Positions 1 through 64,000 of a stretch of DNA of 64,000 nucleotides are shown piece by piece. A program made the translations under genes and the position numbers. The stretch lies in NCBI GenBank assembly GCA_034620365.1, contig JAQGEQ010000222.1, positions 34,926 to 98,925 of the forward strand, in the 5' to 3' direction. Source of the stretch: Pegea sp. RAD2-039. Lineage: Eukaryota > Chordata > Thaliacea > Salpida > Salpidae. The notes beneath the pieces are model-generated. The model saw nothing but the letters and a program-made list of their open reading frames with translations. It made no database searches and was not told the origin of the DNA. Position 1 is the stretch's first letter, and each line of letters starts with the position of its first letter.

Positions 1-672
1 TGTCACAGCGACAAAGTAAATGACCCGGAAGTTTTTGGAAGAAGTTTTTGAAATACTTAGTTTTGTAGACTTCATATTTTGATGTTATTAAAAATGAAGC
101 TTTTAGACAGATAGTTTTTGTCGCTATTAATCTTTCAGCTGTTTGAATTGATATTTTAAAGAGTAATGAACATTTGGACTGATGAAGTAAACTTGTTTAG
201 ATTCTGTGTTGACTTTGAAATCATTTCAAAATTCTTTGTAATTAATATCAGTGGTTAATAACCATTCAATTTCACTCTTATATAAAGTAAAGAAAGTTAA
301 TCGCTACAACTTTTGTAGATCTCTTATAATAGAAATGTAATTTTTATGTTGCTGGAAAAGATGATATGTTCCAATCTAATCATTTAATTTAAGTAAACTA
401 GATATTTATTAGCTTCTTCTTCACTAGATTAGACGAATAAATCTTTATATTTTCACGTAGGACATTTCAACTTTTTCTACTTAGAAATATAAACAATTTA
501 AACAAACAATTAATAAAGTTTATTAGAACAATTAGCATTTAAAATATTAAAAGAAGAATTTGAAGAAGATTAAATCTTGCGTTCATCATAAGCATAGTTG
601 TGTTGGGAACCAGTTTCAGCTCTGAGAAGAAATATCAAAGATTAGAAAGAAGAAAACTTCTTACAAATGACA
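1..672. other. AT-rich flank downstream of the protease gene
   Basis: No convincing coding exon, RNA gene or repeat is visible. It probably includes the 3' untranslated region of the minus-strand protease. Confidence 0.4.
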
Positions 673-3600
673 TTACCTCTTATGTAGAAATGTGATTGAT
701 TTAATCGCTCTTTTATGGGAACTGTTTAGAGCAATCACAACAACAATCATTGCAAATAGAGTTAGGAATGTACATGTTAAAGCTAAACCGATACTAGCTC
801 CAATAGTCATCATCCCATCAGTACTAGTTTCATTAGACTCCTTGATGACGTTGATGTTCACTTCGGGTTGATTATGGTGCCCTGGAAATTTGTCGTTCTC
901 ATTTTCGTGTGAGTTTCCGAATAAGGTTTTGTGATTGGTTCTGGATGATTTTTCCATATCTGTAAATTTATTTTTGTTAGACGTTTTTATTAATGTTTTT
1001 ATTAATGTTAGAATTTAACTTTTGTTGAGTAATTAACAATAAAATGAAATTAATTAGCTTTTCAAGAGACAATTTATTAATATTTTTTATATTTTTGGCT
1101 TTGAGGCTGCTTCAGAAGAAACAAAGGCAACATGAAGCAATCCCAAACAGAAAATCTGTCCTAGGTCACTGGGCCGTGTCACCGAACAGCGGATGAGTAG
1201 GGGTGGTTCTACTGTCCACTATAATCAATGCGCAGACAGATCTTCCATCTACTGCTTCGAAACTCAGTCAGTAAAAAGATGAAGATAAAGACTCACATCC
1301 ACGAAAGATGCGTTGATATAATTAGTTTCACTTTGGAATAGGAAAGCGCACGCTGTACTCTACTATAATTAATGCGCATGCGCAGACAGGAATCAGTCTA
1401 CTATAAGCAAAAAATGATCTTACTTCTGACATTGATAGAGATCACGACTGCATCATTTTTCATAAACTCTCTTGTGTTTGTGATATCACTCAGAGGCATG
1501 AAGTTAGAATATCCATAAAAAGAGTTTCTTGACTTTAAAATCAAATAATATTATCTCTAAACTATTAAATAAATCATCTGAACCTACAGATGTTGGTTTT
1601 TCCCAAGATCCTTTTCCATTTGTGGTTAAGAATTGAGAGAACTGATTCATGCTTGTCATTACATCCTTACTCTGATCAACAACAGACATCTTTATAACTC
1701 TATTCTCAAAAGGCCATGTTAGTGAGTCATCATTAGATCCTTGAGCTACTGCATAATAAAGTCCAACATAACCATCATAAGAACTGCTTGCTCCGTTTGG
1801 ATAGAACTAGAACATAAAAGGTTTTTATTTATCTTTATTTCTTGCAATAAATGTGAAGGAGGGTGCCTGAAAAGAGCACCTCTCACTAACACATTGTCAC
1901 AAATAACATTTATTAAGTCAAAAATATAGAAAGCAAAAAGATGTAACACATGGTATTTCGATATCACTCAAAAGCATATAACAGTGAACAATTACATGGA
2001 ATGTTAATAATAATATAAGAAAGAGAAAAAATCACAGTTTAGAAATGACAATGTTGGCAATATTATAACGGTTCAACTTCTGCTTGAACAACGCGAGTGA
2101 CTTCGACATGGCAATGTCTGACTGCAGCTGGTTCCATGTACTAATTGTTCGGTATGAGAAAAAATTTGCTCTGATTAACGTACCAGGTGATATGGGTTTA
2201 TTAAGGTGTAATGTGTGTCTTCTGAGTTGATATAACTTGAGTGAAGGACTAGTATAATCAAGTTTACTTCATATGTCGCTTTAAATCATTAAAGTTTAAA
2301 TAATCAACAGATAAGTTTAAGGTCATTTGATTGACTTTTTAGGTATTTATTTATAGATGCAGATAATCAATCAGATATCTCATATAACAAACAAATAACT
2401 GCAGAAAGATATGAAAACGTGTAAGATATCAAAGCTTAACTTGAAAACACGTCAATAAGTATAAAACATTTAGAAGACAGATAAAATACAAAAGAAATAA
2501 AGAAAACCTTTTATACCGCGTCATTATCAACAGAAATACTAAAATCATATTTTTATATTGAAACTGATCTTTCTGTGGTTTACTAAAAAGCAAGCGTTTA
2601 AATTCCATAACTAATTTCTATTGAGCGACTTTTTTGGCTTGTTATTAAAAAAGCCCAAGAGTTTTTTGAGCGATTATACGTAACAGAAACATCTAAAGTT
2701 TCTCACATACAATATAAATAAAAAGATTAATTCAAACTTTTAATAACTTACAAGAAGTTGGAAAGCATAACCTTCATCAGTATAAAGTAAAGGTGAATAT
2801 ACTCCTTCGCCTTTTGTAGTCGATTGTATCAAGCTACTAAAGTCTTGTATTTTGAAGTAATTAGTCTCACATGGTTTATCTTGAACTTGTATATCATCAA
2901 GTGCAATTTGATCGTTAACAAATCCACCTGGTTTTTAATCAGTATTTTAGTTTACAGCTTTCTAAATCGAATTTTTTTACCTGATTTAGCTACAAACACC
3001 AGTTTATAATACATCGCCTTATTTTCAATTGTCAATCGTTCCAAGTTCCATACAGACCCATGATCACCTTTAAGATTTGTTAAAAGTCTCTCTGATAAGA
3101 TCTCCCCGTTCACTTCATCTATTTGTGCGAGGTACACACTACAAAATAGAATAACTTCTCTGTGAACTCCAGTTTGATCTTACCTTAGTTCAGAGTCACT
3201 AGAAGATTCAAGATCCATATAATAAGAAAATTGGAGACATTGAACGTTTTGATTGGTCCTCATTCGCATGGTTCGCATGACTGCTTTATCATTTGCTTTA
3301 GAAACACTTGAATTGAACAACATGAAGCTTCCAGTCATTTCTGTTGAAGATTTTTAATTTTTTAAGTTGAAATAGATTGAAGATTTTGTAACCTGATCCA
3401 AATGAGCTATCTGTAGATGGGTTAAAATATTTCCCTTCATTTAAACGGATTACTTCAAAATCTGCTTCATCATCAACTTCTTGGACGTAACCACAAATGT
3501 TTTCAGCTTCAAAGTCACAAGAATCCGAGATCCGTGGCGGGTCAGCTGTTTCAAAAAAGTTTTTTTTATAAATTTTTTAAAATCTAATTTTTTTTGGAAT

Positions 3601-5802
3601 TAATATTTTTTAGTTTTAAAATTTAAAAAGAAAATATAAAAAGATTTTCTCTTACCGCATGGATACATGCGGTTTACCATGGTAACGTCACCAACACTGA
3701 ATGTCCTTCGTTGTCCAATTACATCTTGGAATGCTGGGTCAAGGGTCACAATAGTTTTTTCACCATTGGTACTGCAATTTGGAATTAACAGAATTGTTAA
3801 GAATTCAAAAAAATTATTTAAAAATTAAAAATATAAAATCTAAAATGAAATTTATATTTTAAGTTTACAAAAAAGGAAGGAGAGATAATTCAAGAAAATT
3901 AACAAAAAAAATAGAAAAATATTTATGAGAAAAAAATGGTTTAATTTATTTAATAAATATTAAAAACCATCGAAAAAAAAACTTAACATTTTGTGTAAGT
4001 AGTCAGGCTTTAAAAACTAAAGAAAATTTTTATCATATTATTTTCTTGTCTTCTGTTTGTAGCTAAAAATATTTTACAAATTCATCTACTTCGATCTAAC
4101 CACCATCACTTAAACCAAAGACAACCAATCAGAAACTCAAAGACACACCTAAATCCAGAATCTGAGTAATGCATTACTGAGTTGTAGTCATATGGAACTC
4201 GGTGCTCGTTTATGACGTCATAATCATACGTATTAAAGTTGTGAAGATGTCCTGTAAAAAAGAAGCTGAACAAAATCGATAATAACAGCGTAAGTGACGT
4301 CACTAACCATCACCAATGTTTTCAGTCATGATTTTGATATAATCATCGCGATCAGTACGCGATTGTTGATGATAAAAGCCTAACGCGTGAAGCATCTCGT
4401 GTTGGATGGTTCCTTTCTTCTCACAACCACTACCGATTGAAATGGTTTGTTTACCGCCTTGTCTACCAACAGAAGACCAGCAACTGTAAATAGATGGTGT
4501 TTAGGATTGTTAGGAGAAAAGCTCTTTACAGCAGTTCAGTAACACGACGAAAATTTATTTGTTTTATTTTTAGATAAAAATGACTTGATGTAAAACTTCG
4601 TTTCATTCAACTTTTATATTAATTATTTTTAATATTATATTATTAAGTTATTCTGAAAATAAAAATGCAAATATTATTTTAATATAAAATGTATAAATAA
4701 TAATAAATTCAAATTCAATGTCGGTTTATTTGCTTCTTAGAAAATAGAAGCTCGTTTGCGATCCTGGTAATTTAGGCTCACAATCTTACTAAGCAATTAA
4801 AGAGCGTGTTCTTCAGGCACCCTCCTTCGCGTTTATCGAATTGAATAAATATTATTTAAATGGATGATAATAGTTATTATATTAGTATTATTTATCAAAC
4901 TTTTATATTGTTAATTTCTGCATTTTTTTGGGGGGATTATTCTTACCCTGATTGAGGATCAAACCAGATGTAATCTTCCTCACCATTACGATCAGGGAAC
5001 CGCATACAAGTCCTCATCTCATATTCAAGTCTAGCTTCATCAATTCCATATCGAGCCTAAAACATAAATAATTACAAAGCAACCAACATAGTCTACTACC
5101 CAGGCTTATAAGAGAATAAAGAACATTTACACCAGCGGTAAAATAATCTACTGTTATAACTAGCAAATAACTTACCAACATTCCAATTGAATCAGAGTAC
5201 TCTACTGGGACTTTGTTGTTAAGCCAATACATCGTGTCATCGACAATACCACTACGAGGCACTTTATGTTGCATTATATCACCTCCAATCAAATCAAGCT
5301 TTGATTCTGAACGTTAAAAATGATTTTGCTCTTTGTAGGAATTATTTGGAGATTATGTGAAGATACTAACTTTGATTTATAACAAAAATATCTTCATCGT
5401 CTGGGGCTGAATTTAATTCAGCCACTTTTGTTGTAATAACTGAAAAAGAATTTAATCTTTAATTAAAACTGATTTTCTAGTAGATTTATTTAACTATCCA
5501 ATTTATTGAGTTAGTTTTTTAATTCTTTTATTTGATTTTAATTATTCTAAAAACAAAATATTCTTTAACTAATATTTATAACGAACCTTCTCGAAGAATA
5601 CTTCCTTTGCTGCCACTGATAGTTTGTTTTATAGTTCGATCTGTCTATAATCAAATAGATGTTATTTTCTAGTGACTTATGTTTAAAGATTTTTATCTAA
5701 ATTTAATCTAAATACTTTAAAACTTTTTTTTTAATTATTAGAAGAACTTACAGATGCAAATCGAACTATTAAAAGTAATGTTAAAAAAATATATAATTTC
5801 AT
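673..5802 (-). CDS. Meprin-like membrane astacin metalloprotease (astacin-MAM-MATH-TM), 15 exons
   Basis: Zinc endopeptidase of the astacin/meprin family, predicted type I membrane protein at the cell surface. Exons in transcription order: 5802-5752 (signal peptide [13 protein letters not shown]), 5644-5587, 5439-5371, 5306-5176 (propeptide, DIMQHK then VPRSG), 5056-4947 (TCMRFPDR), 4483-4308, 4251-4149, 3771-3656, 3545-3393, 3341-3184, 3139-2981, 2927-2752, 1806-1588, 1532-1424, 959-673. The zinc site [19 protein letters not shown] carries the catalytic Glu, and the Met-turn SVMHYS follows in the next exon. A MAM domain (exons 9-12), a MATH/TRAF domain (exons 12-14, LTWPF and PLSDI) and a transmembrane helix near the C terminus follow. 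The total of about 690 residues is close to meprin beta; no EGF module is seen. Exons 10 and 11 have starts accurate to a few bases. The last codons could be a stop or a donor. Confidence 0.86.
1100..1420. repeat. GC-richer intronic patch with a direct repeat
   Basis: Inside the last intron of the protease gene. The motif CTATAATCAATGCGCAGACAG (with small changes) occurs near 1218 and again near 1361, where ATGCGC is repeated. The patch is clearly less AT-rich than its surroundings, as expected of an old transposon insertion, but no family is recognised. Confidence 0.45.
1840..2260 (-). mobile_element. 3' end of a CR1/jockey-type LINE (5'-truncated), intronic
   Basis: On the minus strand this reads the C-terminal end of a LINE reverse-transcriptase ORF ([14 protein letters not shown], then [12 protein letters not shown]), a stop, and a conserved 3' tail ending GCACCCTCCTTCACATTTATTG at about 1840. 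The same tail occurs at 4800, 7700, 20441, 23441, 32505 and 46939. It lies in the intron between protease exons 12 and 13, on the same strand as the gene. Confidence 0.8.
4798..4852 (+). mobile_element. LINE 3'-tail fragment in protease intron
   Basis: Only about 50 bases of the LINE tail remain (CAGGCACCCTCCTTCGCG, then an AATAAAT end). It sits in the intron between exons 5 and 6 of the protease gene, opposite to the gene's orientation. Confidence 0.7.
5085..5170. repeat. Dispersed repeat with GGTAAAATA-TCTACTGTTAT core
   Basis: The core GCGGTAAAATAATCTACTG resembles sequence at 27200, 31620, 39450, 46060, 53950 and 55030. In this copy it lies in the intron between protease exons 4 and 5. 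It looks like a short non-autonomous element; no termini could be defined. Confidence 0.4.
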
Positions 5803-8800
5803 TTTCTGTCAAAAAAAGAAAACAATTAATTCAGATAAAATATAAACAAATAAAAAATATTATTAATTTCGGATTATTAACTGGAAAAAAAAATTCTGAA
5901 CAAAACTTAAAAAATCTTTGTACATTTTGACCTTTAAAAAAATAATTTTGGTTTTTTAAAATTTTAAAACCTTTTTAAGCAGTCTTTAAAAGACTCATAT
6001 CTGTTATGATGTCCTCAGCATCTTTCTTTTTTATATGAAGAGCTGAAAGTCTTGTCATTCTATCTATATCAAATCAGCAGCTCATTTGTCATTAAGTAAA
6101 GAAAACGTCAAAAAACTTATTTAATCATTTTTGCACAAGGTACGTAGATGATAAGAATTATTTACTTTAGTTTCCATCTAAATATACTAAAAGTTAAACA
6201 GATAAATAGTATTTTCAACGTGTTTTACCATTCTACATATTTTTCTGTAAATAAACAAATAAATGTTTAAACTGTTTTTAACTAAATTATTGTAATTTCA
6301 TTTCTAGATTTTACTTATCTGAGATTGTATATCTAAAATTATTTATAAATTTCTTATTAATTATGTAAATTTTTCGTCTAATTTGCAAAGCTGTATGCAA
6401 ACGATTTGCAAAGTTGAAATTTGTTCATTATTTTAAAATAATATTTATTGACAAACATAACCCAAACGAAAATAAAACTTATCTTGTTTTTGCAAACTGT
6501 TAAATGACTTGTCGATTTTTTTGGTTGATTAAATAATTGGTTTAATTGTATTTGATAGTTTAAAAGATGTGGTATTTTTGATAGAGTTTAAAATAACTAC
6601 AAATTAAAGTTTAATTTGTGTTTAGTAGCTACAGAAGACTTGATAAATATCAAATAAACATAAAATGTTTACCTCCAAATTTTCATGAAATGTTTTTTTA
6701 GTTTATTAATCAATAATCAAGTTTAAATAATTCAAGATGAATGAACTTAGAAAAATAAAGATCTGGTTTTGATTGACATTTAATCTTTGTGTTTATTGTT
6801 AAATGATTACTAATATTTCAGTAACTATTTTGTTAATTTTAAAAATAGTCAAACTTAAAGAGTATTAGCAAAATAGCGAAACCTATAATTTATTATTTAC
6901 AAAAAATAAACTAATTTGTAGTATTTTATTATCTCTTTTACAAATTTATCTTTTGGTTTTACTTTAGTTTGGAGACTAAAAATTTTACTAAGTAGACAAT
7001 AACAAAAATAGTTTCTTTAATAAAAAGCAAACTATTTTTTCTTAAATGTTTTATTTTTATTAAATGACATTATTTTTGTTTTATAAAATTTATTTGTAAA
7101 CTTAATGTAAAAAGTTTTAAAATGTTTTTGAAAATAAAACAAACATTTAAACTAATAACAATTTTAAAAGTTTAGTTAACTAATAATAAAAACTATTTCA
7201 AGAATACCTTTAAAAACCTTTACTTTTGAACGAAAATACTTGTGAATTATAAAACCTAAGCAAGTTTTTTTTAACATTATAGATTAATCTAATAACTTTT
7301 TAGTCAATGTCTTACTCAACCAGAAATAAAATGTTTATGATTATAACTTAATAAGTTTAAAAATATTTAGCTAAGTAAGTTTTGTAAAGTTAGTACTAGT
7401 AGTTTTTAATATAATTTGTAAATAAAAATTAAAACTTCTAATAGTTATTTTTAAAATACAAATTTGAGATAAGAGCTTAGATTAATCCTTAATTTTAGGT
7501 GAATTTTTGTTATTTGTAAAACTATAAAAAATTAGTAATTAGAACCTAAAAAAAGTGATCTTATAAAACTAATCTCTTAAAATGTTGAAGAGTAAAAATG
7601 ATAATAAGTTTTTTAAACAATGTTAATAAAGTTAAAAGATTTTATTTCTACTGTAATAAAAATATGTAATTATACACAATTTATTAATTTTTTAGAATAA
7701 ACGCGAAGGAGGGTGCCTAAAAAGATTATTTATCGCTAAAAAACATTCTCGCAAATAATATTATATGTAATAGTACCTATTTTACCATTAAGTTGGAAAT
7801 ATAGAAAGTAAAAGATGTAACACATGGCATTTCGGTAGTCCTCAAAGCATATAACAGTTAACAATTACATAGAATGTTAATAATATAAAAAAGGAAAAAT
7901 CATAGTTTAGAAATGACAATGTTGGAAATATTATAACGGTTCAATTTTTACTTAAAGTAGACGAAAAACTTTTTCAAATTTTAGACTTTTCCAAATTTAA
8001 ATTATAATATCAAATTGTAATTATCAACTTAGGTATATTTATTTCAAAATCTTAACTTTCTTAAATTATCCGAGTAACTTTTATAATTTATAAAAGCTTT
8101 GTAAGCAAAAAAAAACTTTTGACTCTATTTTAACTAGAGATTTTTGAACATATTCACCTTTGCTGTACATCATCATTAATTATTGAACAAAAGGGATATT
8201 TTAAGAATTAAATATTCAGGTTAAATTAATCAGATCTTGTATTAGCCTGTAATGAGCAATTTTACATACTAAATAGCTAACAGTAAATCAATAAATTAGG
8301 AATGGTTTTTGTAAATTTAAATGATATATTTTATTTCAGTTTTAAAATTTAGTTCTGACTTTTTTATCTACTTTATAGAGATCCACGCTATTAATTATTA
8401 ATTGTATTGTCAAACCATAATAGGTATTTTGCTATAAATCTTTTTTTATATCTTGAAACGGTTTAAATACTTTTAACCTTTTAGCTTGGTTAGATTTTAC
8501 AAAATATTTTATTATTAACTTTTAGTTAAACAGTTTTCATTAGTTTAGGTAAATAAAGTTTAAACAGATTCTTTTTCAACAACTAACAGTCAGATTTATG
8601 AATGATTTAAGTTACAAAGATACAAAAATGAGTAAATGGTTTACTATCTACTCATATACATAAAAAGTGCGTTTTTATAGACTATTTTGTAAAAAATAAC
8701 AAAAAATCCCCTTAATTAAATAATTGCTTTTAGCTTTATCTAAGCTATAAGTGATTTACTTTACTATTTTTAATCCAAAATTATATGCTTAAATTGTTAA

Positions 8801-10093
8801 GTGTAGCTTTATTTAAATAAGTATAGTTTAAAATTTAATAAATTTTATGACATGTTTATTTATTTTCTGTAGCTATAGAAATTACGACGTTTATTTACTT
8901 TATTTTTAAAAATAATTTTACAGAAAACCAATTTTGGTAAAGGGGCTTTTATTGTAGTCTTATGCAAATTGTGTGAATAATTCTATTCGAGATTTTATAA
9001 TAAGATCTTGTCTAACCTCTTTTTCAGTAAATATTAAACAAAATAAATTGTTGAATAGAACTTTAAATTGCTTAGTATCTTCAAAATATATTTTTAATCT
9101 TTAATATTAACGTGATTTTTTGTAAACTTTTTTTTATTCAAACTTTTTTGATTAAGTCGTTTTTTTACAAAATTTTTTTTTAGGTGTTTGTTTATATTTT
9201 TTTGTAAATATTTTGAGAAAATGTTGTTGTTTTTATGGTTGTAGTCATCAATATTTATGAATATAAGCTTCTTGTTTTATTAATTTTCGAAATTATTAAT
9301 TTTATTCATAATTAGTGGTAATATGAGTCATATTCACACTATATGTTGCAATAATTCAAATTATTTTACTTTCTCATTTATTTATCTTTTTATACATTAA
9401 AATGAATTAAATTCTTTTTATCAAAAAATTAGGTTTATATATCTATCTTTACAGATATGAATGTTTTATTTTTAGTATATATGTTGTTGAAGACATTATT
9501 ATAAAATAACCTTAACTTTTTATATTCAATTTTTTCATAATAACATGCTTAGAAAGTATTTTTAGTTTTTGTAATTACTTTATTTTTAAAACTTACAAAA
9601 AAGTTTAAATACTTTTAATCATACATTTAAGAGATTTATAAATAGTTTCGTTATTTTATTTTTCTAAATGTATTTATTTACAAAGTTATAAGTTCCTGTT
9701 TTTTAGACTTTGCTTAATATGAAGTTGTTTACAGTTTTTATGCCTAATTTTCTTTTGATGTTTTAAAGTAAAATTTTTCCCAAAAAGTTTAAATTTTTGA
9801 ATATTTTAAAACAAAAATGTGTATATATAAGAAATTTTATTAAAATATCTTCTTTACTATTTTTATTACACTATTTTCAAGTTAATAGAAATAAAATCTG
9901 TATCTCTAAAGACAATTTGAAATGATTATTTCATTTTTATATGCTAAGATAAATGTTTTATTTCCTGAAAATATAAAGTGTTTTTATATAAATATATTAT
10001 TTCTGATTTATATTTATTGTTTTCAGTTAAAGCACTTTAGCTTGATAAATAGGTAACAGTTTTTATTTATTTTTTGAATAATATTCCTTCAAA
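5803..10093. other. Long AT-rich intergenic region
   Basis: Lies between the divergently transcribed protease and chloride-channel genes, so both promoters should be here. No open frame of substance, RNA gene or tandem array is visible apart from a LINE tail near 7700-7955. A possible 3' splice site (TTTTCAG ending at 10026) precedes the channel start by 67 bases, which would allow a non-coding 5' exon. Confidence 0.5.
7697..7955 (-). mobile_element. LINE 3'-tail copy, intergenic
   Basis: On the minus strand it starts near the end of the LINE ORF (TTGAACCGTTATAATATTTCC) and ends with the tail CACCCTCCTTCGCGTTTATT. It is closely similar to the 1840 and 20441 copies but diverged and coding-dead. 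Confidence 0.75.
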
Positions 10094-12529
10094 ATGGAAG
10101 AAAGTAATCATTTAGACGCTCCATCAAGTTCCCATTACTTAGACTATGAACCTACACTTATGTATGGTAAGCATACAGAGGCTTTGGGTAAGTCTGCAAA
10201 AGAAGCTCTTAAAAAGATTGAAGATGAAAAGAAGATGAAGAGAAATGAAAGATTAAGACTCACACCATACAGACCAACTAAATTTGGAAAGTTTAAAAGA
10301 CTATGGAAACACACACAGCTTTATATTAAAGGTACTGTTTTTTCTGAGTGGTGTTTTTTATTATTTCTTGGAATTATAATGGCACTTTTAAGTTTTGGGA
10401 TGGATTATGCAATTCAAAAGATACAAAGAGCTAGATTTTTTTTGTTTCTTCAACTAAAGCATTATATAGTTTTACCTTATTTAGCTTGGATTGCTTATCC
10501 AGTATTTTTTATTCTGTTTTCAGTTTATTTTGTCAACTATGTATCACCCCAAGCAGTTGGTTCTGGCATACCTGAGATGAAAACAATCTTAAGAGGTGTT
10601 GTTTTACATGAATACCTCACCTGTAAAGTGCTTTTATCGAAAATGGTTGGTCTAACTGCTTCAATAGGAAGCGGTTTACCTATTGGTAAAGAAGGGCCAT
10701 TTGTGCATATAGCCAGTATTGTCGCTACTCTAATCAATAAAGTTTTTGCTGGCTTATCGAGTCCATATGAGAATGAATCGCGAGATAATGATCTGTTAGC
10801 TGCAGCTTGTGCTGTAGGTGTTGCTTGTAACTTTGCTGCCCCAATTGGTGGGGTTTTATTTAGTATCGAAGTAACTGCAACTTATTTTGCTGTTAAGAAT
10901 TATTGGCGTGGTTTTTTTACTGCAGTCTGCGGAGCTTTTATGTTCCGTCTTTTAGCAGTTTGGATTACAGAAGAAGAAACAATCACAGCTTTATTTAAAA
11001 CTCGGTTTAGACTTGAATTTCCATATGATTTACAAGAATTACTTGCATTTGTTGGAATTGGTATCTTATGTGGAATTCTCGCGGCTGCTTTTGTGTTCGT
11101 TCACAGAGCTATTGTGAACTTCAATCGATCCCAACTTAAATGGAGGAGCTTTTTAAAGAAGTCTCGACTTATTTATCCAACAATAGTCACAATTATCATC
11201 AGTAGTTTATCATATCCATTAGGTGCTGGTCAGTATATGGCTGGTGATTTAACCATCAAACAAGCAGTTAGTAGTTTATTTGATAACCACACTTGGACAG
11301 CTACTAATTACACCAATAACACTGATCTTCTTAATCACGGCTGGCAACATCCTGAGACCTCAATCTTCTTTACTCTTTCAATCTTTATTCTTACTCACTT
11401 CTTCACTACAGCTATCGCGATCACCTTAGCTGTCCCATCTGGAGTTTTTATTCCAGTTTTTCTAATCGGGGCCGCATTTGGGCGACTTGTTGGTGAGTTT
11501 ATGGTGTTATTATACCCTGATGGGTTTCACAGTGGTGGTCTTAACTACTTGATCGTACCTGGAGGTTATGCAGTGGTCGGGGCAGCTAGTTTATCCGGGG
11601 CAGTGACTCATACTATATCAACAGCTGTTATAGTGTTTGAATTAACAGGTCAAATTTCTCATATATTGCCGGTTATGTTGTCAGTTTTAATATCCAATGC
11701 AATAGCTCGCATGTTTCAACCTTCGATTTATGAAAGTATAATTCAAATAAAAGAACTTCCATATCTACCTGATGTTACTGTCACTGGAAAATACACGAAG
11801 CATATGAATGTTGGACGTTTTATGATGAAAAATGTGAAGTTTGTTTCAAAAACGTCAACATATCGACAGTTGAAGTTATTACTGGCTCAAAATCGATTTA
11901 AAGCTTTTCCGATGGTTGATGATAGTGATTCACGGATATTGGTTGGATCAGTACAAAGACACGATTTACAAGAACTTGTTGATGATTTTGATAATAAATT
12001 TATTAATAAATATTCATCAGATACTTTTGAAGAGTCCGCAGAGACTTTTAAAGAAGATCCAACTGTCCAAGAGACTTCCTCAACTGTGGGTCGATTTACT
12101 CGAACCTTATCGACGCGATCTCATTCAGCAGGCGACAATTTAGTCGATTTATCCCCGCCAATTGTTAATAATCCCACGAAAGATTTTGATCGAATGGTGG
12201 ACTTCAGTGAATGTTGTATTGATGAAGCTCCTTTTCATTTAGTAGAAGAGACTTCTCTTCACAAAGTCCACACGCTCTTTTCACTCCTCCGGCTACAAAG
12301 ATCATATGTGACTCATATTGGGAAGCTTGTAGGAGTAGTATCACTACAAGAGATAAGACAGGCGATTCAACAAGTTAATAAGGCTCGTGGTGGGGCGAAT
12401 AATGAAAGTGCCCCAATTTTAGAGGTATCAGTTCACCGGACCGGAAGTCAAGTTGATAATTTGACTCTTAATATGCCGGAAGTTGATTCCACTGATCTTT
12501 CTGATGGCTCTGGATCTGAATCAAATTGA
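10094..12529 (+). CDS. CLC-2-type voltage-gated chloride channel, intronless
   Basis: 811-residue chloride channel of the plasma-membrane CLC-1/2/K branch, expected to work as a homodimer with one pore per subunit. The N-terminal segment YEPTLMYGKHTEALG matches the CLC-2 pattern. The membrane domain spans roughly residues 85-555, with selectivity-filter motifs GSGIPE (156-161), GKEGP with gating Glu200, and GVFIPVF. Val260 (in FSIEVT) occupies the position where exchangers have the proton glutamate, so a channel rather than a Cl-/H+ antiporter is inferred. Two cytoplasmic CBS domains lie at about 570-635 and 700-765. The start is the first in-frame ATG with a family-like N terminus. The whole coding region is one exon although neighbouring genes are split. 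Paralogue choice between CLC-1, -2 and -K is less certain than the family. Confidence 0.95.
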   Translation: MEESNHLDAPSSSHYLDYEPTLMYGKHTEALGKSAKEALKKIEDEKKMKRNERLRLTPYRPTKFGKFKRLWKHTQLYIKGTVFSEWCFLLFLGIIMALLSFGMDYAIQKIQRARFFLFLQLKHYIVLPYLAWIAYPVFFILFSVYFVNYVSPQAVGSGIPEMKTILRGVVLHEYLTCKVLLSKMVGLTASIGSGLPIGKEGPFVHIASIVATLINKVFAGLSSPYENESRDNDLLAAACAVGVACNFAAPIGGVLFSIEVTATYFAVKNYWRGFFTAVCGAFMFRLLAVWITEEETITALFKTRFRLEFPYDLQELLAFVGIGILCGILAAAFVFVHRAIVNFNRSQLKWRSFLKKSRLIYPTIVTIIISSLSYPLGAGQYMAGDLTIKQAVSSLFDNHTWTATNYTNNTDLLNHGWQHPETSIFFTLSIFILTHFFTTAIAITLAVPSGVFIPVFLIGAAFGRLVGEFMVLLYPDGFHSGGLNYLIVPGGYAVVGAASLSGAVTHTISTAVIVFELTGQISHILPVMLSVLISNAIARMFQPSIYESIIQIKELPYLPDVTVTGKYTKHMNVGRFMMKNVKFVSKTSTYRQLKLLLAQNRFKAFPMVDDSDSRILVGSVQRHDLQELVDDFDNKFINKYSSDTFEESAETFKEDPTVQETSSTVGRFTRTLSTRSHSAGDNLVDLSPPIVNNPTKDFDRMVDFSECCIDEAPFHLVEETSLHKVHTLFSLLRLQRSYVTHIGKLVGVVSLQEIRQAIQQVNKARGGANNESAPILEVSVHRTGSQVDNLTLNMPEVDSTDLSDGSGSESN

Positions 12530-12826
12530 AATTATGAATTTTCTTTACAGCAGTTCAATTTTTTTTGTTTTGAAACTTTTCATATAAATTGTTGATATTG
12601 TGATCATCAAGTAATTATGATCTTATTTTCATTTATCTTTAAACCAATATTTTGGTACACCGTTTTACTAACTGTATGCAATTCTATCTTTATTATTTAT
12701 CTATCTCCTTAGCAAGCTTAAAAAACAAACTGTTGTAAAAAAGACTCAAATCATTTTAACCTGACTTTAATATTACCTTTTAGACGTTTTGTTTGAATTT
12801 CTCAAACTGAATCTAGTTAAGTTTAA

Positions 12827-15216
12827 ATGTATAAAGTGAAAAAGGAATACACATCAGACCCAGACCACCCCCAAACCCTCTCTATCAAGCAAGGTGAAGT
12901 TGTTTATTTGATTAATAAACCAAACGAACACTGGTGGTTAGTTTCAAATGAAGATAATTGTAATGGATATGTCCCACCAACTTCACTAACATCAATTAGT
13001 TCGGTTTGTTCAATTTGATTTGTGGTTTATAAAACTTGAATTTTATCAACTTTTTCGTATCTACATCAGTAGTATCTTCATCTTGAGACTTTAAATCTTT
13101 TTTTAGGAGCAATCCAATAGAGATGGAATCGTTCTCACTTCCATTGAAAGAGCGATTGATAAAATCAAACTTGGTTCTTCTGATCATCAACATCAACTCA
13201 TCAAGTAAACCACCAATAAATCCTCATCAAATCGCGTTTATGACGTCATCTGTTCGTTCAGAGAATTAGAAGCTCAGAAAGAGTCTTTGATCCGATCTTC
13301 ATCTTCTCAATCTTTAAAACGAAGAGCTCCACCACCACCCACAAGAAACACTCCTCGTGACTGCGCGCGAGGTACAATAGCGTCGATGACGTCATCGAAG
13401 TGAAATCGATTACTCATCACTTTTTCATTTTATTAATTTTTAGTTTCTGAAACTGTTGCTTCAAGTCAGCCAAAAATGGTCAATTCGTTTAGTGTCCCGG
13501 ACAATTTTGGCCGCCAACTTGTCAATTGTGTGGAACAAATGACCAAAGCGACAAGCCAAACTTCTGCGTGAGTTATTTTCCAAATTTCAAATTGATCTGA
13601 TGTAATCTTTAAACAATTCTTTTGAAATTTTTCTCAAAGTTGTTTTTATAACAAATAATTTCAAGTGAAAGTAAGGAGAAATTCTCCAGATAAAAATAGC
13701 TGAATTTCGAATAATGAGCTTGAAATTAACTTCTAAATACAATTTGTGACAAAAAAACGAAAATATTTCGTTTATAGTCGATTAGTTCGAACTTTATTGA
13801 GCAAAATTAGCGATGAAATCAGTGAAGCGGAACCGCTAGTCGAGTCTATTATGGCCACTATCGGCGCTGTGGAGAACGACGATTTAATTGAACTTGAATT
13901 AGAATTAACAAACTTACAAGAGATCGCTGATAACGCTCAAGATCGTAACTGGTCGGTTCGCGATGACGATGATGTCATAATCGCTATTGTTGAACGCATC
14001 CAGACATTGATGGTGAGCACGTGACGTCATTGAGGTTGTTGATGACAACAGATGAACACTAGGTGGCGTGTGAAGGTGAGAGTTGCGCAAAGATGATGAT
14101 GAGAGATGATTGCTTTGCAATCCGGACACTTGCTCTTTACTACCAGATGGAATCGAAGTTCGCGATCAAAAAACGTCTTCTGGAAGTAAGTGGCGGTTGC
14201 TAGGGTGTTGACGCTGATCAATGGTTGCTAGGTGATTGGTTTCGCGTGTTGTCTGTCGTCACATTTGAAGTCGTTTGTAGTTACAAGTATCATTCCATCA
14301 GAGCTGATATCGGATATTCTAAATCATTCAAAAGGTGCCCCTGAAACCCACACGCCTTAAATATCATCTAATCACTGTTGATCTAGATGAGGAGCGGTTG
14401 TTGCTCTCTTCTCAGCTCCTTGCTCTCATTTTAACGGCAGATGAGACACTTCCTCCATCATTAGAAGGTTTGTGAGGTGATTAGGGGTCTTTTGGGGCTC
14501 AATTATTCATCTTAAGATCGTTTATCGATGGATTTTTGTTGTCATCTACTGGATAGAATTGAAGAGGAATCTTCATCAGCTCTTTTGAGTCTTCTTCTCG
14601 CGATCAACATCCATTTCAGCGGTAAGAAATCTTTAATTAAACTTTTAAACAAATCTTGAAATAGTTCCAGATAAGAATGAAGTGATGAAGGCTCTGAAGA
14701 GGAAGACACACATCAATACAAGTCAAGAGATGATGTTGATGATTAATGATGGAGGTTTAGAGTTATTTATCGACTTCAAATCTTTAAATGTGTCTTCATC
14801 CTCAGCTGATCCTTTGTGTAATCTTACTAATGAAGAAAGGAATCCTCATTCTGTAATCAAGTTCTTAAATGATGTCTTTTTAGAGGAAGAGCTTGCTGAT
14901 GACTTCATCTATACTAATGACTTCATTGTTCTAATTGATATCGTGACAAGGAACATCGTTGATTTGTCTTGTGGTTACAAGGTCGATTTTGTAGTCATCA
15001 TCTTCATCTTCTGATCTTGATCTTTTACAGAGAAGTGAATTTTTAGAACTCTTCTTAAATATGTCTTTAAAAGGAGGAGAGAGAAAATTAGAAATTGAGA
15101 AAAGATGGAAAGACCTAAAGAAGGTATTTAGCAGAATACTTGAAGAAGAAGAAGATAAAGAAGTTTTTCAATTTGAAAAAGAACTTGTTTTACTTATTCA
15201 AAAGCAATTTAAATAA
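12827..15216 (+). CDS. NCKIPSD: NCKIPSD/SPIN90-like SH3 adaptor, 11 exons
   Basis: Orthologue of SPIN90 (NCK-interacting protein with SH3 domain), an actin regulator that binds Nck and Arp2/3 and nucleates linear filaments. Exons: 12827-13003, 13107-13204, 13262-13371, 13444-13567, 13778-14012, 14063-14185, 14232-14334, 14387-14467, 14517-14621, 14665-14981, 15031-15216. The phases join without a break to give about 552 residues (human about 720). An N-terminal SH3 domain (residues 1-58, with EHWWLV and GYVPP) is followed by a proline stretch (APPPPT) and the helical SPIN90/Ldb17 domain. Diagnostic matches are LALYYQME, IIPSELISDIL, LLLAINIH, HSVIKFLNDVF and LIDIVTRNIVDLS. The linker is much shorter than in vertebrates. 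All introns are about 44-210 bases. Each boundary is hand-called. Confidence 0.9.
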
Positions 15217-15313
15217 TTCCATTTGATTCTAACTAACTGCCTGGCAACAAATCTTGTCTTTTTCAAATCAGTATTTTATGCAATCGAATAAAAAAAAACG
15301 CTCTCATAATATA

Positions 15314-17446
15314 TTAATCAGTGTTTGTGGGCGAAGAGGTAGCATCTGATGAAGTCTCAGGAACATAATCAGCAATTCTGCGATGCCCAGATGACGAATA
15401 AATCTTTTGTTTGAGATAAATTTTTAGCATTCCCTTGGCAACCACAAACGTGATTCCGCCCTGAAATATTTTAAGTTAATATCACGAAGATTTCATCAAT
15501 TTTTATTCACCAGAAGACTTCGTCGAAAGTTCCCTTGTACATTTCGAAAGACAAATTTACCGAAAATAGTTGCAATTGTAGGAAATAACATCGCGCCACA
15601 GAAAACGCGCGTGAACTTAATTTCACGTGCTGCTTGCGTTTCCATTGGAAACAGAGACGGGCGTCTTCTTGAGGGGTCTTCACTAGAAGATAACTTTTAA
15701 TGAATTGCTTGATAGAGTAAGAATTACTTACAGTGAAAAAAAATAGTTTATAAGTGGGATTTTGTAAGAGTATTTTCTCCATAGTGTCAAGATATAATCA
15801 TCCCAAGTAACCATCTTACCACACAACATAACAACAGGTATTGTAGGTAAACCGACCAGTAAAAATAAAGGGTCGGTCTTTTCCATTAAGTCTAGCCCTT
15901 CTTTGTGTCCTAAGACCTTTTAAATAGATGAGGGTATTGATTGGGTGTGATTAGATGAGCTAATCTTACTTGCATCAGAGCTATAGCTCCATATGTTGTG
16001 GCAGTCCAATAAATCGCGGTAAGAACGAATCCTGTTGACGCTATTGGAGATGATTTGTAAATAAAACGATCAAGAATTTGTAGAGATTCAGAAAAGAAAC
16101 CTTTGAAAGAAATTTATATGAAAATTGTTCAGACTTTGAAATTGCAAATTGATTTGAGGGTTTTATTATTGATTGTTGATAATTTGATTGACAGAACCTT
16201 AAGAGAGATAAAAGCATTTGTATGTGGTTTTAAAGGTTTAACTGATATAAAGGTTATTAAGATTTAAAAACTTTTGTGAAAATATCTCTATAAGAAAAAA
16301 AGTCATTAAGCTAGAAAAGAAATTAAAAAAAATAGAATATCTGAAAAATTCAGTCTACAAGCTAAAAAATTTCAAAATTTAGGGAACTATTCATATCTAC
16401 TTTAAAAAAAAATCATTTTAAACTAAATTGATATTTACCAAGAGGTGGGAAGTAAATAACATATTCAGTGTTGCATTGAGGACATGAAACCTTGGTTTGA
16501 ATCTGTCCACGTTGTTTTTCATCAATCCAACGCATCAAGCAAACATGGTGAACCCATTTAGTTGTTCCTTTACATTTACAAGGCTTTACCCATTTCTCTT
16601 CAGGGTTATCGGATTCATTTCCATAACAAACCCAACAACATTTTCTAAATTGTAAATAAATGTTACTTTTTTGAAATAAATATCAACAAGTTTTTATAGA
16701 ATTGGTGTTGCTGAAAACAGTTTTTAAACACCAAATATAATTAACTCTTTAGTTATATATTTATCAACTTTCAATCAAATTTCAGTCTTACTAATATTAT
16801 AAAAGTAAGAGTTTGAATTATATGCTAGAAATACATTAAATAGAAAAGTGTATTAAAAATTAAAATAGAAAGTTAATAACTTAATTAACAACCAGTGGAC
16901 TAATAGCTTTTTCAGTAGAGTAACCATAGTTTGAACTTTTCAATCTGATTATATACAACCACAAAATTTATTAGCTCTCATAAAATTATAATTGGAGTAA
17001 TTTGCTGACAAACGATGTATAATGCTGGCAGTTGTTCTGACTTTCTATCTAATTTTATTATATCTAAATTTTCTTTTTTAACTTTAATTATATCAAACTA
17101 GTTGTACATTATTTCTCTAAAATTATATTTTGTTTGCAGTTTCATAATTTGTTTTCTGTAGCCATACATTAAACAAATAAATAAACAAAATTAAGTAGTT
17201 AATTATTTTCCACTAATTTAAAAAATAAACATTATCTATTATTTCATATTATTTAAAAAAATTTAGTTTCATTTTAAAATCAAAAACTTATTTTATAACT
17301 TACTGATATTCTTCTGATGCTGATGGATCAATATAATGGATGTCTGTCCATGTTGGTGAAGAATTATCAATATTTATAACATGTTCATTTTGTTCTAATG
17401 GGTTTTCTGATACTTCATTTTGCAAACTATTTTCATTGTTGGACAT
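15314..17446 (-). CDS. MARCHF5: MARCHF5-like mitochondrial RING-CH E3 ubiquitin ligase, 6 coding exons
   Basis: Membrane E3 ligase; the vertebrate orthologue sits in the mitochondrial outer membrane and regulates fission proteins and mitochondrial signalling. Coding exons: 17446-17304, 16644-16439, 16100-15970, 15916-15732, 15682-15511, 15460-15314; the phases agree and give 327 residues. An acidic N-terminal tail is followed by the RING-CH domain (about 49-115) with CWVC, PCKCKG, WVHHVCLMRW and CPQC. Four hydrophobic segments then match the family, including IYWTATTYGA, DPLFLLVGLPTIPV, MLFPTIATIFGK and GGITFVVAKG. The GHKEGLD loop is nearly invariant. The N terminus is longer than in human. 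A donor-like GTAAGT at about 18236-18241 could end an untranslated 5' exon. The stop codon lies about 100 bases from the stop of convergent SPIN90. Confidence 0.93.
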
Positions 17447-19828
17447 TTTCACTGAAGCAAATAAACAAATAAAAAAAAACTGTAAAATATTTAAAGTTAG
17501 AATAAATCAAAAAAGTTTTTTCAGTTTTTCATAAAATTATTAATTTGTTGAATAATAAAACTTAACTTCAATATTTGTTTCATTTTTACAATAAATTATA
17601 AAAAAAAAATGAAAAACATAATTTTATAAGGTTTTAAAAGTTAAAAAACAAAACTAATAGGTCATAACATTAAACCAAAAGTTCAATTAAACAATAAAAA
17701 TAAATAAAATAATAAAATAAAAATAAAACAATCACCAGACAATTTGGAATATAAAAATTTGTTATATACATAAATAAATAAATAACATATTTAAATATAT
17801 ATAATATTTAAACATAAATTTTATACATAAATTTTTGTTATTGTTAATTACTGACTTATTTAAACTTATATTTTCAAAACTATATAAATTTCAGAATGTA
17901 GTTATAAGAGATATTGAAAAACAATATAAAAAAATATAAACTTTTTGAAAAAAATTTAGGATTTGTTGACAACTGAAAATAATTAAAAGACAAAAAAAAA
18001 TTACAAAATTTTTTACGCAATTTTAAATAAAAAGTTATTTTACATAAAAAAAATAAATTAAAATTTAAAATATAAAATAAAACTTTTATAATAAACTTAA
18101 TTAAACACCAAGATGTGACTGTTTAGTAGCTACAATTAAATTAATTTATAATAAAATTGATAAAAAAAAAATATAATAAAAATTATTTTTATAAAAACAA
18201 ATAAAAAATTTCAAATAACACATTAAAAGAAGAACTTACGATCTTATGATTTCCTTTTTTATTCCTTATCTAATATGGAAAAAGGACAAAATATACCGAC
18301 ATTAATTAAACAAACGTTAAAGGTTGAAACAAAACGTAATTAAAAACACATTCTTTAACTTAAGCAAACAAATTTTAAAATATAACGTTTTCTATACTTA
18401 ATAATTATTCAAAAATATTTAATAAAAAGTTGATTTACTTTTAACAAACACACTAACACCTTTCTTTTCTTTACAAGAAAAATTTATAGTATGCTAAAGT
18501 TTGGTATATATACCTTAAAAAAACTAATACTTAAATATAAGTGTAAATTTACAGTAAAAATAGTATTTACAACAGCTTTATAAACTGAATTTGAAAGGTC
18601 AAACACAAGTATATTAAAGACACATATTTAGGATTAATGATTAAATATATCTCACGAAAGAGATTTTAATTGATACAGATTTATCTCAAATTCATATTTT
18701 TAATCTAAATTATTTAGATTAGTTGACAATAAACTAAATTTTAAGGTGCCAGCAAGTTTCATGGTTGTAACAGAGCTACCTTTTAAATTTACTTTAGATT
18801 ATTTAAGAAAAGCTAACCATTGTAAATTTGAACCTTTGCAAACGTAAATTTCTAAAGTAAACTAGTTTGATTATATATCTATCTAATGTGTATAATATCT
18901 ATGAAATAACATCGCTTGTATACTTTAACTAAAGTCATCGAAATAAACTTTGATTAAACAATTTTGGGTTTTATTTTGACTTGGTTTTACCGAATCAAGA
19001 AATATAATTATTCTTTGAACGCATGTTGTAACTTACAAATAATATTACAAAGTTTACTTCAGAATAATAATTCCGTAGTTTAAACTCAAATTAAGAAAAT
19101 ATTTTAAGCTAATTAGTTGATCTAAATAGGCTATTTGACCTATAGAAATTTCTCGACAAAAACAGCTGAGGTTTAAATTTTTTGCGGAAATATTTGAGAA
19201 AATTATCTTAAAATATTTAAAAATATTTCTAAAATATATATTCTTTTCAAATTAATTTTATTCTAAAAGCTATTCACTAACATTTTAGAATCACTATTTT
19301 TAGATACAGAATGAAAATTTTCATAAAAATGATAAAACAATTGTTTATTGTCTTTAAATTTACTTTAAATTTATTTTAATTCAGAGAATGAACCGTTTAT
19401 AGTTCTTTATAAAAAATTATAATTGAATTTATTTCTAAATCTTTAAAAGGCATCTTTAAAATAAAAATTATTTTTATCCATAAATAAACAATTAACAAAA
19501 ATTAGAGATAAAAATAAATTAAAACAAAAATTCAAATAATGTATAAAAGCAAACATCAAATCAGAAATCAATTAATCAAATCTAAGTAAACTCAGTATTT
19601 GTTTGTATTAATTGCTTGATACAAATCTTAAAAGATATCACAGCGTTACTTTGATTAAATATTATTCAAAATAATGTAAAAAAAATTCTTTTTAAATATT
19701 AAGGAGAGATTTTATTTTAATTTTTGTTTAGTATTTTTAAAGTTGGAATTGTTCAACAATAAAAAACTTTCCTGTTTTTAAATGAAACTTTTTAAAATTG
19801 TAGGTTGGAAATTGTAGCTGCTAAAATA
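17447..19828. other. AT-rich intergenic region
   Basis: Between the divergent MARCHF5 and secreted-protein genes. It contains many A and T homopolymers. Apart from the possible MARCHF5 5' exon near 18240 nothing is recognised. Confidence 0.4.
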
Positions 19829-21756
19829 ATGAAGTTATTTGTCATTGCTTTTATTGTTCAATGCGTTTTTATTCAGCATATTTGCTCCCAAGGTATTAAA
19901 GCTACAAACAATCTTTTTCAAAGTTCTTATGTTCTTGAGAACGGCTGGAAAAACTGCCGAGATTTTGCTGAACACCCAAAGTAATCATTAAACATTAATC
20001 TTTTTCAGCATTAATATATATTTTTATATACAGAAAAACTTTCAGCTGGACACGAAACGGAAAGAAACAAGATAAAGTTAAAGATGAAATTTTGAATTCT
20101 TTTGATACGCTGCTCGAATTACTTGATCATAAGAAGACTGATTTATCTAAATTGAATGTTGCAATTAATCATTTTGTTACTCAGTTTGTAAATACTAACC
20201 CAGGAAAAATTTTGAAAAATCTACTTAAAAAAAAGTAATTATTTTGTTTTTTCCAAATAGTTTTTTTGATTATTTTAAGTTTACAAAAATAAATAAATTA
20301 TATTACTCTTCAGAGATTTTGCAAATTATATCAGATACATCTGGTTTGGAACAACAGAAGCGTAAGAAGCTTTTATATTTATTCTTTATGATGTACATAT
20401 AACAATACAATTATCATTTCTAAAAGTCAGAATGTTAATATCATATCAGAATCACTCGCGTTGTTCAAGCAGAAGTTGAACTGTTATAATATTGCCAACA
20501 TTGTCATTTTTAAACTATGATTTTTCCTTTTTAATATTATTAACATTCCATGTAATCGTTCACTGTTATATGCTTTGAGGACTACTGAAATGCCATGTGT
20601 TACATCTTTTGCTTTCTATACTTCTAACTTAATAGATGTTATTTGTGAGAATGTGTTAGCGAGAGGTGCTCTCTTCAGATACCCTCCTTCGCATTTATTG
20701 AAATGAATAAATTAATTATCCACAATTTAATTGACCTTCAGTTTGATGATTTCTTTTCCATTTGTCCTTCCTTCAAGTTATACCAACTCAGAAGACACAC
20801 ATTACATCTTAATATGCCCATATCACCCGGTACATTAATCAGATTGAATTTTTTCTCATACCGAACAATTAGTACGTGGAACCAGTTGCCATCAGACAGT
20901 TTCATGTCGAAGTCGCTCACAATTAGTACTTGTAACTTTATAAAACAACTAATTTACTTTTTTATTAAAGATTTCGTCACGTGTTTGTCGGCGATATTAG
21001 AAGAAACAGGGTCGCTGGGTTTCACAATTGGATTCAGTTTAACCAAGAAAGTCTAAATAATCAACTGGAAATACTCAGAGTTAATGAAACACAACAAAAT
21101 GTTAGCTTTTAAAGCAATTTTCAAAACAAAATTATATAATTTTTAAAGATTTTATTTAATAGTCAACTAAAGGTTTGTAAAAGTCCTAAATTTTCAAAAA
21201 TATTGTTTCAGCCACTTATCTGTAAAATTAGCTTTAACTGGAGAAAGGCAAGAAAAATTATATCAACTTTTCTAATTGGTAGAGACCCAGCATATGAGCT
21301 AGCACTTTATACTTTGTGTTTTCAATTTAGCTCTGGCAGAAGGTAAGGTTGTTTTCAAACTTTTAATTACTAGACTTTATCAAAAATATGTTGCAGAAAT
21401 TCTGTGAGAAACAAAAAGAACAATATTTTCACGTAATTATTATTTAAAGACCTATTTTTTACTCTACTAGTTTATTACAATAATTTTGTGATGTGTAATG
21501 CTGGTGTATACCGAAAAATTGATTTATTTATCGAAGGAATTTTACTTTAAAATTTATTTTATAATTCTATTAATTTTGACTTATTTACTTTTTAAAAAGT
21601 TTGAAAATAAACTTTATTTAATGATTTAGTAATATTCAAATATATGTTAATTTTTTTTGTTTTTATAGGTGCCAGGTATCTTTTGGAAACGGCCATTATG
21701 GTCATATAAAGATGATTAAAAAGGGTGGACAAATTATAACTGCTTACTTTGTTTAA
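19829..21756 (+). CDS. Unrecognised small secreted protein, 7-exon model
   Basis: Exons 19829-19980, 20034-20234, 20314-20361, 21212-21247, 21331-21342, 21397-21432 and 21669-21756 join in frame, every intron in phase 2, giving about 190 residues. The N terminus MKLFVIAFIVQCVFIQHIC is a clear signal peptide. The mature part is mainly Lys-rich and probably helical, with Cys in NCRDF and TCQVSF that could pair. The model needs a GC-AG intron (GAAAG|GCAAGA at 21247) and a 12-base microexon; without the GC donor the frame stops at 21275 and the protein is about 154 residues. Intron 3 holds two LINE fragments. No homologue is recognised. Exons 1-3 are the best supported. Confidence 0.6.
20441..20702 (+). 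mobile_element. LINE 3'-tail copy in intron of the secreted-protein gene
   Basis: Begins near the end of the LINE ORF (TTCAAGCAGAAGTTGAACTG) and runs to the tail end CCTCCTTCGCATTTATTG plus AAATGAATAAAT. The tail contains the perfect inverted repeat GAGAG-GTG-CTCTC at about 20661-20673. It abuts a second, separate LINE fragment. Confidence 0.8.
20703..21056 (+). mobile_element. Second LINE fragment: C-terminal end of the reverse-transcriptase ORF
   Basis: Starts within IIHNLIDLQFDDFF, continues through [12 protein letters not shown] and [15 protein letters not shown], and is homologous to the ORF end at 41010-41158 and 61215-61370. It directly follows the 3' tail of another copy, so two 5'-truncated insertions, or one rearranged insertion, lie head to tail in the intron. 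Confidence 0.75.
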
Positions 21757-23899
21757 TCAACTTAATTGTGAAAATAATCTCTATATCTGACTAATCTTGC
21801 TTTCATGATAACAATTCAAACTTTTAGTTAAAGAAAGTTGAAATAAAAATTGTTTAATAAAAATATAATTTTTTTGTTGGCAAAAAGCTGCTTGTGAGCA
21901 GCTGTATCAGTTGAGCTGTATCTTCTTAGCTAAACACAATGAAAATTGTAAAATAATTCAGTAAAAATCAAAATATAAGATAGCTAAGTGCTAGAAAAGT
22001 AAACTATCTTTTCGTGGATAAGCCCCATGTGTTTAGAAAGCGAATGTTACATCTGGTCTTTGAGATATTGAGCTATATTACGCCACCTAACGGAAGTACA
22101 TCTGCAGCTAGATGAATACTGCTATGTGGTTAGCAAGCAAAGATTATGGGAGTAAACCACATATTACTCTTAACTATCACCAGATCTTATGAGGGTAGAT
22201 AACAACAATAATGATGTATGGAATAAAAGTTTCATCTTTGTTACTTGTGGACCTTTTAGATTTTTACAGTTTTCTTTAGCGTTTTGATTTATTTGATAAA
22301 TGACAAGTTTTAAACCAGTTTTATAAAAATATTTCTAAAAGTAAAAACTTCTCAATATAATCCTCAAAGTTTTATTAAAATCAAAATTTTTTTCAAACAA
22401 TTTAATTGAAGACCTTCTATATTACTTATAAGATTTCGAAATCACACAAATTTTAAGAATTATCTAAAAAACATTAATAAGTTTTCCATAATTAACTTAG
22501 TTAAATAATTTAATTTTAGAAAGAAAGAACCTTTACACTACTACTGAAGCTTATAGAGATTAAAAAATTTTACATAATTAAAAGCTTAACAAACGGAAGT
22601 GGTTTTTTTTTACCAGGAAATATTTTTTTGAAATTCTCAATAATTTGGAACATTATCAAAATGTTTAACTTTTGAAATATTCTGGTTTCATGTTTGTGGT
22701 TTCATCTACGGCTTCAAAGTTATATTATGAAAAATTATACCCGGATGTGAAACCCGGAAGTAAAACGAGTTTTTGGTCTTTAATCAGTTATTAGAGAAGT
22801 TATTAGAATTATCATAAATACGTTGTTCAACTTTGGATATAACAGAAGTTAATGTTTTTCAATAAACTAAAAGAAAACTTATTATAAGAAAATATATTAC
22901 TTAATCGAATCTAGCAGTTTTTCAATAAAGTTTTTGTTTGAAGAACTACAAAAGTGATGGATATATAAACAAATCTTATAAAAAATTTAGATGGATATAA
23001 AGGTCTTTCCATTTGTCTTAAGTGTTTTACTTTCGTTGTACGTTTTAAGGACTTAGTTCTTGCTATGATGTTTGCTATGAGATCTTTTGTGCAATGATGT
23101 TGTCTTTCTTCAACTTTACTTCTATTAAGAGCAATGCTTAAACGAACTTTTTTATGTTTCTAATCTGTTTACTTTCAAAATTTGAGGTTTGAACTTTAAA
23201 ATCAGTGCTACATTGGGGAAGACACAGATGTAGAAACAGTTTTTGATAATGAGATAGTGGAACTATTTAGTGATGAAATACAGGCTGCAACGCCACTTCT
23301 AAAATATTAAGGAGAAAAGGGCTAATAATACTGCTTCAGGTAACACCACTGAAAACCTCAAGAAAATTTGAGTGTTATTAATTGTGACTTGTTGTTGTCT
23401 ATCTTTAGAAATATATTTATTCTTTATTTACTTCAATAAACGCAAAGGAGGGTGCTTGAACAGAGCACCTCCCGCTAACACATTCTCACTAATAAAAGGT
23501 TGAAGCAATTTTTAATTTAATAAAACGAACTGATTTTTAATCATTTATAAAAGATTCGATTTCTGCAAACCAACGTTTCATGAGAGTTTAATAAATTAGT
23601 TGTTTAAATTGTTCTTTTCGTTTCAGAATAAGTTTCTGAATACATTGATGGTTTTGCAAAAACCTTTTACTAATAACCAAATGAACCAACCATAAAGTTA
23701 AATCATTTTTCTAAATACAAATTGAGTTGTGTAAAGTAATAAACAAAGATACAAAGTATACAACATGCTAATAACAATAATACAAAAAAAACTATATATT
23801 TAAGTGATTAAAATAAGTTTAAAAACTGAACATTGATTTTCAACTGATCAAAATATTTACAATTATTTCAAAAGAAACTGATCAATTTTGAAAATCTTT
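21757..23899. other. Intergenic region between the secreted-protein and lectin-like genes
   Basis: AT-rich. Possible polyadenylation signals (AATAAA) lie just after 21840. A less AT-rich patch at about 22000-22250 looks like an old repeat, but no family or coding exon could be assigned. Confidence 0.35.
23441..23500 (-). mobile_element. LINE 3'-tail fragment
   Basis: The minus strand reads AGCGGGAGGTGCTCTG, then CACCCTCCTTTGCGTTTATTG, matching the terminal 60 bases of the LINE tail. It lies between the secreted-protein and lectin-like genes. Confidence 0.7.
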
Positions 23900-25168
23900 T
23901 TATACATCTGTTTCAGCAGGATGTCTTTCACGATATCTTTGTCGCGATTCCTCAAATAAATCACGAATAAGATCTCTATAATCTAGTCCAAACAGATCAC
24001 GAGTTGTATTGTAATGAGATGATGTTGGTTGATTAGATGAAGTTACATTAAAAAGAGAATTTCCAATCTGATTTCGAGTTTCTGGATATCTCGGTGGCGA
24101 TTCAAACAAACCACGAATGTATTCTGGAAAAGTTTGTGCAGGAAACAAATACTTATTAGTTGAGTTAGATGATGTTGGTTGATTATAAGGACAATCTTTA
24201 AATTGATGACCAGCAGAATTTCGATATTCATCCCTAATTTTACAATAAAGTTTGTATCGACTTTTGCTTAAATAAATAGATGAATCTTTATCTTGAAGAA
24301 TAGGATCAGAATCCTTAGTAGATGGATTCTCAGCAGATTCTTCGACTGAAAATCGAATTTTTGGTTGAACTGGTTTAATATTTTTAGCTGGAATATTGAC
24401 GGGAACATCATCAGTTTCATCTACATCAAGTTCTGCTGCTTCCCCTAAATTCACAGCTACCTCATCACCTAAACTGAAAAATAGAAATTCATCATTTGCA
24501 TCAATTACATTAAGCTCAGTCGCATCTTCGGGGTCTACATCGATAGAATAATTTGTTCCTAGGTTCTTTATTTTCTTGTAAAGTTTGTAGATGAGACATC
24601 CAACAATCAGCAAGATTATAACAAATCCTAGTGAAGTACCAATCACTAAATATGAACTTGTTGATAATGTTGTTGCAATTGTTGGTTCATACTTGGTTGG
24701 TGTTGATGTCTTAACAATCTCTAAAGATGTTGTTGGAATCAATTTGTTCTTAGAACATAAGAATGGAAGTTCTTTATCATCATTTTTATATGAATCAAAG
24801 TAAATTTTATTGAAATATCTTTTATGTATATAAAACGTATTTCTATCAAATGTTGGAAGAACATCTTTATAAAACAAAGATTTTTGCTCATCAACATCCA
24901 GTGATGTTCCATCACTCCAAGAACCAGTTCCATTCTTTACTGAAAAGCCAATCCGAAAATTTCTGAACGATCTCATTTCAGTTTCATCATGAACATAGCA
25001 ATCTTCTAATTGGTCCAAAGTATCATTTAATCTCTTCTGATTGTTGATTGGAGCTAGCTCTTCACCAAACTGTTGACAATAATCAACAGAATCTTTCCAG
25101 TTCTTCTTTGTATCAACTATTTTAACAAGCAAACCATCAGTCTCATACTGATACTTACAATTCTCCAT
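23900..25168 (-). CDS. C-type-lectin-like single-pass receptor with long cytoplasmic tail
   Basis: 422 residues in one open frame. Residues 3-139 resemble a C-type lectin-like domain: Cys4, Cys31, Cys57 and Cys138, FRIGF with WSDGT in the usual positions, and a closing LPFLCSK. Calcium/sugar motifs such as EPN or WND are not seen, so sugar binding is doubtful. A Thr-rich stalk leads to a transmembrane helix at about 173-196 with a basic stop-transfer (KLYKKIK). The 225-residue tail is acidic and holds a diverged duplication (329-365 and 379-416, each starting NQPTSS and containing a Phe/Leu-rich IRxLFE motif). No signal peptide precedes the lectin domain, so an upstream exon carrying it may have been missed; otherwise it could be a type III membrane protein. 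Ligand unknown. Confidence 0.75.
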   Translation of the reverse strand: MENCKYQYETDGLLVKIVDTKKNWKDSVDYCQQFGEELAPINNQKRLNDTLDQLEDCYVHDETEMRSFRNFRIGFSVKNGTGSWSDGTSLDVDEQKSLFYKDVLPTFDRNTFYIHKRYFNKIYFDSYKNDDKELPFLCSKNKLIPTTSLEIVKTSTPTKYEPTIATTLSTSSYLVIGTSLGFVIILLIVGCLIYKLYKKIKNLGTNYSIDVDPEDATELNVIDANDEFLFFSLGDEVAVNLGEAAELDVDETDDVPVNIPAKNIKPVQPKIRFSVEESAENPSTKDSDPILQDKDSSIYLSKSRYKLYCKIRDEYRNSAGHQFKDCPYNQPTSSNSTNKYLFPAQTFPEYIRGLFESPPRYPETRNQIGNSLFNVTSSNQPTSSHYNTTRDLFGLDYRDLIRDLFEESRQRYRERHPAETDV

Positions 25169-27490
25169 AATGAAGTAAAAAAATTGTTTTTTAAACTTAA
25201 AAATTTGGAATCAAAAACTTATGACTTTAAATGTCTGATTTTTTAATAAAAAATTAAAATACTGTTTCAAAAAACTGTTAGAAAGTGATCTTCAAAATAA
25301 CAGAAAGAAAATATATTAAAACGAGTTGATATAAGTGATAATCATAATAAAAAAGAGTTTTAAATGTTTAATTACTGGAACATATTGTATTCGGTTTATT
25401 AGATTCATATGAAACTTTTTTAGTTTTTTAGAGGTATGGAAAACATTACAAAATATTAACATCTTACAAAACACAAAGTCAATTGCATTTATCTTAAGGT
25501 AACGAAAATATCTGAATATGAATTTACTTGTGGACAAATACAACCTTTTGTTTTGTTATTATGTCAAAATCATTTATAAAATTTATCTTAGACAATTAAA
25601 AGGCTTAATAATAATAGAATAAAAACATCTTTTTAAAGAAGTCTTTTTAAGTAAAACTAAAATAACCTAGAAGATAGTTTCTTAAAAAAGATGAACTTAA
25701 AATATTAGATACAACAACTTAACTCATAAAAATATGTTCGTAATCATAAATTAAAAAACAAATTATTTATTTTAATAAAATTTTAAACCTTTTAATAATT
25801 TTAAGTATCAGTAACTAAAGAACAGTTTCAAAGACATAAAAAAATTTGAAAAGTTGGTTTTATAAACTCAAATTTCAACTTATTAAATTGACTCGTTCAC
25901 TTATTTGCTAGTCTCATCTATTCTAGATATGAAGTCTTTATATAGTAAGTTATAAAAGAACCATTAACAAATAACAACATTTCTGAATTAGATTTTGAAT
26001 TAAGTTAATAAAAACAATTGAAAGGAGTAACAAATTAGTTAACTAAATTCAATTCTAATGATTTTATAAGAAAAGTTTTTTTACATTTAAGTTTGCAAAT
26101 ATTTTCAACTTTATAGGATAAAAATATTTGGTTTTAACTTCTACATTAGTTAAATTATTTCATTTAAATGAATTTTTCATCTACAGAAGCTTTTTAAAAC
26201 AAACAAAAAATTGGAACCTTTATTAAAGAGCTCGTTAGTGTTTTAAAGTTCAAATTTTTTTTTTCAACAATTTATTCAGAAACAACATTTTGATTTTACA
26301 AACTTTTTGAACAAACTTAATTTAATAAAGTTTTTACTCTTTGAAATCAAATTAATAAATTGTAGACATATTTTGTAAAATCTTTTTGTCAAGATATTTT
26401 GAATTTATAAACTTCATTAACAAATGAAAGCTTTCGTCAATTATTATTATTGTATCTATTATCTGTAAAATTTATTTAGAATATTTTTAGCTGCAACACT
26501 TCTTATACTTTTGTTTTATTTTGGATTGTATTGAATTATTAATCAAATAAAATCTAATCTTCTACAACTATTCTAATTTGAGAATAATCAGAATTGTATA
26601 AACTTAATAAAGATTAGTGTTAAGCATTGAGATGTTATCTTTATGTTAATTGAATGAAGTTATTTTTCAACTTAATTGAGTTTCTGATAATTTTTTGGAA
26701 AAAGTAATTTTTGAAGCAAACAATTTCATATTAGATAATTGTATTTTGTTTATAAATTCAAATTAATTTCTTTATATTTAAAATAATATTTGTTTTGTTT
26801 CTGGGGAGTTGTTTTTTAAATTGACTCAATATATTAAGAGGTTTAGAATATTGTTTTAAACAAATGTAATTTCTATTTTTGTTTTTAAAAATTCAAGCTT
26901 AAACTCATAACTCAAATAATATTTATAAAATGATAATAATAAAAGATTTACAGACTTCTTACTTGAATATATTTTCTCTTTTTTCGAATGTTTATAAAAC
27001 TGTTAACTTTCAGTCAGCTTACTAACAAATAAATAATTATTTATTCATACAATAAAATTTTATAGAAAAATTTCAACAAAATCAGAATAAAATAAAAATG
27101 TACTATGAGCGATATTCTTTCAATTTCCAAAATACTTCAAACAACTGAAGATTTTCGACGCCCCTTACAGTGCTACATGTCGTAATTACATATGCGGTAA
27201 AATATTCTACTGTCATACCTTTCAAACATAACACAACAAACTCTGAGTGAACACTTAGTGGCAAATGTTCATAATTATAAAAGCTGCAGTTATGTAAGTA
27301 TGAATTTTTTTAGTTGTTTAAAGTTTCGTTGTGAATTATTTTAAAAAACTGGATTTGCTTGACATAAATTCTATTTGAATAAGGTTAAGTTTTATCAAAT
27401 AGTTCTTATAAGTTGTGATAAAAATATTTTTACTTATCAGGAATGGATTTTCACAAATGATAATATCTTATCATTGATGATATCTAAACA
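25169..27490. other. AT-rich intergenic region left of the tandem array
   Basis: Mostly low-complexity AT sequence. A dispersed repeat lies at about 27120-27260. A missing first exon (signal peptide) of the lectin-like gene may lie here, but I could not identify it. Confidence 0.35.
27120..27260. repeat. Dispersed repeat (GATTTTCGACGCCCCTTAC type)
   Basis: Shares GAAGATTTTCGACGCCCCTTAC and the CATATGCGGTAAAATATTCT core with 54960-55075, and the core alone with the copies upstream of each array gene. Confidence 0.5.
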
Positions 27491-28219
27491 TAAACCTATG
27501 AGAGGTTAAAGAGGCGGTGAGTTTCATATGAAATGGGAAACACAATGGAGATGGATTTGACAAAGCAAGAAGAGAGCTTTGTACATTCACTTAAGATAAA
27601 GATGTTAATTAAAAGTTTCTATCCTTAATCTAGTCAACAAACAAGATGATGTGTAAACAATATTGAATTGCTGGAGGCTAACCCGATGATAAGCTTTATA
27701 TAAAGAGTCATCATCATTTCAATATACAAACTTAACTAATAGCTGAATTTCATCTGCATATACAAACAAACTAACATCATCTACTGATATTTGAGTCTAT
27801 AGACAGATCTTTTAGCTTAAACACTTTAAAGAAAGTTCAAAAATGAACTTCTGTTAAGTTTAAATAAAAATTCCAAAATATTTCTAATCGGGGTTCCAAG
27901 ATAACATCAGATAGGATGTCTAGAAAGACAATAATAAAGATCATTAAAAAGACATTAGAAAGTTGCAATAAAAGTAAATTTCTTAAAAGCACAATTTAGC
28001 TCGTAACTAATTGATTCAATTAAAAATTAATCTAAGTATTTAAAACTATTTGTTTATTGATCATTCGATTTTATTAATTACAATTCTTTCGACTAAAAAC
28101 TTTTTAAAAACTCAAATTAAAATCACAACAAATCGAATAAATGAAACTTTTATTAAAACAACAAAAGAAACAATTTTAACAAATAAATAAAAAAACAAAC
28201 AAATGAAAGTTTCATAAAC

Positions 28220-30777
28220 TCAATTGTGACTTCTCATATGTTTTTGTAAATGAGAAGGACGCATAAACCCTTTTTTACAAACACTGCAGTTATGTGGAAA
28301 GTTTCTGGTGTGGATGCTGATCTCGTGTTGCTTCAAAGTAGATGATTGCGAAAATGATTTTGAGCAAATCTTACAATGAAACAACTTTTCGCCTGTGTGG
28401 ATTCGTTTGTGTTTTGCAAGACTACATAATTGCCCAAATGTCTTTCCACATTGATTACAAACAAAATCTTTTTGCTTCTGGTGAGTATTACGGATATGTT
28501 GTTGCTTGTAAGATTTCTGGCTAAACGATTTTTCGCAAAGCTCGCATTGATACGTCACCTTTAAGTGAACTGACTCATTATGCCGGTTGAGGTTCTTTTT
28601 TAGGCCAAAGCTTTTTCCACACAAGCGGCAAACAAAATTTTTCAATTTATTGTGGGTTACTTGGTGTTGTTTGAGATGGCATTTATAATCCGCAGAAAAG
28701 TCACAGAGATTGCATGGATACTTTTTATCAGACGGATGTTTTCTTTTAAGATGAACGTCAAAAACTTTCTTATCAGCAAAGATGTCTTCACAAAACTCGC
28801 AGTGATAAAGATCAGCTGCACAAAAATTGTGTTATTACAAAAATTAATTTTATTCTAGTACTAGAAACATTAATAAGATATATTTTTTTACAAATAAATG
28901 GAAAAGTTTAATTTACTTCTTTTGAGTAATTCAGGATTCCTTTTCAGATTCTTGATTTCTTTCTGAGGACTTTTAGCTGTAAAAAGTTACTTGTAGTTAT
29001 TCATAAGATTGTCTTTGTGAATAATAACATTAGTTAACTTTTTCGATTTTTCAATTAAAGTAATTCATAAATAATTTAATATTATTTTACTAAATAAATA
29101 TCTTCTAACTTTTGTTTTCATCTTTCGGAGCATCTTCTAAATCTTCATGTTCATTATCAAGAACATTTTCAAGCATTTCTTCATTTTCACCTGCAGTATC
29201 CTCATTGTCATCTCTATCACCATCACCAAGAGCGTTCTTCATTTGATCTTCATCTTCACAACCATCCAGAGTATTCTCAATGTGATCCTTATTTCCACCT
29301 TCAAAATTGCAATCATTAACGTCATTTAGGTCTTCATCCTCAAGAACATTTCCATCCAAATTTTCATAATCATTACTTTCAACAACATCTTTAACTAAAT
29401 CTTCATCAACAACATCATCATCAAGTTGTTCTTGGATGACTTCAGGACATTCTGTAACAATAAGATTAATTAAAAAACCTCCAGTGCAAGTTCTATTGGT
29501 CATGTTAAGGGTTTTAATGCTATTTCTTATCAAAACAGATCACTATTATTTAATAATAATATATTATCTATAATGTAAATGGGTTACTATTGGTCATAAA
29601 TATTTTCTTATTTGTGATTACTTATAACACTAGAAACATTATAACTTTAGTTTAGAAGTTGTACTCAGAACAGTTTTACTTTCCAACTTTCTTCTTTTAA
29701 TCTCTGGTTGATTGAAACAACTTTCATATCTACCACAACCTTCACTATCAGATTTTGATCCTTTTAAAACAAATTTGTTGTTTAAATTTAAATATTTTGT
29801 TGAATATAAACTTGTATCACAATTTCTTGATCAGGCAAACATGTTAACAGTCATTAGATTATTAAAAGATTAAAATTATCAAAAACCAGTTTAATAAAAG
29901 ATTTATTAAACACTTCAACAATATTACTTCAAAGGTTTTCTCAGTTCGTTATATTAAACTTCCAATATTAAAATAACTTAGTTATAAAATCAAACACCAA
30001 AAACATAAACAATAAAATCATATATTATAACATCATAAGATCATTTAAAGTTGAAATTTACCTTCTTCAACCAATAAACTAGAAGAATTGAAATCTACTT
30101 TTTGTTTAGGTTGATAATAAATTTGAGTTTCTATTGGTTCTGTCTTGCAAAGCTAGGAAGCAAAAAAGAATCCCAGTAAAATTATACAATCTAGATTATT
30201 TATTTATAAAAGATTAAAAACAAAATCATAAAAAAAATACTAAAACCCTCTAACAAATTATTTTTTATATGTAGAAACAACTAATATTTTGACAAAAAAT
30301 ATAAATAAACAAAATAATGATACTTACAAAGGTTTCAGATGGAGACACAGTGTTTAGGTCTTCTCCTTGACTTGTAGAAGCAACAGGTTCCTTAGATGGA
30401 ATGTCAGAGATGTTATTATCACCATTTGAAGCCACTTTCTTTGAACTATCTCCATTATTTTGAGTTTTTTCTTCATAATATTTTATGATTTTACACTTTA
30501 CATATTGTATTTCTGAAGGACTCCAACTTATGTTATTTTGAAGCCTTTTCATGTTAAACCAGCGCTGAATCAATTTATATGAATAGCCAGAATTTTCAGA
30601 GAGTTTAATTAGTTGTTCTTCTGATGGATATGGGAAAGCACAAAAATAATTCAAAAATTCCAACTCAATAGTGGGAAGAATATAATTATCTGCAGGAGTT
30701 TGATCAGCTACAGCAAAATTATTCTCTTTTAACCACAAATCAGCTGTAATAACTTGATGAATTTCCATTATTATCAA
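28220..30777 (-). CDS. Array gene A: homeodomain-like / acidic / seven C2H2 zinc fingers
   Basis: Exons 30777-30328, 30143-30062, 29451-29110, 28976-28917 and 28815-28220 join in consistent phase (0,1,1,1) to 509 residues without a stop. Residues about 26-85 resemble a homeodomain; helix 3 reads LIQRWFNMKRLQ, with Met where the invariant Asn51 is expected. Exon 3 is an Asp/Glu-rich low-complexity segment. Exon 4 encodes KNLKRNPELLKR. Exon 5 holds seven C2H2 fingers, beginning YHCEFC and YPCNLC, then five classic fingers; one TGEK linker (between fingers 5 and 6) is visible. A nuclear DNA-binding role is inferred from the domains. Targets are unknown. It is the most intact copy together with C. 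Confidence 0.85.
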
Positions 30778-32410
30778 TTACTAAGTCTGTTTATAAAAGA
30801 AATATTAATAAGCTTAACTCAAGTTTAATTGAAAAAGAAGTTTTTCTATATAACTTACATAAGCAATTCAAACTATTTAAATTATATTTCAGTTTATCAA
30901 TGTACATCTAAATATAAAAATGCATAAAAATATCTATAAACAAACTTCAAAATAGATTGAATTATTTTAAAATCATGCTAAAAAAACATTGAAAATAAAA
31001 GTCACTGAAATAAACATTTGTTATAAAAAGCTAAAATACTTTTTATTAATAAACATCGTGTATGACTGTTTTTTAATGATTAAGAAAGCAACTAAAATAA
31101 TCTGGTAACTTAACTTTTAAAATTTAACAAATAAAGTTTGGTGATATTATGTAAGATTTAAGCAAAATAATTCAGTAGAAATCGAATAAAATAAACTCTT
31201 AAAACTTTAAAAATTCAAAATAAATCTTAAAAGGAAATTTTTTATGAAATAAATTGAGAACTATACCAACAGTAAATAACGTAGCAAATTTTTCTTCTCT
31301 CTTCAATTTAACTTATATTCCTCTGTCTAAGTAGTAAAAGTTTTCCTAAAGTGACACCATTCATTGGTATATAAACTGCACTTGGAGTTTAAAATAATTT
31401 TTTTATCAATTTAATCAGATATAAAATAACTAATATCTACAAAAAAAAAACAATTTTTAGACGTTTGGATTCAATAACACCAAAGAAATCGGTGACAAAT
31501 TGAAAATAAAACAATTATACATTTGAATAAATTAAAACTATTTTAATAGAGAGCTCTATTAAACTACAAAATTTGCAAATAACCAAAGTCTTGAAGGTGC
31601 TCAAGCCTAGCTTGGATAAGATATTAACATATGCAGTAAAATATTCTTCTGTTATTGGTTTTAAATATACTACAAACAACTCTGAATACACTACCAGAGG
31701 CAACATCATGTTCTTGACATAATAATTAAGTGAATAAAACATTATGAATAAATGATACATTTAAAGAAAGTAGAAAAATGATCAGATATGTTCCTCTTAT
31801 AGTCAAAAGTATATACTATAAACTTGAATTTGCAAATATGCATCTGTAACAACTTTCTCATGCATCAATATTTACTTCTCAATGGCTTGTCAACTTTCAC
31901 TTCAACAACCTGTGGAACAATTATTTAATACAAACCCTAAAAATTTCTACCAAAACCAACTAAGCAAAAGTATAAAGAAACCAGTAACAAGAATGGATTC
32001 TCAAAGAAGCTGAGGATATGAAACACATACCCAAGTATCAGTGGAATCTAATATGAGTTGTAAAAGTTTCTCAGGGGCTGAAAAAGACACAGAGATTGAA
32101 GTCACCTGGTAATGACAAAATGTCAAACTTCTGGCTGCACCATCTACTGATCATAATGTAACTGCAAACCAACTGAAAAAATAAGTTTTATGATAGATAG
32201 ATGATAATATCTTATCATTGATGATATATAAGCATAAACCACAAGTGATAGTTGCATTGGCATCTCTCTTTAAGGAGTCTATAACACCTGAAACAGTTTA
32301 AGATACCTGAAACTGTGAAAATACACCAAAAACAGTAAAAAACTACCAGAAACAGTAAAAAGACGTAAAAATATTTGAATACTGTTAAATTCTTTAACTT
32401 TAATTATATT

Positions 32411-32490
32411 CATCACTACCAGTTTTGTGAGGAAATATTTGGTAATGAAAAAGTTTTGAATTCTTATATACAAAGGAAACACAAAAATAA
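32411..32490 (+). pseudogene. Inverted zinc-finger remnant (sub-unit A)
   Basis: The plus strand reads QFCEEIFGNEKVL and then QRKHKNNKK, aligning with the first finger of gene A (CEFCEDIFADKKVF, KRKH, DKK). The first zinc Cys is replaced (CTACCAG). It is transcriptionally opposite to the array genes and ends in a LINE tail. Confidence 0.7.
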
Positions 32491-32504
32491 TAAGAAAAAG
32501 TTTA

Positions 32505-32580
32505 TATATTTGTGAGAATGGTCTTAGAGAGAGGTGCACTTTTCAGATACCCTCCTTCGTATTTATTGAAATAAATAAAT
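32505..32580 (+). mobile_element. LINE 3'-tail fragment (sub-unit A)
   Basis: GAGAGGTGCACTTTTCAG followed by CCTCCTTCGTATTTATTG and AAATAAATAAAT matches the LINE terminal tail. It directly follows the inverted finger remnant. Confidence 0.75.
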
Positions 32581-33339
32581 TATTTAAGAACAACTTTAGT
32601 AATAAATAATATTAAATGCAAAATTTAGTTTATAAGAAATAAATTTTAACAAATTACTTATTATTATTGTTATCATCTAATGAATAAAAATCCCAAGTAT
32701 AATTGTAGAAACTAAAAGATTAAAAAAATGAATTAATCACTTCAAATTAATAATTTTAATATTACTATGAAAGCATGTTAAAATAAAAAACTTACAAAAA
32801 TTTTCTGTTAACAAACTCGGTAAATAACGACGAAAAACTCAACTGTCAGAATGCAGAATAAACTAACAGCGCCCAATGTTCAGAAACCTTTGCAGAAAAT
32901 AATCTATGGTTCATATGTTCTGCGATTACCATAGAAAAATAGCTAGATAAGAAACTATAAGAGGTATGCTTTCAATAATCTTTTGAATATTAAGTAAATG
33001 ATATTTGTCATATGGATGCAAATTACAAATCGTACAACTCTTACAGCAAACATGAAGCATTGTGATTGCCGAAAGATAATGCAAAGATCTTAAGGATCAC
33101 AGCTTAACATTAATGTAGAAAACAAGGAAAAAATCAGGAACAACCGATAGATGAATAAATGGCCATAGAAATGATAAATACCAGCTATTATGTAACATTT
33201 ATTAAAACTTTAAACAAAACAAAAGAATTTTCTAGAAAATTAAGTTTTTATTTAATAAAATAAATTTAAATATATGTCCTTCTCTTCAAAATTTAATTAA
33301 GATATCCGGAGAAGGAACTAAAAGCAAGTTTGACATTTA

Positions 33340-33850
33340 GTAGATTAGGTACTATACCATCGCTACCAGATGCTTCCCAGGACCCATTGATGAAATGGCT
33401 TTGCTGGGTTCTTCTCTTGTTGGTCCACAATCTAGATCTTGTATGACTAGTAGTTGCTACATTTTATCCATTATAGTGTTCATCACGGTGTTTTTAGTGA
33501 GTAAACGAGTTAAAAATGTTCCACGTGCTTCCTTATTGGTTTCATATTTTTGTACAAGATTTCTCCTGTGGCAGATTGCGGGGGGGCTGTTGGACGTTTT
33601 GTGGGTCCAATTGCACATCTAACACAATCGTAAACGGAGTTGGTATCACCCATTGCTGCTGCATCCTAGGTGCTTCGATTTTGCAAAGCCAAAACTCATT
33701 GACACATTTCATGTAGCTCTACAAAATGCTTTTCTAGCTTTGCGCAAAATCTCAGAGTTGCTAGATTGTTTTTTGTGCTTTACATGACGTAATTCTGCTC
33801 AGCGAGGGAAGCAACGTGTCAGTGGTTTCTTGAAAGCAGTCATTGCTGTC
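33340..33850 (-). mobile_element. Decayed second-family LINE (linker before the RT domain)
   Basis: On the minus strand, broken frames read AMGDTNSVYDCVRCAIGPT, an EHF-like WxEHF segment, then PTREEPSKAI and ASGSDGIVPNLL. This order resembles the endonuclease-to-RT linker of a second non-LTR group. It has several stops and frameshifts and is a fossil. Confidence 0.5.
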
Positions 33851-35104
33851 ATAAGTCTTCACTCCAAAAGCTTCCAGTGAGCTATTGTAGATCTTAACTT
33901 TCATTTTTAATCAAGACAAAGAGGTAATAGTATTGATGATGTTAATCTATTCATTAAAGTTAAGAATTCTACAATTTTCTCTGGAATGAACATGGCGATG
34001 GTGTTTAAGCGCGGCTTACGTTTTTGTTATAGACTTGTACTTTGTCTTACTTGAAAGATGCAATTTGCAGTATACTAGAGGTGATTATTTAGAAAGTTTT
34101 TCTTTTATTGAATATTATTTGTATTTTTAACATTTTTGATTTTAGAATAACGAGCACTAAAATTAGAATGAAACTCTGATGTACTCAATTACATGTCTTC
34201 TGTGCATCTTTGACAGTGAAGAACTTTATAATCTAATTATTGAACTATTCGTTTGATCTCATTAATTTTTTCTATAGACAGGATTTCAAATAGTTTGTGT
34301 TTATATTCAAACAAGCTAATAAATAAAAAAGCTGAAACTATTTACCTTTATTTAGTTTAGAAGCCTTTTGCACGGTTTAATTCAGTGTTTCAGGTATTAA
34401 AAGTCAAATTTCAACTTTGTCAAATGAGCAAACAATGTTCTGCCCAAATAATTTTCTAGAAACAACATTACTGTTGAATAATCTATAAACTGATTTAAGA
34501 AAGTCTAAATCTGACTTAAAATCCTTATGTAATAATACACTTATACAAAATTGTAAAATTATTTTTGCTTACTACTAATATTGACTTTAATTTAATTTGA
34601 AAAAGTAATATAGATTCATCCTTATAAAAAAATTATTTACTCAGAACTAGTTCAGTTGCTTTACAGCAAATTCACAAATCTTTCAAAACATACAAATTTA
34701 ACATCCTTTGAAATAAATAACTTTAAGACAATTTTCTTAACAAGTAATGTATAATGCTGCCAGCTTCTTTTTTCACTTATTTTGATATTTTTTGTTATTT
34801 ACTTTTATTCACTTACGCTTCAATAGAGTTCTTTTTTCTACATTAACTAAAGAATTTTACAACATCCTTCAACAGTTTTTTACAGTCTTCTATAACAGCT
34901 GAGTAGTTTGTCTTCTGAAACCATGCATTGAATAAAACAAATAAAATGAAGAAAAAAATTAGGAAAAACTTGTACTTTTGCGGAACAAAAAATACCAACA
35001 AAACATTTCTCTATTAGTGGATCTTAGTTTTAATTTTTAATGTTTAGTTTTCTTTCTAAAAAGTATTTTATTTCTGCTAATTTAAAGATAGTTTAAAAAA
35101 AACT

Positions 35105-35590
35105 TTTGTCAACTTTAAATAAAAATTCTAAAATATTTCTAATCGGGGATCCAAGATAACATCAGATAGGATGTCTGTCACAACAGCTCTCTCAACCAAT
35201 TCTGATGAAAACATATGATCAGACATCAGCATATCTGTATCTGATGAATTAGTAAAACTTAAATCGGAAATTGCCAAGATTGATGAGAAAGTTTTTAGTT
35301 TGTCTAAATCAATGGACGAACTGAATGCATCTATAAAAAACAAGTCACATGGGCCTCGGTGGTCCCGGTTCCGACAAAAATGCTAACATGGTGCACCTTC
35401 TTGCCAAGTAGGCCTCCGACACGCGTAACAAACTCACTTTAGACCGTGAGGACTGAGAAAACAATGTTATTATCTTTAATATCTTTGAGACTGATAAAGA
35501 TGATGACAGAAAGTTTTTTAATCAAGTTTGCTCTCAAAGCCTTGATTTTGTGGATTTTCCAAAGGTTCCAAAGGTCATTATACCGATAAT
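35105..35590 (+). mobile_element. LINE ORF1 fragment (sub-unit A end)
   Basis: The plus strand reads LVKLKSEIAKIDEKVFSLSK and MDELNASIK, then VTWASVVPVP, and further on NVIIFN-like FETDKDDD, with frame breaks. The same segment occurs at 49540-50060 and, with a PHD-like finger in front, at 58724-59150, so it is ORF1 of the array's LINE family. Confidence 0.65.
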
Positions 35591-36132
35591 GATATCCCGA
35601 TGATAAGCTTTATATAAAGAGTCATCATCATTTCAATATACAAACTTAACTAATAGCTGAATTTCATCTGCATATGCAAACAAACTAACATCATCTACTG
35701 ATATTTGAATCTATAGACAGCTCTTTTAGCTTAAACACTTTAAAAAAATTCAAAAATGAACTTTTGTCAAGTTTAAATAAAAATTCCAAAATATTTCTAA
35801 TCGGGGTTCCAAGATAACATCAGATAGGATGTCTAGCAAGACAATAATAAAGATCATTAAACAGACTTTAGAAAGTTGCGATAAAAGTAAATTTATTAAA
35901 AGTACAGTTTAGCTAGTAACTAATTGATTCAATTAAAAATTAATCTAATTATTTAAAACTAATTGTTTATTGATCATTCGATTTTATTAATTACAATTCT
36001 TTCGACTAAAAACTTTTTAAAGACTCAAATTAACATCACAACAAATCGAATAAACGAAACTTTTATTAAAACAACAAAATAAACAATTTTAATAAATCAA
36101 CAAAAAATCAAACAAATGAAAGTTTCATAAAC

Positions 36133-38607
36133 TCAATTGCGACTTCTCAGATGTTTTTGTAAATGAAAATGACTCATAAACCCTTTTTTACACACACTGC
36201 AGTTATATGGGAAGTTTCTGGTGTGGATGTTGATCTCGTGTTGCTTCAGAGTAGATAATTGCCCAAATGTCTTTCCACATTGAATACAAACAAAATCTTT
36301 TTGCTTCTGGTGAGTATTACGGATATGTTGTTGCTTGGTAGATTTCCGGCTAAAAGATTTTTCGCAAAGCTCGCATTGATACGTCACCTTTAAGTGAACT
36401 GACTCATTATGTCGGTTGAGATTGCCTTTTAGTCCAAAGCTTTTTCCACACAAGCGACAAATAAAATTGTTCAATTTATTGTGGGTTAATTGGTGTCGTT
36501 CGAGATAGCTTTTATAATCAGCAGAAAAGTCGCATAGATTGCATCGATACTTTTTATTAGACGGATGTTTTCTTTTAAGATGAATTTCAAAAACTTTCTT
36601 ATCAGCAAAAATGTCTTCACAAAACTCGCAGTGATAAAGATCAGCTGCACAATAATTGTTTTATTACAAAAATTAATTTTATTCTAGTACTAGAAACATT
36701 AATAAGATATATTTTTCTTACAAATAATTGGAAAAGTTTAATTTACTTCTTTTTAGTAATTCAGGATTCCTTTTCAGATTCTTGATTTCTTTCTGAGGAC
36801 TTTTAGCTGTAAAAAGTTACTTGTAGTTATTCATAAGATTGTCTTTATGACGAATAACATTAGTTAACTTTTTCGATTTTTTAATTAAAGTAATTCATAA
36901 ATAATTTAATATTATTTTACTAAATAAATATTTTCTAACTTTTATTTTCATCTTTCGTGGCATCTTCTAAATCTTCATTATCATTATCAAGAACATTTTC
37001 AAGCATTTCTTCATTTTCATCTGCAGTATCCTCATTGTCATCTCTATCACCATCACCAAGAGCGTTCTTCATTTGATCTTCATCTTCACAACCATCCAGA
37101 GTATTCTCAATGTGATCCTTATTTCCACCTTCAAAATTGCAATCATTAACGTCATTTAGGTCTTCATCCTCAAGAACATTTCCATCAAAATTTTCATAAT
37201 CACTACTTTCAACAACATCTTTAACTGAATCTTCATCAACAACATCATCATCCAGTTGTTCTTGGATGGCTTCAGGACATTCTGTAACAATAAGATTAAT
37301 TAAAAAACCTCCAGTGCAATTTCTATTGGACATGTTAAGGGTTTTAATGCTATTCCTTATCAAAACAGATCACTATTATTTAATAATAATATATTATCTA
37401 TAATTTAAATGGGTTACTATTAGTCATAAATATTTTTTTTTGTGATTACTTATACCATTACAAACATTATAACTTTAGTTTAGAAGTTGTACTTAGAACA
37501 GTTTTACTTTCCAACTTTCTTCTTTTAATCTCTGGTTGATTGAAACAACTTTCATATCCACCACAACCTTCACTAACAGATTTTGATCCTTTTAAAACAA
37601 ATTTGTTGTTTAAATTTAAATATTTTGTTGAATATAAACTTGTATCACAATTTCTTGGTCAGGCAAACATGTTAACAGTCATTAGATTATTAAAAGATCA
37701 AAATTATAAAAACCAGTTTAATAATAGATTTATCAAACACTTCAACAATATTACTTCAAAGGTTTTCTCAGTTCATTATATTAAACTTCCAATATTAAAA
37801 TAACTTAGTTATAAAACCAAACACCAAAAACATAAACAAACAATAAAATCATATATTATAACATCATAAGATCATTTAAAATTAAAATTTACCTTCTTCA
37901 ACCAATATTCTAGAAGAATTAAAATCTTCTTTTTGTTTAGGTTGATAGAAAACTTGAGTTTCTATTGTTTCTGTCTTAAAAAGCTAGGAGGCAAATAAGA
38001 ATCCCAGTAAAATTATACAATCTAGATTATTTATTTATAAAAGATTAAAAATAAATTCATAAAAAAAGTACTAAAACCATCTAACAAATTATTTTGTTTA
38101 TGTAGAAACAACTAACATTTTGACAATAAATATATATAAACAAAAAAAGATACTTACAAAGGTTTCAGATGAAGATACAGTGTTTATGTCTTCTCCTTGA
38201 CTTGTAGAAGCAACAGGTTCCTTAGATGGAATTTCAGAGATGTTATTATCACCATTTGAAGCCAATTTCCTTAAACTATCTTCAATATTTTTAATTTCTT
38301 CTTCATAATATTTTATGATTTTACACTTTGCATATTGTATTTCTGAAGGACTCCAACTTATGTTATTCTGAAGCCTTTTCATGTTAAACCAACGCTGAAT
38401 CGATTTATATGAATAGCCAGAATTTTCAGAGAGTTTAATTAGTTGATCCTCTGATGGATAAGGGAAAGCACAAAATTGTTGTATAAATTCCAACTCAATA
38501 GTGGGAAGAATAAAATTATCTGCAGGAGTTTGATCATCTACAGCATAATTATTCTCTTCTAACCACAAATCAGCAGTAATAACTTGATGACTTTCCATTA
38601 TTATCAA
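36133..38607 (-). CDS. Array gene B: homeodomain-like / acidic / six-finger paralogue
   Basis: Exons 38607-38158, 37974-37893, 37281-36940, 36806-36747 and 36644-36133 join in frame to 481 residues. Same architecture as gene A, but exon 5 is 84 bases shorter: the first half of finger 5 is fused to the second half of finger 6 (CGKTFGQLSTLKQH), leaving six fingers with the spacing intact. The last zinc ligand of the final finger is Arg instead of His (HLRSRN). Upstream of the gene, the unit jumps into LINE sequence at 39886. It may still be expressed; the loss of a ligand could weaken the last finger. Confidence 0.8.
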
Positions 38608-39885
38608 TTACTAAGTCTGTTTATAAAAGAAATATTAATAAGCTTAACTCAAGTTTAATTGAAAAAGAAGTTTTTCGATATAACTTATATAAACAATTTA
38701 AATTATATTTCAGTTTATTAATGTACATCTAAATATAAAAATGCATAAAAATATCTATAAACAAACTTCAAAATAGAATGAATTATTTTAAAAACATGCT
38801 AAAAAAACATTGAAAATAAAATTCACTGTAATAAACATTTGTTGTAAAAAGCTAAAATTCTTTTTATTAATAAACATCGTGTACGACTGTTTTTTAATGA
38901 TTAGGAAAGCAACTAAAATAATCTGGTAACTTAACCTTTAAAATTTAAGAAATAAAGTTTGGTGATATTATGTAAGATTTAAGCAAATTATTTCAGTAGA
39001 ATAAGAATAAAATAAACTCTTAAATCTTTAAAAATTCAAAATAAATCTTAAAAGGAAATTTTTTATGAAATAAATTGAGAACTATACCAACAGTAAATAA
39101 CTTAGCCAATTTTTCTCCTCTCTTCAATTTAACTTACATTCCTCTGTCTAAGTAGTAAAAGTTTTATTTAAGTGATGCCATTTATTGGTCTATAAACTGC
39201 ACTTGGAGTTTAATAAACTTGTTCTATCAATTTAATCAGATATAAAATAACTAATATCTACAAAAAACAAATTTTTAGACTTATGGATTCAATAACACCA
39301 AAGAAATCGGTGACAAATTGAAAATAAAACAATTATACATTTGAATAAATTAAAACTATTCAAATAGAGAGCTCTATTAAACTACAAAAGTTGCAAATAA
39401 CCAAAGTTATAAAAGTGCTCAAGCCTAGCGTGGATAAGATATTAACATATGCGGTAAAATATTCTACTGTTATTCGTTTTAATTATACTACAAACAACTC
39501 TGAATACACTACCAGAGGCAACAATATGTTCTTTACATAATAATTAAGTGAAAAAAACATTATGAATAAATGATACATTTAAAGAAAGTAGAAAATTGAT
39601 CAGATCTCTTCCTCTTATAGTCAAAAGTATATACTATAAACTTGAATTTGCAAATATACATCTTTAACAACTTTCTCATGCATCAATATTTACTTCTTAA
39701 TGGCTTGTCAACTTTCACTTCAACAACCTGTGGAAAAATTATTTAATAAAAACTCTAAAATCTTCTACCAAAACCAACTAAGCAAAAGTATAAAGAAACT
39801 AGTAACAAGAATGGATTCTCACAGAAGCTGAGTATATGAAACATATACCCAAGTATCAGTGGAATCTAATATCAGGTGTAAAACT
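38608..39885. other. Spacer upstream of gene B
   Basis: Homologous to 53168-54389 and to the start of the A and C spacers. It holds the dispersed repeat core at about 39440-39500. The homology ends abruptly at about 39883, where LINE sequence begins. Confidence 0.55.
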
Positions 39886-41160
39886 CTGAGGCGAGGAAGA
39901 GTTCCACAAATTTGGAAGAAAGCTATTATTGCTCCAACTCATAAAAGGGGTCCCAGAAACACCGTACTTAACTACAGACCAGTTTCACTGACTTCAGTTA
40001 TCTGCAGAACTCAAGAGAATATCATTCACAATCATATGACCAGTCATTTGATAGAGCACCATCTAATATCTGATGTCCAGCATGGCTTTGTGAAACAGAG
40101 ATCTTCCCTCACTCAACATTTCACTTTTTGTAATGAGCTTACAGCCCATTATGAAAGTAATACTCCCTGTGACATCATATACCTCGATATTGCCAAAGCG
40201 TTTGAATCTGTCTCTCACAACAAGCTCTTTTTTGTATTTAAAAACTCATAAATCAACAGGTATATCTTACAGTGAATTGAAGATTACTTATCAGGCAGAA
40301 CCCAACAAACTCGGGTAGAATTTTCTTTATCTACTTCTAGTCAAATCACTAGTGGTGTTCCTCAGGGTTCCGTTCTGGGTCCCCTTCTCTTTTTAATTTT
40401 CATCCAAGACCTCATCAGAAGATTAGTAGCAGTAGATGATGTCAGAGTGTTTGTGTATGCAGATGATATCAAGCTATTATCTTGTAATCCTTCAAAACTT
40501 CAAACTGCACTACACACTGTAGAAAACTGGTCTACGAATTGGCAGCTCAGAATCCAGCTCTTAAAGTCTGAACATTTTCTCGTAAACCAGCTGCAAATTT
40601 ATTGAACCAATACTCCATCAAAGGATTTATTATTCAACGAGTATCTTTGGACCTAGACGTTGGCATTACTCTATCATCTGACTTTAAATGGCGCAATTAT
40701 CTTTCCAAAATCTTTGTAAAATCATTCAACTTTATCTACCGTATTATAAAGACCTCTACTTCTAAGGACGCAGATTTTGTATCAATCTTTTCAAACTTTA
40801 AGTACGTCAAATTCTTGAAAACAATGTTAGTACATGGATGCCATATCAAGTTAATGATATCAAAAAAATTGAGTCTGTTCAGGCCACATTTACGAGATTA
40901 GTATGCAGGAAACTTAATATTAAGTATGACAGTTATAAACATTGTCTCAGTTTCTTCAATTTAGATACTTTGGAAAATCAACGGATTAAATACGACTTAG
41001 TTCTTATTTTTAAAATTATCCACAATTTAATTGACCTTAAATTTGATGACTTCTTTTCCATTAGTACTTCCCTCAAGTTATATCAACTCAGACGACACAC
41101 AGTACACCTTAATGAGCCTATATTACTTGGTACGTTAATTAAAGAAAGTTTTTTATGATT
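39886..41160 (+). mobile_element. 5'-truncated CR1/jockey-type LINE, reverse-transcriptase region (copy 1)
   Basis: Motifs in order are RGRVPQIWKKAIIAPTHKRG, LNYRPVSLTSV, QHGFVKQRSS, YLDIAKAFESV, GVPQGSVLGPLLF and the catalytic YADD box (about 40457-40468), then the C-terminal IESVQATFTRLV and [13 protein letters not shown] stop after FVFKNS and later frame breaks make it non-functional. Copy 2 at 60091-61370 has the same lesions, so the duplication came after the decay. Confidence 0.85.
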
Positions 41161-41930
41161 TGGCGAAATAGTACTTGGATCTAGCTTCTATTTTGAGGTT
41201 CAAATTGGGTCATCTAGGAAGCAGCCGCAAAGGAAAAGAATTAAGAGAAGAGCTGATATGACTATCAAGACCATAACTGAGTATTTGTGTGCTACTCAGC
41301 TTAATAAAAGAGCATCTTGACGCTCTAGTTATTAAAAAGTAGAAAAGTTAAAAAAGAGAAAGCAGAAGAGATTCTACCTCAAGGGCAAAAGAACAAACAA
41401 TAAGCACTACTGGATCTAATCAGGGATCAAGAAGTAAGCGAGAGCTTTCTCGCTGTGAGGAAGAGCAGGATGGAAGCAATCACAAATGGAGACGGGAGAG
41501 TTATGAGCGTTTTCCCAAAGATTAATAGTGAACTCCATATAGATTGTTACAACTACAGCAGAAAAAACAAACTGAAGCAAGATACAAACTTTGTAGCGTT
41601 AGAACTTCCTACTTTATACTTTGTATTGTTTCATTTCGCTTGGTTCTTTTATTCAGTATGCAAATTTTTTGGTAGAAGTTTTCCTTTCACCCGCAGTTAC
41701 TTAGTTCGTCAGAGATACAAAATTACTTTTAACAAATTGCAGTATATGGAGAAGAAGAACTTTTTTCCGAGTTTATTTTGTGTAAAAACATTAAATGAAG
41801 TCTGATCCGAAACATTTGAAACTTTTAATAGATCTTCTGCCCCTTAGAATTCCAATTTTTTGTAGAGAGCGCAGGGACTTTTTTGGTTTAGGAAGATGGG
41901 TTTGTAAATTTTTAGATAATGTCCATTAAT
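41161..41930 (+). other. Less AT-rich segment downstream of the LINE, unidentified
   Basis: Duplicated at 61366-62135. An open frame at 41352-41525 encodes about 57 residues rich in Arg, Ser and Glu (for example RESRRDST and SRSKRELS), and a second frame at 41455-41805 overlaps it. Neither is recognised. It may be a captured exon or an unusual LINE end. Confidence 0.4.
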
Positions 41931-42653
41931 TCTCTATGAGAGGTAAAAGTGGCAGTGAGTTTGATATGAAATGGGAAACACAATGGAGATTGATTTGACA
42001 AAGCAAGAAGAGAGCTTTGTACATTCACTTAAGATAAAGATGTTAATTAAAAGTTTCTATCCTTAATCTAGTCAACAAACAAGATGATGTGTAAACAATA
42101 TTGAATTGCTGGAGGCTAACCCGATGATAAGCTTTATATAAAGAGTCATCATCATTTCAATATACAAACTAACTAATAGCTGAATTTCATCTGCGTATAC
42201 AAACAAACTAACATCATCTACTGATATTTGAGTCTATAGACAGCTCTTTTAGCTTAAACACTTTAAAGATAGTTCAAAAAAGAAATTTTGTCAAGTTTAA
42301 ATAAAAATTCCAAAATATTTCTAATCGGGGTTCCAAGATAACATCAGATAGGATGTCTAGAAAGAAAATAATAAGGATCATTAAAAAGACATTAGAAAGT
42401 TTTGATAAAAGTAAATTTCTTAAAAGGACAGTTTAGCTAGTAACTAATTGATTCAATTAAAAATTAATCTAATTATTTAAAACTAATTGTTTATTGATCA
42501 TTCGATTTTATTAATTACAATTCTTTCAACTAAAAACTTTTTAAAGACTCAAATTAACATCACAACAAATCGAATTAAAACTTTTATTAAAACAGCAAAA
42601 TAAACAATTTCAACAAATAAACTAAAAATCAAACAAATGAAAGTTTCATAAAC

Positions 42654-45211
42654 TCAATTGTGACTTCTCAGATGTTTTTTTAAACGAGAAGGACGCATAA
42701 ACCCTTTTTTACAAACACTGCAGTTATATGGGAAGTTTCTGGTGTGGATGATGATCTCGTGTTGCTTCAGAGTAGATGATCGCGAAAATGATTTTGAGCA
42801 AATCTTACAATGAAACAACTTCTCGCCTGTGTGGATTCGTTTGTGTCTTGTAAGACTACATAATTGCCCAAATGTCTTTCCACATTGATTACAAACAAAA
42901 TCTTTTTGTTTCTGGTGAGTATTACGGATATGTTGTTGCTTGCTAGATTTGTGGCTAAACGATTTTTCGCAGAGCTCGCATTGATACGTCACCTTTAAGT
43001 GAACTGACTCATTATGCTTGTTGAGATTGCCTTTTAGTCCAAAGCTTTTTCCACACAAGCGACAATGAAAACTTTTCATTTTATTGTGGGTTACTTGGTG
43101 TCGTTTCAGATAGCATTTATAATCCGCAGAAAAGTCACATAGATTGCATGAAAACTTTTTATTATGCGAATGTTTTCTTTTAAGATGAACTTCAAATACT
43201 TTCTTATCAGCAAAAATGTCTTCACAAAACTCGCAGTGATAAAGATCAGCTGCACAATAATTGTTTTATTACAAAAATTAATTTTATTCTAGTACTAGAA
43301 AAATTACTAAGATATATTTTTTTACAAATAATTGATAAAGTTTAATTTACTTCTTTTGAGTAATTCAGGATTCCTTTTCAGATTCTTGATTTCTTTTTGA
43401 GGACTTTTAGCTGTAAAAAGTTACTTGTAGTTATTCATAAGATTGTCTTTGTGAATAATAACATTAGTTAACTTTTTCGATTTTTCAATTAAAGTAATTC
43501 ATAAATAATTTAGTATTATTTTACTAAATAAATATCTTCTAACTTTTGTTTTCATCTTTCGGGGCATCTTCTAAATCTTCATGTTCATTATCAAGAACAT
43601 TTTCAAGCATTTCTTCATTATCATCTGCAGTATCCTCATTGTCATCTTTATCACCATCACCAAGAGTATTATCAATGTGATCTTCATCATCACATCCATC
43701 CAAAGTATTATCACTGTGATCTTTATTTCCATCTTCAAAATTGCAATCATTAACATCATTTAGGTCTTCATCCTCAATAACATTTCCATCCAAATTTTCA
43801 TTATCATTACTTTCAACAACATCTTTAACTAAATCTTCATCAACAACATCATCATCAAGTAGTTCTTGGATGACTTCAGGACATTCTGTAACAATAAGAT
43901 TAATTAAAAAACCTCCAGTGCAAGTTCTATTGGTCATGTTAAGGGTTTTAATGCTATTTCTTATCAAAACAGATCACTATTATTTAATAATAATATATTG
44001 TCTATAATGTAAATGGGTTTCTATTGGTCATAAATATATTCTTATTTGTGATTACTTATAACACTAGAAACATTATAACTTTAGTTTAGAAGTTGTACAT
44101 AGAACAGTTTTACTTTCCAACTTTCTTCTTTTAATCTCTGGTTGATTGAAACAACTTTCATATCTACCACAACCTTCACTATCAGATTTTGATCCTTTTA
44201 AAACAAATTTGTTGTTTAAATTTAAATATTTTGTTGAATATAAACTTGTATCACAATTTCTTGGTCAGGCAGTAAGATTAACAGTCATTAGATTATTAAA
44301 AGATTAAAATTATCAAAAACCAGTTTAATAAAAGATTTATTAAACACTTCAACAATATTACTTCAAAGGTTTTCTCAGTTCGTTATATTAAACTTCCAAT
44401 ATTAAAATAACTTAGTTATAAAACCAAACACCAAAAACATAAACAATAAAATCATATATTATAACATCATAAGATCATTTAAAATTGAAATTTACCTTCG
44501 TCAACCAATATTCTAGAAGAATTAAAATCTTCTTTTTGTTTAGGTTGATAATAAATTTGAGTTTCTATTGGTTCTGTCTTGCAAAGCTAGGAAGCAAAAA
44601 AGAATCCCAGTAAAATTATACAATCTAGATTATTTATTTATAAAAGATTAAAAACAAAATCATAAAAAAAATACTAAAACCCTCTAACAAATTATTTTTT
44701 ATATGTAGAAACAACTAATATTTTGACAAAAAATATAAATAAACAAAATAATGATACTTACAAAGGTTTCAGATGGAGACACAGTGTTTAGGTCTTCTCC
44801 TTGACTTGTAGAAGCAACAGGTTCCTTAGATGGAATGTCAGAGATCTTATTATCACCATTTGAAGCCACTTTCTTTGAACTATCTCCATTATTTTGTGTT
44901 TTTTCTTCATAATATTTTATGATTTTACACTTGACATATTGTATTTCTGAAGGACTCCAACTTATGTTATTTTGAAGCCTTTTCATGTTAAACCAACGCT
45001 GAATCAATTTATATGAATAGCCAGATTTCTCAGAGAGTTTTATTAGTTGTTCTTCTGATGGATATGGGAAAGCACAAAAATATTTCAAAAATTCCAACTC
45101 AATAGTGGGAAAAATATAATTATCTGCAGGAGTTTGATCAGCTACAGCAAAATTATTCTCTTCTAACCACAAATCAGCTGTAATAACTTGATGAATTTCC
45201 ATTATTATCAA
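42654..45211 (-). CDS. Array gene C: homeodomain-like / acidic / seven-finger paralogue
   Basis: Exons 45211-44762, 44577-44496, 43885-43544, 43410-43351 and 43249-42654 join in frame to 509 residues. The homeodomain-like exon is almost the same as in gene A (helix 3 RWFNMKRLQ). By hand count the fingers differ from gene A at about 22 residues, about 12 of them at helix positions -1 to 6. All zinc ligands of the seven fingers are present. The acidic exon has its own repeat changes (extra Asp and Asn codons). It appears intact. Confidence 0.85.
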
Positions 45212-46844
45212 TTACTAAGTCTGTTTATAAAAGAAATATTAATGAGCTTAACTCAAGTTTAATTGAAAAAGAAGTTTTTCGATATAACTTACATAAGCAA
45301 TTCAAACTATTTAAATTATATTTCAGTTTATCAATGTACATCTAAATATAAAAATGCATAAAAATATCTATAAACAAACTTCAAAATAGAATGAATTATT
45401 TTAAAATCATGCTAAAAAAACATTGAAAATAAAAGTCACTGAAATAAACATTTGTTATAAAAAGCTAAAATACTTTTTATTAATAAACATCGTGTATGAC
45501 TGTTTTTTAATGATTAAGAAAGCAACTAAAATAATCTGGTAACTTAACTTTTAAAATTTAACAAATAAAGTTTGGTGATATTATGTAAGATTTAAGCAAA
45601 ATAATTCAGTAGAAATCGAATAAAATAAACTCTTAAAACTTTAAAAATTCAAAATAAATCTTAAAAGGAAATTTTTTATGAAATAAATTGAGAACTATAC
45701 CAACAGTAAATAACGTAGCAAATTTTTCTTCTCTCTTCAATTTAACTTATATTCCTCTGTCTAAGTAGTAAAAGTTTTCCTAAAGTGACACCATTCATTG
45801 GTATATAAACTGCACTTGGAGTTTAAAATAATTTTTTTATCAATTTAATCAGATATAAAATAACTAATATCTACAAAAAAAAAACAATTTTTAGACGTTT
45901 GGATTCAATAACACCAAAGAAATCGGTGACAAATTGAAAATAAAACAATTATACATTTGAATAAATTAAAACTATTTTAATAGAGAGCTCTATTAAACTA
46001 CAAAATTTGCAAATAACCAAAGTCTTGAAGGTGCTCAAGCCTAGCTTGGATAAGATATTAACATATGCAGTAAAATATTCTTCTGTTATTGGTTTTAAAT
46101 ATACTACAAACAACTCTGAATACACTACCAGAGGCAACATCATGTTCTTGACATAATAATTAAGTGAATAAAACATTATGAATAAATGATACATTTAAAG
46201 AAAGTAGAAAAATGATCAGATATGTTCCTCTTATAGTCAAAAGTATATACTATAAACTTGAATTTGCAAATATGCATCTGTAACAACTTTCTCATGCATC
46301 AATATTTACTTCTCAATGGCTTGTCAACTTTCACTTCAACAACCTGTGGAACAATTATTTAATACAAACCCTAAAAATTTCTACCAAAACCAACTAAGCA
46401 AAAGTATAAAGAAACCAGTAACAAGAATGGATTCTCAAAGAAGCTGAGGATATGAAACACATACCCAAGTATCAGTGGAATCTAATATGAGTTGTAAAAG
46501 TTTCTCAGGGGCTGAAAAAGACACAGAGATTGAAGTCACCTGGTAATGACAAAATGTCTAACTTCTGGCTGCACCATCTACTGATCATAATGTAACTGCA
46601 AACCAACTGAAAAAATAAGTTTTATGATAGATAGATGATAATATCTTATCATTGATGATATATAAGCATAAACCACAAGTGATAGTTGCATTGGCATCTC
46701 TCTTTAAGGAGTCTATAACACCTGAAACAGTTTAAGATACCTGAAACTGTGAAAATACACCAAAAACAGTAAAAAACTACCAGAAACAGTAAAAAGACGT
46801 AAAAATATTTGAATACTGTTAAATTCTTTAACTTTAATTATATT

Positions 46845-46925
46845 CATCACTACCAGTTTTGTGAGGAAATATTTGGTAATGAAAAAGTTTTGAATTCTTA
46901 TATACAAAGGAAACACAAAAATAAT
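46845..46925 (+). pseudogene. Inverted zinc-finger remnant (sub-unit C)
   Basis: Same fragment as at 32411-32490 (QFCEEIFGNEKVL, QRKHKNNKK). Confidence 0.7.
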
Positions 46926-46938
46926 AAGAAAAAGTTTA

Positions 46939-47014
46939 TATATTTGTGAGAATGGTCTTAGAGAGAGGTGCTCTTTTCAGATACTCTCCTTCGTATTTAT
47001 TGAAATAAATAAAT
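46939..47014 (+). mobile_element. LINE 3'-tail fragment (sub-unit C)
   Basis: Duplicate of the 32505 tail, reading GAGAGGTGCTCTTTTCAG and then CTCTCCTTCGTATTTATTG with one change from the consensus. Confidence 0.75.
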
Positions 47015-47774
47015 TATTTAAGAACAACTTTAGTAATAAATAATATTAAATGCAAAATTTAGTTTATAAGAAATAAATTTTAACAAATTACTTATTATTA
47101 TTGTTATCATCTAATGAATAAAAATCCCAAGTATAATTGTAGAAACTAAAAGATTAAAAAAATGAATTAATCACTTCAAATTAATAATTTTAATATTACT
47201 ATGAAAGCATGTTAAAATAAAAAACTTACAAAAATTTTCTGTTAACAAACTCGGTAAATAACGACGAAAAACTCAACTGTCAGAATGCAGAATAAACTAA
47301 CAGCGCCCAATGTTCAGAAACCTTTGCAGAAAATAATCTATGGTTCATATGTTCTGCGATTACCATAGAAAAATAGCTAGATAAGAAACTATAAGAGGTA
47401 TGCTTTCAATAATCTTTTGAATATTAAGTAAATGATATTTGTCATATGGATGCAAATTACAAATCGTACAACTCTTACAGCAAACATGAAGCATTGCGAT
47501 TGCCGAAAGATAATGCAAAGATCTTAAGGATCACAGCTTAACATTAATGTAGAAAACAAGGAAAAAATCAGGAACAACCGATAGATGAATAAATGGCCAT
47601 AGAAATGATAAATACCAGCTATTATGTAACATTTATTAAAACTTTAAACAAAACAAAAGAATTTTCTAGAAAATTAAGTTTTTATTTAATAAAATAAATT
47701 TAAATATATGTCCTTCTCTTCAAAATTTAATTAAGATATCCGGAGAAGGAACTAAAAGCAAGTTTGACATTTAG

Positions 47775-48285
47775 TAGATTAGGTACTATACCATCGCTAC
47801 CAGATGCTTCCCAGGACCCATTGATGAAATGGCTTTGCTGGGTTCTTCTCTTGTTGGTCCACAATCTAGATCTTGTATGACTAGTAGTTGCTACATTTTA
47901 TCCATTATAGTGTTCATCACGGTGTTTTTAGTGAGTAAACGAGTTAAAAATGTTCCACGTGCTTCCTTATTGGTTTCATATTTTTGTACAAGATTTCTCC
48001 TGTGGCAGATTGCGGGGGGGCTGTTGGACGTTTTGTGGGTCCAATTGCACATCTAACACAATCGTAAACGGAGTTGGTATCACCCATTGCTGCTGCATCC
48101 TAGGTGCTTCGATTTTGCAAAGCCAAAACTCATTGACACATTTTCATGCAGCTCTACAAAATGCTTTTCTAGCTTTGCGCAAAATCTCAGAGTTGCTAGA
48201 TTGTTTTTTGTGCTTTACATGACGTAATTCTGCTCAGCGAGGGAAGCAACGTGTCAGTGGTTTCTTGAAAGCAGTCATTGCTGTC
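47775..48285 (-). mobile_element. Decayed second-family LINE, duplicate
   Basis: Copy of 33340-33850 at the 14,434-base spacing, with the same broken frames. Confidence 0.5.
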
Positions 48286-49539
48286 ATAAGTCTTCACTCC
48301 AAAAGCTTCCAGTGAGCTATTGTAGATCTTAACTTTCATTTTTAATCAAGACAAAGAGGTAATAGTATTGATGATGTTAATCTATTCATTAAAGTTAAGA
48401 ATTCTACAATTTTCTCTGGAATGAACATGGCGATGGTGTTTAAGCGCGGCTTACGTTTTTGTTATAGACTTGTACTTTGTCTTACTTGAAAGATGCAATT
48501 TGCAGTATACTAGAGGTGATTATTTAGAAAGTTTTTCTTTTATTGAATATTATTTGTATTTTTAACATTTTTGATTTTAGAATAACGAGCACTAAAATTA
48601 GAATGAAACTCTGATGTACTCAATTACATGTCTTCTGTGCATCTTTGACAGTGAAGAACTTTATAATCTAATTATTGAACTATTCGTTTGATCTCATTAA
48701 TTTTTTCTATAGACAGGATTTCAAATAGTTTGTGTTTATATTCAAACAAGCTAATAAATAAAAAAGCTGAAACTATTTACCTTTATTTAGTTTAGAAGCC
48801 TTTTGCACGGTTTAATTCAGTGTTTCAGGTATTAAAAGTCAAATTTCAACTTTGTCAAATGAGCAAACAATGTTCTGCCCAAATAATTTTCTAGAAACAA
48901 CATTACTGTTGAATAATCTATAAACTGATTTAAGAAAGTCTAAATCTGACTTAAAATCCTTATGTAATAATACACTTATAAAAAATTGTAAAATTATTTT
49001 TGCTTACTACTAATATTGACTTTAATTTAATTTGAAAAAGCAATATAGATTCATCCTTATAAAAAAATTATTTATTCCGAAATAGTTCAGTTGCTTCACA
49101 CCAAATTCACAAATCTTTCAAGACATACAAATTTAACATCCTTTGAAATAAATAACTTTAAGACAATTTTGTTAACAAGTAATGTATAATGCTGCCAGCT
49201 TCTTTTTTCACTTATTTTGATATTTTATGTTATTTACTTTTATTCACTTATGCTTCAATAAAGTTCTTTTTTCTACATTAACTATACTACAGACTTTCAC
49301 AACATCCTTCAACAGTTTTTTACAGTCTTCTATAACAGCTGAATAGTTTGTTTTCTGAAACCATGCATTGAATAAAACAAATAAATTGAAAAAAAAATTA
49401 GTAAAAACTTGTAATTTTGCGGAACAAAAAATACCAACAAAACATTTCTCTATTAGTGGATTTTAGTTTTAATTTTTAATGTTTAGTTTTCTTTCTAAAA
49501 AGTATTTTATTTCTGCTAATTTAGAGATAGTTTAAAAAT

Positions 49540-50060
49540 GAACTTTTGTCAAGTTTAAATAAAAATTCCAAAATATTTCTAATCGGGGATCCAAGATAAT
49601 ATCGGATACAATGTCTGTCACAACAGCTTCCTCAACCAATTCTGATGAAAACCTATTATCAGACATCAGCAAATCTGTATCTGATGAAAACCTATTATCA
49701 GACATCAGCAAATCTGTATCTGATGAATAAGTGAAACTTAAATCGGAAATTGCCAAGATTGATGAGAAAGTTTTTAGTTTGTCTAAATCAATGGACGAAC
49801 TGAATGCGTCTATAAAGAAACAAGTCACATGGGCCTCGGTGGTCCCGGTTCCGACAAAAATGCTAACATGGTGCAGCTTCTTGCCAAGAAAACCTCCGAC
49901 ACGCGCAACAAACTCACTTTGAACCGTGAGGACTGAGAAAAAAATGTTATTATCCTTAATGTATTTGAGACTGATAAAGATGATGACAGTAAGTCTTTTA
50001 ATCAAATGTGCTCTCAAAGCCTTGATTCTGTGGACTTTCCAAAGGTATTAATTATACCGA
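49540..50060 (+). mobile_element. LINE ORF1 fragment (sub-unit C end)
   Basis: Plus-strand KLKSEIAKIDEKVFSLSKSM, ASIKKQVTWASVVPVPTKM and, after frame breaks, FETDKDDDSKSFNQ. Homologous to 35105-35590 and partly to 58990-59150. Confidence 0.65.
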
Positions 50061-50606
50061 TAATAATATCCCGATGATAAGCTTTATATAAAGAGTCATC
50101 ATCATTTCAATATACAAACTAACTAATAGCTGAATTTCATCTGGATATACAAACAAACTAACATCATCTACTGATATTTGAGTCTATAGACAGCTCTTTT
50201 AGCTTAAACATTTTAAAGAAAGTTCAAAAATGAACTTTTGCCAAGTTTAAATAAAAATTCCAAAATATTTCTAATCGGGGTTCCAAGATAACATCAGATA
50301 GGATGTCTAGAAAGACAATAATAAGGATCATTAAAAAGACATTAGAAAGTTGCGATAAAAGTAAATTTCTTAAAAGCACAATTTAGCTAGTAACTAATTG
50401 ATTCAATTGAAAATTAATCTAATTATTTAAAACTATTTGTATATTGATCATTCGATTTTATTAATTACAATTCTTTCGACTAAAAACTTTTTAAAGACTC
50501 AAATTAAAATCACAACAAATCGAATAAATGAAACTTTTATTAAAACAACAAAAGAAACAATTTTAACAAATAAACAAAAAAACAAACAAATGAAAGTTTC
50601 ATAAAC

Positions 50607-53167
50607 TCAATTGTAACTTCTCAGATGTTTTTGTAAATGAGAAGGACACATAAACCCTTTTTTACAAACACTGCAGTTATGTGGAAAGTTTCTGGTGTGG
50701 ATGCTGATCTCGTGTTGCTTCAGAGTAGATGACGTTGTAAATGATTTTGAGCAAATCTTACAATGAAACAACTTTTCGCCTGTGTGGATTCGTTTGTGTA
50801 CTGTGAGACTACATGATCGCCCAAATGTCTTTCCACATTGATTGCAAACAAAAGCTTTTTGCTTCTGGTGAGTATTACGGATATGTTGCTGCTTGTGAGA
50901 TTTCCGGCTAAAAGATTTTTCGCAAAGCTCGCATTGATACGTCACCTTTAAGTGAACTGACTTATTATGTTGGTTGAGATTGCCTTTTAGTCCAAAGCTT
51001 TTTCCACACAAGCGACAATGAAAATTTTTAACTTTATTGTGGGTTACTTGGTGTTGTTCGAGATAGATTTTATAATCCGCAGAAAAGTCACAGAGATTGC
51101 ATCGATGCTTTTTATTAGACGGATGTTTTCTTTTAAGATGAACTTCAAAAACTTTCTTATCAGCAAAAATGTCTTCACAAAACTCGCAGTGATAAAGATC
51201 AGCTGCACAATAATTGTTTTATTACAAAAATTAATTTTATTCTACTACTAGAAACATTACTAAGATATATTTTTTTACAAATAATTGGAAAAGTTTAATT
51301 TACTTCTTTTGAGTAATTCAGGATTCCTTTTCAGATTCTTGATTTTTTTCTGAGGACTTTTAGCTGTAAAAAGTTACTTTTAGTTATTCATAAGATTGTC
51401 TTTGTGACTAATTACATTAGTTAACTTTTTCGATTTTTCAATTAAAGTAATTCTTAAATAATTTAATATTATTTTACTAAATAAATATCTTCTAACTTTT
51501 GTTTTCATCTTTCGGGGCATCTTCTAAATCTTCATGTTCTTTATCAAAAACATTTTCAACCATTTCTTCATTATCATCTGCAGTATCCTCATTGTCATCT
51601 TTATCACCATCACCAAGAGCGTTCTTCATTTGATCTTCATCATCACAACCATCCACCGTACTATCAATGTGATCTTTAGTTCCATCTTCAAAATTGCAAT
51701 CATTAACGTCATTTAGGTCTTCATCCTCAAGAACATTTCCATCAAAATTTTCATAATCATTACTTTCAACAACATCTTTAACTGAATCTTCATCAACAAC
51801 ATCATCATCCAGTTGTTCTTGGATGGCTTCAGGACATTCTGTAACAATAAGATTAATTAAAAAACCTCCAGTGCAAGTTCTATTGGTCATTTTAAGGGTT
51901 TTAATGCTATTCCTTATCAAAACAGATCACTATTATTTAATAATAATATATTATCTATAATGTAAATGGGTTACTATTGGTCATGAATATTTTCTTATTT
52001 GTGATTACTTATAACACTAGAAACATTATAACTTTAGTTTAGAAGTTGTACTTAAAACAGTTTTACTTTCCAACTTTCTTCTTTTAATCTCTGGTTGATT
52101 GAAACGACTTTCACATCCACCACAACCTTCACTATCAGATTTTGATCCTTTTAAAACAAATTTGTTGTTTAAATTTAAATATTTTGTTGAATATAAACTT
52201 GTATCACAATTTCTTGGTCAGGCAGTAAGATTAACAGTCATTAGATTATTAAAAGATTAAAATTATCAAAAACCAGTTTAATAAAAGATTTATTTAACAC
52301 TTCAACAATATTACTTCAAAGGTTTTCTCAGTTCATTATATTAAACTTCCAATATTACAATAACTTAGTTATAAAACCAAGCACCAAAAACATAAACAAA
52401 CAATAAAATCATATATTATAACATCATAAGATCATTTAAAATTGAAATTTACCTTCGTCAACCAATATTCTAGAAGAATTAAAATCTTCTTTTTGTTTAG
52501 GTTGATAATAAATTTGAGTTTCTATTGGTTCTGTCCTGCAAAGCTAGGAAGCAAAAAAGAATCCCATTAAAATTATACAATCTAGATTATTTATTTATAA
52601 AAGATTAAAAAGAAATTCATAAAAATAATACTAAGACCATCTAACAAATTATTTTTTTATGTAGAAACAACTAACATTTTGACAATAAATATATATAAAC
52701 AAAAAAAAGATACTTACAAAGGTTTCAGATGAAGACACAGTGTTTAGGTATTCTCCCTGACTTGTAGAAGCAACAGGTTCCTTAGATGGAATGTCAGAGA
52801 TGTTATTATTACCATTTGAAGCCACTTTCCTTAAACCATCTCCATTCTTTTGTGTTTTTTCTTCATAATATTTTATGATTTTACACTTTGCATAATGTAT
52901 TTCTGAAGAACTCCAACTTATGTTATTCTGAAGCCTTTTCTTGTTAAACCAACGCTGAATCAATTTATATGAATAGCCAGATTTTTCAGAGAGTTTAATT
53001 AGTTCTTCGTCTGGTGGATAAGGGAAAGCACAAAAATGTTGTATAAATTCCAACTCAATAGTGGGAAGAATATAATTATCTGCAGGAGTTTGATCAGCTA
53101 CAGCAAAATTATTCTCTTCTAACCACAAATCAGCTGTAATAACTTGATGAATTTCCATTATTATCAA
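50607..53167 (-). CDS. Array gene D: paralogue with probable splice and finger lesions
   Basis: Exons by homology: 53167-52718, 52535-52453 (see lesion), 51838-51497, 51363-51304, 51202-50607. Each exon is open, but the exon 2 acceptor, GCAAG|ACAG in A and C, reads GCAGG ACAG here, moving the AG one base upstream. Using it adds a base and leads to a stop inside exon 2; skipping the 82-base exon also shifts the frame. The last finger ends HLRSYN, so its final His ligand is Tyr. Helix 3 of the homeodomain-like part is WFNKKRLQ. It is either a recent pseudogene or spliced in a way I cannot see. Confidence 0.65.
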
Positions 53168-54736
53168 TTACTAAGTCTGTTTATAAAAGAAATATTAATT
53201 AGCTTAACTCAAGTTTAATTGAAAAAGAAGTTTTTCTATATAACTTATATAAACAATTTTAATTATATAATTTATATTTCAGTTTATTAATGTTCATCTA
53301 AATATAAAAATGCATAAAAATATCTATAAACAAACTTCAAAATAGATTGAATTATTTTAAAATCATGCTAAAAAAACATTGAAAATAAAATTCACTAAAA
53401 TAAACATTTGTTATAAAAAGCTAAAATACTTTTTATTAATAAACATCATGTACGACTGTTTTTTAATGATTAAGAAAGCAACTGAAATAATCTGGTAACT
53501 TAACTTTTAAAATTTAACAAATAAAGTTTGGTGATATTATGTAAGATTTAAGCAAAATAATTCAGTAGAACTAGAATAAAATAAACTCTTAAAACTTTAA
53601 AAATTCAAAATAAATCTTAAAAGGAATTTTTTTATGAAATAAATTGAGAACTATACCAACGGTAAATAACGTAGCCAAGTGACGCCATTTATTAGTATAT
53701 AAACTGCACTTGGAGTTTAAATACTTTTTCTATCAATTTAATTAAATATAAAACAACTAATATCTAAAAAAAAACAATTTTTAGACGTATGGATTCAATA
53801 ACACCAAAGAAATCGGTGACAAATTGAAAATAAAACAATTAAACATTTGAATATATAAAAACTATTTTAAGAGAGAGCTCTATTAAACTATAAAAGTTGC
53901 AAATAACCAAAGTCATCAAAGTGCTCAAGCCTAGCTTGGATAAGATATTAACATATGCAGTAAAATATTCTACTGTTATTCGTTGTAAATATACTACAAA
54001 CAACTCTGAATACACTACCAGAGGCAACACCATGTTCTTGACATAATAATTAAGTGAAAAAAACATTATGAATAAATGATACATTTAAGGAAAGTAGAAA
54101 ATTGATCAGATCTGTTCCTCTTATAGTCAAAAGTATCTACTATAAACTTGAATTTGCAAATATACATTTTTAACAACTTTATCATGCATCAATATTTACT
54201 TCTCAATAGCTTGTCAACTTTCACTTCAACAACCTGTGGAACAATTATTCAATAAAAACCCTAAAAATTTTCACCAAAACTAACTAAGCAAAAGTATAAA
54301 GAAACTAGTAACAAGAATGGATTCTCACAGAAGCTGAGGATATGAAACACATACCCAAGTATCAATGGAATCTAATATCAGTTGTAAAAGTTTCTCAGGT
54401 GATGAAAAAGACACAGAAATTGAAGTGACCTGGTAATGACAAAATGTCAAACTTCTGGCTGCAATACCTACTGCTCATAATGTAAGTGCAAACCAACTGA
54501 AAAAATAAGTTTTATGATAGATAGATGATAATATTTTATCATTGATGATATCTAAGCATAAACCACAAGTGATAGTTGCATTGGCAACTTTCTTTAAGTA
54601 GTCTATAACACCTGAAACAGTTTAAGATACCTGAAACTGTGAAAAGACACCAAAAACAGTAAAAAAAACATAAACAGAAACAGTACAAAGATTAAAAACA
54701 TTTTAATAATGTTTAATCTTTAACTTTAATTATCTT

Positions 54737-54845
54737 CATTACTGCCAGTTTTGTGAGAAATATTTGGAAATGAAAGAGTTTTGAAGTTTCATATAAAATG
54801 GAAACACAAAAATAATAAGAAAATGTTTTCCTGCAATATATGCAG
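54737..54845 (+). pseudogene. Inverted zinc-finger remnant D1
   Basis: The plus strand reads HYCQFCEKYLEMKE, then after a one-base frame break KWKHKNNKKMFSCNICSY, matching fingers 1 and the start of finger 2 of the array genes. Confidence 0.65.
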
Positions 54846-55069
54846 TTACAATATAATTCTACATTTCAATAAAATAAAACTGTACATTTAAATAAAAGAA
54901 ATTTATCCATATAAATAATATAAAAACAATAAAAAAAATTTTTTGAGAACTTCTTTCCTTTTCCAACTACTCAAAACAACTGAAGATTTTCGACGCCCCT
55001 TACATTGCTAAATGTCTTAATTACATAAGCGGTAAAATATTTTACTGTTATACATTTCAAACATACGAA

Positions 55070-55216
55070 TTTTTGAAAATGAAAGAGTTTTGAAGTTTCA
55101 TATAAGAAGAAAACACAAAAATGATAAGAAAAATGATTTCCTGCAATATATGCAAATATTCAACTGATTATCCAACCACTTTTAAATTACACCAGTTAAC
55201 CCACAGTGGAAAAAAC
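55070..55216 (+). pseudogene. Inverted zinc-finger remnant D2 with one complete finger
   Basis: Contains a complete C2H2 finger (CNICKYST, then FKLHQLTH; C-x2-C-x12-H-x3-H) preceded by a decayed first-finger end. It corresponds to finger 2 of the array genes (CNLCDFSADY, HLKQHQVTH). Confidence 0.65.
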
Positions 55217-56453
55217 CTTTTAATTGTTTTCACTCTGAATATGAGATGTATATGAATGGACTTGGTGCTTACATATCTTATTGTGTTTATGATAATAACT
55301 TGTTAGATTATATGAAGCAAATTAAATTAAGAATACACGACAGACAATCAAGAATTAATTAAATAATTCTTCATTCAATGTATAAAGTGGTTAGTTAGAG
55401 TTTTCACCATAATTCTAAAGATTTAAAATTAAATAAATATTTTTAATATCAAATAACTTCTTACAAAATAAAATCTTTTTACTTTTAATTATTTAATTTA
55501 TCAATTTATGATTTAGTTTATCTTGTAATATCCGATTTAAAAGTTAAGCAAAATATAGTTTTCTTCACTCTGTTATCTTTGGCTTCACTATCAATAAACA
55601 TTTTGAATGTCCTTAAATATTTTCACTTCTTTAAAATTAATCAACCCTTTATTCTTGAAAAGCAAAAATTATGATTTCATTTTGTTTACAAAAACAAGAA
55701 TATTAATTTGTAAATGAATATGAGGTACAAAATTATATCGGAAAATTATAATTTATATCTTATGATCATGTGTGAAAATGGTGAAATATTTTCTTTATAC
55801 TTTTATTGTTTAAACAAGTGATTTTTTTTCAATCTTTTTAGTTTTGGCTCGCTTCTAATAAGTTTTAACAAAATAAATTCTTCAGTTTTATGCCAAATTT
55901 ATTTAATCTAATCATGCTTCACATAATTAAACTTTAAATGAGTTTATATCGTTTGTTGGTTTGTTGTAAAACTTGTTATGATTCAACCAAATATCTGAGT
56001 AGTTTATAATTATTATTCTAACTATTTATATTTTAATTGTTTAATATTTTTGCTGTTGTGTTTCAAAGTTTTATAAAATAAAGTTACAAATTAGAAATTT
56101 TAAGCAATATTTATCCTTTAAGATTAAATCTTATTAATTTATTTGTATCTCAGACTGAGGGTGCAGATGAAGATGATTATTTGTGTAAATTTTATTTACT
56201 ACATTTAAATAAAATTGCTAATATTTCAAATAAACAATTTTCAATAAAATAAATTTGATTTTGTACAGTTTAGTTTGTAATAAATACAATGAGCTACATT
56301 TAGGTGATTATCCTGTACATGACAAAATGAGTCAAGTTCCATATACCAAAATCAAAATGGCTACTCTCAAATATTTGTTTTGAAATAATTTTAAATTGGA
56401 TTGATTTATTCAATTTGGAAATCTAAAATTTATTTCTTTTTGAAATTGAGGAT

Positions 56454-57050
56454 TTGATGGGACAAGCAAAACTTACCTGCCCAAAAGGGATCAGAGTTGA
56501 TAAATCCTCTATAAGAGGTGGGGGTGAAGGAGTTTGGACAGAAGCTGCTATACCACAAGGTATTGTATTTGGACCATATGAGGGTGAAAAGATTCATCGT
56601 CAGGATGTACAAAAATTGAAACATGTGTATGAAGGAGGATATGCTTGGGAGTTATTGATGTATAACTTCAACATCAATTAGTTTGTAGAAATTTGAAACA
56701 ATTTGGTTTTTTAGATTTACAAGAGATGAAAGTTGTCTCATTATATTGATGAGAAAGATAGAAGATACAGTATTGGCTGAGTTATGTCAATTGTGCAAGG
56801 TGATTAGTTGTTATTTCTACTTTTTGACGAAAGTTTGAGTCATAATTTGTTTTATAAACAAGAACAAAATCTTTTAGCTTTCCAATACAAACAAGCAAAT
56901 TATTATAAAACGTTTAAAAAAAAATTCAGAATTGCTTCTTTGGTACGGGAAGCAATATGCTCAAAATTTGGGCTCGTCAACTACTAATGAGATTCCTCAA
57001 ATGGAGATCACAGAGTTGAAAAGGAACCCAGAATTACTATCAAGAAGTAA
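56454..57050 (+). pseudogene. PRDM9-like PR/SET domain remnant
   Basis: Frame pieces in order are CPKGIRV, GGGEGVW, GIVFGPYEGE and GGYAWE (56454-56655), HYIDEKDRR (56739-56765), YWLSYVNCAR (56771-56799), EQNLLAFQYKQANYYKT (56862-56912) and ELLLWYGKQYAQNLG (56929-56973). These follow PRDM9/PRDM7 order closely (GVW, FGPYEG, YVNCAR, NLVAFQY, ELLVWYG). Frames break at about 56766 and 56913-56928; introns may lie at 56656-56730 and 56800-56833. It ends with EITELKRNPELLSRSK, the same short exon, including the donor, that precedes the zinc fingers in genes A-E. PR/SET domains of this group methylate histone H3; this copy cannot. Confidence 0.85.
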
Positions 57051-57142
57051 ATTGAGATTTTTTGAAGTATTTAAATAAAAACGAATTTGTAAAAAAAAGA
57101 TTTAAAAAAAACGGTAAAAAATAAATAAAAAATTGCAGCAAA

Positions 57143-57800
57143 TTATCTTGCTTTCTTGTGGCGTTCAGGATCAGGCATCTTCCAAACCTGTACTTTATGA
57201 TCTCTTGATAGATTAGAGATTTCATTTGGAGTGAGAAAAATAAATTGAACATTTGGTTGTGTCTTTGCACAACCTAGCAAAACCTCTATAGTCATACGAT
57301 GGTTATCAATATCCATAAAGACATCAAATTCATCCAAACAACGAAGAGGAGTTTACATAATCTTCCATAAAGACATCATAAGACAAACTATACTAAAAGA
57401 ACGCTCACCACCAGAAAGGAACTTCATTTCCTTTCCACTTCCTCCCCCTCTTTGACTGACTTCAAGTTGAAGTAATTTTTTTGTATGATTAAAGTTTGCA
57501 CTTCCTTTCAGATTAAAAGCATCAACGGATTTCATGAAGTTGAAAGTAAATTGTGAAGCTAATATATGTACTAATTTCATTTGTCGACTGAGATTAAATG
57601 ATAAAATTTCTTCAAATTTTTTCAGTTGGTTTGTGCAAATTTGAATCTGACTTCTAGCAGTATGGTAGAGTTCTTTAGCAGTTTTTACTTCTTCCAAACT
57701 CTTGTCGTAATCTCCAAAAGTTTTTTCTCTGTTTTAATGTTTTCTTGAATCGCTGAAATTGTTTTAATGATATCTTCAGTGGGTTCTTCAATACCAGGTC
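57143..57800 (-). pseudogene. SMC6 C-terminal fragment, antisense within the PRDM-like locus
   Basis: Coiled-coil end, then LSGGERSFSIVCLMMSLWKI (ABC signature) and CLDEFDVFMDIDNHRM (Walker B/D-loop), FIFLTP and KMPDPERHKKAR, matching the C-terminal ATPase half of SMC6, the cohesin-like Smc5/6 DNA-repair subunit. A TAA at 57353-57355 interrupts the frame just before CLDEFD, and a one-base shift occurs near 57720. No introns are seen over about 650 bases. It separates the KRNPELL exon (57050) from finger remnants at 57921, all on the plus strand, so it looks inserted. Confidence 0.85.
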
Positions 57801-57920
57801 GCTCTTTAGATACTTGCTAGCAGTGATAGTTGCATTGGTATCTTTCTTTAATAGGTCTATAACACCTGAAACAGTAAATAGATTTAAAAAATATTTGAAT
57901 ATTATTTAATGCTTTAACTT

Positions 57921-58055
57921 TAATTATCTTCATCACTGCCAGTTTTGTGAAGAATTTTTTGGAAATGAAAGAGTTTTGAAGTCTTATATTAAAAAGAAAC
58001 ACAAAAATAATAAGAAAAAGTTTTCCTGCAATATTTGCAGTTATTCGTGGAAGAC
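57921..58055 (+). pseudogene. Zinc-finger remnant D3, downstream of the PR/SET remnant
   Basis: In one frame: HHCQFCEEFFGNERVL, KKKHKNNKKKFSCNICSY. The first His ligand of finger 1 is Tyr. The upstream bases TTATCTTCATCACTGC correspond to the start of exon 5 in gene A. Read with the PR/SET remnant on the same strand it gives the order PR/SET, linker, C2H2, broken by the SMC6 fragment. Confidence 0.7.
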
Positions 58056-58700
58056 AATAGCCTCAAGAAACCTACAAAAGTTTCTGCTGAAGTTGTTTTA
58101 AACTGAATTATTTAAACTCAGTGTTTGAATGATATATAATTTATTTTTTTTTGAAACAAATTATATTAAAAAGTTGTTCGGGCTCAAAAAGAAATTAAAA
58201 TTTTATTTCTTTATATTTGTTAAAGACCCACTGTGATATCAATAAAATCAGTTTACTTATTCTTATTTATTTAATGTTTTGTTCTAAAATTTAAAGAAAA
58301 TAATTTCAAGATTCAGGAATTGTCTTATTTTTTAAAACATTTAAACATTCCTCTATTTTGTAGAAATCAATATCTAGTCTCTATTATTAATTTAGTTTGC
58401 AAATTTAAATTTGACTTCTTGGGCCAATTAACCGAAAGTCCATTTTCACAGTTTGCTAGTAAAATTAAATGAAGATAGTTTGAAGCAATTAAAATCTAAC
58501 TAAACGTTGCAAAATTTTGGTAAAAATATTTTACTTTTAATTTAAATTGTTTAAAAATAAACTGTTACAAGTTGTTTAGAAAATTCTATTTGAATAAGTT
58601 TCAGGTTATAGGTTATATTCTATTTGAGTAAATGCTTATAAGTTGTGATATAGTTATTTATAGGAAGTGATTTGTATGGTATATGTATTGTGATTGGTGA
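58056..58700. other. AT-rich spacer
   Basis: No feature recognised between the finger remnant and the LINE. Confidence 0.35.
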
Positions 58701-61370
58701 CAGTAAAAATCTTTTATGAAAACTATGGTGGATTCACATAAAAGTGGCAAGACCTTACAGTCTACTGTAAATAAAAATCCTGAAAAACCGACTTTACCAT
58801 AGCGAGATTGCAATTGCCGATCCTGCAATAAAATTTACTCTGGTGAAGATGCTGCAATTGAATGCTTAAATGCCTCTCCTGCTTTCATCTCACCTGTAGT
58901 AATCTGAGCAAGAAAATCTATGATATGTTTGATAAAAACCATATGACGCAAACGGGATTTAAATGGTTTTGCATTAAATGTAGAACCATGGCCACAACAG
59001 CTACCTCACCCAATTCTGATGAAAAAATATTATCAGACATCAGCAAATCTATATCTGATGAATTAGTGAAACTTAAATCAGAAATTGCCAAGAGTGATTA
59101 GAAAGTTTTTAGTTTGTCTAAATCAATGGACGAACTGAATGCGTCTAAATGTTTAACTTGAAAAGCGATAATACTAATTCAGCCTTTCTAAGCTTCTTCA
59201 ATACCAATAATCTATCCAAGATGGTAACTTTTCCGACCCAAGTTAGTGGTAATACTTTGGATCTTTTTGTCACATCAAGACCCGAGAACATTATCTGCGT
59301 TGATCAAAAAGAACCTTTTGCTTTGAAATGCGATCACAACATGATTGAAATCGAGCTCCATCAAATTTTTTTTATGAACTTTAAAACTTCAAGCAAAAGG
59401 AATTTTTACTGTGGAAATTATACTGGCATTAACAACTTTTTATCAGATGTTGACTAGATTTATGTTTTTAACTCTTCCGAAGACATCAATACTTATTACT
59501 CAAGGTTTACTAACATCGTTAAAGAGTCAATCAAAAAACTCTTACCTTTTTATAGAATCAACAAAAAACCACATTTACCCAATTAATTAAGGAACTTACA
59601 ACATTTAAAAAACCTTCTATACAAATAAACTAAAACAGACCCTTCCATCAAATTTCCTTACAAAGATCTTTGTATAGTTTACAAGAAATCTATTTCTAAT
59701 TTCTGTTTAGGAAGAGAAAGTGCAGTTTTATTTTCACCTGGCAGAAAAACGTTTTTTGGTTTCATAAATCGCAAGCTTAAGGCGAGATCTCAAATACCTC
59801 CCTTACTTGATAACAGCGACCAGCTTGTGATGGAACCAGAAAATAAATCTGAGTTGCTAAACAATCAATTTATTAACCGATGATGGCAATACTCCTTCTT
59901 TCTCCTACTCCAATATTCATACAAATGTCTTTGAGATGGTAGATCTTGACATAACGGTCGATATGGTATCTAAGGTTATTTCTTCCTTAAAATCATCAGT
60001 TTCCAACACCCCAGATCAGATCCCAGCTTTATTTTTAAGAAAATCTACTCCATCTTTATCACTACCTTTATTGCTTTTATTAACATGACTCTGAGGCGAG
60101 GAAGAGTTCCACAAATTTAGAAGAAAGCTATTATTGCTCCAACTCATAAAAGGGGTCCCAGAAACACCGTACTTAACTACAGACCAGTTTCACTGACTTC
60201 AGTTATCTGCAGAACTCAAGAGAATATCATTCACAATCATATGACCAGTCATTTGATAGAGCACCATCTAATATCTGATGTCCAGCATGGCTTTGTGAAA
60301 CAGAGATCTTCCCTCACTCAACATTTCACTTTTCGTAATGAGCTTACAGCCCATTATGAAAGTAATACTCCCTGTGACATCATATACCTCGATATTGCCA
60401 AAGCGTTTGAATCTGTCTCTCACAACAAGCTCTTTTTTGTATTTAAAAACTCATAAATCAACAGGTATATCTTACAGTGAATTGAAGATTACTTATCAGG
60501 TAGAACCCAACAAACTCGGGTAGAATTTTCTTTATCTACTTCTAGTCAAATCACTAGTGGTGTTCCTCAGGGTTCCGTTCTGGGTCCCCTTCTCTTTTTA
60601 ATTTTCATCCAAGACCTCATCAGAAGATTAGTAGCAGTAGATGATGTCAGAGTGTTTGTGTATGCAGATGATATCAAGCTATTATCTTGTAATCCTTCAA
60701 AACTCCAAACTGCACTACACACTGTAGAAAACTGGTCTACGAATTGGCAGCTCAGAATCCAGCTCTTAAAGTCTGAACATTTTCTCGTAAACCAGCTGCA
60801 AATTTATTGAACCAATACTCCATCAAAGGATTTATTATTCAACGAGTATCTTTGGACCTAGACGTTGGCATTACTCTATCATCTGACTTTAAATGGCGCA
60901 ATTATCTTTCCAAAATCTTTGTAAAATCAATCAACTTTATCTACCGTATTATAAAGACCTTTACTTCTAAGGACCCAGATTTTGTATCAATCTTTTCAAA
61001 CTTTAAGTACGTCAAATTCTTGAAAACAATGTTAGTACATGGATGCCATATCAAGTTAATGATATCAAAAAAATTGAGTCTGTTCAGGCCACATTTACGA
61101 GATTAGTATGCAGGAAACGTAATATTAAGTATGACAGTTATAAACATTGTCTCAGTTTCTTCAATTTAGATACTTTGGAAAATCAACGGATTAAATACGA
61201 CTTAGTTCTTATTTTTAAAATTATCCACAATTTAATTGACCTTAAATTTGATGACTTCTTTTCCATTAGTACTTCCCTCAAGTTATATCAACTCAGACGA
61301 CACACAGTACACCTTAATGAGCCTATATTACTTGGTACGTTAATTAAAGAGTTTTTTATGATTTGGCGAA
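58700..61370 (+). mobile_element. Longest LINE copy of the array family (ORF1, endonuclease and RT remnants; copy 2)
   Basis: Order on the plus strand: ORF1 start with a PHD-like finger (CNCRSCNKIYSGEDAAIEC, then CSNLSKK and WFCIKCR, 58790-58985), ORF1 coiled coil (VKLKSEIAKSD), endonuclease C-terminal end (MVTFPTQVSGNTLDLFVTSR and CDHNMIEIEL, 59149-59460), a linker (ISSLKSSVSNTPDQIP), then RT (60091-61370: LNYRPVSL, YLDIAKAFESV, GVPQGSVLGPLLF, YADD). Multiple stops and frameshifts and a missing endonuclease N terminus make it inactive. From 60091 it is nearly identical to 39886-41160. Confidence 0.85.
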
Positions 61371-62135
61371 ATAGTACTTGGATCTAGCTTCTATTTTGAG
61401 GTTCAAATTGGGTCATCTATGAAGCAGCCGCAAAGGAAAAGAATTAAGAGAAGAGCTGATATGACTATCAAGACCATAACTGAGTATTTGTGTGCTACTC
61501 AGCTTAATAAAAGAGCATCTTGACGCTCTAGTTATTAAAAAGTAAAAAAGTTAAAAAAGAGAAAGCAGAAGAGATTCTACCTCAAGGGCAAAAGAACAAA
61601 CAATAAGCACTACTGGATCTAATCAGGGATCAAGAAGTAAGCGAGAGCTTTCTCGCTGTGAAGAAGAGCAGGATGGAAGCAATCACAAATGGAGACGGGA
61701 GAGTTATGAGCGTTTTCCCAAAGATTAATAGTGAACTCCTTATAGATTGTTACAACTACAGCATAAAAAACAAACTGAAGCAAGATACAAACTTTGTAGC
61801 GCTAGAACTTCCTTCCTATACTTTGTATTGTTTCATTTCGCTTGGTTCTTTTATTCAGTATGCAAATTTTTTGGTAGAAGTTTTCCTTTCACCCGCAGTT
61901 ACTTAGTTCGTCAGAGATACAAAATTACTTTTAACAAATTGCAGTATATGGAGAAGAAGAACTTTTTTCCGAGTTTATTTTGTGTAAAAACATTAAATGA
62001 AGTCTGATCCGAAACATTTGAAACTTTTAATAGATCTTCTGCCCCTTAGAATTCCAATTTTTTGTAGAGAGCGCAGGGACTTTTTTGGTTTAGGAAGATG
62101 GGTTTGTAAATTTTTAGATAATGTCCATTAATTCT
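61366..62135 (+). other. Duplicate of the unidentified segment at 41161-41930
   Basis: Same Arg/Ser-rich open frame (61557-61730) and same flanks at 20,205-base spacing, with a few substitutions. Confidence 0.4.
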
Positions 62136-62857
62136 CTATGAGAGGTAAAAGTGGCAGTGAGTTTGATATGAAATGGGAAACACAATGGAGATTGATTTGA
62201 CAAAGCAAGAAGAGAGCTTTGTACATTCACTTAAGATAAAGATGTTAATTAAAAGTTTCTATCCTTAATCTAGTCAACAAACAAGATGATGTGTAAATAA
62301 TATTGAATTACTGGAGGCTAACCCGATGATAAGCTTTATATAAAGAGTCATCATCATTTCAATATATAAACTAACTAATAGCTGAATTTCATCTGGATAT
62401 ACAAACAAACTAACATCATCTACTGATATTTGAGTCTATAGACAGCTCTTTTAGCTTAAACACTTTAAAGAAAGTTCAGAAATGAACTTTTGTCAAGTTT
62501 TAATAAAAATTCCAAAATATTTCTAATCGGGGTTCCAAGATAACATCAGATAGGATGTCTAGCAAGACAATAATAAAGATCATTAAACAGACTTTAGAAA
62601 GTTGCGATAAAAGTAAATTTCTTAAAAGCACAATTTAGCTAGTAACTAATTGATTCAATTAAAAATTAATCTAATTATTTAAAATATTTGTTTATTGATC
62701 ATTCGATTTTATTAATTACAATTCTTTCGACTAAAAACTTTTTAAAGACTCAAATTAACATCACAACAAATCGAATAAACGAAACTTTTATTAAAACAAC
62801 AAAATAAACAATTTTAATAAATCAACAAAAAATCAAACAAAAGAAAGTTTCATAAAC

Positions 62858-64000
62858 TCAATTGTGACTTCTCAGATGTTTTTGTAAATGAAAATGACTC
62901 ATAAACCCTTTTTTACACACACTGCAGTTATATGGGAAGTTTCTGGTGTGGATGTTGATCTCGTGTTGCTTCAGAGTAGATAATTTCCCAAATGTCTTTC
63001 CACATTGAATACAAACAAAATCTTTTTGCTTCTGGTGAGTGTTACGGATATGTTGTTGCTTGGTAGATTTCCGGCTAAAAGATTTTTCGCAAAGCTCGCA
63101 TTGATACGTCACCTTTAAGTGAACTGACTCATTATGTCGGTTGAGATTGCCTTTTAGTCCAAAGCTTTTTCCACACAAGCGACAAATAAAATTGTTCAAT
63201 TTATTGTGGGTTAATTGGTGTCGTTCGAGATAGCTTTTATAATCAGCAGAAAAGTCGCATAGATTGCATCGATACTTTTTATTAGACGGATGTTTTCTTT
63301 TAAGATGAATTTCAAAAACTTTCTTATCAGCAAAAATGTCTTCACAAAACTCGCAGTGATAAAGATCAGCTGCACAATAATTGTTTTATTACAAAAATTA
63401 ATTTTATTCTACTACTAGAAACATTACTAAGATATATTTTTTTACAAATAATTGAAAAAGTTTAATTTACTTCTTTTGAGTAATTCAGGATTCCTTTTCA
63501 GATTCTTGATTTCTTTCTGAGGACTTTTAGCTGTAAAAGTTATTTGTAGTTATTCATAAGATTGTCTTTGTGACTAATTACATTAGCTAACTTTTTCGAT
63601 TTTTTAATTAAAGTAATTCATAAATAATTTAGTATTATTTTACTAAATAAATATCTTCTAACTTTTCTTTTCATCTTTTGGGGCATCTTCTAAATCTTCA
63701 TGTTCATTATCAAGAACATTTTCAAGCATTTCTTCATTTTCACCTGCAGTATCCTCATTGTCATCTCTATCACCATCACCAAGAGCGTTCTTCATTTGAT
63801 CTTCATCTTCACAACCATCCAGAGTATTCTCAATGTGATCCTTATTTCCACCTTCAAAATTGCAATCATTAACGTCATTTAGGTCTTCATCCTCAAGAAC
63901 ATTTCCATCAAAATTTTCATAATCATTACTTTCAACAACATCTTTAACTGAATCTTCATCAACAACATCATCATCCAGTTGTTCTTGGATGGCTTCAGGA
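62858..64000 (-). CDS. Array gene E (partial, cut by window end)
   Basis: Visible exons: 63369-62858 (zinc fingers), 63530-63471 (linker), and exon 3 from the window edge down to 63663 (acidic; expected start near 64004). The finger exon has the same 84-base deletion and finger fusion as gene B (CGKTFGKLSTLKQH), but the final His is retained (HLRSHN). Homeodomain-like exons 1-2 would lie beyond 64000. By position it corresponds to gene C, yet its finger exon and 3' flank match B, so it is a mosaic. Confidence 0.75.

Follow-up and report, generated by a model that had tools for sequence, protein, structure and literature searches.

A PRDM9 pseudogene among homeodomain-like–zinc finger genes that share the 3′ half of PRDM9 in the salp Pegea sp.

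Alignment gives good support to the view that array genes in a 64,000-nucleotide stretch of the Pegea sp. RAD2-039 genome (the window; contig JAQGEQ010000222.1) carry the 3′ half of PRDM9 behind a homeodomain-like and an acidic part, and a PRDM9 pseudogene lies among them. It is very likely that a TALE-like homeodomain gene captured a duplicated 3′ part of PRDM9 and that the product was then amplified. The fuller account, which adds a regulatory role for the chimeras and takes the window relic to be a dead PRDM9 copy, is our best explanation and is probable as a whole.

The window region 56454–58055 was compared with the whole genome (105.7 Mb, 387 contigs). The relic occupies positions 56043–57104 on the plus strand and aligns at 86% over 1086 bp (1088 bits) to an intact PRDM9-like gene, L029; it also aligns at ~90% over 966–967 bp to six PRDM9-like loci. 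It comprises relics of an upstream exon, a zinc knuckle, three PR/SET exons, the linker and the start of an intron, and within its alignment to PRDM9 we found neither an SSXRD-like exon nor fingers of its own. The first PR/SET exon relic lies in a still-open frame (56427–56681, plus strand) that matches Pfam PRDM2_PR with 33.3 bits against a cut-off of 27 (E 4.6e-8), human PRDM9 being its top match among solved structures in the PDB (E 5.8e-7). The last PR/SET exon relic ends 3′ in the linker ELKRNPELLSR and a donor (56994–57053, plus strand), 80% identical to the array linker exon (E 5e-9) and placed inside the stretch aligned to PRDM9. This bears out the initial annotation, which had described a plus-strand PR/SET remnant ending in ELKRNPELLSRSK with a GTAAAT donor as in array exon 4. 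The remnant had been made to start at 56454; it is real, but it begins ~400 bp earlier and includes the zinc-knuckle exon. Read by eye, the knuckle has lost two of its cysteines to substitution, and a frameshift in the second PR/SET exon leads to a stop. The window relic is a PRDM9 pseudogene, without an open coding frame. A reading of the relic as the array genes' own 3′ end was rejected, since it lies on the opposite strand and the array genes of the window carry their own 3′ ends.

Downstream, the locus is interrupted on the minus strand by an SMC6-like gene fragment at ~57115–57817, a span taken from the repeated piece. Residues 5–125 of 126 match SMC6 (E 9.9e-10), and Pfam gave nothing above a cut-off on this interruption. 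Parts of the fragment are repeated at 91–94% on contigs C35, C247, C253, C87 and C39, with or without an adjoining PRDM9 relic. Three C2H2 finger relics, all on the plus strand, surround the PRDM9 relic: one beyond the interruption (57927–58062, 83.5% to C6_732k, a gene of a third, intermediate homeodomain–finger type) and two on the other side (54733–54842, 84.7%; 55068–55237, 81.2% over 170 bp). Taken together they are at 81–85% to C6_732k versus 63–75% to the PRDM9 and array sequences compared, with one secondary short piece at 67%; for the relic at 57927–58062 the corresponding values are 72–75% to four array sequences and 69–73% to two PRDM9 sequences compared. All three are homologous both to array exon 5 and to PRDM9 fingers, and they are probably not the fingers of the PRDM9 relic. 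That the relic beyond the interruption was its own finger exon was considered and rejected: it is at 83% to the third type and 69–73% to PRDM9, while the PR/SET part is at ~90% to PRDM9. The homology to array exon 5 claimed for the remnants after the interruption thus stands, but they group with the third homeodomain–finger type, and the claim was right at family level only. Because the fingers are nearest to C6_732k while the PR/SET part is nearest to PRDM9, the locus is, on these alignments, a composite: a fingerless PRDM9 relic among relics of the third homeodomain–finger type.

The relic locus is not unique: among the loci compared, four hold it at 97.6–99.3% over its full length and two at 93–95% in two pieces. 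Fifteen PRDM9 relic places were set against the array exons entered: 12 are no more than 10 kb from one, two lie ~25 and ~64 kb away on the same contigs, and one (on C108, a weak match with E 0.001) is on a contig that has none of them. In the window the relic starts ~2.9 kb from the 5′ end of array gene 4. It would be a defunct PRDM9 copy that travelled with the cluster as this was amplified, next to the SMC6 fragment and the third-type finger relics.

A search for an intact PRDM9-like gene elsewhere in the genome had been proposed together with the first reading, and such genes were found, with open PR/SET exons and with the linker as the tail of the last of these. Protein search of the genome gave 20 places and the PF21549 profile 24 exon matches; six loci have all PR/SET exons (three on C67, two on C246 and one on C245), a number that haplotype contigs may inflate. 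L029 (C67:443360–446494), the reference copy, could be spliced from its knuckle through PR/SET and the linker to its seven fingers. Its best match among solved structures (PDB) is human PRDM9 (E 2.1e-44), followed by PRDM11 (2.4e-30), and it matches Pfam PRDM2_PR with E 1e-43. The zinc knuckle DDYLFCDKCNKLHFGDCPVHG aligns to the human PRDM9 chain and was found in all six translations. The PR/SET part is open in every copy, and each has the tyrosine motifs GPYEG, YYKTFKKI and VWYG aligned to human PRDM9; we take these to hold Y276, Y341 and Y357, each number being assigned to its motif by our own count. PMC5519329 gives Y276, Y341 and Y357 as the catalytic tyrosines of PRDM9. Finger exons are open in four copies and frameshifted in the other two. 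In these genes the linker forms the 3′ end of the last PR/SET exon (the WYG-motif exon), then come an intron and a colinear seven-finger exon. On the 5′ side, an upstream exon and the next one scored 79 against human PRDM9 KRAB-A/SSXRD, the maximum of 2000 shuffles being 52 and the human segment being approximate. Pfam KRAB and SSXRD had no match over cut-off at the PRDM9-like loci or genome-wide, where control profiles were silent too. Across the six copies, average identity is 98.6–98.7% for the 5′ block with introns, the PR/SET region and the 3′ flank, and 94.5% for the finger exon. The genome copies thus resemble PRDM9 (Meisetz), a PR/SET zinc-finger histone methyltransferase, in their knuckle, in a PR/SET domain that holds the three tyrosine motifs, in C2H2 fingers whose contact residues vary and perhaps in a KRAB/SSXRD-like upstream part. 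They differ from it in that six PRDM9-like loci stand in one genome.

The array genes of the window lie on the minus strand and follow one order: homeodomain-like exon, two short exons, acidic exon, 60-bp linker exon and finger exon. Array gene 1 (28220–30768), with its 3′ half aligned to PRDM9, has six exons and 536 aa in a model built by splice consensus, on which the array exon models rest: 30768–30328 (homeodomain-like), 30152–30062, 29760–29680, 29451–29110 (acidic), 28976–28917 (linker) and 28815–28220 (seven fingers). Array genes 3 (42654–45202) and 4 (50607–53158) have the same six-exon plan and 536 aa; three of the four window genes with a homeodomain exon therefore splice to frames of this length. 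Array gene 2 (36133–38598) has the homeodomain-like, acidic and linker exons and six fingers, and with exon 2 missed by the pattern used it gave no full frame. Array gene 5 (62858–63526), cut by the window end, retains the linker and a six-finger exon. The two finger exons with six rather than seven fingers (36133–36660 and 62858–63385) differ very little from one another. The linker exon was found in the five window genes and in 28 of the 30 homeodomain loci fetched, four of which are the window's own genes; it was not found in L060 and L069. An array gene of the second group, L103 (C6:1316500–1318700), has a first exon without the homeodomain segment in which both exon ends are kept. Two plus-strand sets of reverse-transcriptase-like frames, nearly identical and by eye LINE-like, stand between array genes (39832–41158 and 60121–61387). 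Long frames at 23900–25210 and 10082–12529 resemble, again by eye, a C-type lectin-like membrane protein and a CLC channel.

TALE homeodomains are marked by a PYP loop. Residues 37–79 of the array homeodomain profile align to PBX1 over 43 residues without a gap (E 2e-5), a likeness to TALE/PBX proteins. The array genes differ from these in that the homeodomain-like exon stays below Pfam cut-offs and has acidic, linker and finger exons after it. Two results here count against our best explanation: the homeodomain-like exon of array gene 1 reaches 22.3 for Pfam Homeobox_KN against a cut-off of 24, and the fold model of the homeodomain exon is poor (mean pLDDT 46, helices at 31–41, 50–60 and 64–78). 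No Pfam match to PR/SET or KRAB was obtained in the homeodomain-like, acidic and finger exons of array gene 1, the KRAB search being empty genome-wide with its control silent too.

At the DNA level, the alignment between array gene 1 and PRDM9 takes in 69 bp of linker at 75% and then 846 bp at 76%, the latter covering the intron end, the seven-finger exon and ~190 bp of 3′ flank. The remainder of the 4-kb stretch, the 5′ half included, could not be aligned to PRDM9, except for a weak AT-rich match (61%, E 4e-5) between the upstream part of array gene 1 and the PRDM9 3′ flank. The shared 3′ half claimed in the initial annotation is upheld by this continuous run of homology from linker through intron end and fingers to 3′ flank. 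The linker–finger exon junction is in the same phase, R|TDL, in both families. Array genes thus share the 3′ half of PRDM9, of which the window relic is a decayed copy, and differ from it in having a homeodomain-like exon in place of the knuckle and PR/SET.

This genome abounds in C2H2 fingers, and the linker by itself is short, so that the likeness could in principle be one common to all C2H2 genes that have an AT-rich linker, with no special descent. Yet the homology extends into the intron and the 3′ flank. Scores of 119 for the 3′ flank, 25 for the linker and 25 for the intron were reached by none of 1000 random windows (maxima 36, 17 and 23), the margin for the intron being small. When the array finger exon was compared with the genome, the matches listed included full-length array-type copies at 68–100%, four PRDM9 finger exons at 61–63% over residues 2–203 of 203, the two frameshifted PRDM9 finger exons at 61–66% over part, and the C6_732k fingers at 56%. 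Beyond family-type copies and fragments, the other C2H2 genes among these matches are far weaker, with ≤49% over part. Generic C2H2 similarity was rejected on both grounds; the reading without special descent appears largely refuted at the DNA level, and we give it hardly any credence. An unplaced fragment at C75:17612 matches the array finger exon at 64% over 85 residues. Many further C2H2 matches in long open frames (~240–640 aa) on C60, C254, C255, C92, C8 and C3 form a separate finger family, at 37–49% to array fingers over part.

The initial annotation left the direction of transfer open, and as far as anatomy allows it can be settled in favour of PRDM9. PRDM9 is likely the donor of the shared 3′ end because its linker is continuous with a catalytic PR/SET exon, while the array linker is a 60-bp exon with its own acceptor. 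A 3′ part of PRDM9, broken off within the last PR/SET exon immediately ahead of the linker, would have been duplicated and placed behind the 5′ exons of a TALE-like homeodomain gene. The product would be a homeodomain/acidic/linker/seven-finger protein without PR/SET, later amplified into several branches.

Further gene types bear on this scheme. The intermediate gene of the third type, at C6:730700–733380 (L101, L100), combines homeodomain-like, acidic and linker exons (ETPQNQIRKLKRNPEVLKR) with a linker start and fingers more PRDM9-like than those of the array genes; its finger exon holds a stop, which counts against our best explanation. L104 (C6:2063500–2067000) combines a homeodomain-like exon with broken PRDM9-like fingers. 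Relatives of the homeodomain half also occur alone, as a single 543-aa frame without finger match (L105, on C32) and at C1:3918768 with no entered finger exon nearby (L106). The phylogeny that had been suggested as a check was run on the fingers: the tree, rooted at its midpoint with no outgroup, sets four PRDM9 rows plus C6_732k apart from 25 array rows with support 98/98. The placement of C6_732k on a long branch is unsure, and this too counts against our best explanation.

In the opposite direction, PRDM9 would have lost its original fingers in this lineage and taken those of a homeodomain–finger family. The array family does exceed the six PRDM9-like loci in size and diversity, and neither homology alone nor a finger tree without an outgroup fixes the direction. 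Such a transfer, however, requires a seam inside the WYG-motif exon that preserves both the frame and the intron; PRDM9 is generally built as a PR/SET domain with C2H2 fingers behind it; and by its fingers and the start of its linker the third gene type stands closer to PRDM9. We regard this reversal as very improbable.

With PRDM9 as the preferred donor, we asked how the two parts are paired across the genome, using 75 of 131 homeodomain matches (weaker, overlapping pieces left out) and 65 of at least 201 finger matches (weak C2H2 and broken fragments near PRDM9 loci left out); haplotype contigs may inflate these counts. An entered finger exon lies downstream on the same strand within 4.5 kb for 40 of the 75 homeodomain matches and for 34 of the 37 strongest ones. 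Conversely, 40 of 59 array-type finger exons among the matches listed are paired with a homeodomain match. Two remainders count against our best explanation: 35 of 75 homeodomain matches, many with stops, have no entered finger exon within 4.5 kb, and 19 of the 59 array-type finger exons among the matches listed have no homeodomain match. Homeodomain-exon matches at 47–66% on C48, C212, C223, C204 and C238, most with stops and none with an entered downstream finger exon, are possibly a decayed finger-free branch.

Variation in the fingers was examined at the DNA-contact columns, finger positions −1, 2, 3 and 6. The array finger rows comprise 20 short loci and 6 further rows, compared with ~59 array-type finger exons counted among the matches listed; the contact tests leave out the two frameshifted PRDM9 copies and two six-finger array genes, and C6_732k was used in the tree only. 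Among the four of six PRDM9 copies with open finger exons, 21/28 contact columns vary against 16/170 others (Fisher p 7e-13). Counted pairwise, PRDM9 contact codons hold 86 nonsynonymous and 0 synonymous-only differences, and other codons 55 and 26. In the array-I group (17 rows) 22/28 contact versus 45/169 other columns vary, and in array-II (6 rows) 23/28 versus 72/169. The contact focus is less sharp in the arrays because other helix positions vary too, for example position 5 in five (array-I) and six (array-II) of seven fingers; position 4 is nearly fixed within each array group. The contact strings of array rows share finger blocks in different combinations, which suggests exchange between copies.

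What the chimeras do is a separate matter. KRAB-ZNF proteins in vertebrates deal with fast-changing targets such as repeats or transposons. By analogy, the chimeras may be sequence-specific DNA-binding regulators of quickly changing targets, for example repeats or transposons, a role to which we give slightly less than an even chance. The fingers would choose the site, and the homeodomain and acidic part would regulate. No writing of H3K4 methylation is expected of the chimeras, because the seven-finger module is kept and PR/SET is absent.

The array could instead be mostly a neutral tandem amplification, possibly inflated by haplotype contigs and without a dedicated function; near-identical copies on different contigs, the many broken copies and the relics copied along with the cassette would fit this. 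We find it somewhat unlikely, given the open 536-aa frames in three of four window genes, a linker exon at 98–100% in 25 of the 28 loci where it matched, and variation that is focused on contact residues. PRDM9 in mammals chooses where chromosomes recombine, and the chimeras might act in meiosis, competing with PRDM9 or modulating it at shared sites, in place of a role in transcription or on repeats. The fingers have the same origin, contact residues vary in both families and a SPO11-type sequence is present in the genome. Against this, no shared set is seen by eye among PRDM9 and array contact strings, and an exon-wise genome search, which could miss one, turned up no ZCWPW1-like reader: the 2 zf-CW and 9 PWWP matches never share a contig. 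A meiotic role is unlikely on this balance. Quite improbable is its extension, in which dozens of diversifying chimeras would bind or shield germ-line recombination sites and conflict with PRDM9 would set the recombination map.

Apart from the regulator role favoured here, the gene structure itself can be set beside known relatives of PRDM9. In PMC8835667, ancestral KRAB is placed in invertebrates, SSX and KZNF genes are related to PRDM9, and a coelacanth KZNF group combines ancestral KRAB with C2H2 fingers, without SSXRD or PR/SET, in more than 200 paralogues. KZNF and SSX genes are likewise families related to parts of PRDM9, but they share its N-terminal KRAB (SSX also SSXRD), whereas the present genes share the C-terminal linker and fingers, with no KRAB recognised. 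Multiple PRDM9 copies are reported for ruminants in the opening of PMC5351255; these are similar as a lineage-specific duplication of PRDM9 and differ in that the title and start of the abstract mention no homeodomain chimera. Prdm9 fingers are reported to undergo concerted evolution in a sea anemone, a gastropod and a polychaete; in the sea anemone, positions −1, 3 and 6 are under positive selection, and the polychaete has three similar sequences, maybe alleles or paralogues (PMC2779102). PMC7237205 instead puts the origin of Prdm9 in jawless vertebrates. Searches of the open-licence literature showed no report of a PRDM9–homeodomain chimera in the titles and abstract starts listed.

Vertebrate KRAB-ZNF and SSX genes share the N-terminal part of PRDM9; here it is the opposite end, the fast-changing finger module, that appears to have been captured and amplified. 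If true, PRDM9 would independently have given rise to a family of transcription factors here, and a single genome would hold the donor, an intermediate, the descendants and the relics. The genes would also provide a setting, apparently outside vertebrates, for asking whether fingers evolve rapidly only where the methyltransferase is present: should chimeras that lack PR/SET do so as well, hotspot erosion alone would be insufficient as an explanation.
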